This document shows, in pieces, positions 1 to 64,000 of a stretch of DNA of 64,000 nt. The notes under the pieces are model-generated. The model worked only from the letters and a program-made list of their open reading frames with translations, was not told the origin of the DNA and did not search any database. The position numbers and the translations under genes are program-made. The first letter of the stretch is position 1; each line of letters opens with the position of its first letter. The DNA comes from Elusimicrobiota bacterium (GTDB lineage Bacteria; Elusimicrobiota; Elusimicrobia; UBA1565). The stretch spans positions 62,001 through 126,000 of the forward strand of contig JACPXC010000001.1 in NCBI GenBank assembly GCA_016196755.1. The letters are read 5' to 3'.

Positions 1-453
1 GAGATCGTGGCCCAGCCGCCGGGCAAGAAGCTCCAGAACCTGTCCCAGCTCTCGGGCGGCGAGAAGACCCTGACCGCGATCGCCCTGCTCTTCGCGTTCT
101 TCATGGTCAAGCCCTCGCCGATCTGCATGCTCGATGAGGCCGACGCCGCGCTCGACGACGCGAACGTCGACCGCTTCGTGTCGATGCTGCGCGAGTTCGG
201 CGGGCGCACGCAGTTTCTCATCGTCAGCCACAACAAGAAGACGATGGAGGCCTGCGACGCGATCTACGGCGTGACGATGGAGGAGTCCGGCGTCACCCAG
301 ATGATGTCGGTCGAGTTCCGCAAGGCCGCCCCCATGGCCTCGGAGGCGGCACTTCCTCGCGATAACGCTCGGTCGGCCGGGTCGGCTGACGGGCCGCGCC
401 CCGACGGTCCGTTCGACCGCGAAGTCGCCCCGATCACCGAGACCGGAGCCTGA
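1..453 (+). CDS. smc: Chromosome segregation protein SMC, C-terminal fragment (truncated by window edge)
   Basis: Reading frame open from base 1; LSGGEKTLTAIALLFAFF signature and Walker B PICMLDEADAALDDANVDRF, typical of SMC ATPase C-terminal lobe. Confidence 0.9.
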   Translation, partial: EIVAQPPGKKLQNLSQLSGGEKTLTAIALLFAFFMVKPSPICMLDEADAALDDANVDRFVSMLREFGGRTQFLIVSHNKKTMEACDAIYGVTMEESGVTQMMSVEFRKAAPMASEAALPRDNARSAGSADGPRPDGPFDREVAPITETGA

Positions 454-1193
454 TGCTCTGGGGCGTCCTCAGCGACATCCATTCGAACCTCGAGGCCCTC
501 GAGGCGGCCGTCGACCGCCTCGCCTCCCAAGGCGCGGAGGGCTGGCTCTGCTGCGGGGACATCGTCGGCTACGGGGCGGAGCCCAACCCGGTCCTCGACA
601 GGCTTCGCGGCCTCAAGAACATCCAGGCGGTGCGCGGCAACCACGACCTCGCCGTCCTCGGCCGCATGGACATCGCCTGGTTCAACGAGGCGGCGCGGGC
701 CGCCGTCGAGTACACCCAGAGCACGATCACCGCGGAGAACCTGGCCTGGCTCAAGGAGCTCCCGCCGCGCGTCGACGCGCCGACCTTCACGCTCGTCCAC
801 GGCTCGCCGCGCAACCCGGCCGAGGAGTACCTCGTGACGGTCCAGCAGTTCCACGACAACTGCAGCTACTTCAAGACCTCGCCCTGCTTCGTCGGGCACA
901 GCCACCTGCCGATGGCCTTCCTCATGAGCGAGCCGGTCAGCTACGTGGACCACGGCCCGCTGACCCCCGGCCAGGTCATCCCCATCCCGGAGCACACCCG
1001 GATCGTCATCAACCCGGGCTCGGTCGGCCAGCCGCGCGACCACGAGCCGCGCGCCTCCTGCGGGCTCTACGACGACGGCGCCCGGACCTTCACGCTCAAC
1101 CGGGTCAAGTACGACGTCGACGCGGTCCAGAAGAAGATCCGGAGCGCCGGCCTGCCCGAGTTCCTCGCCCTGCGCCTGGCCTACGGCCAGTAA
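453..1193 (+). CDS. Metallophosphoesterase (calcineurin-like, YfcE-type)
   Basis: MLWGVLSDIHSNLEALEA...GDIVGYGAEPN...VRGNHD...VHGSPRNP...FVGHSHLP...INPGSVGQPRD metal-binding motifs. Confidence 0.9.
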   Translation: MLWGVLSDIHSNLEALEAAVDRLASQGAEGWLCCGDIVGYGAEPNPVLDRLRGLKNIQAVRGNHDLAVLGRMDIAWFNEAARAAVEYTQSTITAENLAWLKELPPRVDAPTFTLVHGSPRNPAEEYLVTVQQFHDNCSYFKTSPCFVGHSHLPMAFLMSEPVSYVDHGPLTPGQVIPIPEHTRIVINPGSVGQPRDHEPRASCGLYDDGARTFTLNRVKYDVDAVQKKIRSAGLPEFLALRLAYGQ

Positions 1194-1230
1194 GCGCCTT
1201 CACCAAGCCCTATCTAAACCGAGTTTCCGC

Positions 1231-1259
1231 TTGACGGATTTTCAGTTTCCCGCTATGCT
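1231..1259 (+). promoter_or_regulatory. Sigma70-like promoter of TA module: TTGACG-N17-TATGCT, 6 nt before ATG
   Basis: TTGACG 1231-1236, 17-nt spacer, TATGCT 1254-1259, start codon 1266. Confidence 0.7.
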
Positions 1260-1265
1260 GAAAAC

Positions 1266-1547
1266 ATGAGACGCAAGGAGATCCAGATCGGCCGCCGTAA
1301 TCAAGTCACCATCCCCAAGGAGTTCCTCGAGGAAGGCGTCACGCTCTTCGTCTGCGAAAAGCACGATGACGGTACAATCGTGCTCCATCCGCGGGCCTCG
1401 GTCCCGTTCGGCCAGCGCTGGTTTTGGTCCAAACGCTGGCAGAAGGGCGAGGCGGAGGCGTCGGCCGACATCCGGGCTGGGCGTCTGAAGCGCCATAGTT
1501 CGGCTAAGGACCTCAATAAAGCGCTCGGTCTCGATTCCGGCGAGTGA
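1266..1547 (+). CDS. AbrB/MazE/SpoVT-type antitoxin-like DNA-binding protein
   Basis: IQIGRRNQVTIPKEFLEEGVTLFVCEKHDDGTIVLHP resembles AbrB swapped-hairpin domain; 4-bp overlap with downstream toxin-like ORF. Confidence 0.75.
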   Translation: MRRKEIQIGRRNQVTIPKEFLEEGVTLFVCEKHDDGTIVLHPRASVPFGQRWFWSKRWQKGEAEASADIRAGRLKRHSSAKDLNKALGLDSGE

Positions 1548-1834
1548 CGGCATTCGTCCTCCTCACCACGGCGCGCTACGAACGCCAAGTCGCGCGGCTC
1601 TCCCCCGCCGTCCAGAAGCAATTGGCCGCCCGCCATGAACAGTTGGCCGCTAACCCAAGGCATCCCTCCCTACGCACCCACCCCGTCGAAGGGGCGGTAG
1701 GGGATTTTGGGACCAAGGTATTCGAAGCCTACGTGAGCGAGAAGTACCGCCTCACTTGGGAATACGGTCCCAAGAAAGGAGACATCACCCTGCGCAATGT
1801 CGACAATCACGACGACTGCCTCGCCAGCCCCTGA
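1544..1834 (+). CDS. RelE/YafQ-like toxin
   Basis: ARYERQVARLSPAVQKQLAARHEQLAANPRHPSLRTHPVEG...KYRLTWEYGPKKGDITLRNVDNHDDCL resembles RelE-family core; GTGA overlap with antitoxin. Confidence 0.7.
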   Translation: MTAFVLLTTARYERQVARLSPAVQKQLAARHEQLAANPRHPSLRTHPVEGAVGDFGTKVFEAYVSEKYRLTWEYGPKKGDITLRNVDNHDDCLASP

Positions 1835-1885
1835 CAGTGAGTGTCCCCGATCAGAGTCTTCTTAACTGGATCTTACCTAGGGCCC

Positions 1886-1914
1886 TTGAATCCGTAACAC
1901 TCCGAGGCTATATA
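1886..1914 (+). promoter_or_regulatory. Sigma70-like promoter TTGAAT-N17-TATATA preceded by CCTAGGGCCC
   Basis: Direct reading; 11 nt before ATG at 1926. Confidence 0.6.
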
Positions 1915-1925
1915 GGGATAGGCCC

Positions 1926-3095
1926 ATGTTGGGGGTATTCCGCCGTTTGATAGCCGCGGCCGGCCGCGCATTGCGCGGCCGGGAGGGACAGCTCGCCATC
2001 CCGTCGCTGTTCGTCCTGCCCTCCTTGTTCCTCTTCGTCTACCTGCTCTTCGAGACCGCCAAGCTCTCGCGCGAGAAGATCCGCCACCAGTTCGCCCTCG
2101 ACTCGGCTTCCTTCATCGAGATGACGAACTACTCGGACTTCCTCAACCGCTCGGCCTACGTGAACGGGGCCTTCCCCCAGCGCATCTTCTACGAGGGCTT
2201 CTACAACACCTGCATCGAGAAGAAGAACAACACCCAGGGCGACTGCGGCACCCAGGGCGACCGCCTCTACAACATCCTCTACAAGAACGGCGCCTTCCCG
2301 CGCACCGACCAGGCCCCGCCCGACCAGGCGCTCGACAAGGACCCGGTCTGGTTCCTGCAGTTCGGCGGCGCCGGGGCGGGCAAGAACGGCAGCCCGCCCG
2401 ACATGGGCAGCGGCCGGCTCGACCTCATCACGATGCAGGACGCGCTCGACTACTGGCTCTCCTGGGATGACGCGCAGGACATCTACAAGCTCTACGTGCA
2501 GATCTACCAGCTGCTCGGCTCGGTCGAGGACGCCCAGTACTCGGTGTTCAAGCGCCTGACCCGCGACTCCAACCACAGCTTCTTCCAGAAGTCCTACTGG
2601 CTCAACACCAACGACCGCATCGACAAGGGCAAGCAGGGCGCCCAGGGCTTCGAGAACTATTCCTTCAACCCGAAGCCCTACTGCATCCAGGAGATCATGA
2701 TCGTCGGCAACAAGCCTACCAACAACCCGTTCCAGCCCTACGTGCAGTGGGGGCCCTCGTCTCCGGTGCAGATGCCGTCGACGATCGCCGGCTGCCAGCC
2801 GAGCTCGGGGCTGTTCCAAGCCGAGTGGGTCTCGCCGAGCGAGCTGGCCAACATGAACGCCCCGCGCGCCTCGAAGAACTCGCTGGGCCCGCGCGGCTAT
2901 CCGATCGTCCAGAACTGGGGCGAAGGCCTCATCGACCGCAACTATTTCAGCGTCAACTTCATGAAGGAAGTCACCTGCCCGGCCGCCACCGGCTATTCCG
3001 GCGCCGGCCCCTGCGTCCACGCGACGGTCTCGCTCTCCGGAGGACTCCTGTGGCCCAACCCCACCCCGAAATTCCAGACCAGGCTCTATCCATGA
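1926..3095 (+). CDS. TadG/TadE-like membrane-anchored pilus assembly protein
   Basis: GREGQLAIPSLFVLPSLFLFVYLLFETAKLSREK N-terminal TM typical of Tad-type proteins; ATGA overlap with next gene. Confidence 0.5.
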   Translation: MLGVFRRLIAAAGRALRGREGQLAIPSLFVLPSLFLFVYLLFETAKLSREKIRHQFALDSASFIEMTNYSDFLNRSAYVNGAFPQRIFYEGFYNTCIEKKNNTQGDCGTQGDRLYNILYKNGAFPRTDQAPPDQALDKDPVWFLQFGGAGAGKNGSPPDMGSGRLDLITMQDALDYWLSWDDAQDIYKLYVQIYQLLGSVEDAQYSVFKRLTRDSNHSFFQKSYWLNTNDRIDKGKQGAQGFENYSFNPKPYCIQEIMIVGNKPTNNPFQPYVQWGPSSPVQMPSTIAGCQPSSGLFQAEWVSPSELANMNAPRASKNSLGPRGYPIVQNWGEGLIDRNYFSVNFMKEVTCPAATGYSGAGPCVHATVSLSGGLLWPNPTPKFQTRLYP

Positions 3096-3637
3096 GCCCG
3101 GTCTTCGGCCGACCGAGCGCTATCGCGAGGAAGTGCCGCCTCCCCGGCCTTGGGGGCGGCCGCCGCCAACGCGAGAGGGGGCAGGCCACCACCGAGGTCG
3201 TGCTGCTCCTGCCGCTGTTCATGTTCTTCCTGTTCGCCTTCTCGAAGGTCTTCGCCCTGCTGATCCTGGTCCAGAAGATGGAGATCGCCTCGTTCTACGC
3301 GGCCCGCCGCTGGCAGCTCGAGTCGCACCGCAACGTCCAGTACGAGGGCAGCTTCGACTCGCCGATCCTCTGCCCCGACATCGAGAACAAGGTGCGCCAG
3401 TATATCGGCTTCAACGACCCTCAGACCCGCGCCTTCCTCGGCCTGCAGAGCGCCACGATCTGCCCGGTGACGCGCACGCAGGTCTGGAACGTGGTGACTC
3501 TCAAGGTCACCACCCGCCCGATGAGCATCAAGGGCTTCCCTCAGCTCAAAGTCCCGGGTTATAACTTCGAGGTCGTGAAGTATGTCCCGAACCGTGATCG
3601 TCCGATCGCCTTCGTGCTCCCGGGGCTGGCGCCTTGA
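3092..3637 (+). CDS. TadE-like pseudopilin
   Basis: RERGQATTEVVLLLPLFMFFLFAFSKVFALLILVQKMEIASFYAARRWQ, TadE-like N-terminal hydrophobic segment with preceding GQATTE. Confidence 0.6.
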   Translation: MSPVFGRPSAIARKCRLPGLGGGRRQRERGQATTEVVLLLPLFMFFLFAFSKVFALLILVQKMEIASFYAARRWQLESHRNVQYEGSFDSPILCPDIENKVRQYIGFNDPQTRAFLGLQSATICPVTRTQVWNVVTLKVTTRPMSIKGFPQLKVPGYNFEVVKYVPNRDRPIAFVLPGLAP

Positions 3638-3698
3638 GCTTTCCCGCCGCGGACTGGCGCCGACCGGAACAATCCGCTATCCTAGGAGTCTAACGACC

Positions 3699-5423
3699 AT
3701 GCTCTGGGCACGATTTAAACTGTTCATGCAGCGCTTCTGGCTCCCGATGGCCATCGTCGTGGGGCTTTCCATCGCCGTCCTCCTCCCGATATGGTACCTG
3801 GCGGGCATGGAGGAGAGCGTCCGCCGCTATATCGTCGGCATCAACGTGGCCTCCCTGCCGTGGGGCATCCTCCAGACTTTGGTCTTCGTGGCGTTTCTGT
3901 ACCTGCTCCAGTACGGCGGAGGCTTTGCCCAGTTCAAGAAGGCCACCACCGACGCCGCGGCCGTCAACGTGCACTTCTCCGACGTCATCGGCCAGACCGA
4001 GGCCAAGAAGGAGGCCTGGGAGGTGGTCCAGCTCATCAAGGACCGCCAGAAGCTCCAGCAGGTCGGCGGGCGCATCATCCGCGGCCTCATGCTGATGGGC
4101 CCTCCCGGCTGCGGCAAGACCCTCTTGGCCAAGGCCATCGCCACCGAGGCCGGCATCCCGTTCCTCTCCGTGGCCGGTTCCGAGTTCGTCGAGGTCTTCG
4201 TCGGCGTGGGTGCCGCGCGGGTGCGCAAGCTCTTCAAGCAGGCCCGCCAATACGCCCAGGCCTACGGCGGCTGCATCATCTTCATCGACGAGCTCGAGGT
4301 CCTGGGCCGCAAGCGCACCTTCTACGACGCCTTCGGCGGCTCCTCGGAGAGCAACTCGACGCTCAACCAGCTGCTCGTCGAGATGGACGGCATCGTCGAC
4401 AACGACGCCAGCGTCATCGTGATGGGTGCCATGAACGCGGCCGAGGACGTGCTCGACCCGGCGCTCCTGCGCCCCGGCCGCTTCGACCGCAAGGTCCAGA
4501 TCACCCGGCCCAACCTCCAGGAGCGCGAGGAGATCTTCGAGTTCTACGCCCGCAAGATCAAGATGGAGCCCGGGATCGACTACGGTCGGCTGGCCCGCAA
4601 GGCCATCTACCACACCCCGGCGGAGATCGAGAACATCCTCAAGGAAGCGGCGCTCATCACGACCCGCAACAAGAAGTCGATGGTCGGGTACAAGGAGATC
4701 TCGGAGGCCATCGAGCGCATCCAGCTCGGCGTGGCCCATCGCCTGTCGATGACGCCGCGCGAGCGCGAGATGACGGCCTATCACGAGGCCGGGCACCTCG
4801 TGGTGCTCTATCTGACCCATCCCACCAGCGACGTCTTCAAGGCCTCGATCATCTCGCGCGGCGGGGTGCTCGGCGTCGTGCACTCGACCCCGCGCGAGGA
4901 GCTCTACAGCTCCGACCGCAACACCCTCTTCGCCCACATCAAGATGGCGCTGGGCGGCTACGTGGCCGAGAAGTTCAAGTACGGCGTCACCACCGACGGC
5001 GTCAGCTCGGACTTCTCGACGGCCACTCGCGTGGCGCACTCGATGGCATGGCGCTTCGGGATGGGGACCAGCGGGATGATCGGCGACTTCACCTCGATCC
5101 CCGAGAACCTGCTCTCCGAGTCGCTCAAGGCCCAGCTCAACCTCGAGACCCAGCAGATCCTGCGCCAGGGGATGGCCGAGGTCGAGAGCACCCTCAAGGC
5201 CGAGTGGGGCATCGTCGAGCGCTTCGCCGCCGAGCTCCTGCGTCACGACGAGCTCGACTACGACGAGATCGCGCGCATCTTCCTCGAGTTCGGCAAGCAG
5301 CCGCCGCGCAACCTCGGTCCCGAGATGGCGGCCCTGCCGCCCCAGCCGGCCCGCCCGATGCTCCCGGCGGAGATCGCGGCCATCCGGCCGCCGTACGCGC
5401 CTCAAGACAAGAAAGAAGGCTGA
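3699..5423 (+). CDS. FtsH-like membrane AAA+ zinc metalloprotease
   Basis: N-terminal TM; Walker A MGPPGCGKT; Walker B IIFIDELEVLG; SRH LLRPGRFDRKVQ; HEAGH zinc motif; SSDFSTATRVA containing third ligand Asp. Confidence 0.9.
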   Translation: MLWARFKLFMQRFWLPMAIVVGLSIAVLLPIWYLAGMEESVRRYIVGINVASLPWGILQTLVFVAFLYLLQYGGGFAQFKKATTDAAAVNVHFSDVIGQTEAKKEAWEVVQLIKDRQKLQQVGGRIIRGLMLMGPPGCGKTLLAKAIATEAGIPFLSVAGSEFVEVFVGVGAARVRKLFKQARQYAQAYGGCIIFIDELEVLGRKRTFYDAFGGSSESNSTLNQLLVEMDGIVDNDASVIVMGAMNAAEDVLDPALLRPGRFDRKVQITRPNLQEREEIFEFYARKIKMEPGIDYGRLARKAIYHTPAEIENILKEAALITTRNKKSMVGYKEISEAIERIQLGVAHRLSMTPREREMTAYHEAGHLVVLYLTHPTSDVFKASIISRGGVLGVVHSTPREELYSSDRNTLFAHIKMALGGYVAEKFKYGVTTDGVSSDFSTATRVAHSMAWRFGMGTSGMIGDFTSIPENLLSESLKAQLNLETQQILRQGMAEVESTLKAEWGIVERFAAELLRHDELDYDEIARIFLEFGKQPPRNLGPEMAALPPQPARPMLPAEIAAIRPPYAPQDKKEG

Positions 5424-5429
5424 CGGGTG

Positions 5430-7439
5430 TCAGGGCAGCCGGTAGAGGATCAGCGCACCCTCGCGCCTGAGCGGCTCCCCCGCCCACCCGCGCGGCTTGT
5501 CGGTCACGAGATAACCGGCGCCTAGCTTCTCACGAAGAGACTGCGCGCGAGCCGCATCCAGCTCCGCGTCGACCCGCGCGCCTTCCGCCCCCGCGTTCGG
5601 CGCCGCGGCCAGCCGTCCCAGGTCGATCCCCGAAGCCTCGAGGTCGTCGACGAGCACGGAGGCCCCGCGCCCGAAGGCGAAGGCCAGCCCGATGACCTCC
5701 GGGCAGGGCGTCAGCGCGCGGCGCGCCTCGTTCATGAAGTTCTGGCAGTCGACGACGCCGAGCGGCGAGCCCGTGACGACGGCGTCGGGTTCGAGGTTCG
5801 CGTCGACCCACCGGCCGAGGCGGGCGAGGTCCTGGGGAGCCGGGGCGCGCGCCTCCTTGGCCCAGGACGACGCGCCGGCGGCGGCCAGGAGCACGGCCAA
5901 AGCCGCGGTGCCGGCGTGGCCGCGGCGGCGGGCGGCTTCGCCGGCCGCCAGGGCGAGGCTCAGTCCGACCCCGGACAGCAGGCTGAAGGCCGGCATCGTC
6001 AGCGAGCCGCCTTGGAGGCCGACGCCGCGCAGCAGCGCTTCGAGAGCCGGGCCGAACAGCGCGCCGATGAAGCCGAGCGCGGCCGCGGCCAGCATCGCGG
6101 TGCGGGCCCACGGCCGCCGGCCGGCCGCCAGCGCCGCGCAAGCGGCCACGATGAAGAGGCGCAGGACGTAGTCGTCGAAGCGGGAACTCACCAGGAACGC
6201 CGCGGCCAGCGGCACGCCGGCCTCGGGGGCCTCCGTCACGGCCTTGGCCAGCATCAGCGCGACGAGCACCGTGCCGGCCAGTTGGACCAGGTAAAGGCTG
6301 ACCCAGGGTTGGAGCTTCACGAGCAGGCCCCAGAGCGGCGAGTCCGGCGCGGGGTAAAGGCAGGCCAGCCGTCCGGCGACGACGAAGAACAGGGCCAGGG
6401 CGAACCCGCGCGCCCATAGCCCCGCGCTGGGCAATGCGCGCCAACGCCACCAGGCCAGCGCGATGAGGCTCCAGCCCGTCGTCGAATAGAGCCAGTCTGT
6501 CCGCGCGTAGCCGAAGCCGCCCAGCCAGGGGCGGGCGGCCTTAAACGCCGCGGCGACGAAGGCGGGGTCGAACTCGCGCCACGGGTTGCCGCCCGCCGAT
6601 CCCAGGAGCGGCAGCGCGGCCACGGCGGCGGCGGCTAGGCGCGCGGCCGGCCCGCGCCAGGCGCCGCCTCGGGCGCTGAGCAGTTCGTCGACGCCGAAGA
6701 GCGGCCATAGGTAGATGGCGGGGTTGGCATGGACGTAGGTGGCGACGGCCAGCGTGGCCCAGCCCGCCGCCCGGCGGCCCGCCACCCAGAAGCAGACCGC
6801 CGCCAGGAGCGGGACCAGGCCCATCGTGCGGTCGAGCCCGACCAGGCAGTACGGGGTGTCGCCCATCGCCAGGTGGACCCCCGCGCCGAGGAAGAGCGCC
6901 GCCATGGCTCCGGCCAGGCGGTTGGCCGTGGCCCGCGCGACCAAGATCGCCATCAGGGCCGCCGCGGCCGCCCAGCAGAGGAGCAGGACGATCCCAGCGG
7001 CGGCCTCCGGGCTGGCGCCGGTGACCCGGCAGACGGCGGCCAAGAGGCGGCCCAGCCAAGCCGCCGAGCGGGTATATGGCGCCTCCGCGCCCATCGTCAG
7101 GAAGGCGCTCTTGGCGAGGCTGGGATTGCCCAGGAAGAGGCGGGTGAACAACAGGGGGTAGCTGAATCCGTCGAGCGGCAGCCGTTGAGCCGCCAGGAGG
7201 ACCGCCGCCGCCGCGCTGCCCGCGGCCAAGGTCCAGTCGGGCCGCTCGTCGAGAGGCGGTGCGCGCAGGTCGTTTGAGGAAACGATGATAGACCGATTAT
7301 AACACGACGGGTTGGGCCCTTGGGCCCAGGGCTTTTTGGGTCCCTTGACAAAGCAAGGTGCGGCCCTTACACTGATAACGTCGTAGGGGGGATGGCAAAT
7401 CATGCCGTCTGGCGCCGAACGGGGCGGTGACCCGCTCAA
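5430..7439 (-). CDS. Polytopic membrane protein (glycosyltransferase-like topology); true start probably downstream of the first listed Met
   Basis: Many hydrophobic segments; shares TYVHANPAIYLWPLFGVDELL with the protein at 38302. Confidence 0.55.
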   Translation of the reverse strand: MSGSPPRSAPDGMICHPPYDVISVRAAPCFVKGPKKPWAQGPNPSCYNRSIIVSSNDLRAPPLDERPDWTLAAGSAAAAVLLAAQRLPLDGFSYPLLFTRLFLGNPSLAKSAFLTMGAEAPYTRSAAWLGRLLAAVCRVTGASPEAAAGIVLLLCWAAAAALMAILVARATANRLAGAMAALFLGAGVHLAMGDTPYCLVGLDRTMGLVPLLAAVCFWVAGRRAAGWATLAVATYVHANPAIYLWPLFGVDELLSARGGAWRGPAARLAAAAVAALPLLGSAGGNPWREFDPAFVAAAFKAARPWLGGFGYARTDWLYSTTGWSLIALAWWRWRALPSAGLWARGFALALFFVVAGRLACLYPAPDSPLWGLLVKLQPWVSLYLVQLAGTVLVALMLAKAVTEAPEAGVPLAAAFLVSSRFDDYVLRLFIVAACAALAAGRRPWARTAMLAAAALGFIGALFGPALEALLRGVGLQGGSLTMPAFSLLSGVGLSLALAAGEAARRRGHAGTAALAVLLAAAGASSWAKEARAPAPQDLARLGRWVDANLEPDAVVTGSPLGVVDCQNFMNEARRALTPCPEVIGLAFAFGRGASVLVDDLEASGIDLGRLAAAPNAGAEGARVDAELDAARAQSLREKLGAGYLVTDKPRGWAGEPLRREGALILYRLP
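7345..7373 (+). promoter_or_regulatory. Sigma70-like promoter TTGACA-N17-TACACT
   Basis: TTGACA 7345-7350, 17-nt spacer, TACACT 7368-7373; same hexamers and spacing as 17857-17885. Confidence 0.75.
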
Positions 7440-8502
7440 GGATTATTGGTGGCTTTTGCTCGTCGCCGTCGTATTCGTAGGCGGCTGGCTGTCCTCCTCT
7501 TCCCCGACCTCCACGGGCGCCGACGAGATCCAGCTGGCCGCCCGCCAGGAGAACGCCGCCGAGCAGAGCCTGCGCTCGCTCGACTCCAGTGAGAATCCGG
7601 CGGGCGCCCCGGGGTCCGCGGCCGCTTCGGGGGCTTCCGCCGGGGCTCATGGACGCGCCGCGGCGCCGGGCGGCGGGGCGGACGGCCAGCCGGGCTCGCT
7701 CTACCAGGCCCCCGGCGCGGCGGCCGGCTCGCCGATCCCCGAAGGCGCCGGCGCCGAGATCGCCGCGGCCGCCGCGCAGGGCTCAGGCGGCGGGAACTCT
7801 TTGGCCGACGCGCTGCGCGGCGTGGCCGCCGCCCCCGCCAAGCAGCCCGACAACGGCTGGGGCGGCGCCGCTCCCCGCACGGGCCTCAAGCCCAAGGCCG
7901 CCTTCGGGCTGGTGGGTGCCAGCCGGATGGGCGGCGGCGGCTCGACTGGCGCGCAGCTGGTGAACGTCGAGAAGGCCTTCGGCACGGGAGGGAACCCGGG
8001 CCTCAACCTCAACCCGGCCAAGGCGCCCGGCGCCGGGGGCCGCGTGGCGGCGGCGCTGGAGGGCTCGGCCGGCATGGCGGGCCTCAACGCGTCGCGTAAG
8101 GCCGGCCTCAACGCCCTCAAGTCCGGCGACGAGCTGGCGGCCGGGCGCGGCCGGCAGTCCTTCGACGGCAGCGCGGCGGCGCGCTCGGCGATGGGCCAAC
8201 TGCGCGAGACCGGCGCCTCGGGGGTCAACGGCGGCGACGGCGTCCCGACCAACCTCAAGGCCAACGACCCCTCCCACTCGACCAAGGAGTTCGAGCCTCC
8301 GCCGCTGGCGGAGACCGCGGAGCAGAAGGACCCCGGCAACAAGGACTACATGAAGCAGCAGATGATGATGATGATGCTCGGGATCGCGGTGACCGGGATC
8401 CTCGGTCCCGCGCTCGGCGGCATGAGCATGATGATGTTCAAGGGCCTGGGCGGGACGACGCCTCCGCCGGGCAACCACGATATCTCCGTCGGGAAAGGAT
8501 GA
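7402..8502 (+). CDS. Array family member A: TM-anchored Ala/Gly-rich protein with C-terminal hydrophobic segment
   Basis: N-terminal TM DYWWLLLVAVVFVGGWL; SAMGQLRETG; NKDYMKQQMMMMMLGIAVTGILGPALGG. Confidence 0.7.
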   Translation: MPSGAERGGDPLKDYWWLLLVAVVFVGGWLSSSSPTSTGADEIQLAARQENAAEQSLRSLDSSENPAGAPGSAAASGASAGAHGRAAAPGGGADGQPGSLYQAPGAAAGSPIPEGAGAEIAAAAAQGSGGGNSLADALRGVAAAPAKQPDNGWGGAAPRTGLKPKAAFGLVGASRMGGGGSTGAQLVNVEKAFGTGGNPGLNLNPAKAPGAGGRVAAALEGSAGMAGLNASRKAGLNALKSGDELAAGRGRQSFDGSAAARSAMGQLRETGASGVNGGDGVPTNLKANDPSHSTKEFEPPPLAETAEQKDPGNKDYMKQQMMMMMLGIAVTGILGPALGGMSMMMFKGLGGTTPPPGNHDISVGKG

Positions 8503-8509
8503 GGGAACC

Positions 8510-9964
8510 ATGGACACCCAGAACGGCTCCGGCGTGAAGATCCCCGAGATCCGCGGCACGGTGCGGCGGCGCGACGACGGGCGCGGCGCCGGGGTCGGCC
8601 TCCTGGCGAGGCTGGGCCTGGGCGGCGGGGCCGCCTCCAGCGGCAGCCTGGCCGCCGGCGGCGGGCTTCTGGCCGGGAAGGCCGGGGTCGTGGCGCTGGT
8701 GCTGGCCGGTTCCTCGGTGGCGGCCGGGCTGGGGCTCATCAGCTTCTCGGGCGACGGCCGGGGGCCGTCGCCCGCCGCCTCGTTCTTCGCCCGCACCGAG
8801 GGCTCCGCCCCGCCGTCCGACTCCTTCGAGGCGGCCTCCAGCCTGCCCGCCCAGCCGGCCGGCGAGGTCTCCGCGTCGCTCGAGAATTTCAACAAGGCCA
8901 ACGCGGGGGCGGTGACCGACCCGTACGCGGTCCCCAAGGCCGACGAGATCAAGGATGCCGCCGCACCGGCACAGACGGCGGGTGCGGTCCCCGACAATAC
9001 CACGACTCCGTCGGCGGGTACCGCGCCGCCCGCGGCGGCGCCCTTGCGGAAGCTGGTCAAGTCCTCCGGCTTCTCCGGCGCGGCCGGCGGCGGCTCGAGC
9101 GGGGCCGCGGGCGGCGGGGCCGTCTCGGCCCGGGCGCCGGGCGGCGCGGGCGGCGCCTTCAACCGCTCGGCCGCGGGCGCGGCCGCGGCACGGCGCTCAG
9201 GGGGACGCTCGGCGGCCGGCGCCCAGCGCGCTTCTTCGATCACCCGCGCCGGCGGCGCCACCGGCCAACTGCGCGCCCACAGCGGCGTGCTCAAGCGCGG
9301 CCTCGGCGGGGCGAAGCTCTCCAGCGCCGGCACCGGGACGGTGATGGACGGCTCCGGTCACGTGGGGAGCATCGGCTCCACGGGCGGACAGATCGCGGGC
9401 GGCGGCACAGGCGCGGGCGCCAAGGGCGTCGACTCCAGCGCCTCGAAGACGGTGAGCCAGAACCTCAAGGAGGTTGAGCCGCCGCCGGCCCCCGAGGCGG
9501 CCAGCAAGGGCGAGAACAAGACCAAGTACCAGAAGATGATGATGATCGGCGTGGCCTCGATCGCGGTGGCTATCGGACTCCTCCTCATGATGGGCTTGAT
9601 CAAGAAGAAGATCGAGGCGCTCATCCCGGCCGCCGAGGCCGACATGACGCAGGTCATCCGGGGGAAGATCATGGCCCTCTACGCCAAGGCCAAGATCCTC
9701 GCCATCGCAGCCACGGCCGCGGCCGGCGTGGCCACGGCGATGGGGATCTCCATCATGCAGAAGTTTCCCTCCGAGAAGATGCCCGGCATGATCCTGACCG
9801 GCGTGGGCGCCTTCCTGACCATGCAGGCGGCCTATAAGATGTACCAACTCTACAGCGTCGAGAAGGCCGACGAGTCGACCCTGTCGGTGGCGAAGGCCAA
9901 GGAGATCACCACCTCGTTTGACGGCTTCAATCTGATGAAGACGCTGGGCCTGGGCGCCTCTTGA
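8510..9964 (+). CDS. Array family member B: Ala/Gly-rich membrane protein
   Basis: VKIPEIRGTVRRRDDGRGAGVGLL; SLENFNKANAGAVTDPYA; GATGQLRAHSG; ENKTKYQKMMMIG; C-terminal TM segments. Confidence 0.75.
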   Translation: MDTQNGSGVKIPEIRGTVRRRDDGRGAGVGLLARLGLGGGAASSGSLAAGGGLLAGKAGVVALVLAGSSVAAGLGLISFSGDGRGPSPAASFFARTEGSAPPSDSFEAASSLPAQPAGEVSASLENFNKANAGAVTDPYAVPKADEIKDAAAPAQTAGAVPDNTTTPSAGTAPPAAAPLRKLVKSSGFSGAAGGGSSGAAGGGAVSARAPGGAGGAFNRSAAGAAAARRSGGRSAAGAQRASSITRAGGATGQLRAHSGVLKRGLGGAKLSSAGTGTVMDGSGHVGSIGSTGGQIAGGGTGAGAKGVDSSASKTVSQNLKEVEPPPAPEAASKGENKTKYQKMMMIGVASIAVAIGLLLMMGLIKKKIEALIPAAEADMTQVIRGKIMALYAKAKILAIAATAAAGVATAMGISIMQKFPSEKMPGMILTGVGAFLTMQAAYKMYQLYSVEKADESTLSVAKAKEITTSFDGFNLMKTLGLGAS

Positions 9965-9983
9965 GGGGCTTTTGGGGGATACG

Positions 9984-11420
9984 ATGAGCGACACTTCCAC
10001 CGAAAAGGACGAGGAGAAGAAGGGCGCGGGCGTCCCGGCTTGGATGACCGGCACCGCTCGCGTGGGCTCCGGCGCCGGCGGCGGCTCCTCGGCCGCGGGC
10101 GGCGGCTTGGCCCGCTTCCTCGCCCTGGCCACCGCCCCCAAGGCCATCGTCGCCTTGACCGTGGCGGGCGGCCTGGCGGTCGGGATGGGCATCGTCAACT
10201 CGATCGCCGACCCCAAGGAGCCTTCCCTGGGCCAGCGCTTTCATAAGGAGCGGGTCAGGACGGATGGCCGCTCGGACCTGCCCGGCATGGAACGGCCGGG
10301 GGAATCGGCCCTCAACATGGCCCAGAAGGCCAACACCGGCTTCTATACCGACCCGAACGCCTCGGCTCCGCCGCCGGACTCCGAATCGCCTGCCGTCGAT
10401 GCTCCGGCCGACCCGGCCCTGCCCGAAGGCGCGGCCCAAGGCGCCGCCGTGGACCCGGCCGGCGCGGCCGAGCAGATGGCCGCCGCCCTGGGCGGGCAGC
10501 AGTCGTCGAAGGCCGGCGGCAAGTTCGGCAAGCTCTCGTCGAGCGTGGGCGGCGCGCGCGGGGTGATGGCCGGCGGCGCCGGCCTCGCGGGGGGCATCGG
10601 CGGCAGCTTCAAGCAGAACCTGTCCAACTCGCGCTCGGGCGACCTTAGGGGCTTTGCGGGCGCCAACCGCGCGCAGGCGACGCGCGGCAAGCTCAGCGCG
10701 CGCAACCTAGGCAAGAGCTCCCTGAAGGGGGCGACGGCCAAGCGGCTCGACAAGATGAATCGCGCGATGGGCAAAGTGGGGGCCACGAGCGCCGACGCCG
10801 CGGCGGCCACGCATACCCGCCAGTGGGAATCGGCTTCTCCGACCGGCGCGGGGATCAGCGGCGCCGGCGCCTCGGGCGGGGCCACCGCCGGCGGGCAGTT
10901 CAGCGAGGAGGAAGGCGTCGGCGGCGGCGGGCCGCTCGACCAGAACACCTCGAGCCCGAGCAGCGCCGCCCCGGTAGCCGACGTCAACGGCAGCAACCAG
11001 ACCCAATATCAGTCCCAGATGACCATGGCCAAGGGCCTGCTGATGATGGCGTCGGCGATCATCACGATCATCGGGATCATCTCGATCATCCGCGACGGCA
11101 TGAGCGCCACGGTCTTCGGCGCCGGCGTCGCCGCGGGGCTTCTGGCCCTGCAGAAGGTCATGCTGCTGGCGGCCATGGGCATGGCCAGCGCGGCGGCGGT
11201 GATAGGGGCCACGATAGGCTCGAAATACGGCCAAGGCCAGCAGGGGGCGATCGTCGCCCTGGGCGGCACGATCACGGCCGTGGCCGCGGGCGCGGCGATG
11301 GTGGCGCCGAAGATGCCGGCCTGGCTTCTGGTGCTGGGCGGCATCGTCGGCCTCGCCGCGCCGCTTATGGGCGGCGGCGGAAAGACCGCGGACCGGTCGG
11401 ACATCTCGGCGAACGGATAA
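9984..11420 (+). CDS. Array family member C: Ala/Gly-rich membrane protein
   Basis: STEKDEEKKGAGVPAW; ALNMAQKANTGFYTDPNA; SNQTQYQSQMTMAKGLLMMASAI; C-terminal module AAMGMASAAAVIGATIGSKYGQGQQGAIVALGGTITAVAAGAAM. Confidence 0.75.
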   Translation: MSDTSTEKDEEKKGAGVPAWMTGTARVGSGAGGGSSAAGGGLARFLALATAPKAIVALTVAGGLAVGMGIVNSIADPKEPSLGQRFHKERVRTDGRSDLPGMERPGESALNMAQKANTGFYTDPNASAPPPDSESPAVDAPADPALPEGAAQGAAVDPAGAAEQMAAALGGQQSSKAGGKFGKLSSSVGGARGVMAGGAGLAGGIGGSFKQNLSNSRSGDLRGFAGANRAQATRGKLSARNLGKSSLKGATAKRLDKMNRAMGKVGATSADAAAATHTRQWESASPTGAGISGAGASGGATAGGQFSEEEGVGGGGPLDQNTSSPSSAAPVADVNGSNQTQYQSQMTMAKGLLMMASAIITIIGIISIIRDGMSATVFGAGVAAGLLALQKVMLLAAMGMASAAAVIGATIGSKYGQGQQGAIVALGGTITAVAAGAAMVAPKMPAWLLVLGGIVGLAAPLMGGGGKTADRSDISANG

Positions 11421-11435
11421 CTAAGGAGAACGGCC

Positions 11436-12986
11436 ATGACTCCCCCTAAAGGCAAGTCGGCGGGCGAACAGGACCTCCTCGTGGACCTCGGTTCCGAGGC
11501 CTACCGGACGCCTCCCGACATCCCGACCCTCAAGGAAAAAGAGAAGGAGAAGAAGGGCGGGGGCGTCGTGTTCACGGGCGCGACACCGTCGACGAGCGGG
11601 GGGGGCTTCCTCTCGCGCTGGTTCGGGGTCGGCGGCGGCAGCGGCGGCAGCATGGCGGCGCGCGGCGGGATAGCCACGGTGGGCAAGACCGGCCTCGGCG
11701 TCGCCGGCAAGGGCTTCGGGCCGATGTTCGTGAACTTCCTCGCCTCCAACCTCGGGACCCTGCTCCTGACGGGCATCATCACCGGCGGTGCCGTGTACAC
11801 GCTGTATTCGCTGGGGATGAGCGCTATGGCCGACGCTCCAGCCAAGACCAGCGTCTTCCCGTCCTCGGGCGCTAGCGCCGCGGCCGCGTCGTCGGACGAC
11901 GGCGAGGGGGCCCGGGTCGACGCTTCGGGGCTGAGCTATTTCCAGACCGCCAACTCGGGCGGGGCCTTCGCCGATCCGGAACTGGCCAAGGTCAAGGACG
12001 GGGCCAACGCCGAGAAGGTCGCCGAGGTCAAGAGCGGCGAGGAGACGAAGGTCCCGGATGCGGCGCCGCCGCCCGACGGCGGCCCGCAGATCGCCGACGC
12101 CCTGGCCAAGACGCTCGAGAAGCCCAAGATGATCGCCGGCCGGCCGGGCGGCGCACTCGGCAAGGGCAACGGCCTGGCCGGGGGGAGTGGTCTGGCCGGC
12201 GGGATGACCAAGAAGTTCGACCCGCAGCCGGCGAACATGGGGAAGGTCACCGCGCCGATGCGGCGCGGCACCGATGCCAAGCTGACCGCCCGCCGCATGT
12301 CGCCGGTCAACCGCGCCAAGGGCGGCTCGATGGGACAGCTCAAGGTCGCCAACGGCCTCTCGCGAAAGGCCCTGGGCTCCACCTCGGCGGAGGGCCAGTC
12401 CTTCACGGCCGCGGAGGCCTTCAACACCGCGCCTCCGGCGCAGGGAGCCAAGGGCCTGGAGGCGGGCATGGGGGCGGGGACCGACGGCTCCGGAGTCGGA
12501 CCCAGCGACTCGGGAGACGGCGGCCCGCTGGGCACCGCGAACCCTCCCGAGGCCCCGCAGCCCGGCCAGCAGGAGGACAAGTCCCCCTACTCGTCGGCCT
12601 TGATGGCGGCGATGGCTCTGCTGATGACCGCCTCGAGCATCATCCTGATCATCGGCGTCCTGGCCCTCATCAAGAACATGCCGATCATCGGCGTGATCGC
12701 CACGATGTGGCAAAAGATCCTCTATGGCGCGGCCATCGGCATGGCGGCCTCGGCCTCGGCGATCGGCGCCATGGTGGCGGGCCAGCAGGGCCAGAAGGAC
12801 CAGGGGCTCATGGTCACCATCGGCGGCGCCATCACGGCGGGGGCCGCCACCGCGGCCTTGGCCATGCCGGGGCCGACCTCGGCCTGGGTGGCGGTGCTGG
12901 GCGGCATCGCGGGGATCGGGGCCTCGATCGGCTCGCTGCTCCTGCCGATGATGAAGGGCGGCGGGGCGGGCGGGGCGGCGAAGTAG
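11436..12986 (+). CDS. Array family member D: Ala/Gly-rich membrane protein
   Basis: PPDIPTLKEKEKEKKGGGVVF; LSYFQTANSGGAFADPELA; SMGQLKVANGLSRKA; C-terminal module AAIGMAASASAIGAMVAGQQGQKDQGLMVTIGGAITAGAATAAL aligned to member C; SD taaggag. Confidence 0.8.
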   Translation: MTPPKGKSAGEQDLLVDLGSEAYRTPPDIPTLKEKEKEKKGGGVVFTGATPSTSGGGFLSRWFGVGGGSGGSMAARGGIATVGKTGLGVAGKGFGPMFVNFLASNLGTLLLTGIITGGAVYTLYSLGMSAMADAPAKTSVFPSSGASAAAASSDDGEGARVDASGLSYFQTANSGGAFADPELAKVKDGANAEKVAEVKSGEETKVPDAAPPPDGGPQIADALAKTLEKPKMIAGRPGGALGKGNGLAGGSGLAGGMTKKFDPQPANMGKVTAPMRRGTDAKLTARRMSPVNRAKGGSMGQLKVANGLSRKALGSTSAEGQSFTAAEAFNTAPPAQGAKGLEAGMGAGTDGSGVGPSDSGDGGPLGTANPPEAPQPGQQEDKSPYSSALMAAMALLMTASSIILIIGVLALIKNMPIIGVIATMWQKILYGAAIGMAASASAIGAMVAGQQGQKDQGLMVTIGGAITAGAATAALAMPGPTSAWVAVLGGIAGIGASIGSLLLPMMKGGGAGGAAK

Positions 12987-12996
12987 GGGGAGTCCC

Positions 12997-14424
12997 ATGG
13001 GCGAACAGACCAACGGCTTCGACCAGAACGGACGCGGGACGCTGGACGCGCCCGGCGCGGTCGAGCCCGATATCCCGGTATTAAAGAAGAAGGAGAAAGA
13101 AAAGAAGGGCGCCGGGGTCGTCCTCCCCGCGGCCGTTGCCCCGGCCGCGGTGCTGACCGCCGGGCAGGGGCTCGGCAAGCTCGGCATCGCCGCGCTGGCC
13201 CTGGGCGTGGGCGGCGTGGGGATGATCGGCCTCGGGATGGTGCGCCAAAAGGCTCCCACCGGTCCCGACACTCCCCAACTCGAGGCCCTGTCCTCGAACA
13301 TCGCCGTGGGGCGCCGCAATGCCACCGGCTCCAAGTCGCTCTCCTATATGGCCGAGGCCGGCTCGGGCCAGCTCAAGTGGGAGGACCCGAACAAGGCCGC
13401 GGCGAAGGGCCCTGAGAAGACCTCCGACGCCCCGGCCGACGTCGCGGAGCCGGCGGCCGCCTCCGACGACACCGAGGAGGCGATGCCCGACCCGGGGCTC
13501 GACAAGCCGGAGATGGCGCACAACCTCTCAGGGGCGAGGCTGTCGAGCGGCCTCGGCGGCGCGGGGTCCTTCGGGAAGAACAACATCTTCGCCAAGGGCA
13601 CCGGCTTCAACGTAAAAGGGCTGAGCCCCAAACCAAAGAGCGACCTGGCCGCGTCCAGGCTCAGCGCTCAGCGGAGCAATCTGTCCGCGGCTCGCCGCGG
13701 ACGCAACAACCTCTCGGCCAAGTCTCTGAGCACCAACAAGATCCTGACCGGCAAGACGATCGGCCAGCTCAAGTTCGCGGGTGCGCGCTCGGCGACCGCC
13801 AAGAGCGCCGGCGACACCGGGGCCGCCTCGACCTACGCGGCGGACGCCTTCGACCAGACCAAGACCGGCGCAGGCACCCTCGAGACCGGCGGCTCCTTGG
13901 GCGAAGGCCTCGGCGGGACCATCAGCCCGCCCGGCACCGGGGCGCCGGATACGACCACCGAGGCCTGTCCGTCGGGCTACTCGGGGGGCGAGGGCGGCGG
14001 TTGCGTGCCGCCGGACATCGCCAACGGCGTCAACCAGACCCGCTACCAGGGGCTGGTCGACGGCGCCAGGCAGATGCAGACCCAGTCCAAGACGATGTTC
14101 CTGATCTCGGTGATCCTGATGGCGCTCGGGGCCGTCCTCATGTTCTTTCTTCCCCCGGTCGGCGCCATCCTCCTCGCCTTGGGGCTCATGCTCATGATGA
14201 TGGCTCGCCAGATGGGCAACCAAGCCAAGCAGATGGGACAGATGATCGACTCGGCCTACGGCCAGCAGGAGCAGGGGCAGATCATCCAGCGCGCAGGCGA
14301 CGACGCCCAGGGCGGGGAGAACTCGGGGAATAATGACGAGCGCGCCGAGTCCATCGAGCAGAAGCTCAACAAGGACCGCGTCGACGAGCACACCAACGAC
14401 GCCGGCTTCACGGTGACCCCTTGA
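12997..14424 (+). CDS. Array family member E: Ala/Gly-rich membrane protein
   Basis: EPDIPVLKKKEKEKKGAGVVL; SLSYMAEAGSGQLKWEDPNKA; TIGQLKFAGARS; VNQTRYQGLVDGARQM; AYGQQEQGQII. Confidence 0.8.
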   Translation: MGEQTNGFDQNGRGTLDAPGAVEPDIPVLKKKEKEKKGAGVVLPAAVAPAAVLTAGQGLGKLGIAALALGVGGVGMIGLGMVRQKAPTGPDTPQLEALSSNIAVGRRNATGSKSLSYMAEAGSGQLKWEDPNKAAAKGPEKTSDAPADVAEPAAASDDTEEAMPDPGLDKPEMAHNLSGARLSSGLGGAGSFGKNNIFAKGTGFNVKGLSPKPKSDLAASRLSAQRSNLSAARRGRNNLSAKSLSTNKILTGKTIGQLKFAGARSATAKSAGDTGAASTYAADAFDQTKTGAGTLETGGSLGEGLGGTISPPGTGAPDTTTEACPSGYSGGEGGGCVPPDIANGVNQTRYQGLVDGARQMQTQSKTMFLISVILMALGAVLMFFLPPVGAILLALGLMLMMMARQMGNQAKQMGQMIDSAYGQQEQGQIIQRAGDDAQGGENSGNNDERAESIEQKLNKDRVDEHTNDAGFTVTP

Positions 14425-14669
14425 CCCTGCCCGAGGGCACCAAGACGCGCCTGGGAAAAGCCCTCGGCGCCGGCCTCTGGGCCGGCGCCGTCATGGGCTC
14501 GGCGTATACGCTCTGGAACGCCGGACGCTACGAGGCCACCCTGACGGGCCTCACCGACAAGGCGCTGATGGACGCCCTCATCACCTGCTGCGTGTCCGCC
14601 CCTCTGGGCTGGGCCTTCTGGGCGGGATTCATCCTCAAGGACAAGGCCGCGCCCAGCCCCGTCAGCTGA
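14421..14669 (+). CDS. Small two-TM protein, TTG start overlapping previous stop
   Basis: 82 aa, two hydrophobic segments, TTGA overlap with member E; same-strand end of array. Confidence 0.5.
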   Translation: MTLPEGTKTRLGKALGAGLWAGAVMGSAYTLWNAGRYEATLTGLTDKALMDALITCCVSAPLGWAFWAGFILKDKAAPSPVS

Positions 14670-16164
14670 CGCCTTCCAGCGCGGCGGTCAGCTCGGCGGC
14701 GCTGTGGAAGCGTCGGGCCACCTCGGCTTCCAACCCGCGCCGCACGACGGCGTCCAACGCCGCCGGGAGGCCGGGGCAGGCTTGGCTGGGGGGGATGTAG
14801 GCCATCTCCCGCTTCTGGGCCAGGAAGTTCGGCCCCTCGAAGGGCAGCCGCCCGGTCAGCATCTCATAGAGGCAAACGGTCAGCGAGTAGACGTCAGACT
14901 CGCGCGAGACGGTGCCGAGTTCCTGCTCCGGCGACATGTAGGGCGGCGTGCCCCAGGCGTCCGCCTTGGTGAGCCGCGCCACGGTCTTCTTGGCTTGGTG
15001 GGCTATGCCGAAGTCCATGACTTTGACGGTGCCGTCGTCGGAGAGCATGACGTTGGAGGGCTTCAGGTCGCGGTGGATGACCTTGTTGGCATGGGCGTAG
15101 TCGAGGCCGGCAGCGACCCCGCGCAGCACGCGGCGCGCCTCATCGAGGGAAAGGCGCTCGGTCTCCTCGATGACCGCGCTCAAGGGACGCCCCAGCACGA
15201 ACTCGAAGACCAGATAGAGGATCGTGCCCTCGCGGAAGATGTGGTGGATGGCCACGAGGTTGGGATGCTTGAGTTGGGCCACGAGGCGGGCCTCGGCCAT
15301 GAACATGTCGAGCTCCCTCCGATTGGCCGAGACCTCGTCGCGCATGCGTTTGATGGCCACCTTGCGGTTTAAGGCCATGTCCGTGGCCTCGTAGACGACG
15401 CCCATCCCTCCTCGGCCCAGTTCGCCGTCGACCCGGAAATTGCCCCCCAAGGTGTTGGGGGGGGGCAGCTGGCCGACGGGACCCGAGAGCAGGGCTCCGG
15501 AGGCGGGACCCGACAGCGCGCCGCCGGGAGGGGGGATGGTGGGAAGGCCCTGGGGCGCGGCGGTGGGGTAGGCCGCCACGGTGACGGGCTCGGACTTGCG
15601 TCGGGCCAGCCAGACCGCGACGACGATGAAGACGGCGGCAAGGCCGCCTACGGCGGCATAGACCATGCGCGTGTTGCGGCGCTGGTGCCAGGAGCGCTCG
15701 AAGTCGACGTAGTGGTTTTGGGCCGCCCCGAGCTCATCGTCGACCCGGCGGCGGTAGGAGCGCACCTTGGCCTTGATGTCCTCGTTGACGACGGCTTGGC
15801 CGGCGCGCTCCAGCGAGGCCTGCGAGGGCTTGCGGCGGCCTGCGCCGGAATAGACGCTCATCCCGTCGACGACCATGAGGCTGAAGGTCTGCTTGATGTA
15901 GCCCGTGAGGCGGTCCTCGAGTTCCTTGACCCGGTCGCGGACCGAGGATAGCCCGCGGTGCGCGTCCGTGAAGCGCGCCTTCACGGCAGGCAGGTCCGCC
16001 TCGGGCGTAAACGACGCCCTCACCTCGCGCAAGGTCTCGCGCAGCGGGTCTCCCTCGCGCTGCAGCTCGACGAGTTCGTCGAGGTAGGCCTCGGCGGGGT
16101 TCGCCCCGTTCTCGGCCGCGGCGGCCGGCAGCGTCAGCGCGGCGGCGAGCAGCAGCCTTTTCAC
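14662..16164 (-). CDS. Transmembrane Ser/Thr protein kinase with N-terminal extracytoplasmic coiled-coil region and C-terminal kinase domain
   Basis: GTG start at 16164 (VKRLLLAAALTLPAAAAENG signal-like); TM VYAAVGGLAAVFIVVAVWLARR; kinase motifs GELGRGGMGVVYEA, VAIKRM, VIHRDLKPSNVM, MDFGIAHQ, GTPPYMSPEQ. Confidence 0.9.
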   Translation of the reverse strand: MKRLLLAAALTLPAAAAENGANPAEAYLDELVELQREGDPLRETLREVRASFTPEADLPAVKARFTDAHRGLSSVRDRVKELEDRLTGYIKQTFSLMVVDGMSVYSGAGRRKPSQASLERAGQAVVNEDIKAKVRSYRRRVDDELGAAQNHYVDFERSWHQRRNTRMVYAAVGGLAAVFIVVAVWLARRKSEPVTVAAYPTAAPQGLPTIPPPGGALSGPASGALLSGPVGQLPPPNTLGGNFRVDGELGRGGMGVVYEATDMALNRKVAIKRMRDEVSANRRELDMFMAEARLVAQLKHPNLVAIHHIFREGTILYLVFEFVLGRPLSAVIEETERLSLDEARRVLRGVAAGLDYAHANKVIHRDLKPSNVMLSDDGTVKVMDFGIAHQAKKTVARLTKADAWGTPPYMSPEQELGTVSRESDVYSLTVCLYEMLTGRLPFEGPNFLAQKREMAYIPPSQACPGLPAALDAVVRRGLEAEVARRFHSAAELTAALEGVS

Positions 16165-17780
16165 GCGGCGGTCTCGCGCACGGGAAGAAAGAGCCGGACT
16201 GCGCCCACTCCCTTGATCTCGCGCTCGCCCAGGTCTTCGAACTCGAATGCCCCTCCGACCAGGTCGCGCACGGCCTGCGAGCAGCAGGCGCGGTCCGGCG
16301 GTGCCTGCTTCTCGAGCCGCGAGGCCTGGTTGACCGTGTCGCCCAGTACGCTGTACTCGAGCCGAGCCGCATAACCGATGTTCCCGACCACGGCACGGCC
16401 CGAGTTGACCCCCAGGCGCAGGCGCAAAGGCGAGAGGCGCTTCTCCACGGCCGTCGACCGCCACTTTTCGGGGATGGCCAGCGCCGCGCGCAGGGCTTGC
16501 CCCGCGTAGCGCGCGGGATCGCCGCCCGCCTCGCCCGGCTGGGCCCCGAAGATCCCCATGACGGCGTCGCCGATGAACTTATTGACGTGGCCGCCCTCGG
16601 ACTGGATCGCGCGCGCGACGGTCTCCAGATAGGGGTTGAGGAGCTCGCTGACCTCGCGCGGCGTCTTGGAGCGGCTGAAGGCCGTGAAGCCCTCCATGTC
16701 GACGAAGAGGACCGTCACGTCGCGCTCTTGGACGTCGAGGCCGACCTGTCCGGAGCCGGCGGACTGCTCGACGATGCGCTCGACGACGTCGGGCGCGAAG
16801 TAGCGCGCCATGTTCTCCTCGACGCGAGCCAGCGCCGCCTGCTTCTCGAGCGCCAACTGCAGGCTGATGAGGCTGGCCAGGGCCGAGCCCAGGTAGAGGT
16901 CTCCCTCGGTGAAGGTCCGGCCGTTGCGGCGGTTGTCGAGATAGAGCACGCCCAGGCGCTCGCCCTTGCCCCACAGCGGCAGGAGCAGGCCCGAGCTGAT
17001 GTCGTGCACGCTCTGGCTCTCGGAGCGGTCCTTGAGCCGGGACTGCAGGAAGAACGAGCGGTCGGGCGGCAAGGATGCCAGGAGGGCCGCGCTGAAGGCG
17101 AAGCCGGGCATGCGCCCCAGGTTCTTCTGCCATGCCAGCCGCGCCGCGAAGCCGCCGTCGGGGTGGGCGAGCAGGATCGCGGCCGCCTCGGCGGCCGCGA
17201 TCTTGCTGGTCGCGTAGGCCAAGAGCGCGGTCAGGGATTCCTCGATGCCGGGGATCTGGGCCAGCCTCTGCACCAGCTCGTGGAGCTGGCCGAACTGCTC
17301 CTTGAGGCGCGGGTCGTCGGTCTCGACCTTGAGCGCGGTGCCGGCGGCCACGTCGCGCAGGATCTCGGTGGCGTCGAGCGCCCTGGCTGCGCCTGGGCGG
17401 TCGACGAAGGCGAAGCGCCAAGGGCCGGCCTCAAGCACGTCCCCGGCCCTGAGCGGCACCGCGCCGGATACCCGGCGGCCGTTGACGCGCGTGCCCGTGA
17501 TGCTGGGCTTGGGGCGGCCGGTGTCGGGCTCGGCGGAGGGGCTCCCGTCGGCGACGGACCAGCCGGCTTCGGTCTCCAGGAGATGGCAGTGGCGGCGGCT
17601 GGTCTGGGAGCGCAGCGCCTCGCTCTCGGGCAGAACCAGGTGGCAATCGGAGGCGCGGCCGATGACGAAAGGCGAGGCGGCGGGCGCGCAGGACGGCTCT
17701 CCCGGCCCCGATTCCCGAAGCTGCCACCGTCCCTCGCCGGCGGCGGCAAGGACCGCTCCATCCAAGGCCTCCAGCTCCAT
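16161..17780 (-). CDS. FHA-GAF-class III adenylate/guanylate cyclase
   Basis: FHA-like FVIGRASDCHLVLPESE..SRRHCHL..GTRVNGRRV; GAF-like middle; cyclase RDVTVLFVDMEGFTAFSR...VNKFIGDAVMGIFGA...LRLGVNSGRAVVGNIGYAARLEYSVLGDTVNQASRLE. Confidence 0.9.
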   Translation of the reverse strand: MELEALDGAVLAAAGEGRWQLRESGPGEPSCAPAASPFVIGRASDCHLVLPESEALRSQTSRRHCHLLETEAGWSVADGSPSAEPDTGRPKPSITGTRVNGRRVSGAVPLRAGDVLEAGPWRFAFVDRPGAARALDATEILRDVAAGTALKVETDDPRLKEQFGQLHELVQRLAQIPGIEESLTALLAYATSKIAAAEAAAILLAHPDGGFAARLAWQKNLGRMPGFAFSAALLASLPPDRSFFLQSRLKDRSESQSVHDISSGLLLPLWGKGERLGVLYLDNRRNGRTFTEGDLYLGSALASLISLQLALEKQAALARVEENMARYFAPDVVERIVEQSAGSGQVGLDVQERDVTVLFVDMEGFTAFSRSKTPREVSELLNPYLETVARAIQSEGGHVNKFIGDAVMGIFGAQPGEAGGDPARYAGQALRAALAIPEKWRSTAVEKRLSPLRLRLGVNSGRAVVGNIGYAARLEYSVLGDTVNQASRLEKQAPPDRACCSQAVRDLVGGAFEFEDLGEREIKGVGAVRLFLPVRETAA

Positions 17781-17856
17781 GCCCGGAGTTTAGCCGAGTT
17801 TGCCGGATGCCGCAACGCCGCCTTGAGATTATATAGGTCTAAGGACCTAAGGACCC

Positions 17857-17885
17857 TTGACACCTAGGGCCCGGGTCTCTACACT
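17857..17885 (+). promoter_or_regulatory. Sigma70-like promoter TTGACA-N17-TACACT
   Basis: TTGACA 17857-17862, 17-nt spacer, TACACT 17880-17885. Confidence 0.75.
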
Positions 17886-17899
17886 CATAGAGAACGCCC

Positions 17900-19156
17900 A
17901 TGAGCGAGTTCCTCAAGCGCAATAAGAAAAAGGGCGCACTGGCGCTCCTGCTCCTTTTCTTCCAGCGCGGCAAGGGCCTGGGTCCTCTTCTGGCGCTCCT
18001 GCTGATCCTCTCCTTCATGTTCATCTCCCCGAGCGGGCTCTTCCTGAGCGGCGGCTTTTTCGACTCCATCGGCAGGCGCCTGGGCCTGGGCGGCGGGAGC
18101 GAGGGCGAGGGCGACCCCGGGCAGTTGGTCCGGTTCTCGGAGGCGATCGGCGGCAAGGGAGCCCGCGGCTTCGGCATGATCGGGGGCCTCTTCGGCCTGG
18201 GCAAGGGCGGCGAGGCTCAGTACGGGAAGTCCACCATCGACATGGTCAGGCCGGGCAAGGAGCTCGAGACCAAAGCGCAGTACGCCGACGGGGTCGGCAA
18301 GACCGCCACGGTCGACGGGGTCCTGCGTCCCGACGACGCCGCGAAGCTCGAGGGCGGGGTGGCGGTGTCCGAGAGCGACATGCAGAACGGCCTGCTGGCC
18401 GAGGCGTTCGCCGGCGAGATCCAAGGCGGGCCCGGCCTCGAGGGCCTCGACTCCCTGCGCGAGAAGCTCGGCGGGAACCCGCTCAGCGCGCGAGCCTCCA
18501 ATCCGCGCTCCGACCTGATGAACACCGTGCTGGGCGGCCGCGGCCTCAACCCCAGGGGCGGCAAGGACGGTTCGATCAAGTGGGACAAGGGTAAGGGCAT
18601 CAGAGCGGGGGCGTCCGGGGGACTGGGCCGCGGCAAGGGCGGCAGCAACAGCGTCATGTACAAGCTCGCCGAGAGCAAGGCCTACAGCGTGGCCGCCGCC
18701 CCGCCCCCGGGCCACTGCAATCCGGGCGGTTGTCCCGGCGAGTTCGCCTCGAACACCGCCGGAGCGGTCTTCGACGGCGGCAGCATCAAAGGGGGGATCC
18801 TCGACTCCGCGGCGTTCGGCAGCTCCGGCGTGGACATCCCCGGCCAGGGCCAGATCGACTCGCTGATCGCGGAGGCCAGCAAGGCCGAGCAGGACGCCCT
18901 CAAGTGCGAGAAGGCCGAGGCCGACTACGGGAGCCAGGAGCGCCAGCACATGGATGAGATCGGGCGCCTCTCCGACGAGCTCAACGCGATGGACTGCGGC
19001 GGCGGCGGCTGCGGCTCCTCGAAGTACAAGGCCTGCATGCGGGTCGGCGACCAGATGAAGGTCGAATGCCGACAGTACAACGACGTGGCGGCCAAGAAGG
19101 CCGCGGCCTGCCCGCTGATGGAAGGCAAATTCAGCCCGATGGACTGCAACCAATAA
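17900..19156 (+). CDS. Membrane-anchored Gly-rich, Cys-containing protein; possible divergent array member (G)
   Basis: N-terminal TM LLALLLILSFMFI; VMYKLAESKAYSVAAAPPPGHCNPGGCPGEFASNTAGAVFDGG; C-terminal Cys-rich region. Confidence 0.55.
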   Translation: MSEFLKRNKKKGALALLLLFFQRGKGLGPLLALLLILSFMFISPSGLFLSGGFFDSIGRRLGLGGGSEGEGDPGQLVRFSEAIGGKGARGFGMIGGLFGLGKGGEAQYGKSTIDMVRPGKELETKAQYADGVGKTATVDGVLRPDDAAKLEGGVAVSESDMQNGLLAEAFAGEIQGGPGLEGLDSLREKLGGNPLSARASNPRSDLMNTVLGGRGLNPRGGKDGSIKWDKGKGIRAGASGGLGRGKGGSNSVMYKLAESKAYSVAAAPPPGHCNPGGCPGEFASNTAGAVFDGGSIKGGILDSAAFGSSGVDIPGQGQIDSLIAEASKAEQDALKCEKAEADYGSQERQHMDEIGRLSDELNAMDCGGGGCGSSKYKACMRVGDQMKVECRQYNDVAAKKAAACPLMEGKFSPMDCNQ

Positions 19157-19170
19157 GAAGCGGAGGAAGC

Positions 19171-21774
19171 ATGCCCCCTTCCAACGACCATCCCGAGATT
19201 CCTTCCCTGAAGCCCCCGACAGGGAAAGAGGAGGAGAAGAAAGCCGCGGCCGCCGTCCCCGCGTCCGGCTTCAAGTTCCCCGGGGTCAGCGCCAAGGTCG
19301 TCTCCGCGCCGAACCTCCGGGTGCGCGGGCTTTCCGGCGGCTCGACGGTGATGGACCGGCTCAAGAACCTGCGCAAGAAGGACCTCATCTTCATTGCCGC
19401 GGGACTGTGCACCCTCGGGATGGCGCCGCTCGCCGAGCATCTGCTCATGTCGCCCGAGGACCAGAGCGGCATGCTCAAGGAAGGCTTCAGCACCCAGGGC
19501 CCGCTGTTCGCCGACGGCTCGACCGTCTACGAGCATGGCAGCGGGGTGGGCTCCCCGGGAGGCCTCATCGGCCAGGGCACCGACGTCATCACGCCGCTCA
19601 ACGTGCGCGACCCCTCCAACCTGGTCATGTCCCCCGGCTCCACCAAGAAGCCCGACGCCGTGACCGTGGCCGCACCCGCTTCGGCCAGCCCGGCCAAGGC
19701 CGAGCCCGACTGGAAGGACGTCCTCAAGGACTCGGCGCGCAGCGGGGCCGTCAAGGCGGCCCAGCAGGCGCCCCGGCTGCCGCGGCCCAGCGCCAAGATG
19801 GCGGGGGCCATCCGCGGCCTGTCGGCCTTGGGCGGCGGCGGCACCTCCGCCTCGCTCAAGCTCGACCCCCTGCGCTCCGAGCACGCGCCCAACAAGGCGG
19901 CCGGCAGCAACGCGCTGACGCGCTCGCAGGCCACCCCGGGCTTCCGCGGGGCCACCTCGCGCAGCCCGGCCTCCTCGGGGGCCGGCGAGGACCTGCGCTC
20001 GGCGGGCCAGCGCCAGGCCGACATCTTCAATCGCGGCGGCTCGGCGGCCAACGCGCTCGACGCCGCCTCGCGCGAGGCGATCCACGGCGGCGGCGCCGGC
20101 TCGGGCAGCGGGCGTCCCGGCAACGGCGACGAGAACAAAAACCCGGGCAACAACAGCAACAAGTCCGACAAGCAGCTCGGCGACTCCCTGGCCTTCCTGC
20201 GCCAGAAGATGGAGCAGGAGAAGTCGATCGACCTCAAGTGGAAGAAGCGCGAGTGGAGCAGCTTCGGCCGCCAGAAGATGGTCGAGGAGGCCGGCATCAA
20301 GATGGGCTTCGACCTCTTCGGGAAGCTGGCCGAGAAGGCCGTGGTGGAGCCGCTGGGCGAGGCCATCGCGCAGAGGTTAAGACCCAGCGGCGCGGCCAGC
20401 GGCGTGCAGTGCCAGACCTCCAGCGGGCCGATCGCGCTCCCGAATAACGCGGCCGGCACGTACAGGTGCGTCGACAAGAAAGCGCAGTTCTTCGCCAAGG
20501 ACGGCACCCCCGGCCAGTCGGTCGACTGTCCCGCGGGCTGCTTCCCGATGGGCGGCGGCGGCGGGACGACGGGGGGCGGGCGCAGCCAGGACGACGACCG
20601 CAGCAACGCCAACCGCGTCGCGGCGCCGCGCCAGCGGCCGGGCGACACGACGTCGGCCGGCCTGCAGGTCGCCTGGGACCGCTACTGCGGGCCAAACGCC
20701 TCGGAGGCCCTTAGGGGGCCCAACGGCGCGGTCTCACAGACCTGCACGACGATGCAGACGCTCAAGATCGAGATGGACAACACGAGCATCGAGCTCAACG
20801 GCAACAGCGACGCCGCGGAGCGCTTCATCAGGCAAGGCTACCGTGCGCTGACGGTGGCCCAGGATCGGCTCAACTCCGCGGTCACTTCGCTCGGCCAGGT
20901 GACGGGAGTGCAGAACCCCGCCGCATCGCCGCTCACCCTCATGCAGACCAAGTTCTCCTTGGTCCAGCAGAAATTGGGCGCGGGCGACAACGCCACGGCC
21001 AAGACCCAGTTGACCAACGCCAAGACCGAGGGTTACGACAAGATCGTGGGCCCCCGCGGGACGACGGAGGCGCCGCTAGCGCCGGCGTCCATCGCCGAGG
21101 CCCAGAGCATGGAGGTCCCGGCCCAGGAGGCGGTCGACGACGCCATGACCGAGTTCACGCAGGCCGGCGAGCAGGTCAAGACCGGGCTGGCCCTGGTCGC
21201 GGCTTCCAAAGGGCGCATCCAGGCCCTGCCGGCGCCGACCGAGACCGCCGGGATCCCGGTGCTCAACCGCCTGCGCACCGAGGCCGGGGCGACCCTTGAC
21301 CGCTACAAAGCCGACCTCGAGACGCTCGGCGGCACCGACGGCGTCAACGGCGGCGCCAACAAGGCCGCCATCGACTTCCGCCAAGCGGAGGTCGTGCGGT
21401 TCCAGGGCGAGGTATACGGGCCGAACAAGGCCCGTCAACTGGTCGTCACCGCCGTCGATACGGCCGGCGGAGTGGTCGCCCTGGTCGGCGACGGCATCCC
21501 GTCGACGACGGACGGAGATCCGGTCAAATGGAACGACGGTGACGCCGCCGCCGAGCCGCCGGTCACCCCGCAGCAGGCGGCGACGATAAACCTCGGTCTG
21601 ATAAGGGACGGGCTGACCGCGTACCCGACCCAGGTCGGCCCCGCGACTGCCGCGGTGACGCCGCTGGCGGCCGGCTCGACTCAGCTCAAGGCCATGATCG
21701 AGCGGGCGGCCGAGGCCTTCGAGACCGTCCTGCCTCCAAGGACAGCCCCGGCGCCGGGTCCGACGGGCCGCTGA
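19171..21774 (+). CDS. Array-related protein H with N-terminal IPSLK motif, TM, Ala/Gly-rich linker and helical C-terminal region
   Basis: HPEIPSLKPPTGKEEEKKAAAAVP parallels members D/E; TM KDLIFIAAGLCTLGMAPLAEHL; SD ggaggaa. Confidence 0.65.
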   Translation: MPPSNDHPEIPSLKPPTGKEEEKKAAAAVPASGFKFPGVSAKVVSAPNLRVRGLSGGSTVMDRLKNLRKKDLIFIAAGLCTLGMAPLAEHLLMSPEDQSGMLKEGFSTQGPLFADGSTVYEHGSGVGSPGGLIGQGTDVITPLNVRDPSNLVMSPGSTKKPDAVTVAAPASASPAKAEPDWKDVLKDSARSGAVKAAQQAPRLPRPSAKMAGAIRGLSALGGGGTSASLKLDPLRSEHAPNKAAGSNALTRSQATPGFRGATSRSPASSGAGEDLRSAGQRQADIFNRGGSAANALDAASREAIHGGGAGSGSGRPGNGDENKNPGNNSNKSDKQLGDSLAFLRQKMEQEKSIDLKWKKREWSSFGRQKMVEEAGIKMGFDLFGKLAEKAVVEPLGEAIAQRLRPSGAASGVQCQTSSGPIALPNNAAGTYRCVDKKAQFFAKDGTPGQSVDCPAGCFPMGGGGGTTGGGRSQDDDRSNANRVAAPRQRPGDTTSAGLQVAWDRYCGPNASEALRGPNGAVSQTCTTMQTLKIEMDNTSIELNGNSDAAERFIRQGYRALTVAQDRLNSAVTSLGQVTGVQNPAASPLTLMQTKFSLVQQKLGAGDNATAKTQLTNAKTEGYDKIVGPRGTTEAPLAPASIAEAQSMEVPAQEAVDDAMTEFTQAGEQVKTGLALVAASKGRIQALPAPTETAGIPVLNRLRTEAGATLDRYKADLETLGGTDGVNGGANKAAIDFRQAEVVRFQGEVYGPNKARQLVVTAVDTAGGVVALVGDGIPSTTDGDPVKWNDGDAAAEPPVTPQQAATINLGLIRDGLTAYPTQVGPATAAVTPLAAGSTQLKAMIERAAEAFETVLPPRTAPAPGPTGR

Positions 21775-21822
21775 CGGGCGCGCTAGGCCGGTAGTCCCAC
21801 AATAATGTGGGCCCGCCGGCCC

Positions 21823-21852
21823 TTGCCGCTCCTGGGCCCCTTGGACTATACT
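21823..21852 (+). promoter_or_regulatory. Promoter-like TTGCCG-N18-TATACT, 5 nt before ATG
   Basis: TATACT 21847-21852, ATG 21858. Confidence 0.5.
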
Positions 21853-21857
21853 TTCGC

Positions 21858-24800
21858 ATGCGCCGGGATTTCTTCCTCGCATTCGTCCTCCTCGTCGGTC
21901 TTTCTTGGCCCGCCGGCGCCGTGCCGCCTGGGGCGACCATGCAGGTCGTGGCGGTCCCCCGAGGCGTCGACCCGGCGGTTTGGGCCGACGTGCGCTCCCG
22001 CTATCCCTGGCTGGCCGACGCGGACCGCATACTGCTGGCCAAGGTCCTCTCCAAAGTCAAGCGCGACACGCCCGAGAAAGAGGCCTCGGTCCAGGCCTGG
22101 CTGAGGGCCGACCCGCGGGCTCGGGCCGCCCAGGTGGCCGCCGCGGCGCGGACGGACCTCGGCGCGTCCGCCGGCCGGCTCACCGCCTGGGCTTCGGCCG
22201 TCCCCTCCGCGAGCGGAGCGGCGCCGGCGGACCCCGCTCAGGCCGCAGGGACGAACCGCCCCGGCGAGGTGCCCGCCACGGGCCCGGGCGGCGTCGTAGG
22301 GACCGATTCCGGGCCGGTCGGAGAGGTCTCGCGGGCCGTAACGCGCCGCGAGCAGCTCGACGACGTGGCCAAGCGCATCGTCGAGTTCGCCTGGAAGGAA
22401 CCGGCGGAGGGCAAGAGCTTCATCAAGCCCGAGACCCGGGGCCGGGCCGACCAGCGGCCGGCTTTCGAGCGCGTGGCCGCCGAGGTCGTAGGCCGCGACG
22501 ACCGCCGCGCGGCGGCGCTGCACCTCTATTACGTCCTGGGACCCAGCCGGCCGGCCCCGGCCTGGGTGCTCGGCGACGAGCGCCTCAAGAGCCTGCTCGT
22601 CACCGACCGCGCGCTGTTTGCCGGCTTCGAGAGCCGGCTGGCCGGCTGCCTCGACCGCTGGCGCCATGACGCCGCAGGCGGGGCTGCGCGCACCTGCGAG
22701 GGGCAGGCGGACCGCGGCCAGACGCGGACCCCTTATCAAGGAGACCCGGCCTGGGTCGGCGACTTCGTGCTCGACGCCGGCGCGGAGGCCGCGCGGCTCT
22801 TGAGCGCGCTCGGCCGCAACCCGATCGAGCTCGCCGGCCCGGACGGTACGCCCGGCGCGGGTCCCGCGCCCGGCGGCGGGCCCCGCCCGCCCTTGAGCCG
22901 CCGCGCTTCAGCCGAGTTCACCACCGACCAGCTCTTCGGGAAGTGGGGCGACCGCAACGTGTTCTCGCTCGACGGCCGGATCCTGGCCCTGACCGTGCGC
23001 ACCCGCCAGACCGTATCGGGCGAGCCGCCGCGCGCCGTTATCTCCCACCAGCTCGGCCTCTACGACATCTCCAACGACAACGACATCTATGGGAAGCGCA
23101 TGGACATCGACAAGCTGGGCGACCAGAGCTTCTCCCTCATCCCGGGCGGCAAGACCTACAACATCAGCCTCACGGCCCAGGGCGGCGATGTCGCGTTCTC
23201 GATCACGCGTCCCGACGGGACCAAGCCCGAGATGTCGAGCGGGCGCCCCATGCCCACGGTCAACGAGCTCTTCCAGGACCGCGCCCAGAGGGCGCTGGCC
23301 AGCGGCAACAGGGTAATGATCGGCGGGAAGGCTTACCGCGTCACCGGCGAGTCGGCCACCACCGGGAACCTGATCTTCTGGGACGAGGCCCAACTCGAGG
23401 CCTCGCGCCGCGCGATCAACGGCGGCTTCGCGGGACAGGCCGCGCGCTACTGGGTGCCTTCGATGATGGCTCCGGTCAACGAGATGCGCGACGGCCGGGC
23501 CCAGAACCTCTCCGAGAGCGTCCCGCTCAACTTCCAGGCCGGCAACGGCAAGTGGCAGGGCCTGCGCTGGGACGGCGTCACATGGGTCCCCGCCGAGGGT
23601 GAAGAGTTCAAGCCCCGTCCGGCGCAGCGGCCGGCCGACGGCGCGCCGACCGCGGGCGGGCCTACGGGCCCCGGGGTCGCTCCCGACGGCGGCCCGACGA
23701 CCCCGCCGGCCGGCGGCGGCCGCACCGACGCGGACGGCTGGCCGCTTCTCGACCGTCTCTCGGCCGCAGCACCCCGCGCCGCGCGGCTCAACTCCCAGCT
23801 CTCGGCGCGGGCCAAGGAGCGCGTGCGCTTCTACGCCCTGCCCGACGACGTCGTCTCCGACGGGCCCGGCCAGCGCGTATTGGTCCTGCTCGACAAGGCC
23901 GCGCCGGATCGCGGCAAGCTGTTCGCCCCTCCCTACGTGGGGATCGCGTACCCGACCCGTACCCCGCCCTCCCAGGGCTCGGAGACCGAGGCCGTCGTCA
24001 ACGGAAAGATATTCCTCGCCCGGACCGACCGCGGGGCGGGCTTCGTGGACCTCGAGGCCGTGGTCGCCGAGCGCGGCGCGATCTCGAAGGGCCTGCTCGG
24101 CTACTACGTGAAAGACGGCGGGGCCAAGACGGTCGACAAGGTCACCGACATCGCGATCCTGCCCACCATTCTCGGCGCGGCGGGCTACGGCGCCGAGGCC
24201 GACCGGGCGGCCGCGAACATGCGGTCGATCCTCGAGGCCGAGGCGCCGGTCCGGAACTGGTCCTTGGGAGGGACCGAGTTCCGGGGTGCTGACTCCTTCC
24301 TGCGCGCGGGCGTGGTGGGCGCCAACGGCGAGCGCTTCTGGTGCGTCTACCCGGAGAAGAAGCTCTGCAATCAGGGGGGCACGGAGGCGCCAGGCACCGT
24401 CCCTGCCGCGGGCGCGGGCTTTCCGCTGGACCCGGCCGCGACGACCATCGCCCCCGACGAGACCTTCCAGGCCTCCGTCGAGGTGAACGGGAAGCCGGCG
24501 GCGCGCGTGGCGCCCCAGCCCGCCGACGCGGCGCTCTACCTTTCGGTGGACGGGGAGAAGCGCTCCTGGTATCTGATGACGATGCTCACCAATAACGCCG
24601 GCCAGAAGCGCAAGATCCAGCCCACTTTGGTCTTCTCGAACCGGACCGAGCCCAACGGCGCGCGGCGGCTCGACCTGCCGCAGGGCCTGACGCTGCATGC
24701 GGTCCGCGTGAAGGGCGAGCTCCCCGACCAGATGCCGCTGCGCATGGGTCCGCTGCAGGGCGACGTCGCCGCGGCGGGTTACATCTCGGCGCATCGCGGC

Positions 24801-24902
24801 GGGGCCTGCGTCGGCGTGGTGGCGGTCTGGGGCGGGACGTGGCAGGCCGCCTGCGGCAAGTGCGGCGCCTCCTGGGAAGGCGGCCGCTGCGTCGGCAATT
24901 GA
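21858..24902 (+). CDS. Large secreted protein of unknown function (~1014 aa) with C-terminal Cys cluster
   Basis: Signal peptide MRRDFFLAFVLLVGLSWPAGAV; C-terminus ACVGVVAVWGGTWQAACGKCGASWEGGRCVGN. Confidence 0.65.
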   Translation: MRRDFFLAFVLLVGLSWPAGAVPPGATMQVVAVPRGVDPAVWADVRSRYPWLADADRILLAKVLSKVKRDTPEKEASVQAWLRADPRARAAQVAAAARTDLGASAGRLTAWASAVPSASGAAPADPAQAAGTNRPGEVPATGPGGVVGTDSGPVGEVSRAVTRREQLDDVAKRIVEFAWKEPAEGKSFIKPETRGRADQRPAFERVAAEVVGRDDRRAAALHLYYVLGPSRPAPAWVLGDERLKSLLVTDRALFAGFESRLAGCLDRWRHDAAGGAARTCEGQADRGQTRTPYQGDPAWVGDFVLDAGAEAARLLSALGRNPIELAGPDGTPGAGPAPGGGPRPPLSRRASAEFTTDQLFGKWGDRNVFSLDGRILALTVRTRQTVSGEPPRAVISHQLGLYDISNDNDIYGKRMDIDKLGDQSFSLIPGGKTYNISLTAQGGDVAFSITRPDGTKPEMSSGRPMPTVNELFQDRAQRALASGNRVMIGGKAYRVTGESATTGNLIFWDEAQLEASRRAINGGFAGQAARYWVPSMMAPVNEMRDGRAQNLSESVPLNFQAGNGKWQGLRWDGVTWVPAEGEEFKPRPAQRPADGAPTAGGPTGPGVAPDGGPTTPPAGGGRTDADGWPLLDRLSAAAPRAARLNSQLSARAKERVRFYALPDDVVSDGPGQRVLVLLDKAAPDRGKLFAPPYVGIAYPTRTPPSQGSETEAVVNGKIFLARTDRGAGFVDLEAVVAERGAISKGLLGYYVKDGGAKTVDKVTDIAILPTILGAAGYGAEADRAAANMRSILEAEAPVRNWSLGGTEFRGADSFLRAGVVGANGERFWCVYPEKKLCNQGGTEAPGTVPAAGAGFPLDPAATTIAPDETFQASVEVNGKPAARVAPQPADAALYLSVDGEKRSWYLMTMLTNNAGQKRKIQPTLVFSNRTEPNGARRLDLPQGLTLHAVRVKGELPDQMPLRMGPLQGDVAAAGYISAHRGGACVGVVAVWGGTWQAACGKCGASWEGGRCVGN

Positions 24903-25045
24903 GTCATCGGACTTAAGCCGCGATGAAGGCCCGTCCCGGGCCCGCCTAAAAAATGCCGACTCCGTAATTATTTTTTACGTTAAGCCGGATTTAATTCGCC
25001 GTCCCGCCTGAACGGGGACATCGTAGGGGTAAGAGGATCACCCCC

Positions 25046-26314
25046 ATGAACCCCAAGACCATACTCGTCGCGGCGCTGGCCCTGATTCCGGCGGCCCAGA
25101 GCCCGGCTGGAGCGGCCGAGGCCGCGCGCAGCCGCAGCGTCAAGGAGGGTTCCGCCGCGGCGTTGGCCGGAGCGGCCGGCATGGTCGGCTCCCTGTCGGG
25201 GGGCGCGGCGCTGAGCGGCGGGGTCGGCGGGGCGGTGGCCGCCATCGGCGCGGCAGCGGCGCGCGCCAGCCTGATCACCCCCGAGGAGGTCGAACGTTCC
25301 ATAGAGAGAGGGCAGACCTACCTGCTCGCCAACCAGCGCGCCGACGGCAGCTGGACCGTGGGCACCGGGGCCACCTCCGCCAACACCGAGTACGTCCGCG
25401 CGGCCATCACGGCCTACGTGCTCTCGGCCTTGCGCGGCTCGAGCGCCGAAGGGGTCCAGGGGGCCATCGGCCGGGGCGAGGCCTACATCGACCAGTTCGG
25501 GGGCACCTCCACCACCACGACCAGGGAGGGTTTCGGCGGGAACACCCAGCGCCTTTACGCCCTGACCCTGGGACTCGCCAACTCGGTCTCGCGCACGCCG
25601 TCCGAGGAGAACGACATGCGCGTCAACGCCTACATCGTGGAGATATCCTCCCTGGTACGGACGACGGGCTCCACCGGCTATTATGGCGGGACCCGCCCGT
25701 CCACCTTCCAGCTCGCCATGCTGGCCGAGGCCCTGCGCGAGGCCCGCGAGGCGGGCTTCCACGTCTCGCGCCGGCTGCTTGGTACCATCCACCGCGACAT
25801 CGAGTCGGCGCGCAGCCCCGACCACGGCGGGTTCGGCTACTACACCGGAGGGCATACGGAGCGGGCCGAGGGGACGGCCTCGCGCAGCATCGCCAACGAG
25901 GTGGCCCTGGCGCGCGCCGGCCGCTCCACGCCGGCCCGGCTCACCGCGGCGCTCCAGCGGCTCATGCGGGCCCAAGGCTTGATCGGCGAGGTCGCCGCCA
26001 GCACCACCAACTTCTACTCCGGCGGGACCACCCCGCACGACCCCGCCCGCCAGAACATCGCGGCTTACTATCAGCTCTTCGGGCTCTATTGGGGGAGCGA
26101 GGCCCTGGCGGGCCTGCAGCCCGCGGAGGGTGCCGGGTACGGGCACTCCCTGGGCCGCCTCCTCATCAGCATCCAGCGGGCCGACGGCTCCTGGCGCGAC
26201 AGCCAGGTCTACGCGGGCCCGGCCTACGGCACGGCGATGGGCATCCTGTCGTTGCGCAACTGCGCCCAGGCGATCCGGCGCGGCGAGCGCGCTCGGCGCG
26301 ACTCGGCGCGTTAG
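25046..26314 (+). CDS. Secreted alpha/alpha-toroid protein (squalene-cyclase/prenyltransferase repeat-like)
   Basis: Signal peptide MNPKTILVAALALIPAAQSPAGAA; repeated NQRADGSWTVG ... IQRADGSWRDSQ...YGTAMGILSLRNC QW-like repeats. Confidence 0.65.
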   Translation: MNPKTILVAALALIPAAQSPAGAAEAARSRSVKEGSAAALAGAAGMVGSLSGGAALSGGVGGAVAAIGAAAARASLITPEEVERSIERGQTYLLANQRADGSWTVGTGATSANTEYVRAAITAYVLSALRGSSAEGVQGAIGRGEAYIDQFGGTSTTTTREGFGGNTQRLYALTLGLANSVSRTPSEENDMRVNAYIVEISSLVRTTGSTGYYGGTRPSTFQLAMLAEALREAREAGFHVSRRLLGTIHRDIESARSPDHGGFGYYTGGHTERAEGTASRSIANEVALARAGRSTPARLTAALQRLMRAQGLIGEVAASTTNFYSGGTTPHDPARQNIAAYYQLFGLYWGSEALAGLQPAEGAGYGHSLGRLLISIQRADGSWRDSQVYAGPAYGTAMGILSLRNCAQAIRRGERARRDSAR

Positions 26315-26428
26315 CGTTCTAGGCCCTACGGGCCATTAGGCCTAGGCCGATGGGCTGGTCCCGAGGTAGGCCTTACCCCACTGGATAACATGGGTCTCGG
26401 CTGTTATTCTGATAGGACGAAAGGGAAT

Positions 26429-29400
26429 ATGCGCCGACCCCTAGCCGCCACGCTGGCTGCCGTGCTCGCCGTCCTGGACCCGGCTTTGCACATCGGTCCC
26501 TATGCCGGCCGCCTTTTCGCCGAGGAGCCGACCCCGGCGTCCGCGGCCCCCGATCCCACCCGGCCGTCGATAGACGTCAACGAGGCCGTCGGTTTCCTCG
26601 AGACGAACAACGTGTTCCGGGGGCCCGACGACCCTCTGCGGACTTACGTGGTCGACGCCCGGACCGGCCAACTCTCGCCGATCGGCGAGGTCATCTACCT
26701 CTATCTCCGCAGCGAGACCCCCGACCGCATACGAGAAGTGGCCCCGGCCTTCGAGCAACTGCGCCAGTCCGGGCCGGCCACGCCGCGCATGCTCGACGCC
26801 GCCGGTCAGTCCCAGCAGGACCTGCAGACCCGCTTCGCCGACTTGCTCCAGGTCTTTAACGGCGGCTCTCCCGGGGGGGGCGGCGGCGGCCCGGGCAGCA
26901 GCCCGTTCGCCCAGAACGCCCTGCTCAGCGTTTCCTTCGACGGGGCCGCGCGGGCGCGCGGCGAGCCTGAGTACACCCAGATCGAGACCGACGATTCCTA
27001 CGTGTTCATGGACCGCGAAGGGGTGGCGGTGCGGATGGCCAAGAACTGGGCCTGCCGCCACCAGAGCTGGGATCCCAGCGCCGAGCCGTACCTCATGAAC
27101 CGCCAGCAGTTCACCACCTTCCAGACCGAGAAGGAGGCCTCCGGCGAATGGGAGCAGTGGGCCTGCGGCGAGCAGGGCGGCGTCACGATCTTCAGCCGCG
27201 ACATCCAGAAGTCCCAGAAGGCGATGAACGCCTCGGCGACCAAGCCTTCCTGCGCCCCGCGGGTGCCCGAGACCGGCCGCTACAACGTCGAGATGCTCGA
27301 GTACAGCGCCTGCCTGCTCTCCAAGGACGTGGAGCGCTCGCGCTACGGCTACAAGGTCGACCTCCTGGTCAAGCTGGCCACCATGTTGGGCGAGCATCCC
27401 AGCGAGGAGATGATCCTGCGCCAGACCGACCGCCTGCTGGCCGAGTACGAGGCCAAGGCCAAGAACACCAACATCAACCTCGACGACCAGCATTGCGGCC
27501 GCAAGGTGACCACGGCTTGGGACGCGGCCACCTGCAAGCTCAAGGAACGCGACGACTACGTCAAGAAGTCCGAGGAGTTCCTGATCGCCTATCAGCAGCG
27601 CATCAACGCCTACAAGACCCGAGAGGTCATCACCCAGGCCGAGATCCAGGGCCTGCAGGCCGACGAGGCGCTGGTCAAGAAGTTCCTGACCCTGGCCTAC
27701 CTCGAGGCCCAGCGCGGGCAGGCCTATACCCAGCTCGAGGGGATTAGCTGGGAGTCCTTCAAGAACGAGTCGGGGCAATGGATAACGCGCGCCGTCACCG
27801 ACTCCCCCGATTCCAAGGCCCTGCGCGAGGCGCTCGAGAAGCTCTACCCGGACCCGACGGCCAGGGCCAACTACCTGGCCCAGGGCGGCGAGATCGCGCG
27901 GCGGGTCGAGCGTCTGCTCCGGGCTTACGACCGGATCAAGGAGGAGCTGCTCCGGACCGACCACGCCGGCTCGATGGGGGTCGTCCAAGGCGCTCTATCG
28001 TCCACGCAGCGCGAGTTGGGCGAGGTCGGGCTCGACGCCCGCCTCTTCACCAGCGTCCCGATCATGACCCACCTCGGCAACGAGGAGAACTCCGGCTGGT
28101 CGCGCTCGACCTACTACGGCGTCGCGAAGGGCATCAACTGGATCAGCGGCCTGTGGGGCGGCGACGCGCTGGGAGGCTACATCCAGCAGCGCGACGACCT
28201 CGGGCGCTACGTCCCCGCTATGCATAACGTCGCCGCCCTCATCGGGAGCGGGGATTTCGCCGGGGCGCGCGAGGCGATGCTGAGCGTCGACCCCAACGCG
28301 CAGCGCACCCATTGGCAGGTCGAAGCGGGCTCCACCGGCGACGACCCCTCGCGGACCGAGCGCACGGAGACGATGTTCCGCAAGATCAACCAGACCGTCA
28401 CCAGCCTGATGTCGACCCACATGTGGGTCGACATCGGGCGCGACATCGTGGTCTCGAGCATCGTCCTGGCCGTCGCCGCCCCCGCGGCCGCGGCGGTACT
28501 CAGCGGCATCGCCAAGGCCGCCTACACGGTGGCCAACATCGCGGCTCAGGGCGGCAAGCTCGCCAAGACCGCGGCCTTCTTCGCCCGCATCGTGGGCGGG
28601 GTGGCCGAGCACGGCGCGATCCGCCTGAACTCGCTGACTCCCGCGGCCAACACCCTGCGCCAGAAGACCATGTGGGGTCGCGTCCTGGCCGCCACGGCGA
28701 TCCGCGGCATCAACGCCGGGGTCCGCCACGGCGTGTTCGCGTTGGGGATGTCGGGCGGGGTCTCCGGCGGGATCAACTGGGCCAGCCACGAGTTCAGCCC
28801 CAACTCGGGCTACACGAGCGGCGCCCACGCATTTTCGGAAGGCTACAAGTCGGGCGCTAAGTGGGGCGCCGCCAACGGCTGGGTCCTCTACTTCGGCTTG
28901 CCCTCGACGGCCTTCGAGGAGAGCTTCCTGACCAACGCGGCCAGCTCGCTGGCCAACCGAGGCGTGCTCGGCAACGGCGTCTCGCTGATCCAGCGCGGCT
29001 GGACCGCCTTGGGCGGCAAGAGCGCCGGCAACTGGGGCGACCGCTTCCTGGGCTGGATGATGAGCAAAGGCGGCACGGCCGGCACCGTCTTCGGCACCAC
29101 GGTGTCGATGGGTGACCAGTTCGCCAAGTACTACGTCTTCAACAAGGGCGTGGAGTCGATCGCCTACCACGCCTCGTACCAGTTCAACTCCGTCGACTCC
29201 GGCGACGTGGAGCGCCGCATCAAGCGCGCCCAGGCCGCCGGCATGCACGCCATGGAGATGCCCTACTGGGCCCTGATCCCGACCTTCTCGGCCAGGACCG
29301 CGCAGGCCGTCGAGCAGAGCCAGCACAGCCAGCAGGGGTTCGCCGAGTACAAGAAAGCGGGCGAGCTCGACCGCATCGCCAACGCCGCCGCCGACATCGC

Positions 29401-32400
29401 CGTGCTGCCGCTCAAGAACGCTCCCCAGCGCCCGTTCCTCACCCGGCTCTTCGAGTTCAACCTGATGGAGGCCACGGGCCAGAAGGGCGAGTTCAAGGTC
29501 ACCAAGGACATGAAGTACGACGCGATCCGCCTCGAGCTCGAGCGCTCGGTGACCAACAACGGCCGCCAGCCGGCCAACCCGTACGAGTACTACCGCATCA
29601 GCCAGATGGAGCGCGGGACGCACGACCGTCTGCACATCACCGAGGAGGTCCGCGACCAGGCCCAGGGGCTCTTCGAGACGGCGGTCCTCGAGAGCCCGGC
29701 CCTGGCGCGGCGCATCATGTCCGCCCAGCCGGGCTCGCGGCTCGACGGCTTCGGCCTGGTGCGTCTCGGCCACCAGGAGGAGGTGGCCCGGGTCCTCTTC
29801 ATCCAAAACCGCGGCGGCAAATCGGTGCCCGCCGCCGAACTGGCTCAGGCCAGGGCCATCCTCGAGCCCTACCTCAAGTCCGAGGAACACGTCACCGGCA
29901 AGGCCGCCGAGATGCTCACGGCCCTGTCGAAGAACACGAACCCCACGCCGGTCTACCAGAAGTTCGTCGACGGGATGCTCGAGCGCACCCAGACCTGGAA
30001 GGCGGAAGGGGGCACGAAGTACATGGACCTGGTCGCCGAGTTCCGCACCGGCGCGAAGAACTCGGCGATGGCGCCCCACGAGCTCAACGTCATCACGAAG
30101 ATGATGGACTTCCTCGAGGCCATCCAGACGCGCTTTACCACCTTCAACCAGGTCGGGACCGCCAGCGGCCGGGCCCAGCGCGCCCTGAGCGCGCTGTTGA
30201 CCGAGGCCAAGGGCGGGGGGGCCGCGAGTCCCTTGGTGGCCAAGACTATCGACGGGATGCTCTCGAAGCTCTCCTCCTGGCGCAACGAACATCCCAGCCT
30301 CGAGACCGCGGTGGGCAAGACCTACTACGAGATGGTCAACAAGATCAAACAGGAGGTCGAAGGCCTCAGAAAGAAGCTCAGCCCCGGCGACCATGGTCTT
30401 CTCGAGACGGCCGTCAAGGACCTGGAGGCCGCGCCTTCGCTCCTGCGCGACGCGAAGGGCGGGAGCCTGCCCGGCTGGCGCCCGGAGCAGTTCGAAGGCT
30501 TGATGCACTTCCTGCACTCGGTGGCCAAGGACGGGGCCAACACCTCGGAGGTCATCCGCACCTTCCTCCTCATGAAGACCGGCGGCGGCAAGACCCTGCT
30601 GGCTTACGAGGGCCTCCTGCCGGTGGCCGAGGCCGACTCCGGCCTGCACGGCGGCAAGAAGCTCAAGACCATCTTCCTGACCGTGCAGTCGAACCTGGAG
30701 TCCCAGGCCCGGCTCGAGTTCCGCTCGATGAAGAAGCTCCTGAGCGACCTGACGATCGACACCTGGGAGGGATTTAAGTCCAAGATCGCCCAGAACAAGC
30801 TCGAGAACAAGGGCGGGGCCGAGGACTACTGGATCCTGGGCGACGAGATGGACGGAGCGGCGCTCCAGCCCGCGCTGACCATCGGCGAGACCACGGCCGG
30901 CATCGGGCGCGAGAACTCGGGCTATCGCCTGCTCAAGAGCATCACCGAGCGCATGAAGGAGCTCCTCGACCGCGGGCCGGCCGAGGTGCGCAAGCTCATC
31001 TCCTCGGACGCCCGCCGCCAGCAGACCCTGGTCGACACGATGGCGCCGAGCGAGACCCAGGCCAAGCTCCGCGGCACCACCGAGGAGCTCGTCTCGCTCT
31101 CCGAGCGCATGACCCAACTGCAGAAGCGCGGCGACATGGCGGGCCTCGAGGGCCTGGCCAAGCGCGTCGAGAAGGTCCTCACGAACCAGCGCGAACTGCT
31201 CCGGGGGGCCGACCCGGCCGTGTCGACCGGCGTCCTCGAGGCCGGCTCGCGCATCTCCGAGACGGTGCGCAACCGCGGCGCGGTGGGCCGCTCGGACTGG
31301 AAGCAGGTCAAGGTCCGCTTCGCCGACATGCTGCGCGAGCAGGAGGCCGTCCTCGCCCAGACCGCGCCGCTAGGCGAGAAGCAGGCCGCGGCCCTGCGGC
31401 GCGTGGCCAAGGTCCAGCGCGAGGCCGGCAACGTCACCGAGGCGGCCAAGCTCGAGGCCCGCGCCAGCAAGATCATCGCCGAGACCGCCGAGGCGCGCGC
31501 CGGCATCGAGAGCAACGCCAGGGCCTTCAAGGACCTTCTGCGCGAGGGCAAGCCGGGCTGGGAGCAGGCCGCGCGCAAGCTGGTCTCCGAGCGCTCCTCC
31601 CTCGTCGAGCGCTCCGTGGTCAAGGAGAACCCGATCTACGAGGTCTTCCGCCGCATGCGCGAGGACATGTACCAGCTCGTGCACTCCAAGACCCGCGTCA
31701 CCCAGACCTCGGAACGCCTGGCCACGACCCCCGAGCGCACCGCTCAGACCCTGGAGGTTGCGGCCGACGTGTTCTCGATCCCGCGCCAGAAGCTCCTCAC
31801 CGAGGCCGCGGCGCTGCGGCAAGAGGCTCATGGCAAACCGCCGGCCGAGGCCCGGACCCTCCTCGAGCGGGCCGACAAGCTGACCGAACGGGCGAATTCG
31901 AAGGCCCCGGCCTACCAACTGGCCGAGAGCCTGCGCCGTGAGGCCGTCGGCAAGCCGCCCGCCGAGGCCCAGGCCCTCGTGCGCCGGGCGTCGGAGATCA
32001 TCACCCATGCCGACGCCCGGGCCGCCTCCCTGCGCGCCCAGGCCGCCGAGGCCCGCCAGCGGATCGGCCAGCCGCTCAACGCCGAGCAGCAGGCCGCCGT
32101 CGAGGCGCGCGCCCAGGCCCATGAGAAGCTGATGAGCGCCGAGCGGAAGGTGATCCTGATCAAGAGTGAGCTCCGGCTGGCGGGCTCAAAGCCCGCGGCC
32201 GAGCTCCACCAGGCTCTGAAGGCCGCCGAGTCCGAGGCGGCGCGCTGGCGCGCCGACTACAAGAAGGTCAACGACGTGGTCAACGCCTCCGAGGCCAGCC
32301 GCGCCCAGGCCGCCCAGTCCATCCTCACCGAGCTCAAGCTCGAGACCGCGCGAGCCGGCGAGGCCTGGGCCCAGCGCCTGCAGGGCCTCAAGGGCCTCGA

Positions 32401-34045
32401 GGCCGACGCTCTGCGCCGCGCCCTCTCCGGCCTCGAGCGCTCCTTCGAGAATCAGGCCAAGGCCCTGGAGTGGACGCCTCAGCGCGCGGTGGACGTCCTC
32501 CAGCGCCGGATCACCGGCGTCTCGGCCACCGAGTACGTCTCGCGGCTGGCCCTGCAGTACACCGGCCTGCAATGGGTGATGTCCAAGGTCCCCGGCCTCC
32601 GGTCCCTGGGCTGGTCTAAGTGGATGACGGCCCACGAGGTCGGCCTCACGCGGACCTACGCCCAGGAGCTCATGTGGGGGTTCATGTTCGACCCGTTCAT
32701 ACCCCCCCAGGTCCGCTGGAAGATGCTGTGGACGATGGGCTCCTCGCTCCTGTGGCCGCGCGGGATCACCGGCCGCGGCACGAGCTGGGTCCTGACCGAG
32801 CTCCTCAACCTCGCCACGGGCTACACCGACAACGCGGCCAACATCCGCGTCGACAACATCACCGGCAAGGTGAACGCCATCCACAACGGGCAGTGGTTCG
32901 AGTCGATGGACACCCCGACGCGGCGCTATTGGGAGCTCGAGTACAACACCGACCTGACCCTGCCCTACGAGCACAAGACCCAGGTCACCCTCAACGACTT
33001 CGTCCGCGACAACCTCAACGCCCGCTTCGTCGGCTTCTCCGGCACCGCCGGCCCGCGCTTCCGGGAGTACCTCGGCAACTACAAGGTCGAGATCGCCGGC
33101 GTGGGCTCGGCGTCGGTCAAGGATGTGCTGCTCAAGCTCCACGAGGGCCCCGGCGGGAAGCTCACCGAGATAGGCAACGCGGTGCGCGAGGCGCTGTCCC
33201 ACGACGCGGCGATGCTCGCGGCGGGAAAGCAGGCCGACGCCCTCGTGGTCCTCAGCCTCCCGGACACCCGCACGGTCAAGGCGGTCCGAAAGTACCTGCT
33301 CCGGATGAAGATCCTGACCCCGGACCAGATCTCGATGGTCTTCTCCGACGCCGAGCTCCTGCGCGTCAACCGGCCGGAGGCCAACGTCGCCCAGCAGATG
33401 AACCTCGGCGGGCTCAAGGATGGCAAGGTCAAGCTGCTTATCCTCGACACCCGGGTCGGCGGACGCGGCCTCGACCTCGACTTCAAGGGCTATCGCAACC
33501 CCCGTCCGGACCAGTTCGGCGGCTATTTCGACTTCAACATGCTGGTCATCGACCCGCAGTTCGCCAGCGAGGCCCACTTCCTGCAGGCTCAGGGCCGCAT
33601 CGACCTCGGCCGCGTGTACTCGAGCCTCGACCCGAGCCGCTCCTTCCACCCCGAGGCGGCGGTGCGCCGGTTCTCGATGGTCCTGGACCTGCAGACCGCG
33701 ATGCGCGACCCGGTGTTCATGCGGATGCTGCGCACGGAGCCGATCTTCCAGCAGCTGCGGGCCCACCCGCGGGTCGTCGAGATCGCCTTCTCCAACGGCC
33801 GCTTCACGCCGAGCTGGGCCGACATCAACGCCTTCGTCGCCGAGTCGCGCGCCAACGGGCGCGAGGGATTTGTCACCGAGCTTTACGAGGGGACCGTCCG
33901 CAAGTACCTCGCCGAGAAGCAGACCCAGATCGAGCTCGACCAGCTGCGCTCGTCGGGAGTCCTCCAGGACGCCGGGAGCTTCGACCCCTCGCTCTACGGC
34001 CTGCAGCCCGTCGTGCCGGGCACCCTCTACCCCGGCGGCTTCTGA
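26429..34045 (+). CDS. Giant (~2538 aa) envelope protein with C-terminal SecA/DEAD-like helicase-type motor
   Basis: Signal-like MRRPLAATLAAVLAVLDPALHIG..FAEE; internal hydrophobic segments; LMKTGGGKTLLAYEGLLP, WILGDEMDGAALQPALTIGE, FSGTAGPRF, LDTRVGGRGLDLDF, LQAQGRIDLGR. Confidence 0.7.
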   Translation: MRRPLAATLAAVLAVLDPALHIGPYAGRLFAEEPTPASAAPDPTRPSIDVNEAVGFLETNNVFRGPDDPLRTYVVDARTGQLSPIGEVIYLYLRSETPDRIREVAPAFEQLRQSGPATPRMLDAAGQSQQDLQTRFADLLQVFNGGSPGGGGGGPGSSPFAQNALLSVSFDGAARARGEPEYTQIETDDSYVFMDREGVAVRMAKNWACRHQSWDPSAEPYLMNRQQFTTFQTEKEASGEWEQWACGEQGGVTIFSRDIQKSQKAMNASATKPSCAPRVPETGRYNVEMLEYSACLLSKDVERSRYGYKVDLLVKLATMLGEHPSEEMILRQTDRLLAEYEAKAKNTNINLDDQHCGRKVTTAWDAATCKLKERDDYVKKSEEFLIAYQQRINAYKTREVITQAEIQGLQADEALVKKFLTLAYLEAQRGQAYTQLEGISWESFKNESGQWITRAVTDSPDSKALREALEKLYPDPTARANYLAQGGEIARRVERLLRAYDRIKEELLRTDHAGSMGVVQGALSSTQRELGEVGLDARLFTSVPIMTHLGNEENSGWSRSTYYGVAKGINWISGLWGGDALGGYIQQRDDLGRYVPAMHNVAALIGSGDFAGAREAMLSVDPNAQRTHWQVEAGSTGDDPSRTERTETMFRKINQTVTSLMSTHMWVDIGRDIVVSSIVLAVAAPAAAAVLSGIAKAAYTVANIAAQGGKLAKTAAFFARIVGGVAEHGAIRLNSLTPAANTLRQKTMWGRVLAATAIRGINAGVRHGVFALGMSGGVSGGINWASHEFSPNSGYTSGAHAFSEGYKSGAKWGAANGWVLYFGLPSTAFEESFLTNAASSLANRGVLGNGVSLIQRGWTALGGKSAGNWGDRFLGWMMSKGGTAGTVFGTTVSMGDQFAKYYVFNKGVESIAYHASYQFNSVDSGDVERRIKRAQAAGMHAMEMPYWALIPTFSARTAQAVEQSQHSQQGFAEYKKAGELDRIANAAADIAVLPLKNAPQRPFLTRLFEFNLMEATGQKGEFKVTKDMKYDAIRLELERSVTNNGRQPANPYEYYRISQMERGTHDRLHITEEVRDQAQGLFETAVLESPALARRIMSAQPGSRLDGFGLVRLGHQEEVARVLFIQNRGGKSVPAAELAQARAILEPYLKSEEHVTGKAAEMLTALSKNTNPTPVYQKFVDGMLERTQTWKAEGGTKYMDLVAEFRTGAKNSAMAPHELNVITKMMDFLEAIQTRFTTFNQVGTASGRAQRALSALLTEAKGGGAASPLVAKTIDGMLSKLSSWRNEHPSLETAVGKTYYEMVNKIKQEVEGLRKKLSPGDHGLLETAVKDLEAAPSLLRDAKGGSLPGWRPEQFEGLMHFLHSVAKDGANTSEVIRTFLLMKTGGGKTLLAYEGLLPVAEADSGLHGGKKLKTIFLTVQSNLESQARLEFRSMKKLLSDLTIDTWEGFKSKIAQNKLENKGGAEDYWILGDEMDGAALQPALTIGETTAGIGRENSGYRLLKSITERMKELLDRGPAEVRKLISSDARRQQTLVDTMAPSETQAKLRGTTEELVSLSERMTQLQKRGDMAGLEGLAKRVEKVLTNQRELLRGADPAVSTGVLEAGSRISETVRNRGAVGRSDWKQVKVRFADMLREQEAVLAQTAPLGEKQAAALRRVAKVQREAGNVTEAAKLEARASKIIAETAEARAGIESNARAFKDLLREGKPGWEQAARKLVSERSSLVERSVVKENPIYEVFRRMREDMYQLVHSKTRVTQTSERLATTPERTAQTLEVAADVFSIPRQKLLTEAAALRQEAHGKPPAEARTLLERADKLTERANSKAPAYQLAESLRREAVGKPPAEAQALVRRASEIITHADARAASLRAQAAEARQRIGQPLNAEQQAAVEARAQAHEKLMSAERKVILIKSELRLAGSKPAAELHQALKAAESEAARWRADYKKVNDVVNASEASRAQAAQSILTELKLETARAGEAWAQRLQGLKGLEADALRRALSGLERSFENQAKALEWTPQRAVDVLQRRITGVSATEYVSRLALQYTGLQWVMSKVPGLRSLGWSKWMTAHEVGLTRTYAQELMWGFMFDPFIPPQVRWKMLWTMGSSLLWPRGITGRGTSWVLTELLNLATGYTDNAANIRVDNITGKVNAIHNGQWFESMDTPTRRYWELEYNTDLTLPYEHKTQVTLNDFVRDNLNARFVGFSGTAGPRFREYLGNYKVEIAGVGSASVKDVLLKLHEGPGGKLTEIGNAVREALSHDAAMLAAGKQADALVVLSLPDTRTVKAVRKYLLRMKILTPDQISMVFSDAELLRVNRPEANVAQQMNLGGLKDGKVKLLILDTRVGGRGLDLDFKGYRNPRPDQFGGYFDFNMLVIDPQFASEAHFLQAQGRIDLGRVYSSLDPSRSFHPEAAVRRFSMVLDLQTAMRDPVFMRMLRTEPIFQQLRAHPRVVEIAFSNGRFTPSWADINAFVAESRANGREGFVTELYEGTVRKYLAEKQTQIELDQLRSSGVLQDAGSFDPSLYGLQPVVPGTLYPGGF

Positions 34046-34055
34046 TCGGTGTGAT

Positions 34056-34122
34056 CGGTGTCAGTTGTTGAATAGTTGAATTGTTGCTTCGCAACAATTC
34101 AACTATTCAACAACTGACACCG
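34056..34122. repeat. Perfect 32-bp inverted repeat with 3-nt loop between two convergent genes
   Basis: cggtgtcagttgttgaatagttgaattgttgc / ttc / gcaacaattcaactattcaacaactgacaccg. Confidence 0.95.
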
Positions 34123-34134
34123 ACTAGACACCGA

Positions 34135-35142
34135 CTAGGGGCGGGCTTCGTGGAGGCCGTCGGGCTGGTAGAGGATGATGCGGCTGCCGTCGTCCTCGAA
34201 GCGGAAGGGGATGCGCATGAGGTGCTTGAAGCGCTCCTTGATCTTCACGTGGGCCTCGGGCTTGGCGAAGAGCAGCATGAAGCCGCCGCCGCCGGCCCCG
34301 AGCAGTTTCCCGCCCAAAGCGCCCGCCGCCTTGGCCGCGTCGTAGATCTCGTCGATGGCCGGCGAGGAGATCTTCGAGCTCAGCGTGCGCTTGATGCGCC
34401 AGCTCTCGTCGAGCAGGGTCCCGAAGCTGGCCAAGTCCCCGCCGCCGGTCAGGATCGCGGTGGCCTCCCGCACCATGGCCTGCATGCGCTCGAGCTCGGA
34501 GCGGGTGTCGCCCATGCGCTCGAGCTGCTCCTTGACGATCACCGAGGCGATGCGCGAGAAGCCCGTGAAGTACAGCAGGAGGTGGCCGTGCAGGTCGTCG
34601 AGCCGGCCCTGGCTGACGGCGATCGGGACGACCTCTATCTTGCCGCTGGGCTGGAAGTCGATGCGGTTGAAGCCCCCGAAAGCCGCGCTGACCTGGTCTT
34701 GGCAGCCGACGTTCTCTCTTAGGACGTCCTGCTCGATGGTTATGGCCTCGCGCGCGAGCGCCATCTTCTCGGGCATCTGGTGCTTGAGGGTCCGCATGGC
34801 GTGCAGCAGCCCCACGACAAATGACGAGCTCGAGCCCAGGCCGGTGCGCGCGGGCAGGTCGCCGTCGTGGTGGATCTCGACGCCCTCCTCGATGGCGAGG
34901 TGCTTGAGGATCGCCCGCACCGCCGGATGCTCGATCTCCGCATTGGAGGCCACGGTCTCGACCTTCGAGTAGAGGATGCGGCTCTTGTGGCCGAAGAAGG
35001 GGGGGAGGTAGCGGCAGGTGATGTAGCAGTACTTGTTGATCGTGGTCGCCAGGACCGTGCCGCCGCGCTCGCGGTACCAGGAGGGATAGTCGGTGCCTCC
35101 GCCGAAGAAAGACATGCGGAACGGCGTCCGGGAGATGATCAT
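34135..35142 (-). CDS. GHMP-family sugar kinase (heptose-7-phosphate kinase-like)
   Basis: MIISRTPFRMSFFGGGTDYPSWYRERGGTVLATTINKY; ARTGLGSSSSFVVGLLHA; GGKLLGAGGGGFMLLFA. Confidence 0.85.
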   Translation of the reverse strand: MIISRTPFRMSFFGGGTDYPSWYRERGGTVLATTINKYCYITCRYLPPFFGHKSRILYSKVETVASNAEIEHPAVRAILKHLAIEEGVEIHHDGDLPARTGLGSSSSFVVGLLHAMRTLKHQMPEKMALAREAITIEQDVLRENVGCQDQVSAAFGGFNRIDFQPSGKIEVVPIAVSQGRLDDLHGHLLLYFTGFSRIASVIVKEQLERMGDTRSELERMQAMVREATAILTGGGDLASFGTLLDESWRIKRTLSSKISSPAIDEIYDAAKAAGALGGKLLGAGGGGFMLLFAKPEAHVKIKERFKHLMRIPFRFEDDGSRIILYQPDGLHEARP

Positions 35143-35218
35143 GAGCGTGCGTAGTATATATTAACGCCCGGTGGCGCGGCCCTGGGCGGAGTGTTATACT
35201 TGAGACGGCTCCCCCCCT

Positions 35219-36265
35219 ATGAATAATGTCAGTTTCGGCCTTAATTTATTGAAGGCCCGCCTCACCGGCAAGCGCGTGCCCTTCCAGCTCAACATGCACA
35301 TCACCGACGTGTGCAACCTGCGCTGCAAGTACTGCTACATCGACTTCGACCACGCCGTGCCGGACATGAGCCTCGAGACGATGAAGGACGTCATCTCCCA
35401 GGCCCGGGCCTGCGGCACGGAGCGCATCAGCCTGGAGGGGGGCGAGCCGCTGGTGCGCCGCGACATCGGCGAGCTCGTCGACCACATCGCCTCGGTCGGC
35501 ATCGACTGCAACATCAACACCAACGGCTATTACCTCCCGCGCAAGATAGGCGAGCTCAAGCGCGTAGGGACCATCTCGGTGAGCATGGACGGCCCGCGCG
35601 ACGTCCATGACGCCCTGCGCGGGCCGGGCAGCTACGACAAGGCCATCGCCGCCATCGAGGCCGCGCGCGGCGCGGGGATCAAGGTCCACGTCCTGAGCGT
35701 CCTGACCAAGGCCAACCGCCCCCATGTCCGCTTCATGGTCGACCTGGCCAAGACCATGGGTTTCATGTGGATCCCGACCTCGCTGTTCTTCATGGCCGGG
35801 GTCAAGATCGACCGCGAGGCGGCGGGCGCCTTCAAGATCGAGGACGAGGATTATAAGGCCCTGATGCGGGAGCTGATCCAGCTCAAGGCCGAGGGCGCCC
35901 CGATCGCCTGGTCGAACCGGACTCTCAAGTACGTCCGGGACTGGCCCACGACCTATTTCCAGAGCAATTTCTTCAATATGACCGAAGAGTACGTGATGAA
36001 GGAGTTCAAGCCGCTCCAGTGCCAGGCGTCGCGCCACTTCTGCGTGATGCAGACCAACGGCGACCTCTATTCCTGCGACCCCCTGCTCGGCTACGGGAAG
36101 GCGCAGAACGCCGTGGAGCTCGGCTTTAAGGAGGCCTTCGAGCGGACGAGCCAGAACGGCTGCATCGCCTGCAACTCGCTGGTCTGCAGCGAGTACCACT
36201 CCCTCTTCACCATGAACGTCCCGGTCATCATGAACCTGCTCACGCAGTACGCTAAGCGCGGCTGA
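35219..36265 (+). CDS. Radical SAM protein with C-terminal Cys-rich region
   Basis: CNLRCKYCYIDF CxxxCxxC motif; GGEPLVRRDI; C-terminal CQASRHFCVMQTNGDLYSCDP...GCIACNSLVC. Confidence 0.85.
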   Translation: MNNVSFGLNLLKARLTGKRVPFQLNMHITDVCNLRCKYCYIDFDHAVPDMSLETMKDVISQARACGTERISLEGGEPLVRRDIGELVDHIASVGIDCNINTNGYYLPRKIGELKRVGTISVSMDGPRDVHDALRGPGSYDKAIAAIEAARGAGIKVHVLSVLTKANRPHVRFMVDLAKTMGFMWIPTSLFFMAGVKIDREAAGAFKIEDEDYKALMRELIQLKAEGAPIAWSNRTLKYVRDWPTTYFQSNFFNMTEEYVMKEFKPLQCQASRHFCVMQTNGDLYSCDPLLGYGKAQNAVELGFKEAFERTSQNGCIACNSLVCSEYHSLFTMNVPVIMNLLTQYAKRG

Positions 36266-37218
36266 TGGCGCCCCGGGTCTTCGTCACCGGCGCCACGGGC
36301 TTCCTCGGCCGCAACCTCGTGCGCCTCCTCGACGCCGAGGGGATCGAGACGGTGGCTTTCCATCGCCCCGGCTCGGACCTGGAGGTCCTGCGCGGCCTGC
36401 GCCACCGCGCCGTGGCCGGCGAGCTGACCAGCGCCGAGGACCTTCGCCGGGGCCTTTCTGGCTGCGAGGCCGCTTTCCACTTGGCCGCCTGCACCTCCCT
36501 GCTCAAGCGCGACCGCCGGCGGCGCGCCGAGGTCAACGTGGCGGGCGTGCGGGCGCTCCTCGAAGCCTTGGCGGGGCTCAAGGTCCGGCTGGTGCATTGC
36601 AGCACCGTGGGGACCGTCGGATTCTCTGGCCGGCCGGACGTCCTCGACGAATCCAGCCCGTTCGACGCCGGAGGCATCGATTACTTCCTCTCGAAGCGCC
36701 GCGGCGAGGAGCTGGTCTTGGAAGCGGCCCGTCGGGGGCTCGACGCCGTCGTCGTCAACCCCGGGACCCTCATCGGGGCCCGAGGCATGCGCGGGGTGCA
36801 AAAGACCGCTTTCAAGAAGGCCGCCGCGGGCGGGGTCCTGGCGTACCCGCCGGGCGGCAGCTGCTTTACCCCCGTGGAGGACGCCGCCCGGGGGCTCGTG
36901 GCGGCCTGGCGCAAGGGACGCTCGGGCGAGCGCTACATCCTGGGCGGGGCGAACCTGGGCTTCCGGGAATATTTCTCAAAAGTGGCCGCTCTGGGCGGGG
37001 CGCGTGGGCCGCTCCTGCCGCTGCCGGGCGCTCTCCTGCCGACGGCGGGCTGCCTTGTCGAGTCCATGGGCGGCAGCATCGGACGCGACACAGGCAGGTT
37101 GGCCGCGGGCTTCGGCTACTACTCATCCCGAAAGGCCGAGCGTGAGCTCGAATACGCGCTGACACCGATCGACGAGGCCCTGCGCGGGATCTACGAGGCG
37201 TTGGGGGCGGGGGAATAA
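36265..37218 (+). CDS. NAD-dependent epimerase/dehydratase (extended SDR)
   Basis: VFVTGATGFLGRNLVRLLDAEG Rossmann motif; IDYFLSKRRGEELV (YxxxK-like); TGATG overlap with upstream gene. Confidence 0.85.
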   Translation: MAPRVFVTGATGFLGRNLVRLLDAEGIETVAFHRPGSDLEVLRGLRHRAVAGELTSAEDLRRGLSGCEAAFHLAACTSLLKRDRRRRAEVNVAGVRALLEALAGLKVRLVHCSTVGTVGFSGRPDVLDESSPFDAGGIDYFLSKRRGEELVLEAARRGLDAVVVNPGTLIGARGMRGVQKTAFKKAAAGGVLAYPPGGSCFTPVEDAARGLVAAWRKGRSGERYILGGANLGFREYFSKVAALGGARGPLLPLPGALLPTAGCLVESMGGSIGRDTGRLAAGFGYYSSRKAERELEYALTPIDEALRGIYEALGAGE

Positions 37219-37219
37219 C

Positions 37220-38296
37220 ATGGGCGCGGTCGACTTCGGCGCGAAGCTCCTGAGGCTCTACGCGGGGGCCGATTACGGCCAGCTCGGCCTGCGGGAGTCC
37301 GACCACAACGCGATGTACGCGGGCAAGCGCCTGCCCCTGGCGGTGACCATCTCGGCCACCCACCGCTGCAACCTGGTCTGCTCCCACTGCCAGTCCGAGA
37401 ACTCCGACACCAAGGAGGACATCTCCACCGAGCGCTTCCTCAAGCTCATCGAGGAGATCGCGGAGGCCGGCGCCACGCGGGTGGGCTTTACCGGCGGCGA
37501 GCCGCTGATGCGCAAGGACATGGGCCGGATCCTTGAGCGCTGCCGTCAGCGCGGTCTCATCGTCTCGGTGGTGTCCAACGGCTGGCTGGTCAAGCGCAAC
37601 ATCGACTGGCTGCGCGGCATCAACCTCCTGTTCCTGAGCCTCGACGGCGGCCGCGAGGTGCATGACAAGATCCGCGGGCCGGGGAACTTCGAGAAGTTCG
37701 TCGAGGCGGTCTCGGCCGCGCAGGGGGCCGGCATCCCCGTGGCGGCGCTCTCCACGCTCAGCTCGATGAACGCGGCCTGCGTCCCGGAGATGGCCGACAT
37801 CATCGTCAAGCACAAGCTGCACTGGATGGTGGGCATGATCCAGTCCGGCTTCACGAAGCGCTCGGACCAGGACGCGAGCAAGCGCCAGATGGAGGAGATG
37901 GTGCGGACCGTGGCCGCTTCGCCAAACCTCCGGACCTCGAAGCGCTATCTCGACTTCGTGCTGGGCGAGGGCGAGATGAAGCGCTGCTTTGCGGGCATCG
38001 GCTACTGCATCATCGCCCCCAACGGCAACATGTACCCCTGCTTCCCGGCCGAGTTCGACCACGCGGGCTACGCCGGCGTGGCCATGCTCGACGGCGCGGA
38101 CAAGCAGGCCGCCGACGGCTATCGCGGGATCAGCATCCTCGAGAAGCCCTTCCAGCAGGCTTTCGACGAGCTGCCGCTCTACCGGCGGACCTGCTCGACC
38201 TGCGCGCTGGCCTGCCACGTGGAGGCGAACTACCTCTACGAGTTCACGCCGGACAACATCCGCCAGAGCCTGAAGCTGATGCGCCCGGCCGCCTGA
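37220..38296 (+). CDS. Radical SAM/SPASM-like protein
   Basis: ISATHRCNLVCSHCQSENSD; FTGGEPLMRKDM; CFAGIGYCIIAPNGNMYPC; CSTCALACH. Confidence 0.85.
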   Translation: MGAVDFGAKLLRLYAGADYGQLGLRESDHNAMYAGKRLPLAVTISATHRCNLVCSHCQSENSDTKEDISTERFLKLIEEIAEAGATRVGFTGGEPLMRKDMGRILERCRQRGLIVSVVSNGWLVKRNIDWLRGINLLFLSLDGGREVHDKIRGPGNFEKFVEAVSAAQGAGIPVAALSTLSSMNAACVPEMADIIVKHKLHWMVGMIQSGFTKRSDQDASKRQMEEMVRTVAASPNLRTSKRYLDFVLGEGEMKRCFAGIGYCIIAPNGNMYPCFPAEFDHAGYAGVAMLDGADKQAADGYRGISILEKPFQQAFDELPLYRRTCSTCALACHVEANYLYEFTPDNIRQSLKLMRPAA

Positions 38297-38301
38297 CGCC
38301 C

Positions 38302-40152
38302 ATGGCGGCGGCGCCCGGGGGTCGGCTGCGCTGGTCGCTCTGGGCCGCCGGCTGCCTCGCCCTCTTCGTCCTCGGCCAGGGTTTTTTCCAAGACCGCAGT
38401 CCGGATCTCCAGCTCCTCGAGCACGCGCTGGGGCGCTCGGTCCCGGGCGACATCTACGCGGAGTCGGCGGGCTGCGGCCCGTATCTCCTGAGCACCAAGG
38501 CCGTGGCCGCGGCGCTGGGAGCCCTGGGCCTGGCCGACCTCTGGCTTTGGGCCGTGGCCGTCCTCCGGCTGGTCTTCTTCCTCGTCGGGCAGGTCGCGCT
38601 CCGGCGCCTCCTGCGGCGGCTTTGCGGCGACGACGAGGCGGCCGTCATCGGCACCTTGCTCTTCGCCGCGGGCGCCAGCCTCGTCCCGCTCGGCACGGCG
38701 GCGATCCTCAACGGGCGCCTCAACCATCTGCTCGCCGTCCCCGCCGTGCTCTGGTCGCTGGAGTCTTTCCTGGCGGGGGCGCGGACGCGGGCCTACGTCA
38801 TCGCCGGGGCGGCGGTGCTCCTCAACGCCAACCCCGCGATATATCTGCTCGCCCTCATCGTGGTCGAGGACGCCGCTCTGGCTCTGGCCGCCGGCGGGGG
38901 CAGGGAGCTGCGGGCCGCCCTCCTGCGCGCCGCGGGCATGGCCGCTTACTGTGCCGGCCTCATGAGCTGGTTCCGCTCGGCAGGCTCCGATGACCCCGGG
39001 CCTCTGGCTTTCCTGGCCAGCGTGCGCTACCAGAGTCCCCAGATAAGCCTGCTCGAGGGAGCCAACCGCGGGGACGTCGTGTTCGCGCTGGCCGGGGCCG
39101 CCTGGCTGGCGGCATTCGGAGGATTCGGCCGACTCCGCCACGGCGCCAGCCTGGCGAGGATGACGGGAGTCGTCCTGCTCGGCTGCGTCGTCAGCTCGAT
39201 CTTCGAGGCCTTCCCCGGCGAGGTCCGCTCCAGCGGACTCTGGGCGATAGCCGTCCGCGTGGATTGGCTCAAGAGTCTGTGGTACCTCAACCTGTTCGGC
39301 TTGGCGGCCGCCGCGCGCTGGCTTTGGACGTGGTGCGAGGAAGACCGTCCGTTCGTCGTCGCGGCCGCCTCGGGGGCCGGGCTGTTTCTCTCCTCTTCCT
39401 ATGACGTCCTCACACGCATGGGCGCGGCGCTTCTGACCGCCTTCGGCTCCCGTCTGCCCGCGGCGCTGCCTTGGGCCGCCCTCGGCGGCGCCGCGGCTTT
39501 CAGCGCGGTCTGGTCGGCCGCTCCCGAGCGCTTCGCCGCCCTAGCGCGGGCCGTCCTTCCTATCAGAGGAGGGCTTTTCGCCTCGTTGATGTTCACCCCG
39601 GCTTGCGCGGCCGCGGCCGCGGCGGCGGCGGCCGCCGGCTGGGCGGGCTCCCGGCCCTGGGGCAAGGCCTGGCGGCCCGAGCTGCTGGGTCTGGTGGCCG
39701 CGGCCTGCGCGCTGGCGCTGCGCGCCGGCGGCTGGGGGCCGCGGCCGCCCGCCCCGGAGTGGACGGCGGCCCTGGCTTACGCCCGGAGCACGCCGGAGGG
39801 CAGCCGGTGGTTCATCCCGCTCTCCATGGACCAGTCGGTCTTCACGGCGGAGGCGCGGCGTCCGGTCTACGCCGCCGCCACGTTCTACGACGTCATCCAC
39901 GCCTGCACGGGGCTGAGCGGAGTCCACGCCCGGCGCCTGACCGGCATGGGCGTGGACTTCGCGCGCTCGGGGAGCTACGAGGAGACCCTGGCGGAGCGCG
40001 ACCGCGCCGACCGCCAGCTTGACGCGCCGCGCCTGCTGCGGTCGGTCGACGACGTCTCCTCGGCTTTCGCTCTCCGGCCCGCCGGCGCCCCGCTGGCGGG
40101 GCTCGACGAGAGCTACCGCAACGCGGCCTTCGTCATCTACCGCGTGAAGTAG
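38302..40152 (+). CDS. Polytopic membrane protein, paralog of 5430..7439
   Basis: Many TM segments; AAVLLNANPAIYLLALIVVEDAAL parallels ATYVHANPAIYLWPLFGVDELL. Confidence 0.6.
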   Translation: MAAAPGGRLRWSLWAAGCLALFVLGQGFFQDRSPDLQLLEHALGRSVPGDIYAESAGCGPYLLSTKAVAAALGALGLADLWLWAVAVLRLVFFLVGQVALRRLLRRLCGDDEAAVIGTLLFAAGASLVPLGTAAILNGRLNHLLAVPAVLWSLESFLAGARTRAYVIAGAAVLLNANPAIYLLALIVVEDAALALAAGGGRELRAALLRAAGMAAYCAGLMSWFRSAGSDDPGPLAFLASVRYQSPQISLLEGANRGDVVFALAGAAWLAAFGGFGRLRHGASLARMTGVVLLGCVVSSIFEAFPGEVRSSGLWAIAVRVDWLKSLWYLNLFGLAAAARWLWTWCEEDRPFVVAAASGAGLFLSSSYDVLTRMGAALLTAFGSRLPAALPWAALGGAAAFSAVWSAAPERFAALARAVLPIRGGLFASLMFTPACAAAAAAAAAAGWAGSRPWGKAWRPELLGLVAAACALALRAGGWGPRPPAPEWTAALAYARSTPEGSRWFIPLSMDQSVFTAEARRPVYAAATFYDVIHACTGLSGVHARRLTGMGVDFARSGSYEETLAERDRADRQLDAPRLLRSVDDVSSAFALRPAGAPLAGLDESYRNAAFVIYRVK

Positions 40153-40293
40153 TCCAAGGTCCCGCGGGGGCCTAGGTCCTAATTCGCCCCCTCTCTTACC
40201 TAATGGTCTCATAGAGGCTCGGCGCGGTCGGGAGTATGATGGACCTGTCATGCTCTTAAGCCTGGCACCACTTCTGGTACAATGAGGCCTAAC

Positions 40294-41193
40294 ATGGGAC
40301 GCCCGACCCGAATCCAATTCCCCGGAGCCTGCTATCACGTCGTGCTCCAAGGCAACAACAACCGGGACATCTTCCTCAACACCCAGGACCGGCGGGCCTT
40401 CATCACCCTCCTCAAGGCCTACAAGGACCGCTACGACCTCAAGGTCTACGCCTACTGCCTCATGAACTCCTACGTGCACCTCCTCATCGAGACCGGTCAG
40501 GCCAACCTCTCGAAGGTCATGCAGGGCTTCAACACGGCCTACACCAAGCACTTCAACTCCGAGCACGGCTCGGTGGGCCACGTCTTCCAGGGGCGCTACA
40601 AGGCCCTCCTGGTCGACAAGCAGAACTTCCTCATGGAAGTGACGCGCTACATCCACCTGGCCCCCGTGCGCGAGGGCCTCAAGGAGCGCGCCTGGCGCTA
40701 CCAGTGGTCCTCCTGTCCCGCCTACGTCGAGGCCGAGGTCAAGGACCAGCTGGTGGACTCGGCCCCGGTCCTCAAGACCATCGCCGCCAACCGCCTCAAG
40801 CAGTCGGTGCGCTACCTCCAGTACATCAAGGAGCGAGTCAAGGACGCCGACGGCGAGCTGCCCACGGTGAAGGGCTTCTGCGTGGGCACGCCGGCCTTCG
40901 CCGCCGAGGCCCAGCGCCTGGCAGGCCTCGAGGGCCAGGGCGACGGGCCCGCCCTGCTGAGCTCGGCGGCCATCCTGGCCGAGGTCGTCGCCAAGCACGG
41001 CGTCGACCAGGAGACCCTGCTGGGCCGCAGCCAGTGGCGGGACATCTCCGCGGTGCGCAAGGAAGCGATCTACCGGATGTGGAAGGAGGCGCGCATGGGC
41101 GTCACCGCCATCAGCCGCCTCTTCAGCCGCACCCCGTCGGCGGTCAGCCAGCTCATCCGGGCCATGGAAACCAGCCGGGTCTCGCGCAATTAA
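40294..41193 (+). CDS. RAYT/Y1-type (REP-associated tyrosine transposase-like) protein with C-terminal HTH
   Basis: GACYHVVLQGNNNRDIFLNTQDRRAFITLL; YCLMNSYVHLLIET; GHVFQGRYKALLV; RYIHLAPVREGL; YQWSSCPAY. Confidence 0.85.
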   Translation: MGRPTRIQFPGACYHVVLQGNNNRDIFLNTQDRRAFITLLKAYKDRYDLKVYAYCLMNSYVHLLIETGQANLSKVMQGFNTAYTKHFNSEHGSVGHVFQGRYKALLVDKQNFLMEVTRYIHLAPVREGLKERAWRYQWSSCPAYVEAEVKDQLVDSAPVLKTIAANRLKQSVRYLQYIKERVKDADGELPTVKGFCVGTPAFAAEAQRLAGLEGQGDGPALLSSAAILAEVVAKHGVDQETLLGRSQWRDISAVRKEAIYRMWKEARMGVTAISRLFSRTPSAVSQLIRAMETSRVSRN

Positions 41194-41304
41194 GGACGGT
41201 TTTCGGCCTGGGTCCGAGGACCCAGATCGGCCTGGGCCCACTACCCCCTTTGAGATGGTCCTAAGGCTCATTACCCTCCGGCGCGTCCCGGCTACCCTGA
41301 TGGT

Positions 41305-43122
41305 GTGGGGATGACCTGCGCCGACGCTTTCCGCAAGGCCGTGGCCGGCGGCCTTTCCGCCGCCCTCCTCCTCGCCTCGCCCGGCAGTCAAGCCTTCGCC
41401 GCCAAGATCGCCGCGCCCGTCGTCGCTCCGACGGGCCTGCCGACCCTCCCAGTCGGGGCCGCGGCGGCCCTCCGCATCCCCCGCATGACGTCCGGCCTGC
41501 CGGCCATGACGGCGCCGGCGATGCCGTCGCCCACTCTGACCACGACGCCGGCCGCTCTGGCGCCGACGGCCATGCCGGCCCGGGCCGTGGCTTTGCCGGC
41601 GGCTATACCGACCGCCGCGGCCGTGCTCCAGCCCGACCCGCTGGGTCGCGTGGCGGCCCCCCTGGCGGGCCGCCAGGACGCCCCGGGCCTGGTCGGCGTC
41701 ATCGGACACAACGTCTCCGGCCGGAGCCGGGACTTGGCCCCCGAGGCGGCCTCCTTCGTCGCCCCTTCCGCCGGCGTCATCGCTTCGCCGCAGGCCTCAA
41801 GAGAGTGGGGCGAGGCTTCATTCTCGGCCCTGCGCGGCGACTCGAGCGGCGGCGCCGTGGCGGCGCCGGTCGACCGGGCGGGCTTGTCCCGGCGGACCAT
41901 GCTGGGCCGTCCCGGGCCGGCGGCCAACGGAATCAAAGCCGACGAGTTGCCCGCCCCCGGCGGCTCGACGCTGGTCACGGCGGCCAAGTGGGCTATCCCT
42001 GTCGCCCTAGGGCTGGGCGCGCTCGGAGTCGTCACCGGCTTCATCCCCCTTCCGGCGCTGTCCGCGCTGACGAGCTACATCCCGACCTTCGGCCTCTCGT
42101 GGCCGGCCCTGATCGGCATCAACGTCGGCGTCATGCTCGCCGTCCAGATCGGAAAGAAGCTTTGGGCCAACCATACCGAGAAGAGCGAGAAGGCGGCCGA
42201 GAAGGCGGCCAAACTAGAGGCCGCCAAGGACCTCGCTCCCGCCACCCTGGAAGGGGAGGCGGCCGCGCAGGCGCTGACGGCGCGCCTGGGCACCAACGAG
42301 GGCGTCTCGATCTACGACTACAGCACGGGGCAGAACCATGTCATCCCCGTGGAGCAGGCCCTCATCGACCATGTGAAGGCCGGCGAGTTCAAGGTCGTCA
42401 GCGACAACACCGGCGCGATGTTCGTCGTGCCGGTGCTCGTAAAGCCCGACGACCTCGTCGTCAACGGCGTCTCGGACTCTGCCGAGGCGACGCCGGAACC
42501 TGCCGCCTTGAAGACCGCCGACCCGACGCCGACCCCCGCGGCTTCGACCGACGCGGACGCCCTGGCGCGCCAGGCCGAGGCCGCCGCCGCGTCGAAGGCT
42601 CTCGAGGACGCCGTCGAAGCCATCGTCCCCGCCGAGGCCGCCTCTGCGCCCAAGACGCGCCGCGGCGCCAACCCCACCGGCCTGGCCGGCAAGAAGCCGC
42701 GCAGCTTCTCCCAACTCCCGGCCGACGCCCGCAAGATGGACGCAGAGGCCCTGTCGGCCGGCAAGGCCAAGGCCCAGGCCCGCGCGCGCAAGAAGGCCCC
42801 GGACGCCCGCCTCGTGCGCGTGACGATCAACTTGGACGACCCGCGCGCCCACCCGGTCTACGTCTTCCACTCCCGCAAGACCGGCCAGATCCTCACGGTC
42901 TGGGAGAAGCGCATCGGCGTCAAGAAGGGCACGATCAAGGGCGACACGCTCTGGGACAGCGGACTCCAGGATATCGCCGCCTTCTCGGAGGCCTACACGG
43001 CCCTCAAGGCCGGCGCCCATTGGTTCGCTCCCGTCCGCGTCGAGTTGGCCGCGCGCCGCGGCACCTCGCCCGTTTGGGTCTTCACCGACGCGCGCGGGCG
43101 GACGCGGCGCGTTCCCGCCTAG
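41305..43122 (+). CDS. Secreted/envelope protein with N-terminal leader module shared with 44348 protein
   Basis: GTG start; ADAFRKAVAGGLSAALLLASPGSQAFAA; GLVGVIGHNVSG..APEAASF; later TM and Lys/Ala-rich region. Confidence 0.65.
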   Translation: MGMTCADAFRKAVAGGLSAALLLASPGSQAFAAKIAAPVVAPTGLPTLPVGAAAALRIPRMTSGLPAMTAPAMPSPTLTTTPAALAPTAMPARAVALPAAIPTAAAVLQPDPLGRVAAPLAGRQDAPGLVGVIGHNVSGRSRDLAPEAASFVAPSAGVIASPQASREWGEASFSALRGDSSGGAVAAPVDRAGLSRRTMLGRPGPAANGIKADELPAPGGSTLVTAAKWAIPVALGLGALGVVTGFIPLPALSALTSYIPTFGLSWPALIGINVGVMLAVQIGKKLWANHTEKSEKAAEKAAKLEAAKDLAPATLEGEAAAQALTARLGTNEGVSIYDYSTGQNHVIPVEQALIDHVKAGEFKVVSDNTGAMFVVPVLVKPDDLVVNGVSDSAEATPEPAALKTADPTPTPAASTDADALARQAEAAAASKALEDAVEAIVPAEAASAPKTRRGANPTGLAGKKPRSFSQLPADARKMDAEALSAGKAKAQARARKKAPDARLVRVTINLDDPRAHPVYVFHSRKTGQILTVWEKRIGVKKGTIKGDTLWDSGLQDIAAFSEAYTALKAGAHWFAPVRVELAARRGTSPVWVFTDARGRTRRVPA

Positions 43123-43125
43123 GTC

Positions 43126-44151
43126 TTAGCGTCGCTCGTCCTTCCGCGGCCCGAATGTCTTTCGCGCCGCATCCTGATTGTGGGCGCGGCATAGGACACG
43201 GACGTTAGCCGGGTCGTCCGAACTTCCTCCCAATGCCCATGGCTTGATGTGGTCGTACTCGAGCCATTCCGTTGCGCCGCAGCGCCTTCCGTCTTCGGCG
43301 ACGTAGGCGCAGCGGCCTTCGTCGCGCCGCATGACCGCCTCGCGCACGCGCTTGGGGATCCGGCGGGAACGGCCGTTCGGCTTCCGATTCGACGCGCGGC
43401 CGGGTTTCCCGCGCCCCCTTTGTCTCCACGGGTCCTTGGCGTCCAGCAGCATCTTTATGGCCTCTCCGATGACGTGCTCTAAGCGGCCGTCAGGGTGCTT
43501 GTGGCGGAGCAGGCCCTTGGCCCTCTCGATATCCGCGAAGAGTCCCTCCGTCGCGGTGAAAGAAATCCGAACGAGGCGGTCTTTTGTCGAGTCCTCCTGC
43601 GGCGAGACAAAGGCCGTCAATTCCAGGGGCGGGGTTTGGCACAAGACCTCTGCGACGGGGAACGTGAGTGTATTCTCATCCTGCGGTGTCGGGGCCTGCG
43701 CCGGTGCCGGCAGCGCTCTGATCACATCGGCTTTCGGCCCGCCATGCTCGAAAGTCAACGCTAGGCGTTCGATTTCTCGACGAGTCTTACCGCGAGCGGC
43801 GGAGAGCGATTGCTCCGCGTTCTCCGGCGTCAGGTATGGTGCCAGGCGCGCCAATCCGCTCAGATGCAGCTCGCCTTTGGCGAGCATCTCGAGCGCGTCG
43901 GGGTGATGTCGCGCGGCACGGGCGGAGCGTATGCGCAGGAAAGCCTCGGACTCCGAAAGCCCAAGCCGTTCCGTGCAGTAGGCGAAGGTCGACGGGTAGC
44001 CTTTGTCCTCAGGGGCGCGTCGACGGTCGAATTCCTGCAAATGGGCCAGAAGGATCACGATCACCTGCCGTTCTCCGCGCGCTAGTCGCTGCAGACGGCA
44101 ATCCAGTTCGTGGTTTGTAAGAGTTACCGCAACGGCTGTTGTCGAGGTCAT
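43126..44151 (-). CDS. HNH endonuclease domain protein
   Basis: RRDEGRCAYVAEDGRRCGATEWLEYDHIKPWALGGSSDDPANVRVLCRAHNQ HNH motif; N-terminal helical region. Confidence 0.85.
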   Translation of the reverse strand: MTSTTAVAVTLTNHELDCRLQRLARGERQVIVILLAHLQEFDRRRAPEDKGYPSTFAYCTERLGLSESEAFLRIRSARAARHHPDALEMLAKGELHLSGLARLAPYLTPENAEQSLSAARGKTRREIERLALTFEHGGPKADVIRALPAPAQAPTPQDENTLTFPVAEVLCQTPPLELTAFVSPQEDSTKDRLVRISFTATEGLFADIERAKGLLRHKHPDGRLEHVIGEAIKMLLDAKDPWRQRGRGKPGRASNRKPNGRSRRIPKRVREAVMRRDEGRCAYVAEDGRRCGATEWLEYDHIKPWALGGSSDDPANVRVLCRAHNQDAARKTFGPRKDERR

Positions 44152-44347
44152 ATTACTAGTACGCGAAACGTCGGAATTAGTTCCCTGCCGTCCTCGCGGC
44201 GGCGCGAATTGAGGTGGGTCCAGACACACCCTTAAGTCTGGCACCCGCCCCTGGGTCCATAGTCCTACAAAACAGAGGGCCGACTACCCTCCCTATAGCG
44301 TCCCTAAGGCTCATACGCTCCGGAGGGGCGGCGGCTATCCTGTAGAC

Positions 44348-47300
44348 GTGCGGACGAGCTTCGCCGACGCTCTGCGCAAGGCCCTGGCCGTCGGGCTGTG
44401 CGCGGCGCTCCTCATAGGCACGCCTGGCGTTCAGGCCTTCGCGGCCGAGGTCATCGTGCCGCGCGTGGCGCCTGCCGCCCTTCCCGGCGCCCCTCTCGGT
44501 TCGGTCGCCGCCGGCGTCCTGCGCGCGCCGTCGCTGTCGCACTCGTCGATCCCTACCTTCTCGGGCCCGTCGCTCGCCTCGCCGCAGGCCGTGGCCGGCC
44601 CCACGATCCGATCCGCCGGCTCGCCCGCCGTCCAACCCGCGGCCGCGGCCCGCGCCCAACTCCCCAAGTCCGTCAGCCGCGTGAAGGCGCCGCTGGCGGC
44701 GCGCGCCGAAGCCGCCGGCTTGGTCGGCGTCATCGGCCATGACGCGGCGGGGGGGAACCCGGAGAACGCTCCGGAGGCGGCGGCCTTCATCGCCGCGCCG
44801 GCCGCGGCCTCGAAAGGCTGGGCCGCGGCGGCGTTCTCGTTCTTGCGCGGCGAGTCGCGCGCAGCCTCCCAGGGAGCGGTCGACGGAGCCGAGACCTTCC
44901 GTCGCCCGCTGCTCTCGAACGCTCCCGCCAAGACCAACGGTATGCGCTTCCGCGCGGTGCCGGCCGCGGCCAACGGGGTCTCCGACCCCACAAGTTCCGC
45001 GGCCGGCGGCGCCGCGAAGGCCGAGGCTCCGCGCTCCCACCTCAGCGAGGACTTCCTCGGGTTCCGCAGCGTGCACGGCGTCCGCCGCGAAGCCCTCGGG
45101 GCGCTGCCCGCCAGCGCCACGGTCCCCCAGGTCATCGACCGCATCGCGCGCCAGTTCGGCATGCCGCGCGAGACGGTCGTGGCGCTAGGCCGCCGCTTCG
45201 CGCTCTACGAGAACTCCGAGCGCGCGGGCTGGCTGGCGGTCTACGACCGCCTGCAGGCCGGCAACCGAGCCGAGTACGAGCATCTCGACCACAAGAAGTA
45301 CCAGGGCTGGTCTTCTTTCCTCGCGGTGCACAAGCACGTCATCGGTTTGACCGTGCGCCTGCCCTACCACCTCTTCGACTCGTTCCTGTTCGGCTTCTTC
45401 CGGCGCGCGGCCACCTATGAGTTCCGCCGCGGCGGCGAAGACTTCTTCGCCGTGCGCCAGGCCCTCGATATCGAGAAGGCCCGCGCGGCCGGGACCCTGA
45501 CCCGGGAGATGCTGGCCCGTCCTCCGCTGGCCGAGAAGTGGCTCGAGTCGGCCCTGCAGGCCCAGTTCCTCGGCGGCCTCACCGCACGCCATCGCTTCCT
45601 GGCCAAGCCCTGGGCCCGGAGCCTGCGCCGCTGGGTGGTCGTCCCTTTCGCCGCGCCGCTCTATAAGTTCGTCCTCCGCCGCGCTACGCTCGCCATCCTG
45701 AGCGCCTTGGCGATGGGATTTGTCACCGGCGCGGTGCCGATGCCCATACTGGCCTTCCACCTGACCGGCGTGCCGGTGCTGGGGCCGGCCCTGGCTTGGC
45801 TGGCCCACGGCCTGCCGGCCGCCGCGGCCGGGCTGCCCCTGGTGGGCGGCGGGCTCTCCGCGATGTTGGGTCACGCCTTCGGGGTCCTAGTCGACGAACT
45901 CACGGTGGGCGGATTGCTCAACGCCTTCACGCTCTCGACCATGCTCACCTACCCGAGAGCGGTCCGCGCCCGGCTCATGGAAGACCGCGGCCAGGGCCGC
46001 CTGCACACGCCGCGCCTGCGCGAGCGCGCCTTCTGGTACGGCCTGGTGGGGACCCTCTTGAGCGCCCGCTTTTGGAAGGACAACCTCAAGTCGCTCTTCG
46101 GGCTGCTGACCGTCGGCGCCGAGATCGAGGGGATCATGAGCTACGCCGGCGGCCTCGACGCCGCCGTCACCCCGGCGTTCAAGGGCGCCACGGGGCACGA
46201 GTTCAAGCTCTTCTCCACCGTCGCCGCCGCCGTCGAGCGCCCCGAGGGGCAGAGCCCCATCCCGTTCGGCGGCGCGATCACCTGGGGCAACGTCCTCATC
46301 TACAAGCTCCAGAACGCGATGGGCCTGAACATCACCGACACGGCGTATCACTACACCCACGGCCTCTTTTACGGAAACTACGATGACGCGGTCTCGCAGG
46401 CCGTCATCGCCCCGCCGCACGCCGGAGGCGGGGCCCCGGGAGGCGCCTCCGTCGTCGCCTCCATCCTGGGCGCCCGCGCCGCGGTCGCCGCCCTCGAGGA
46501 CCGAATCGATGGCCGCGAAAGCCGCCTCGCCGAGCTCGAGAAGCAGTCGAACCCCATCAGCGAGACGGACCAGCGCGCCTATGAGGATACCCTGCGTCTG
46601 TTGGCCGAGAAGACCGATCGCGCGGCCGTCGAATCGAAGCTGGCCGAGATCACGGACTTGAAGAACCCCAAGGACGGCTCCGCGGCCCTAGGGAAGCTCG
46701 AGGACCTGGCCGACTACTACCGCGGCCTCCTGCCCGCCGAGCGCCAAGCCACGGGCTACCTCGAGTCGGTGGGAGTACGCCTGGCCCTGGTCAAGACCGC
46801 GCGTCAGGCGCTCGCCGACTTCCAGGAGGGCCGCGGGGATGGCTCGCCGGCGCGGCGGCGCTCGCCGGTCGACGCCGAGGCCGGGCGGCGCATCGAGCCT
46901 TTGGTGGCCGAGCTCGAGAAGCTGCGCGGAGAGGCGCGCGCCGAGCTGACCAACCGCGACTCGCTCGAGCGCCTGCTCGCCTCGGCCGCCCGGGCCCGCG
47001 AGCTGGCCCTCAATGAGCGCCGCGGCGGCAAGGAGATGCTCGAGTTCCACAAGAACATGGCGCGTCTGGCCACGGTCATGGACCTGGCGTTCTCGCTCAA
47101 CACCATCGAGGCCGCCCAGCGCGCCATCCTCGACATGCAGCGTCAACTCGACGCCAAGCTCGAGAAGATCCGCCTCACCGCCGAGCAGTCCGAGCGCGAC
47201 CGTGCCGAGGCCGAGCTCCAGAAAGCCAGGCTCGAGGAATGGCGCCGCGAAGTCGCCGCCGACGTCGCCGACAGCCAAAATTCCCTGACCGACATGACCG

Positions 47301-50300
47301 AGCTCGAGGAGCATACCCGCACGGCGGTCGAAGGGATATCGTCGTTCCGCTCCGAGCTCCGGACCCTGCTGGCCCGCATCGACGCCGAGGACCGGGGCTC
47401 GAGCGCGGGCGCCTTGGCCGAGTACGGCCGCCGCAAGGCTCTCCTGCCGACCTTGGTCTCTTGGAACACCGACGGTAAGCCCGGCGACCCCGACTTCACC
47501 TCGCTCAAGAGCCTGCGCGAGAGGCTGGCCGACGTCGATGCCTACGCCGGCAAGGTCTCCGACGGCCTGGGTCGCATCGGCGGGGCCCCGGTGGAGTTCG
47601 CCGGCGTGCTCGTCGTGGCCGTCCCGGGCGTCCCGGACGTCAGCGTCTCCAATCCCTCCGCCGCTCAGACCCTGCAGATCCTGGCCGCCCGCAGAGCCCA
47701 GTGGGAGGCCGAGCTGGCCTCCTACAAGTCCACGCGCGACAAGTTCCGCGACCGTCTGGACCCGGACTACGCCGGCAGCGAGGCCGACGATTTCGGCGAC
47801 TCCCACCCGGTCTCCCTGCCCCGCCGCCTGAGCGCCGCGCGAAGCGACGCCGCGGCGCGCGTCTCCGAGGCGCGCGAGCTGGGCGCCCGCGTCGACGCGG
47901 CCGCCGCCGAGATCCGCGCCGTTCTGCCGGGCGTCGACCTGCCTTCCCTCTCGGGCTTGGGGCTCGAGGCCTTCCGCACCGCCATCGAGGGCTACCCCGA
48001 CAAGCTCAAGGCCGTGGAGATCCCGGGCCAGGAGACCGCCCAGAACCAGAAGGCGCGGGTCGCCCTGCTCAAGGTGGGCCGCCTCATCCCAGCGGCCGGG
48101 CATGTCGCCGTCGAGTGGTCGGAGGCCGACGCCACCGTCGCCGGCATCCAGGACGCCCTGTCCTCGCCGCTGCCGCAGGCCGCCGCGCTCTACGACGGGG
48201 TGGTGGGCGTGGTCTCGGCCGTGCTGGCCGACGTCGCCGCCGACGAGGCCTACGTGCGGGCCGGCTTCCCGCAGGGCCAGAACCAGGGGCTCATCGACCG
48301 CAAGCGCGCGCTCCTGCAGTCGATCTCACCGGTGCTTGCCGAGGCCCGGACCATGCTGAGCGCCCACGCCATCCCGTTCCAGCAGGGCACGGTTCGCTCT
48401 TACGACCCGAGCGGCGACAAGTACGCCAAGCTCTTCGACGGCCAGATCCGGCTCTTCGAGGGCACGCGCGACGCGCTCGAGAAGACCCTGCCCTGGGCGC
48501 TGGCCGCCAACGGGGCCAAGGAGGGCGACACGGCCGGCGGCCTGCAGAACATCGAGGCGCGGCGCCAGCGCTTCCGCGAGCTGTCGACCGGCTACGACGA
48601 CGAGCGCGGCCATCACAAGGGCGTGGAGGAGCACCTGGCGAACATCGCCAAGCTCAAGGACCCCGACAACACGGAGACCGAGGAGGTCTACGGCCAGACC
48701 CTGCCCAAGAGCCTGCCTCGCCTCATCACGCAGTTCACGGCCGAGAAGGCGACCCGCGCCGGTGAGCTCAACGAGCGCAACACCGACATCAACGGCATCC
48801 TCGAGCGCATCGACGCCATGACCGGCGGGCGCCACGACCTGGCCGCGCGCCGCCTGCCCACCGGCCTCGGCGTCGACCCCGGCAGCGTCGACCGCGTTCA
48901 GGCCTTAGTCGACGGGCGCGCCCTGCAGACCCTGGGCGACCTGCTCGCGGAGATCGGCGCCGAGTACAAGGCCAAGTCCGGCGACGTCAGCCTCGAGGGC
49001 GGCGGCGACGGCCTGGTGCCTTCCGGTACCCAGCCCACGCCGAAGGTCGACGACAATACCCAGCTCGCCCTGCTGGCGCTCGAAGCCGCCAAGCGTCTGG
49101 TGCCGTCCTCGGCCGGAGACCTCCAGAGCGCCCCGGCGGCCTACGCGGTGGCGCGCTTCCTCTATTCGGACGCCGTGGTGGCGGCGGCCAAGGAGAACCT
49201 CTACGACCGCATTCCCGTGGCCGAGGCCTTCCTCACCCAGGCCAAGGCCGCGTTGGCCGACGCCACCCGGGACCTCGACTACGACGTGGCCTACGTGCGC
49301 GCCGGGGGGACGGGGGAGAGCGGGGACTCGGTCATCGACCGCAAGGTGCGGGTCTACTCGGCGCTCAACGCGGTGACCCGCGCGGGGATGTCGTTTTACG
49401 GCATGAAGGTCGGCTGGGACCAGGCCTCCTTCGACACCGTGGCGCGGATGGGGACCTACTACGACTCGACCCGCGACATCTACGCGAACTCCGGCACGGT
49501 CACCCAGAACGAGGTCGACGCCATCCGAAAGATGAAGGAGACCCTGCAGAAGACCTTCGACGACCTCCAGGAGCAGCGCACGAAGCTCAACCGCTGGATG
49601 GGGCAGCTCAACGATCCGGAAGAAAGCGCGCTGAAGCGGATTGGGGAGGACTTGCGCCGGGTGCAGGAGAAGACCCGCGCCGTGCTCGAGCAGAACTTCC
49701 AGTTCCGCGACGTGGAAGAGCGCTTCAAGCGCTCCGAGGAGGTCCTCGACTGGACCCTCAAGAGCATCGAAGACCGCCAGGCCCGGCTCTCGGCCGAGCT
49801 CAAGGAGCTGCGCGACCCCGCTTCTCTCGACCCCCAGCTGCGCCACCGCATCGAGCAGCTGCGCTTTACGGGCTCGAGCTGGTACATGGGAGCCGACACC
49901 GGCGACGCCACCGCGGCCCTGGTCGTCCCCAAGAAGGACTTCGGGCGCTTCATCGACGCCGTATTCTCGTCGCTGCTCACGCGCGCCTCCTCGGGGCGGG
50001 ACCTCTCGGCCGTCAAGCGCCAGCTGCTCGAGAACCCCTCTTCTCTCTCCGACATCATGCCGGGCTCAAAGGTCATCGGCTTCGGGGAGGCCGACGGCTT
50101 CTACATGGTCTACCAGACCGAGTTCTCGGTGCCGCATGGCCTCGAGTCCTCGAACTGGGTGACGCTCGGCAACGTCGCCAAGCTCTGGGGCAACAACGTC
50201 TCGGTGACCGGCTACCAGTTCGCCAGCCCGCCCAATGACGAGAACGCCCCGTGGGGCGACAAGGGCGTCGACGTCCAGATCGAGTCGATCCAGGGCAAGA

Positions 50301-53300
50301 ACTGGGTCAACTACTTGAACGTCGACTTCCATCGCTTCATCCAAGACATCCCGCCCGACACCAAGATGGCCTCCACGGCGCGCCAGAGCCGGCTGATGGT
50401 CTTCGAGGACTTCGCGGTCCTGCTCTTCGGCGACAAGCTCTACGTGGCCTTCACGGGTTTCGCCGACGGCGCCGTGTCCCAGACCAAGGACAAGCCCTAC
50501 TTCTACGGCGGCAGCCTCAAGAGCTCGCTGAAGTTCTCCGAGGTCATGCGCCTCAACGCCGAGCAGCAGCAGGTCTTCGCCAAGGACCCGCGCTATTTCC
50601 TGCAGACGATTGATTTGGACTTCACCGGCCTCGACCCGGAGATGCCGCGCGCCGTCATCCGCTCCGACGGCGAGGACAAATACTACAAGCGCACCCAGGT
50701 CGGTCCCAGCTTCGACATCGGCCGCCTCATGGACTCCCAGGACGCCTTCACCGTGGACCTCTACTGGGCGCGCCAGGAGGGCACCGACGACTACAACCAG
50801 GACGCCCTGGGGGTCTCGGTGCTCAAGGGCTTCACCCTGCGCGCCGCCGACGGCAAGCCCTGGATGGTCCTGTCCAACCGCGCCGGGGCGGAGATGGGCG
50901 AGCGCCAGAACGCCTACTCCGACAAGGTCACCGTGGCCCTGCCCGACTACGGCGTGGCGGTCAGCGCCGAGGGGCGGCTCATCGGCGACGCGCGGACCTA
51001 CTACCTGCAGGCCGGCAAGAAGCTCGGGGAGACCTCCGAGGTGGCGCTGGGCTACGGCACGCGCTATCCCGGCATGCCCGAGCGCCTGACCCTCCAGCTC
51101 AACACCTCCTTCACGCTGGGCCAGCTCTGGCGCTCGGTGGCCCAGGGCGCGGCCGAGGAGCTCCAGGGCGGGGGGGCGCTCACGGATTTCGACGCCGCGC
51201 TTGACGCTTACAAGGTAAAGGAACTGAGGGAAGTCTTCCAGCGCGACGTGGCCTCGCGCCTGGCGCGCGGCGACATCGGGCGCCTGGCCAAGGAGCTCCA
51301 GGAGCTGCGCCGCGCCGGGGCGCTCATGGACAACACGCGCGTGCGCGGCATGGTGGGGTTCACCTCGAACCCCATCGGCGAGTCGATCTCGGACCGCGCG
51401 GTGGGCGGGGGATTCACCGCCGGCACGCAGACCACTCTGACCCTCAACAAGACCCAGAAAGCCTTGGTCGAGCAGAAGGTCCACGCCGTCTATCGCGAGG
51501 GCATGCGCCTGCAGTACCGGATGATGGAGCTCACCAAGCAGTGGCAGGCCTCGCTCATCGAGGCCGCCGAGGCTCAGTGGGAGCTCAAGATGGCCCGGGT
51601 CATGGCCGAGGGCGGACCGGGCGAGCTCAACCGCCGCGAGGGCGCGGCGCGCGCGGCGGCCGCCGAACTGCGCCTGCGGCAAGCCTCGGCGCGCTACAAC
51701 GCCATGGCCGGCCGGCCCGAGAGCGATGCCCTGCCCTTCAAAGACCTTTCGGCCGCCGAGCTCGAGGCCGTGCTGGCCGAGATCAGGTCGATCATGGCCG
51801 GTGCCGACCCGCTCGTCGAGATCCTCAAGGGGCTCGACCCCGAGGCGATCAAGGAGTCGCTGGGCGGGGAGCCCTTCAATCTGGTCGATTGGCTGCCCTG
51901 GGTCGACCAGCTCACCGTCTCGGTGGGCGTCCAGTTTCAGGACCTCCTGGCCAACCAGCTCCTCGGCGTGGGCGGCAGCGTGCGCCTGCCGATCTACGAC
52001 CCGGCCTCCAAGGAGCGCGACAAGGCCTACCGCCTCGAGGCCGAGGCCGCGATGTCCGAGATGCTCGAGGTCTGGGCCGACTACGGTACGCGCGCCGAGC
52101 GCGAGCGCCTGGCGGCCGCGGGCTGGGAGGACGGGGCGGCCCTCATGCGTTCGCGCGCCGCGGCCAGCACCGACGCGCTCGACGCCGCGGTCAAGGGCCA
52201 CCGCAACGGCCTGGTCCCCGAGAGCCGCCTGCGCGAGGCCTACGACCAGTGGCGTTATTATCAGGGCGGGGCGCTGTCGGCCTCCGCTCAGGCCGCGCTC
52301 CTGCAGGGCTGGGCGGGCCTCGACCAAGCCTTCGCCCGCCCCCGGCCCGATCAGCGCGCCCCGGGGCGCATCGCCTCCTTCCAGGACGCCTTCGACGCCG
52401 CGGCCTCGGCTTCGCGAGGCCTCGACGAGATCGAGGCGCGCCGCCAGGCCGCCGCCCACATGACCGAGGCCAACGCCAGCCGCATCCAGAAGGTCTACGC
52501 CGACCTGTTCGTGGGCTGGAACATCACCGCCACCGGGGTGGGCTGGCTGCCGTCTTTCGGCGCCACCGGCGTAGGCGTCACGCCGATCCTCACCTTCGAG
52601 CTCAAGACCGCCGAACTGCGCGACCTGCAGGTCCGCCAGGGCGAAGGCCAGCAGGCCTATTTCCAGGCCGCTCAGGCCAAGCTCGAGGCCGATCTCGCCG
52701 TGGAGTTCTACCGGCAGGGTCTGGCCTGGCACCAGGCCGGCCGCATGGCGGAGCTGCTCGAGCGGGAAGTCCTGCCCGAGATGAGGGCCGCCGGGAAGCC
52801 TCAGATGGAGCTCGACCTGGCCGCGCGCCGTTTGCGCTTGGCCCAGCAGGAGCGCGAGCAGGCCCGGGCGGCCCTGAACCATCTGCTCGGCCGCGCCCCC
52901 GATGCGCCGCTCGACCTGGGCCTCGACCCTGAGCGGGCGCTGGCCGACCTCAAGTCCATCCTGGCCGCCAAGCGCCCCGTGGAGGCCGACCAAGCCGTGC
53001 TCGCCGCGCGGGTGTCGGTGGCGCGGGCCGTCGAGGTCATGGCCGACAAGAACCTCAAGATCGACGAGCTGCGCCTGGAGCCGGTCTCCCTCGTAGTGCG
53101 CTCCTTGGGGCGCCTGGTGCGGGCCCTCTCCGAGGACGGGATCGGGAATCCCGACGTGGCGGCGGCGGCGCGCGTGCAGACCCTGGAGGCCGAACGGGCC
53201 GCCCTCGCCTACGCGCAAGAGCTTCCGATCCGCCGCGGCCAGCTCCAGGCCGAGCTGAGCGCGGCGCGGACCGCCCTGCGCGACGCGCCTGGAAAGGTCG

Positions 53301-56300
53301 CGGCGCTCGACCTCGAGGGCCGCATCATGGTGCTCGAGGGGGCCTTGGCCCGCGTCGCGGCGGACGCCGCCCCGCCGCGCCAAGGGGCCGTCCCGGGCTC
53401 CTTCGCCGAGCTGACCGACCGCGCCGCGGCCGCCCAGCAGGAGCTGGCCTCGGCCGGACGCTCGCCCGAGGTCGACGCATTCGAGCCTGAGGTCCAGACC
53501 CAGCGCTCGCTCATGGGATTGCGCTACTACAGCGCCAAGCAGACGATGGGGGGTGACCCCATCGATAAGAACTATTTGGAGAGCTGGGTCGAGTTCCGCC
53601 TACGCGCCCAGGGGACGCCCGAGGAGGTCCTCTTGGCGTTGGCGAAACTGCGCGTCGACAAGGCCTCGCGCATGCGCGCCAACGACGCCGCGGCCGCGCG
53701 GGCCAAGGGCCAGGTCCTGGTCAGCGAGTTCGAGGCCACGGTGCGCTTCAAGCGCTGGCTCGACGCCCAGACCGTGGTCCCGCGGACCGCGGTGGACGGC
53801 CGGCTGGCGGAGCAGGGCGCGCGTCTCAAGGCCCTGCTCGCCCTGCCCGAAGCCCTGCCGGTCGCCGAGCTGGCGGCGCTGGTGCCGGCGGGTCCCGACG
53901 GCCGGACCGCCGACGTGACGGCGCTCTCGGCGCGCCTGCTCTCCGAGGTGCGCGCCCTCGACATGGGCCGCCTGCGCGAGACGGTGTTCGACGGCGGGGT
54001 TCCGGAGTCGTTCGGGAACGAAGACTCGCTCATCAATCAGATCCGCGCCGACGTCATCGCCGAGCGCATGAGCTACAAGGGCTTCACCCCGGTGGCCGCC
54101 TTCGGCCTGTTCCGCGGCAAGGCCGTCGGCGGGCTCTTCATGGAGGCTCCCGACCCGCGCTCGATCTCGGCCGGCCTCCAGCGCGTGCTCTCGGACTCGG
54201 TGCGCCGCGAGCTCGAGTCCCAGGGCCGCATGCGCGAGCTCTCTCTGCGCCTCCACCTCCTCATGATCGGCGTGGAGGGCCGCGCCAAGCTGGCCGAGCG
54301 GCAGGCCGCCGCGGCCGCCGCGGCCCAGGAAGCCTACCGCGCGGCGGCCTCGCGCGTCGACGCCGGGCTAGCCGGCCCCGAGGAGCTGCTGTCGGCCCAG
54401 GACGCCCTGGTGCGCTCCTGGCTCGCGCTCAGCGCGACCCTGGCCGAGCTCAAGAGCGGCTTCATCACCTTGGTCTCCGAGCTAGACGCCCTGGGCTACG
54501 ACTCCAAGAAGCTCCTGGCCGCTCCCGCCATGCCGGGGCTCCCGCCCGCCGGCGAGGCCGGTCTGTCCCCGGCGGCCCAGCTGGCCGACTTCGCCTCGCG
54601 CCGCTCGCTCGACGCGGGCTTCGCGGGAGAGCTCGAGGCCGCGCTGGCCGGCCTGCCGGGCGCCGGCGCCGAGGCGGCCAAGGCCTACGCCGGGGCGGCG
54701 GCCTCGTACCGCGCCCTTTCGAAGGACGCCGAGGACGTCCGCCATCACCCCGGTCTCTCGCCCGAGCAGAGACTGCGCGCCTTGACCGCGGCCGACGTGG
54801 AAGGACGCCGCCTGGCCGTCGCCGGGGTCCTGGCCCGCGTGCTCGACGGCACGCGCGAGGCGCCCCAGGCCCGCGAGGCCATCCTCGCCGTGCTCTCCCG
54901 GGACTTGACCGCCCAGGAGAGCGCCGCTTCGGGGCTCGACTCCCGGGAGCGGGCCTTGGCCGGGGACCTCCGCAAGGTCATGCTCGACGGCCTCGAGATG
55001 CCGGCCGTGGTGCGCGGCCAGGTCGAGCGGCTCGAGACCCTGCGCGCCGCGCTCCTCGGGGCCCGCCAGGCCCTGCGCGAGGAAAGCCTCAAGACGCGCC
55101 TCTCGCCCACCGAGTTCCTGATGAGCGACCAGGCGCTGGACCGCTATCTGCGCGCGCTGACCGAGTACGACGCCGCGGTGCTGGCCCTCTACGCCGCCCC
55201 CGAGGTCAAGGGCTCGGCCGACCTGGCCTACACCCTCGACGGCCTGCACCCGTTGAAGGTCTCGCTGGCCCGCGCCACGGACCTGGCGCGGCAGGGGCGA
55301 GGGATGCTGGCGCTCTCCGCCCTGGTCGCGCTGGCCGAGGACCGCCTGGCCGCCCTGCGCTGGGAGCGGGGGCTTCCATCCGAGACCGACGCGGCGCTGG
55401 CCGCGCTCCGTCGTCTCACCGACTTGCGCGCTTCCTGGCGCGCCAAGGACCCCAAAGGGTTGTCCCCGCTCGTGGCGCTGACCAAGCCCGACGCCCAAGG
55501 CCGCCGCGGCTGGAACGCGGCGGACTGGCTCAGCGAGGAGCGCTTCCAAGAGCTGTATAAGGGCCGAATCACGGTGGACGCCGACGGGCGGCGCTGGGTA
55601 GCGGGACCCGCCGGAGAGCGCTACGAGGCGGTCTCGGGCCTCGACGTCGCCGAGGCGCGCTTTTCGGCGGCGCGCGGCGCCTCGGACGCCAACGAGGCCC
55701 GCCGCCGGCTCTACGCCATCCTCAAGGACAGCGAGTTCGCGCTGATCGGCCTCGACGGCGCGGCCGCGCGCGGGATCAGCTACGCCGACCTGACCGAGAA
55801 GGCCCGGGCCGGCCAGCTCTTCGTCTTCGCCGCCGCCCCGGACCGCCGCGGCTTGCGGCCCGCCGCGCATCCGCTCAAGACCCTGTGGGACGGGCCGGGC
55901 TCGGTCGAGACCATCGTCTACGTCGGCGCCCAGCGCCTGGCCCGCGACCGCTTCCCGACCTACGAGAGCCTGCGCGAGCACGTCGACGCCCTGCGCGCCG
56001 CGGGCTCGCCCGCGGCCGAAGACTTCCTGCGCCTCGAAGCGGGGCCCGCCGGCTTGGCGCGCATGCTCGAAGCCGCCAAGGAGCTGCGCACCCGCTCCCA
56101 GCGCGCCGGCTGGATCGGGGTGAAGCTCCAGAGCTACGGCGTGGCCGTCGATGAGGCCGGGCGGCCGCGCGAGCTCTACCTCGTCCAGGACGACTTCGAC
56201 GCCGCGCGCGCGGCCCACGAGGCCGCGCCGCGGACTTGGGCCGAGGCCCTCCAGCGCTTGGCCGAGGCCAAGGCCGCCGAGGTCAAGGCGCGCGCCGCGC

Positions 56301-58117
56301 GCGACGAAAAGAAGTCGGCCGCCGTCGACCTGGCCCTCCGCGACGCCGAGCGGCGCTCCGGGCAGGCCGTGTCGGCCTTGGTGGCCGCCTCGCGGCTCAT
56401 GGCCCATGCCGGGCAATGGGAGGGCTCGCGCGAGCGGACGCTTGCCGGCCTGCGCGACGCCGGCCTTACGGACGAGGAGGCCGCTCGGCGCGACGAGGCG
56501 CTGGGCGCCGAGGGGACGCGGCGCCTGCTCGTCTCGCGCGACCTCGTCCTCCACGTCGACTCCCAGAACAACCTGGTCCGCGTCTCCGGGACGCAGGTCT
56601 TCGGCGTCGGGCCCCTGGACGCCGCGGTGGGCGTCGCCGACGGGGCCGTGCGCCGCGTCCCCGGCGAGCTCTTCGCCGCCGAGCTCGATGTCGACGGGCG
56701 GCTCGTGAAGCTCTACATGGACCCCGACGAGGTGGCCAAAGCGGGAAAGGGCTGGGTCCTGGTCGGCATCGACGGCCGGGAGGCATCCGTAGCCGCCAAG
56801 GCCGTCGACCCCGCCATGCGCGTCCTGCACTACGCCGACCCGGCCACCATGCTCAAGGACGCGGACGGCGCGCCGCGGCCGGGCACCGCCCTGCCGGTCC
56901 TGCTCAACCGCCGCTACATGATCGAGCTCCTGACCGACTCGGGGCGGGCCAAGTCCGAGGCGGACTCCTGGGCCTACGGCCCTTGGAACTGGGGGAACAT
57001 CCTCTGGGAGATCCCTAAAGGGGTGCTCGGCACGCCGGTCGAGCTCCTGACCGGCCGCGACGCCAACCAGAACGGCTACCTGGGACGCGTCAACATGTAC
57101 AAGACCGAGGGCGGCGCCACCGAGCATCAAGGCGTCTTCCGCAAGGCCTTGGGCCTGCTCGACGTCTTGGACCTCATGCCCGACCACGTGGACTGGTATT
57201 TCGACCCCAGCATGTTCCCCAAGACCGTGACCTTGGACTCGGAGCTCCTGCCCGGCGAGAACGTCGGCCGCAAGGACATGCGCGCCGGCGACAAGGACGT
57301 CCACCTCGGGCGGGGCGCCTACGAGCGCACGATCCAGACCCAGGTCGAGGATCTGGTCAACGCCAGGCGGCGCGTGCTCTCGCACTTCTCCGGCGGCGTG
57401 CAGGAGTCCTGGCTCGAGGATAGGCGCGGCCGGGCCGGCTCCTTCACCTCCTCGCGCGTCCTCACCGAGACCGGGACCGAGGCCGTCGACCGCGCCCTCG
57501 ACGACCCGGCCATCGGGTACGACGACCGCTCGACGCGGCCCGGCGAGGGCCCGGTGACGCTCTCGGGCCGCCCCGGGCACGTCGAGGTCGACCGCGTCGA
57601 GCGCCGTGTCGAGGTCACCCCCGGCGGCGACAACTACGGCCGGGTGGCCGACCGCTTGGCCGGCCTGCCCGAGCTGGTCTCGGGCCGCGCCCGCGCCGCC
57701 GAGGAGCGCGCCGCGGCGCTGGCCGCCGAGCGCGCCGACGCCGAGGGCGTCGCCGAGACTTACCGCACCAGCCTCGGCGCCGCGCGCGCCGAGGAAGCCG
57801 AGGCCCGGACCCGCGCCCAGGCCCAGGCCTGGCGCATCGGCGCCCAGCGTGCCTTGGAAGGCCAGATCAACCGCCTGCGCGCCGAACTCTCCGAGCACCG
57901 AAGCGAGCTCGCCGCCGCGCGCCGGCGCCTGGCCGAGCTCGAGGACGCCATCCGCCGCCTGCCGCGCGCCCCGGCGAATCCCTCGGATCCCTCCGAGCCC
58001 CAGCCTTCGCCCCGCTTCCCCTGGCTGCCCTGGGTCGCCGGCGTCCTGGCCCTGGCCGCCGCTCTCGCCGTCATCACCGCCCTCCTCCTCCGCCGCCGGC
58101 GAGTGGCAATAACTTAA
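44348..58117 (+). CDS. 4589-aa giant envelope protein: leader module, TM region, long helical region with internal duplication, beta-rich segment, six OEP/TolC-like repeats, C-terminal TM and basic tail
   Basis: Uninterrupted frame; signal-like MRTSFADALRKALAVGLCAALLIGTPGVQAFAAE; OEP-like ARAALNHLLGRAPDAPLDLG and YRAAASRVDAGLAGPEELLSAQDALVRSWLALSATLAELKSGFITLVSELDALG; C-term FPWLPWVAGVLALAAALAVITALLLRRRRVAIT. Confidence 0.75.
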   Translation: MRTSFADALRKALAVGLCAALLIGTPGVQAFAAEVIVPRVAPAALPGAPLGSVAAGVLRAPSLSHSSIPTFSGPSLASPQAVAGPTIRSAGSPAVQPAAAARAQLPKSVSRVKAPLAARAEAAGLVGVIGHDAAGGNPENAPEAAAFIAAPAAASKGWAAAAFSFLRGESRAASQGAVDGAETFRRPLLSNAPAKTNGMRFRAVPAAANGVSDPTSSAAGGAAKAEAPRSHLSEDFLGFRSVHGVRREALGALPASATVPQVIDRIARQFGMPRETVVALGRRFALYENSERAGWLAVYDRLQAGNRAEYEHLDHKKYQGWSSFLAVHKHVIGLTVRLPYHLFDSFLFGFFRRAATYEFRRGGEDFFAVRQALDIEKARAAGTLTREMLARPPLAEKWLESALQAQFLGGLTARHRFLAKPWARSLRRWVVVPFAAPLYKFVLRRATLAILSALAMGFVTGAVPMPILAFHLTGVPVLGPALAWLAHGLPAAAAGLPLVGGGLSAMLGHAFGVLVDELTVGGLLNAFTLSTMLTYPRAVRARLMEDRGQGRLHTPRLRERAFWYGLVGTLLSARFWKDNLKSLFGLLTVGAEIEGIMSYAGGLDAAVTPAFKGATGHEFKLFSTVAAAVERPEGQSPIPFGGAITWGNVLIYKLQNAMGLNITDTAYHYTHGLFYGNYDDAVSQAVIAPPHAGGGAPGGASVVASILGARAAVAALEDRIDGRESRLAELEKQSNPISETDQRAYEDTLRLLAEKTDRAAVESKLAEITDLKNPKDGSAALGKLEDLADYYRGLLPAERQATGYLESVGVRLALVKTARQALADFQEGRGDGSPARRRSPVDAEAGRRIEPLVAELEKLRGEARAELTNRDSLERLLASAARARELALNERRGGKEMLEFHKNMARLATVMDLAFSLNTIEAAQRAILDMQRQLDAKLEKIRLTAEQSERDRAEAELQKARLEEWRREVAADVADSQNSLTDMTELEEHTRTAVEGISSFRSELRTLLARIDAEDRGSSAGALAEYGRRKALLPTLVSWNTDGKPGDPDFTSLKSLRERLADVDAYAGKVSDGLGRIGGAPVEFAGVLVVAVPGVPDVSVSNPSAAQTLQILAARRAQWEAELASYKSTRDKFRDRLDPDYAGSEADDFGDSHPVSLPRRLSAARSDAAARVSEARELGARVDAAAAEIRAVLPGVDLPSLSGLGLEAFRTAIEGYPDKLKAVEIPGQETAQNQKARVALLKVGRLIPAAGHVAVEWSEADATVAGIQDALSSPLPQAAALYDGVVGVVSAVLADVAADEAYVRAGFPQGQNQGLIDRKRALLQSISPVLAEARTMLSAHAIPFQQGTVRSYDPSGDKYAKLFDGQIRLFEGTRDALEKTLPWALAANGAKEGDTAGGLQNIEARRQRFRELSTGYDDERGHHKGVEEHLANIAKLKDPDNTETEEVYGQTLPKSLPRLITQFTAEKATRAGELNERNTDINGILERIDAMTGGRHDLAARRLPTGLGVDPGSVDRVQALVDGRALQTLGDLLAEIGAEYKAKSGDVSLEGGGDGLVPSGTQPTPKVDDNTQLALLALEAAKRLVPSSAGDLQSAPAAYAVARFLYSDAVVAAAKENLYDRIPVAEAFLTQAKAALADATRDLDYDVAYVRAGGTGESGDSVIDRKVRVYSALNAVTRAGMSFYGMKVGWDQASFDTVARMGTYYDSTRDIYANSGTVTQNEVDAIRKMKETLQKTFDDLQEQRTKLNRWMGQLNDPEESALKRIGEDLRRVQEKTRAVLEQNFQFRDVEERFKRSEEVLDWTLKSIEDRQARLSAELKELRDPASLDPQLRHRIEQLRFTGSSWYMGADTGDATAALVVPKKDFGRFIDAVFSSLLTRASSGRDLSAVKRQLLENPSSLSDIMPGSKVIGFGEADGFYMVYQTEFSVPHGLESSNWVTLGNVAKLWGNNVSVTGYQFASPPNDENAPWGDKGVDVQIESIQGKNWVNYLNVDFHRFIQDIPPDTKMASTARQSRLMVFEDFAVLLFGDKLYVAFTGFADGAVSQTKDKPYFYGGSLKSSLKFSEVMRLNAEQQQVFAKDPRYFLQTIDLDFTGLDPEMPRAVIRSDGEDKYYKRTQVGPSFDIGRLMDSQDAFTVDLYWARQEGTDDYNQDALGVSVLKGFTLRAADGKPWMVLSNRAGAEMGERQNAYSDKVTVALPDYGVAVSAEGRLIGDARTYYLQAGKKLGETSEVALGYGTRYPGMPERLTLQLNTSFTLGQLWRSVAQGAAEELQGGGALTDFDAALDAYKVKELREVFQRDVASRLARGDIGRLAKELQELRRAGALMDNTRVRGMVGFTSNPIGESISDRAVGGGFTAGTQTTLTLNKTQKALVEQKVHAVYREGMRLQYRMMELTKQWQASLIEAAEAQWELKMARVMAEGGPGELNRREGAARAAAAELRLRQASARYNAMAGRPESDALPFKDLSAAELEAVLAEIRSIMAGADPLVEILKGLDPEAIKESLGGEPFNLVDWLPWVDQLTVSVGVQFQDLLANQLLGVGGSVRLPIYDPASKERDKAYRLEAEAAMSEMLEVWADYGTRAERERLAAAGWEDGAALMRSRAAASTDALDAAVKGHRNGLVPESRLREAYDQWRYYQGGALSASAQAALLQGWAGLDQAFARPRPDQRAPGRIASFQDAFDAAASASRGLDEIEARRQAAAHMTEANASRIQKVYADLFVGWNITATGVGWLPSFGATGVGVTPILTFELKTAELRDLQVRQGEGQQAYFQAAQAKLEADLAVEFYRQGLAWHQAGRMAELLEREVLPEMRAAGKPQMELDLAARRLRLAQQEREQARAALNHLLGRAPDAPLDLGLDPERALADLKSILAAKRPVEADQAVLAARVSVARAVEVMADKNLKIDELRLEPVSLVVRSLGRLVRALSEDGIGNPDVAAAARVQTLEAERAALAYAQELPIRRGQLQAELSAARTALRDAPGKVAALDLEGRIMVLEGALARVAADAAPPRQGAVPGSFAELTDRAAAAQQELASAGRSPEVDAFEPEVQTQRSLMGLRYYSAKQTMGGDPIDKNYLESWVEFRLRAQGTPEEVLLALAKLRVDKASRMRANDAAAARAKGQVLVSEFEATVRFKRWLDAQTVVPRTAVDGRLAEQGARLKALLALPEALPVAELAALVPAGPDGRTADVTALSARLLSEVRALDMGRLRETVFDGGVPESFGNEDSLINQIRADVIAERMSYKGFTPVAAFGLFRGKAVGGLFMEAPDPRSISAGLQRVLSDSVRRELESQGRMRELSLRLHLLMIGVEGRAKLAERQAAAAAAAQEAYRAAASRVDAGLAGPEELLSAQDALVRSWLALSATLAELKSGFITLVSELDALGYDSKKLLAAPAMPGLPPAGEAGLSPAAQLADFASRRSLDAGFAGELEAALAGLPGAGAEAAKAYAGAAASYRALSKDAEDVRHHPGLSPEQRLRALTAADVEGRRLAVAGVLARVLDGTREAPQAREAILAVLSRDLTAQESAASGLDSRERALAGDLRKVMLDGLEMPAVVRGQVERLETLRAALLGARQALREESLKTRLSPTEFLMSDQALDRYLRALTEYDAAVLALYAAPEVKGSADLAYTLDGLHPLKVSLARATDLARQGRGMLALSALVALAEDRLAALRWERGLPSETDAALAALRRLTDLRASWRAKDPKGLSPLVALTKPDAQGRRGWNAADWLSEERFQELYKGRITVDADGRRWVAGPAGERYEAVSGLDVAEARFSAARGASDANEARRRLYAILKDSEFALIGLDGAAARGISYADLTEKARAGQLFVFAAAPDRRGLRPAAHPLKTLWDGPGSVETIVYVGAQRLARDRFPTYESLREHVDALRAAGSPAAEDFLRLEAGPAGLARMLEAAKELRTRSQRAGWIGVKLQSYGVAVDEAGRPRELYLVQDDFDAARAAHEAAPRTWAEALQRLAEAKAAEVKARAARDEKKSAAVDLALRDAERRSGQAVSALVAASRLMAHAGQWEGSRERTLAGLRDAGLTDEEAARRDEALGAEGTRRLLVSRDLVLHVDSQNNLVRVSGTQVFGVGPLDAAVGVADGAVRRVPGELFAAELDVDGRLVKLYMDPDEVAKAGKGWVLVGIDGREASVAAKAVDPAMRVLHYADPATMLKDADGAPRPGTALPVLLNRRYMIELLTDSGRAKSEADSWAYGPWNWGNILWEIPKGVLGTPVELLTGRDANQNGYLGRVNMYKTEGGATEHQGVFRKALGLLDVLDLMPDHVDWYFDPSMFPKTVTLDSELLPGENVGRKDMRAGDKDVHLGRGAYERTIQTQVEDLVNARRRVLSHFSGGVQESWLEDRRGRAGSFTSSRVLTETGTEAVDRALDDPAIGYDDRSTRPGEGPVTLSGRPGHVEVDRVERRVEVTPGGDNYGRVADRLAGLPELVSGRARAAEERAAALAAERADAEGVAETYRTSLGAARAEEAEARTRAQAQAWRIGAQRALEGQINRLRAELSEHRSELAAARRRLAELEDAIRRLPRAPANPSDPSEPQPSPRFPWLPWVAGVLALAAALAVITALLLRRRRVAIT

Positions 58118-58140
58118 TTTCCGGGTATCCTACGGAGGCG

Positions 58141-59871
58141 ATGGGGGGGACCGCTTCCTTATTATTGGCGCTGGCGGCGCTGGGCGCCTTTGGGTACGAC
58201 CAGGGGCAGGAGGCGTTCGAGGATAGGCTCCTGCACGCGCCCTGGGAAGACCGGCTCCGCGTCGTTCGCACCGTGGCGGGACGGGGCCCCGACGGCTTGG
58301 AACTCCTCAAGCTGGCCGCCCAGGACTCCGACTGGCAGGTCCGCGCGGCGGCCGCCGAAGGATTGGGGCGGGCCGGGCCGAAGGCCGAGAAGACACTGGC
58401 GCGCCTGGCCGACGAAGACCGCTGCCGCCTCGTCCGACTGGCGGCCGCCCACGCGCTGGGACGCCTGGGGGCTGCGCCGCCGGCCGACCGAGGGATATCC
58501 AGAGCAGGTTCCGCCCACACTTTAGGGGAGGGCGCCGTCGATGACACCTCCGAGTGCGCCTCCTCTTATCTCCCCGCCTCCGACGCAGGGTCCGGCCGAG
58601 CGGTCAAGTCGCGCGACTCGACCCGGCCCGATGAGGCGGGCTGCTCCTATCTGCGTTTTCAGCGCCTGGGCAACAACATGTGTCCGGGCCAGATGACCGT
58701 CCACGGGATCGGCCGGCCGCCCGACTCGCCCAAGCTGCTCAAGATGCGCGGGGACGAAGGGGGGGTAGCGCTCTGTTGTCCGTCCGACGAGTCCGCGGCG
58801 CCGGAGCCCGTCGAGGTCGAGTGCCGCTTGATCCCCGAGGAGTGCCCGCCGCCGTGGCAGCAGATGGACGAGCCGGGCGATGCCATCAACGGGAAGGAGG
58901 GGCGCTACCGGCGCTCACAGCGGCACCATCTGGGCGACCTTGACTGGGTGCAATGCTGCCGGCCGGTCCCGGTCGAAGTCGAGGAAGAGGCGACGGCTCA
59001 GGCCGAGGCGCCGTCGCCGGTGCAGCGCCCGCGTCGGCGGCCGCAAGCGCCGGCCGCGCCGCTGCCCCCCGAGGAGCCGCTTCCTCCGCGCACCGAGGGT
59101 CCGAGCCCGGAGAGCCTCATCGCCAAGCGCGCCCTCGAGAAGCGGGCGCCCGAGACCCTGCCTCTTCCGGTCGGCCCGGCGGGCCGCGAGGACGCTCCGG
59201 TCGACGGCACGGCTTCGCTCGAGCGCGGCGGACGCCCAGGGCCGACGGCCGAGCTCGACATGCCGGCCGCCTTGGGCGGACCGGAGGTCCTGCCGCCGCC
59301 GCGCGGGGCGGGAAACCGCGAGGACGCGGACGTGGAGGCGGCGGCGCGCCTCGAGAAGGGCGGGCGGGCGGGCCCCAAGCCCGACGTGGACGCCGGCGCT
59401 TGGCTGGGCAAGCGCGACGGCGCCCTCCCGGGCCCCAAGGGGCCCGACGGGCGGGCGGACGCCCAGGTCACCAGCGCGGCCGACATCATGCCCGATGGCG
59501 GCCTCAAGCGGGAGGCCTACGACCCGCTGCCGGTACTCATCGAGAAGCTGGCGGCGCCGGAGGCGGCGATCCGGGCCCGGGCCGCCGAGATGATCGGCTC
59601 ACGAGGGGCCGCGGGGCGGCCGGCGGTCAAGGCTCTGCTGGCCGCGCTCAAGGACGAGAACGCCAGGGTGCGCTCCGACGCCGCGCTGGCTCTGGGCGGC
59701 GCCAGCGCCGGCACCGACGACGCCGTCCCCGCCCTCAGGCGCCTTTTGAGGGACCGGCATCCCGACGTGCGCTACAGCGCGGCCACCGCGCTGGGACGGG
59801 TGGGGACGCCGGCGGCCGAGCGGGCGTTCTCGCGCTACATGAGCCGCGAGTCTAAAGTCCTTCGACGTTGA
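58141..59871 (+). CDS. HEAT-repeat protein with a Cys-rich insert between N- and C-terminal HEAT blocks
   Basis: DSDWQVRAAAAEGLGRAGPKAEKTLARLADEDRCRLVRLAAAHALGRLG; Cys-rich middle; KDENARVRSDAALALGGASAGTDDAVPALRRLLRDRHPDVRYSAATALGRVG. Confidence 0.75.
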   Translation: MGGTASLLLALAALGAFGYDQGQEAFEDRLLHAPWEDRLRVVRTVAGRGPDGLELLKLAAQDSDWQVRAAAAEGLGRAGPKAEKTLARLADEDRCRLVRLAAAHALGRLGAAPPADRGISRAGSAHTLGEGAVDDTSECASSYLPASDAGSGRAVKSRDSTRPDEAGCSYLRFQRLGNNMCPGQMTVHGIGRPPDSPKLLKMRGDEGGVALCCPSDESAAPEPVEVECRLIPEECPPPWQQMDEPGDAINGKEGRYRRSQRHHLGDLDWVQCCRPVPVEVEEEATAQAEAPSPVQRPRRRPQAPAAPLPPEEPLPPRTEGPSPESLIAKRALEKRAPETLPLPVGPAGREDAPVDGTASLERGGRPGPTAELDMPAALGGPEVLPPPRGAGNREDADVEAAARLEKGGRAGPKPDVDAGAWLGKRDGALPGPKGPDGRADAQVTSAADIMPDGGLKREAYDPLPVLIEKLAAPEAAIRARAAEMIGSRGAAGRPAVKALLAALKDENARVRSDAALALGGASAGTDDAVPALRRLLRDRHPDVRYSAATALGRVGTPAAERAFSRYMSRESKVLRR

Positions 59872-61444
59872 TGTTGCCCGTGTAAGTCGGCGGCTTGGCG
59901 ACGGTGCGTGGGCCCTGCGCCGTGGGGGTCGCCGGCTTGTCCGGTTCGGGTTCCTCGCCCTCGCCCTGCTGCCCCTGCATGGCCTGCATCGCGGGGCCCA
60001 TGGCACTCTGCAGGGCCTGCCCGGCGGCACCCGCCGCGTCGGCCCCGGCGCCCTGCACGCCCTGCGCGCCTTCCTGCGCGGCCTTCTCGGCCTTGGCGAT
60101 GACCATGCCGGCCTGGGCGGCGAGGATGCCGCCGCCCATGATGAAGGGCATGCCCTGGGTGAGCTGGTCGTATTGGCCGGACACCACGCCGCCGATCGCC
60201 GCGGCCGCGCCGCCCGCGGCCATGGCGGCCATCGCCACGCCCTGCGCGGTCGCCTTCTGGGCCGGGTCGCTGGCCAGCTTGCCCGCCAGCATGAGCAGGA
60301 CGGTGCCGGCCATGAGCGCCGCCGTGGCGGCCATGACCAGGCCTTGATAGGGGGTCTTGTTCTCGCCCTTCTTGTCGGCGTCGGGGGCCGGCGGGGGCGT
60401 GACCGAGCGCGAGTCCAGGATCGAGTTCGCCGTCGAACCGATCCCGGCGCCGCCGGTCGAGGTGCCCGCCGCGCGCTGGGGGGGAAGGGCGGCCGCGGCG
60501 TTTCCGCCGTCGAAGGGAAGCGAGGCGGTGTGGGCGGAGGTGGCTCCCAGGCCCATGCGCTGGCCGCTGCGGGACATGCGGTTGGTGAACCGGGCCTGGT
60601 CCATGGCGTTTGCGCCGCTCGAGTTCATCGCTATCTTCCTGGTCATCGTCCGGCTCTGCGACTTTCGGGCCATGGCGTCGAAGGAGCCGGTGCGGGGAGG
60701 ACGGTAGACCTCCTGGAAGCCGGAACCGACGCCGCCGGTGATGCTGTCGACGGCCTTGAGGGTGACCTTGCCGCCGGGGTCGCCGCGCTCGGAGATCGCG
60801 CGCTTGGTGAACTCCGGACGGGGGACGGCCTGCTTCGGGGCGGTCTCCGCCGCGGCCGCGGGCGCGTCCTTGGTGGCGGGGGCGTCGGCCTGCTTGATCG
60901 CGCTCGCCCAGTCGGTCTTGGCGGCGGCGGGCGCGGCGGCCTCTTTCTCGGGCGCCGGGCCGTTGGCCTGCGACAGGAAGTCGAGCGAGGCGCCGGTGGC
61001 CGCGTCGGGTTCGGGCTCGCGCCGGACCGGGGCCGGCTTGAGCGTCAGGCCGGGGGTCTCGTCCTGCGAGGCGTTGACGAACACGCGTCCGCCAAGACGC
61101 ATGGAACTGTCCCCGCCGGAGTTGCCGATGTAGACCGAGATGCCGGCCGCCACCGAAGAGGCGCCGACCACCATTGCCACGAGCGAGGCCTTGGCGGCGG
61201 CGGCGGGTCCGAGGCCGGTGGCCTGCCCGACGGCGCTGACCATGCTTTCCCAGACGCTCAGATGGGCGCCGCTGGTCGGGGCGGCCCGGCCGATCGTCGA
61301 GAGGGCGGCGGCGCCGCTGTCGAAGGCGGCGGATTGCGGCAGGGAGGCGGCGGCGCCGCCCGGAAGGGTCGCCGCGCCGCCTTCGTCCTCTTTGTTCCGG
61401 CGCTTGTCCTTCTTGAGTCCCAAGGGGTCGTTCTTGTCGGCCAT
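59852..61444 (-). CDS. Array family member F (detached paralog), Ala/Gly-rich membrane protein
   Basis: LKKDKRRNKEDEGGAATL; SLDFLSQANGPAPEK; ENKTPYQGLVMAATAALMAG; AAMAAGGAAAAIGGVVSGQYDQLTQGMPFIMGGGILAAQAGM aligned to member C. Confidence 0.75.
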   Translation of the reverse strand: MADKNDPLGLKKDKRRNKEDEGGAATLPGGAAASLPQSAAFDSGAAALSTIGRAAPTSGAHLSVWESMVSAVGQATGLGPAAAAKASLVAMVVGASSVAAGISVYIGNSGGDSSMRLGGRVFVNASQDETPGLTLKPAPVRREPEPDAATGASLDFLSQANGPAPEKEAAAPAAAKTDWASAIKQADAPATKDAPAAAAETAPKQAVPRPEFTKRAISERGDPGGKVTLKAVDSITGGVGSGFQEVYRPPRTGSFDAMARKSQSRTMTRKIAMNSSGANAMDQARFTNRMSRSGQRMGLGATSAHTASLPFDGGNAAAALPPQRAAGTSTGGAGIGSTANSILDSRSVTPPPAPDADKKGENKTPYQGLVMAATAALMAGTVLLMLAGKLASDPAQKATAQGVAMAAMAAGGAAAAIGGVVSGQYDQLTQGMPFIMGGGILAAQAGMVIAKAEKAAQEGAQGVQGAGADAAGAAGQALQSAMGPAMQAMQGQQGEGEEPEPDKPATPTAQGPRTVAKPPTYTGNINVEGL

Positions 61445-61509
61445 ACTAAGGAGAGTAAGTCCATCGGCCCATTTCCGCCAGGGCCTAAGGGCCTACGGGC
61501 CCGTCTTCC

Positions 61510-61538
61510 TTGACAAGCTCGGGGATTGGCTTTATGCT
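61510..61538 (+). promoter_or_regulatory. Sigma70-like promoter TTGACA-N17-TATGCT, 8 nt before ATG
   Basis: TTGACA 61510-61515, TATGCT 61533-61538, ATG 61547. Confidence 0.7.
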
Positions 61539-61546
61539 TGCAATGC

Positions 61547-63724
61547 ATGCAGAAACCGCCGTGGCGCTCGCTTTCCTCGGGCCTGTTCAGGCGGTTCCTG
61601 CTCGCTCTGCTGTTCCTGGCCCTGGCGCCGGCCGCGTTCATGGGCTTTCAGCTCATCCGCCTGAGCCGGGACGGCATCCAGGACGCCGTCCTCGAGCTCC
61701 ATTTCAAGCTGGCCGAGAAGACCGCGGTCAACGTCTCAAGGTACCTGGCCAACGTCGAGGACAAACTGCGCTTCACGGTCTCCGCCCTGCGGCGCCCCGG
61801 CCTCGACTGGAACACCCGCCAGGAGTTCCTGCGCAGCCTCGTCGAGAGCCACGAGGACCTCGAGGAGGTGTCTATCCTGGCCAAGGGCAAGGAGCTGATG
61901 AAGGTCTACAACCCTCTCCTGGCCGACAAGGAGACCTCCGCCGACTATCTGCGCGACCCCGGCTACCTCGAGTACGCCAAGACGCGCACGCGCAAGCTCT
62001 GGGTCAGCGCGCGGGCTTCCGGGCCGCCGCGGCTCGAGCTCTACATGCCGCTATCGGACGCCACCGACATCCGGCTGTCCTTGGTGCTCAAGTCATTGTG
62101 GGACACGATCTCCAAGGAGCGCGTCGGCGGGACCGGCTACGCGATGCTGGTGGGGGCCGGCGGGGTGCCGTTGATCTACCCGGACGCGCGTCTGGCGCGC
62201 TCGGACCTCGAGGGCCTCCTGCGCTGGCGCATCGTCTCGGCCGGCCTTACCGCCAACGCGGTGGGCTCGAGCGAGTACGAGGACCCTCGCGGGGTCATGC
62301 AGGTCGGAGCGTACGCCCCGGTGCCCGAGATCCAGGCCGCCGTCATCATCCAGCAGCCCAGGGACGAGGCCTACATCGCGGCCAAGCGCATGAAGCGCAC
62401 GGCGGCCTTCGTCATCGCCGCGGTGGTGATCGCCGCGCTGGGCTTCTCGCTCTCGCTGGCCCGCGCGCTGACCCGCCCGCTCTTGAGCTTGACCCAGGCC
62501 GCCGACACCGTGGCGCGCGGGGGCTTCCCCGAGGAGCTCAAGCTCGGCACGGGCGACGAGCTCCAGGAGTTCGCCGAGACCTTCAACCGCATGGTGGCTC
62601 GCCTGCGCGGCTACGCCGAGCTGCAGGTCGACCGGGTGCTCCTCGAGCAGAAGAAGACCGAGGCCATCCTGTTCTCGATCGGCGACGGGATCCTCATGAC
62701 CGACAACGACGGCATCGTCCAGTTGGCCAACCGCAAGGCCAAGGAGGCGCTGGAGAGCGAGACCGTGGAGGGCCGGCCCCTCGACGACGTGCTGCCCAAG
62801 GACACCGAGCTGCGCCGGATGGTCCTCGAGGTCGTGGCGCATCCCGACGAGAAGGCCGTGCTCGAGGTCGACCTCTCCAACGACGACCGCCGGCTGTTCT
62901 TGCGCATCAGCGCCCAGCGCCTGCTCTCTCCCTCCAAGGGGACGGTTCTCGGGACCGTCACCGCGCTCCACGACGTCACCTTCGAGAAGGAGCTCGACAA
63001 GATGAAGGAGGAGTTCCTCCACTCGATCACCCACGACCTGCGCAATCCGCTGGGCTCGATCATCGGCTTTCTCGAGTTTTTGCGCAAGGGCGTGGTCGGG
63101 GTCCTCAACCCCCAGCAGAAAGGGATGGTCGAGTCGATGATAAAGTCGGCCAACCGCCTGATGACCTTGGTCAACAACATCCTCGACGTGGCCAAGATGG
63201 AGACCCACGAGCTCGAGCTCAACTTGAAGGAGGCCTCGCTGGCCGGCCTGGCCAGCCACTCCCTCGACATCCTGGGCTCGCTGGCGCAACGCCGCGGCAT
63301 CAGCCTCGAGCTCGACGCCAGCGAGGAGTTCACCGCGGTCTGCGACCCCGACCAGATCGAGCGCGTGATCACGAACCTCCTCGGCAACGCGATCAAGTTC
63401 GCCCCGGACGACGGGCGCATCGTCGTCCACGTCGACGACATCGGCGCAGCACTCCGGCTCTGCGTGTCGGACAACGGCCCGGGCATCCCGGAGTCCCACC
63501 TCGAGAAGATCTTCGCCAAGTTCGAGCAGGTGCCCGGCCAGCGGCGGGGCGGCACGGGGCTGGGCCTGACCATCTGCAAGCGCTTCGTCGAGGCCCACAA
63601 GGGGCGCATCTGGGTGGAGTCGGAGCTCGGCAAGGGCGCGCGCTTTTACTTCACGATCCCCAAGGACATCCCGCTTCCGGCCGAGGCCGCCGGGGCCGGG
63701 GCGGGCGGGGAGAAGAATGCTTAG
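61547..63724 (+). CDS. Membrane sensor histidine kinase (extracytoplasmic sensor, HAMP, PAS, HisKA, HATPase)
   Basis: Two TM segments; HAMP-like [19 protein letters not shown]-box [21 protein letters not shown]-box [48 protein letters not shown]. Confidence 0.93.
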
Positions 63725-64000
63725 CGCCGCCTTGGCCGCGCTGATGGCGCTGGCGTCCGTCCCCGCGCGCGGCGCGCCGGATACCACCCAGGCCATCAAG
63801 GTGATGCCCGGCGACACGCTCTGGAGCATCGCGCAGAAATACCTCAAGGACCCCAAGCGCTGGAACGTCGTCCTGCGCCACAACAAGCTGCCCACCTCCG
63901 ACCCGACGGTGGCCCTGCCGGGGATGACGCTCAAGGTCCCGACCGAGGAGCTCAAGGAGCGCTTCCAGGCCGCCATCCTGGTCCACATGGAGCGCAGGGT
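63717..64000 (+). CDS. Secreted LysM-domain protein, truncated by window end
   Basis: Frame from ATG 63717: [75 protein letters not shown]; 8-bp overlap with kinase. Confidence 0.8.

Follow-up and report, generated by a model that had tools for sequence, protein, structure and literature searches.

SecA-type motors are known as cytoplasmic machines, and to our knowledge ATP is not expected in the periplasm or outside the cell, which counts against any such motor being exported. In the 64,000-nucleotide stretch of Elusimicrobiota DNA analysed here (hereafter the window), one open reading frame, 26429 to 34045 on the forward strand, encodes a giant protein of 2538 aa with a Sec signal peptide at its N-terminus and a SecA-like motor at its C-terminus. 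Where, then, does this motor work? If it is truly exported, it would break the rule that ties ATP motors to compartments holding ATP; alternatively, an exported intact motor would mark a protein built for work inside another cell. With its conserved gene set and sharp topology question, the family offers a compact, testable model for SecA-like domains in giant bacterial proteins.

The Motor-Bearing Protein and Its Family

The frame is open and continuous over its full length (from 26390 or 26429 to 34045), an AAGGGA lies upstream of the ATG at 26429, and the signal peptide starts at this codon. The peptide (26429 to 26521) comprises the first 31 residues, begins with MRRPLAATLAAVLAVLDP and ends in RLFA ahead of EEP, with cleavage predicted after RLFA. 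The first-pass annotation had proposed such a peptide and some 1300 residues ahead of the motor; the peptide is indeed present, as it is in every ortholog whose start is present, and about 1,350 residues of helical sequence stand between it and the C-terminal SF2 ATPase core. This region opens with an N-terminal helical domain (26522 to 28348), whose AF2 model gave no match in a comparison with PDB folds, and includes a hydrophobic helix, S1 (aa 665-695, 28421 to 28513), and a weak Gly-rich hydrophobic segment, S2 (aa 760-786, 28706 to 28786). Lobe 1 of the motor (30473 to 30958) carries motif I (TGGGKT, aa 1384-1389, 30578-30595) and motif II (DEMD, aa 1472-1475, 30842-30853). It is followed, between motifs II and III, by an insert of about 550 aa (30959 to 32608) that is helical or coiled-coil in the AF2 secondary structure. 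Lobe 2 (32609 to 34042) holds motif III (SGT, aa 2204-2206, 33038-33046), motif V (DTRVGGRGLD, aa 2340-2349, 33446-33475) and motif VI (QAQGRIDLGR, aa 2386-2395, 33584-33613), and ends in a short helical C-tail. All these features lie on the forward strand, and each motor motif quoted in the first-pass annotation stands at the place implied there.

A search of related genomes for this architecture recovered the motor region in 30 of 38 genomes from this order, a count that includes the genome of the window itself, mostly as single ORFs of 1.9-3.4k aa with full-length relatives among them; several of the relatives are of groundwater origin. A phylum-wide sample of 200 genomes contained the family only in this order and in one further family of the class, f8. 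The f8 proteins (L119, L120, L121) are longer, at 5-6k aa, and have the same type of motor nearer the N-terminus; they share the long-spaced motif VI QxxGR[IV]LGNR and are likewise nearly devoid of Cys, the L121 frame containing 0 Cys in 4186 aa. Viral contigs were scanned as well and yielded no relatives of the motor protein, which gives no indication of a viral origin.

Across 26 aligned related proteins, full or partial and all from this one order, motif I is kept as T[GS]xGKT apart from a few departures, and motif II reads DExD and motif III SGT or SAT; motif V is mostly DTRVGGRGLDL, and motif VI follows QxxGR[ILVA]x3-4R in 26/26. Within a 1200-aa motor alignment of 21 sequences, D134, E135, D137, S866, T868, R1004, R1008, D1011, Q1048, G1051, R1052 and R1057 are invariant. 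The Walker A, DExD and motif VI arginine by which SF2 ATPases are recognised are all present, and the catalytic residues are intact across the orthologs. The motifs of the motor survive in orthologs with as little as 25-30% identity and so are not chance. The same conservation bears on the idea that the protein is a structural one of the cell surface, its SF2 core being a relic or a mere nucleotide-binding scaffold. Such a protein could sit in an exported location without ATP, but the catalytic residues of all motifs, both motif VI arginines included, are kept at that divergence, and we regard this explanation as very improbable.

Identity of the Motor

When an AF2 model of aa 1339-2538 (pLDDT 77, pTM 0.56) was compared with the PDB by Foldseek, the best four matches were all SecA, namely E. 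coli N68 (5k9t, E=4.7e-5), T. maritima (4ys0, 6.9e-4), B. subtilis (1m6n, 2.3e-3) and M. tuberculosis (1nkt, 3.4e-3); TM-scores are low (0.14-0.26) and rmsd is high, so the match concerns the lobes and not the overall arrangement. DEAD-box (2e-2) and RecQ folds come next. Furthermore, an hhalign comparison with the lineage's own SecA brought motif I/Ia into register (P=2e-4); beyond motif I/Ia, motif V was in register without significance. Plain sequence matching of the whole motor to the PDB (phmmer/profile) returned essentially coiled-coil and helical-bundle matches from the insert. The SecA-like motor of the first-pass annotation is in this way borne out by both fold and catalytic residues.

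Pfam gives a different emphasis. ResIII is found in 16/21 orthologs (in lobe 1, best 3.9e-6) and DEAD in 4/21, and P-loop_SecA (PF21090) appears weakly (E=0.013) in a single ortholog among the 21. In the window's own genome SecA_DEAD (PF07517) matches the housekeeping SecA alone, the motor protein not being matched over the cut-off. These assignments, together with the DEAD-box and RecQ folds that follow SecA, are what would be expected of an SF2 nucleic-acid translocase or helicase, acting for instance on extracellular DNA, rather than of a protein translocase. We consider that improbable: SecA takes the first four places among the fold matches, motif Ia (LTVQSNLEAQA) lines up with the VTVNDYLA of SecA and not with the PTRELA of helicases, and a nucleic-acid-binding domain was not found in the protein.

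As modelled, the C-terminal core is a tandem-RecA SF2 motor (motifs I, II, III, V and VI) with SecA as its nearest solved fold, and it would so act like a SecA-type motor while not being a member of the SecA family. We exclude it from that family because of its large insert, its short C-terminus, its family-specific motif VI and the separate housekeeping SecA of these genomes. The helical insert stands at the position of the SecA PPXD, and no PPXD was recognised in it. SecA continues for roughly 270 aa or more after motif VI; in the window protein about 140 aa remain, which are too few for the HSD and HWD. The housekeeping SecA was found in 37/38 genomes of the order, the exception being a 79%-complete assembly. 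Second SecA copies, possibly SecA2-like, occur as open frames of 1.1-1.6k aa in several relatives (G002:C33, G003:C25, G005:C59, G004:C33 and G006:C30).

Conserved Neighbours and Location of the Motor

Gene clustering across 24 loci revealed a recurrent co-directional order, c2 - c1 - motor - (c4) - c3, with c1 present in 14 loci, c2 in 11, c3 in 10 and c4 in 10; the suggestion that the motor has a dedicated locus thereby gains support from conserved gene order. The next conserved gene upstream of the motor, c1 (21807 to 24902, forward strand), encodes 1031 aa with a signal peptide. Its neighbour c2 (19066 to 21774, forward), which looks membrane-anchored and probably starts near 19171 in reality, is rich in Lys at its N-terminus and carries a conserved hydrophobic segment, KKDL.F..AGL....APLAEH. 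Downstream, c3 (44348 to 58117, forward) is a giant of 4589 aa with a signal peptide, a C-terminal TM followed by RRRR, and one Cys; it is preceded by a short exported relative of 605 aa from the same c3 family (41305 to 43122, forward). Neither Pfam nor, where searched, NCBIfam gave an assignment to c1, c2 or c3, all of which look exported or membrane-anchored from their sequences. A TolC/OEP-like nature of the 4589-aa giant, considered by eye, found no support in Pfam or PDB sequence searches.

Several other features of the neighbourhood deserve mention. The c4 protein (40282 to 41193, forward) combines a REP-type Y1 transposase (Y1_Tnp) with the DnaA C-terminal helix-turn-helix (DnaA_C); it lies between motor and giant in relatives too, where it is 51-84% identical, and the identity of the 12 paralogs found in other parts of the genome is only 25-37%. 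This fusion looks domesticated. Also between motor and giant, the block at 34135-40152 (a GHMP kinase, two radical SAM proteins, an epimerase and a multi-TM protein) is an insertion, because it is present in the window and absent from relatives. In this genome alone, an exported protein with weak squalene-hopene-cyclase-like similarity (25046-26314) stands between c1 and the motor. Six Cys-poor proteins of 366-530 aa without Pfam match (7402-14424 and 59852-61444) resemble the N-terminus of c2; several have an N-terminal Lys-rich IPxLKxxEKEKK followed by a TM, with more hydrophobic segments near the C-terminus. Finally, a single-TM protein at 1926-3095, whose N-terminus (GQLAIPSLFVLPSLFLFVYLLFE) is TadE/TadG-like by eye, adjoins an FtsH-like AAA protease (3582-5423).

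The first-pass annotation had noted hydrophobic segments near 28430-28800 and suggested that internal TMs return the motor to the cytoplasm. The segments exist, with aa 673-691 TM-like and aa 760-786 weak, and no strong TM was found in the window protein beyond the former. We scored them on a simplified Hessa-type scale, of which only relative values count. Against TM controls of -1.8 to 1.3 and a soluble floor of 5.2-7.3 from SecA, S1 reaches 1.3 in the window protein and 1.2-3.9 in many relatives; the values are 4-7 for L033/L034, L036/L037 (g2, same family), L038, L045 and L048-L051. S2 is weak in all sequences scored, and no second TM-grade segment ahead of the motor was found in L033/L034, L036/L037, L045 or L048-L051. 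Of the proposed return, then, the TM-grade helix stands for the window protein; the plural does not, and the one helix is lost in several orthologs, while the Cys pattern favours an exported motor.

Cysteines offer a separate line of evidence. In the N-terminal domain, Cys 209/246, 275/295 and 356/369 are gained or lost strictly as pairs (16 cases with both, 0 with a single one), as disulfides would give. VKOR is absent from the genome; DsbA-like Thioredoxin_4 proteins are present. After S1, 26 sequences contain 13 Cys in 51,594 residues, and their motor lobes 2 in 18,424; these are related, not independent, sequences, and the depletion still holds at 25-30% identity. As controls we used about 330 kb of the window's own genome and the SecA of relatives: SecA from the same genomes has 56 Cys in 10,181 residues (0.55%), and the genome's own SF2 cores have about 0.8-0.9%, a few helicase frames being uncertain. 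On the other hand, single cytoplasmic proteins can be Cys-free, as is the DEAD-box protein L124 (0/407), which weakens the argument, as does the relatedness of the counted sequences. A composition classifier that ignores Cys, of modest power (AUC 0.68), placed the lobes at 0.60 and the N-domain at 0.84, compared with 0.03-0.12 for SecA and 0.12 for the cytoplasmic part of FtsH.

These results can be read in two ways. The protein may be type-I-like and inserted in the inner membrane, with the signal peptide cleaved, the disulfide-bonded N-domain in the periplasm, S1 crossing once and a cytoplasmic motor powering the export or remodelling of the exported proteins encoded nearby. The S1 scores of 1.2-2.7, close to the TM controls (0.1-1.3), in the window protein and in most relatives from f1/f3 agree with this, as do its place within one continuous 64-residue helix (AF2) and intact catalytic motifs in a compartment that supplies ATP. 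Set against it, S1 is not TM-like in L033/L034, L036/L037, L045 and L048-L051, and the motor half is nearly Cys-free; we regard it as possible, though rather doubtful. A wholly exported motor, about as likely as not, is favoured over a membrane-returned one, because S1 is lost in several orthologs, Cys is depleted in the motor and paired in the N-domain, and the Cys-free classifier points the same way; the signal peptide of all N-terminally complete orthologs and the exported or membrane-anchored partners lend further support. Against an exported motor count the expected lack of ATP and the TM-grade S1 of the window protein and most near relatives.

Our best explanation, which may well be right and may equally be wrong, is a lineage-specific envelope protein whose entire chain would be exported by Sec through its signal peptide. 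Export of the N-domain and its folding with disulfides in the periplasm are strongly suggested. The motor would stay non-cytoplasmic, as part of a surface apparatus with the exported partners c1, c2 and probably the 4589-aa giant, in which it may translocate or remodel proteins. More speculatively, the two lobes would spend ATP on pulling or unfolding a polypeptide that is threaded past the helical insert, a SecA-like action that we infer with moderate confidence. The likeliest source of the ATP would be another cell, with the protein delivered into a contacted cell or acting on it; this we suggest only tentatively. A more specific version, in which the exported motor acts without ATP from its own cell, for example inserted in a contacted cell and translocating itself or the neighbouring giant, seems unlikely.

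Comparison with Known Systems

Like SecA, the window protein has two RecA-like SF2 lobes with a big insert separating motifs II and III at the PPXD position of SecA, and its KTGGGKT, TVQSNL, SGTA and GRGLD resemble the EMRTGEGKT, TVNDYL, TGTA and GRGTD of SecA. It differs in the lack of a SecA Pfam match over the cut-off, the roughly 550-aa insert, the approximately 140 aa after motif VI and the motif QxxGR[ILVA]x3-4R; moreover, SecA is cytoplasmic and has no signal peptide, whereas the window protein has one at its N-terminus. With SF2 ResIII/DEAD-box helicases it shares the lobe 1 match to ResIII in 16/21 orthologs, but the fold match is weaker than to SecA and the window protein's context is exported.

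For most full-length giant genes, a preprint by West-Roberts from 2023 reportedly found divergent domains of the SecA/DEAD type. Amoebophilus effectors bear "SecA-like helicase-related domains" (PMC3482391); like the window protein they have a SecA-like domain, here in proteins believed to work inside other cells, although they belong to another phylum. The giant ORFs of Omnitrophota, with multiple TMs and domains without assignment, have been linked to predation or adhesion (Seymour 2023; PMC10066038), Elusimicrobiota rank with the phyla that have the most huge proteins (PMC11573180), and giant genes in Omnitrophota, Elusimicrobia and CG03 are described in the West-Roberts 2023 preprint, as far as it is cited in PMC12057145. 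The giants of Omnitrophota and Elusimicrobiota share with the window family a very long ORF, an export signal and few known domains, whereas the window family is 2.4-3.4k aa long in its order and bears its motor at the C-terminus. Giant exported proteins are already known from Elusimicrobiota and Omnitrophota, and the window protein is a variant of that kind with a C-terminal motor.
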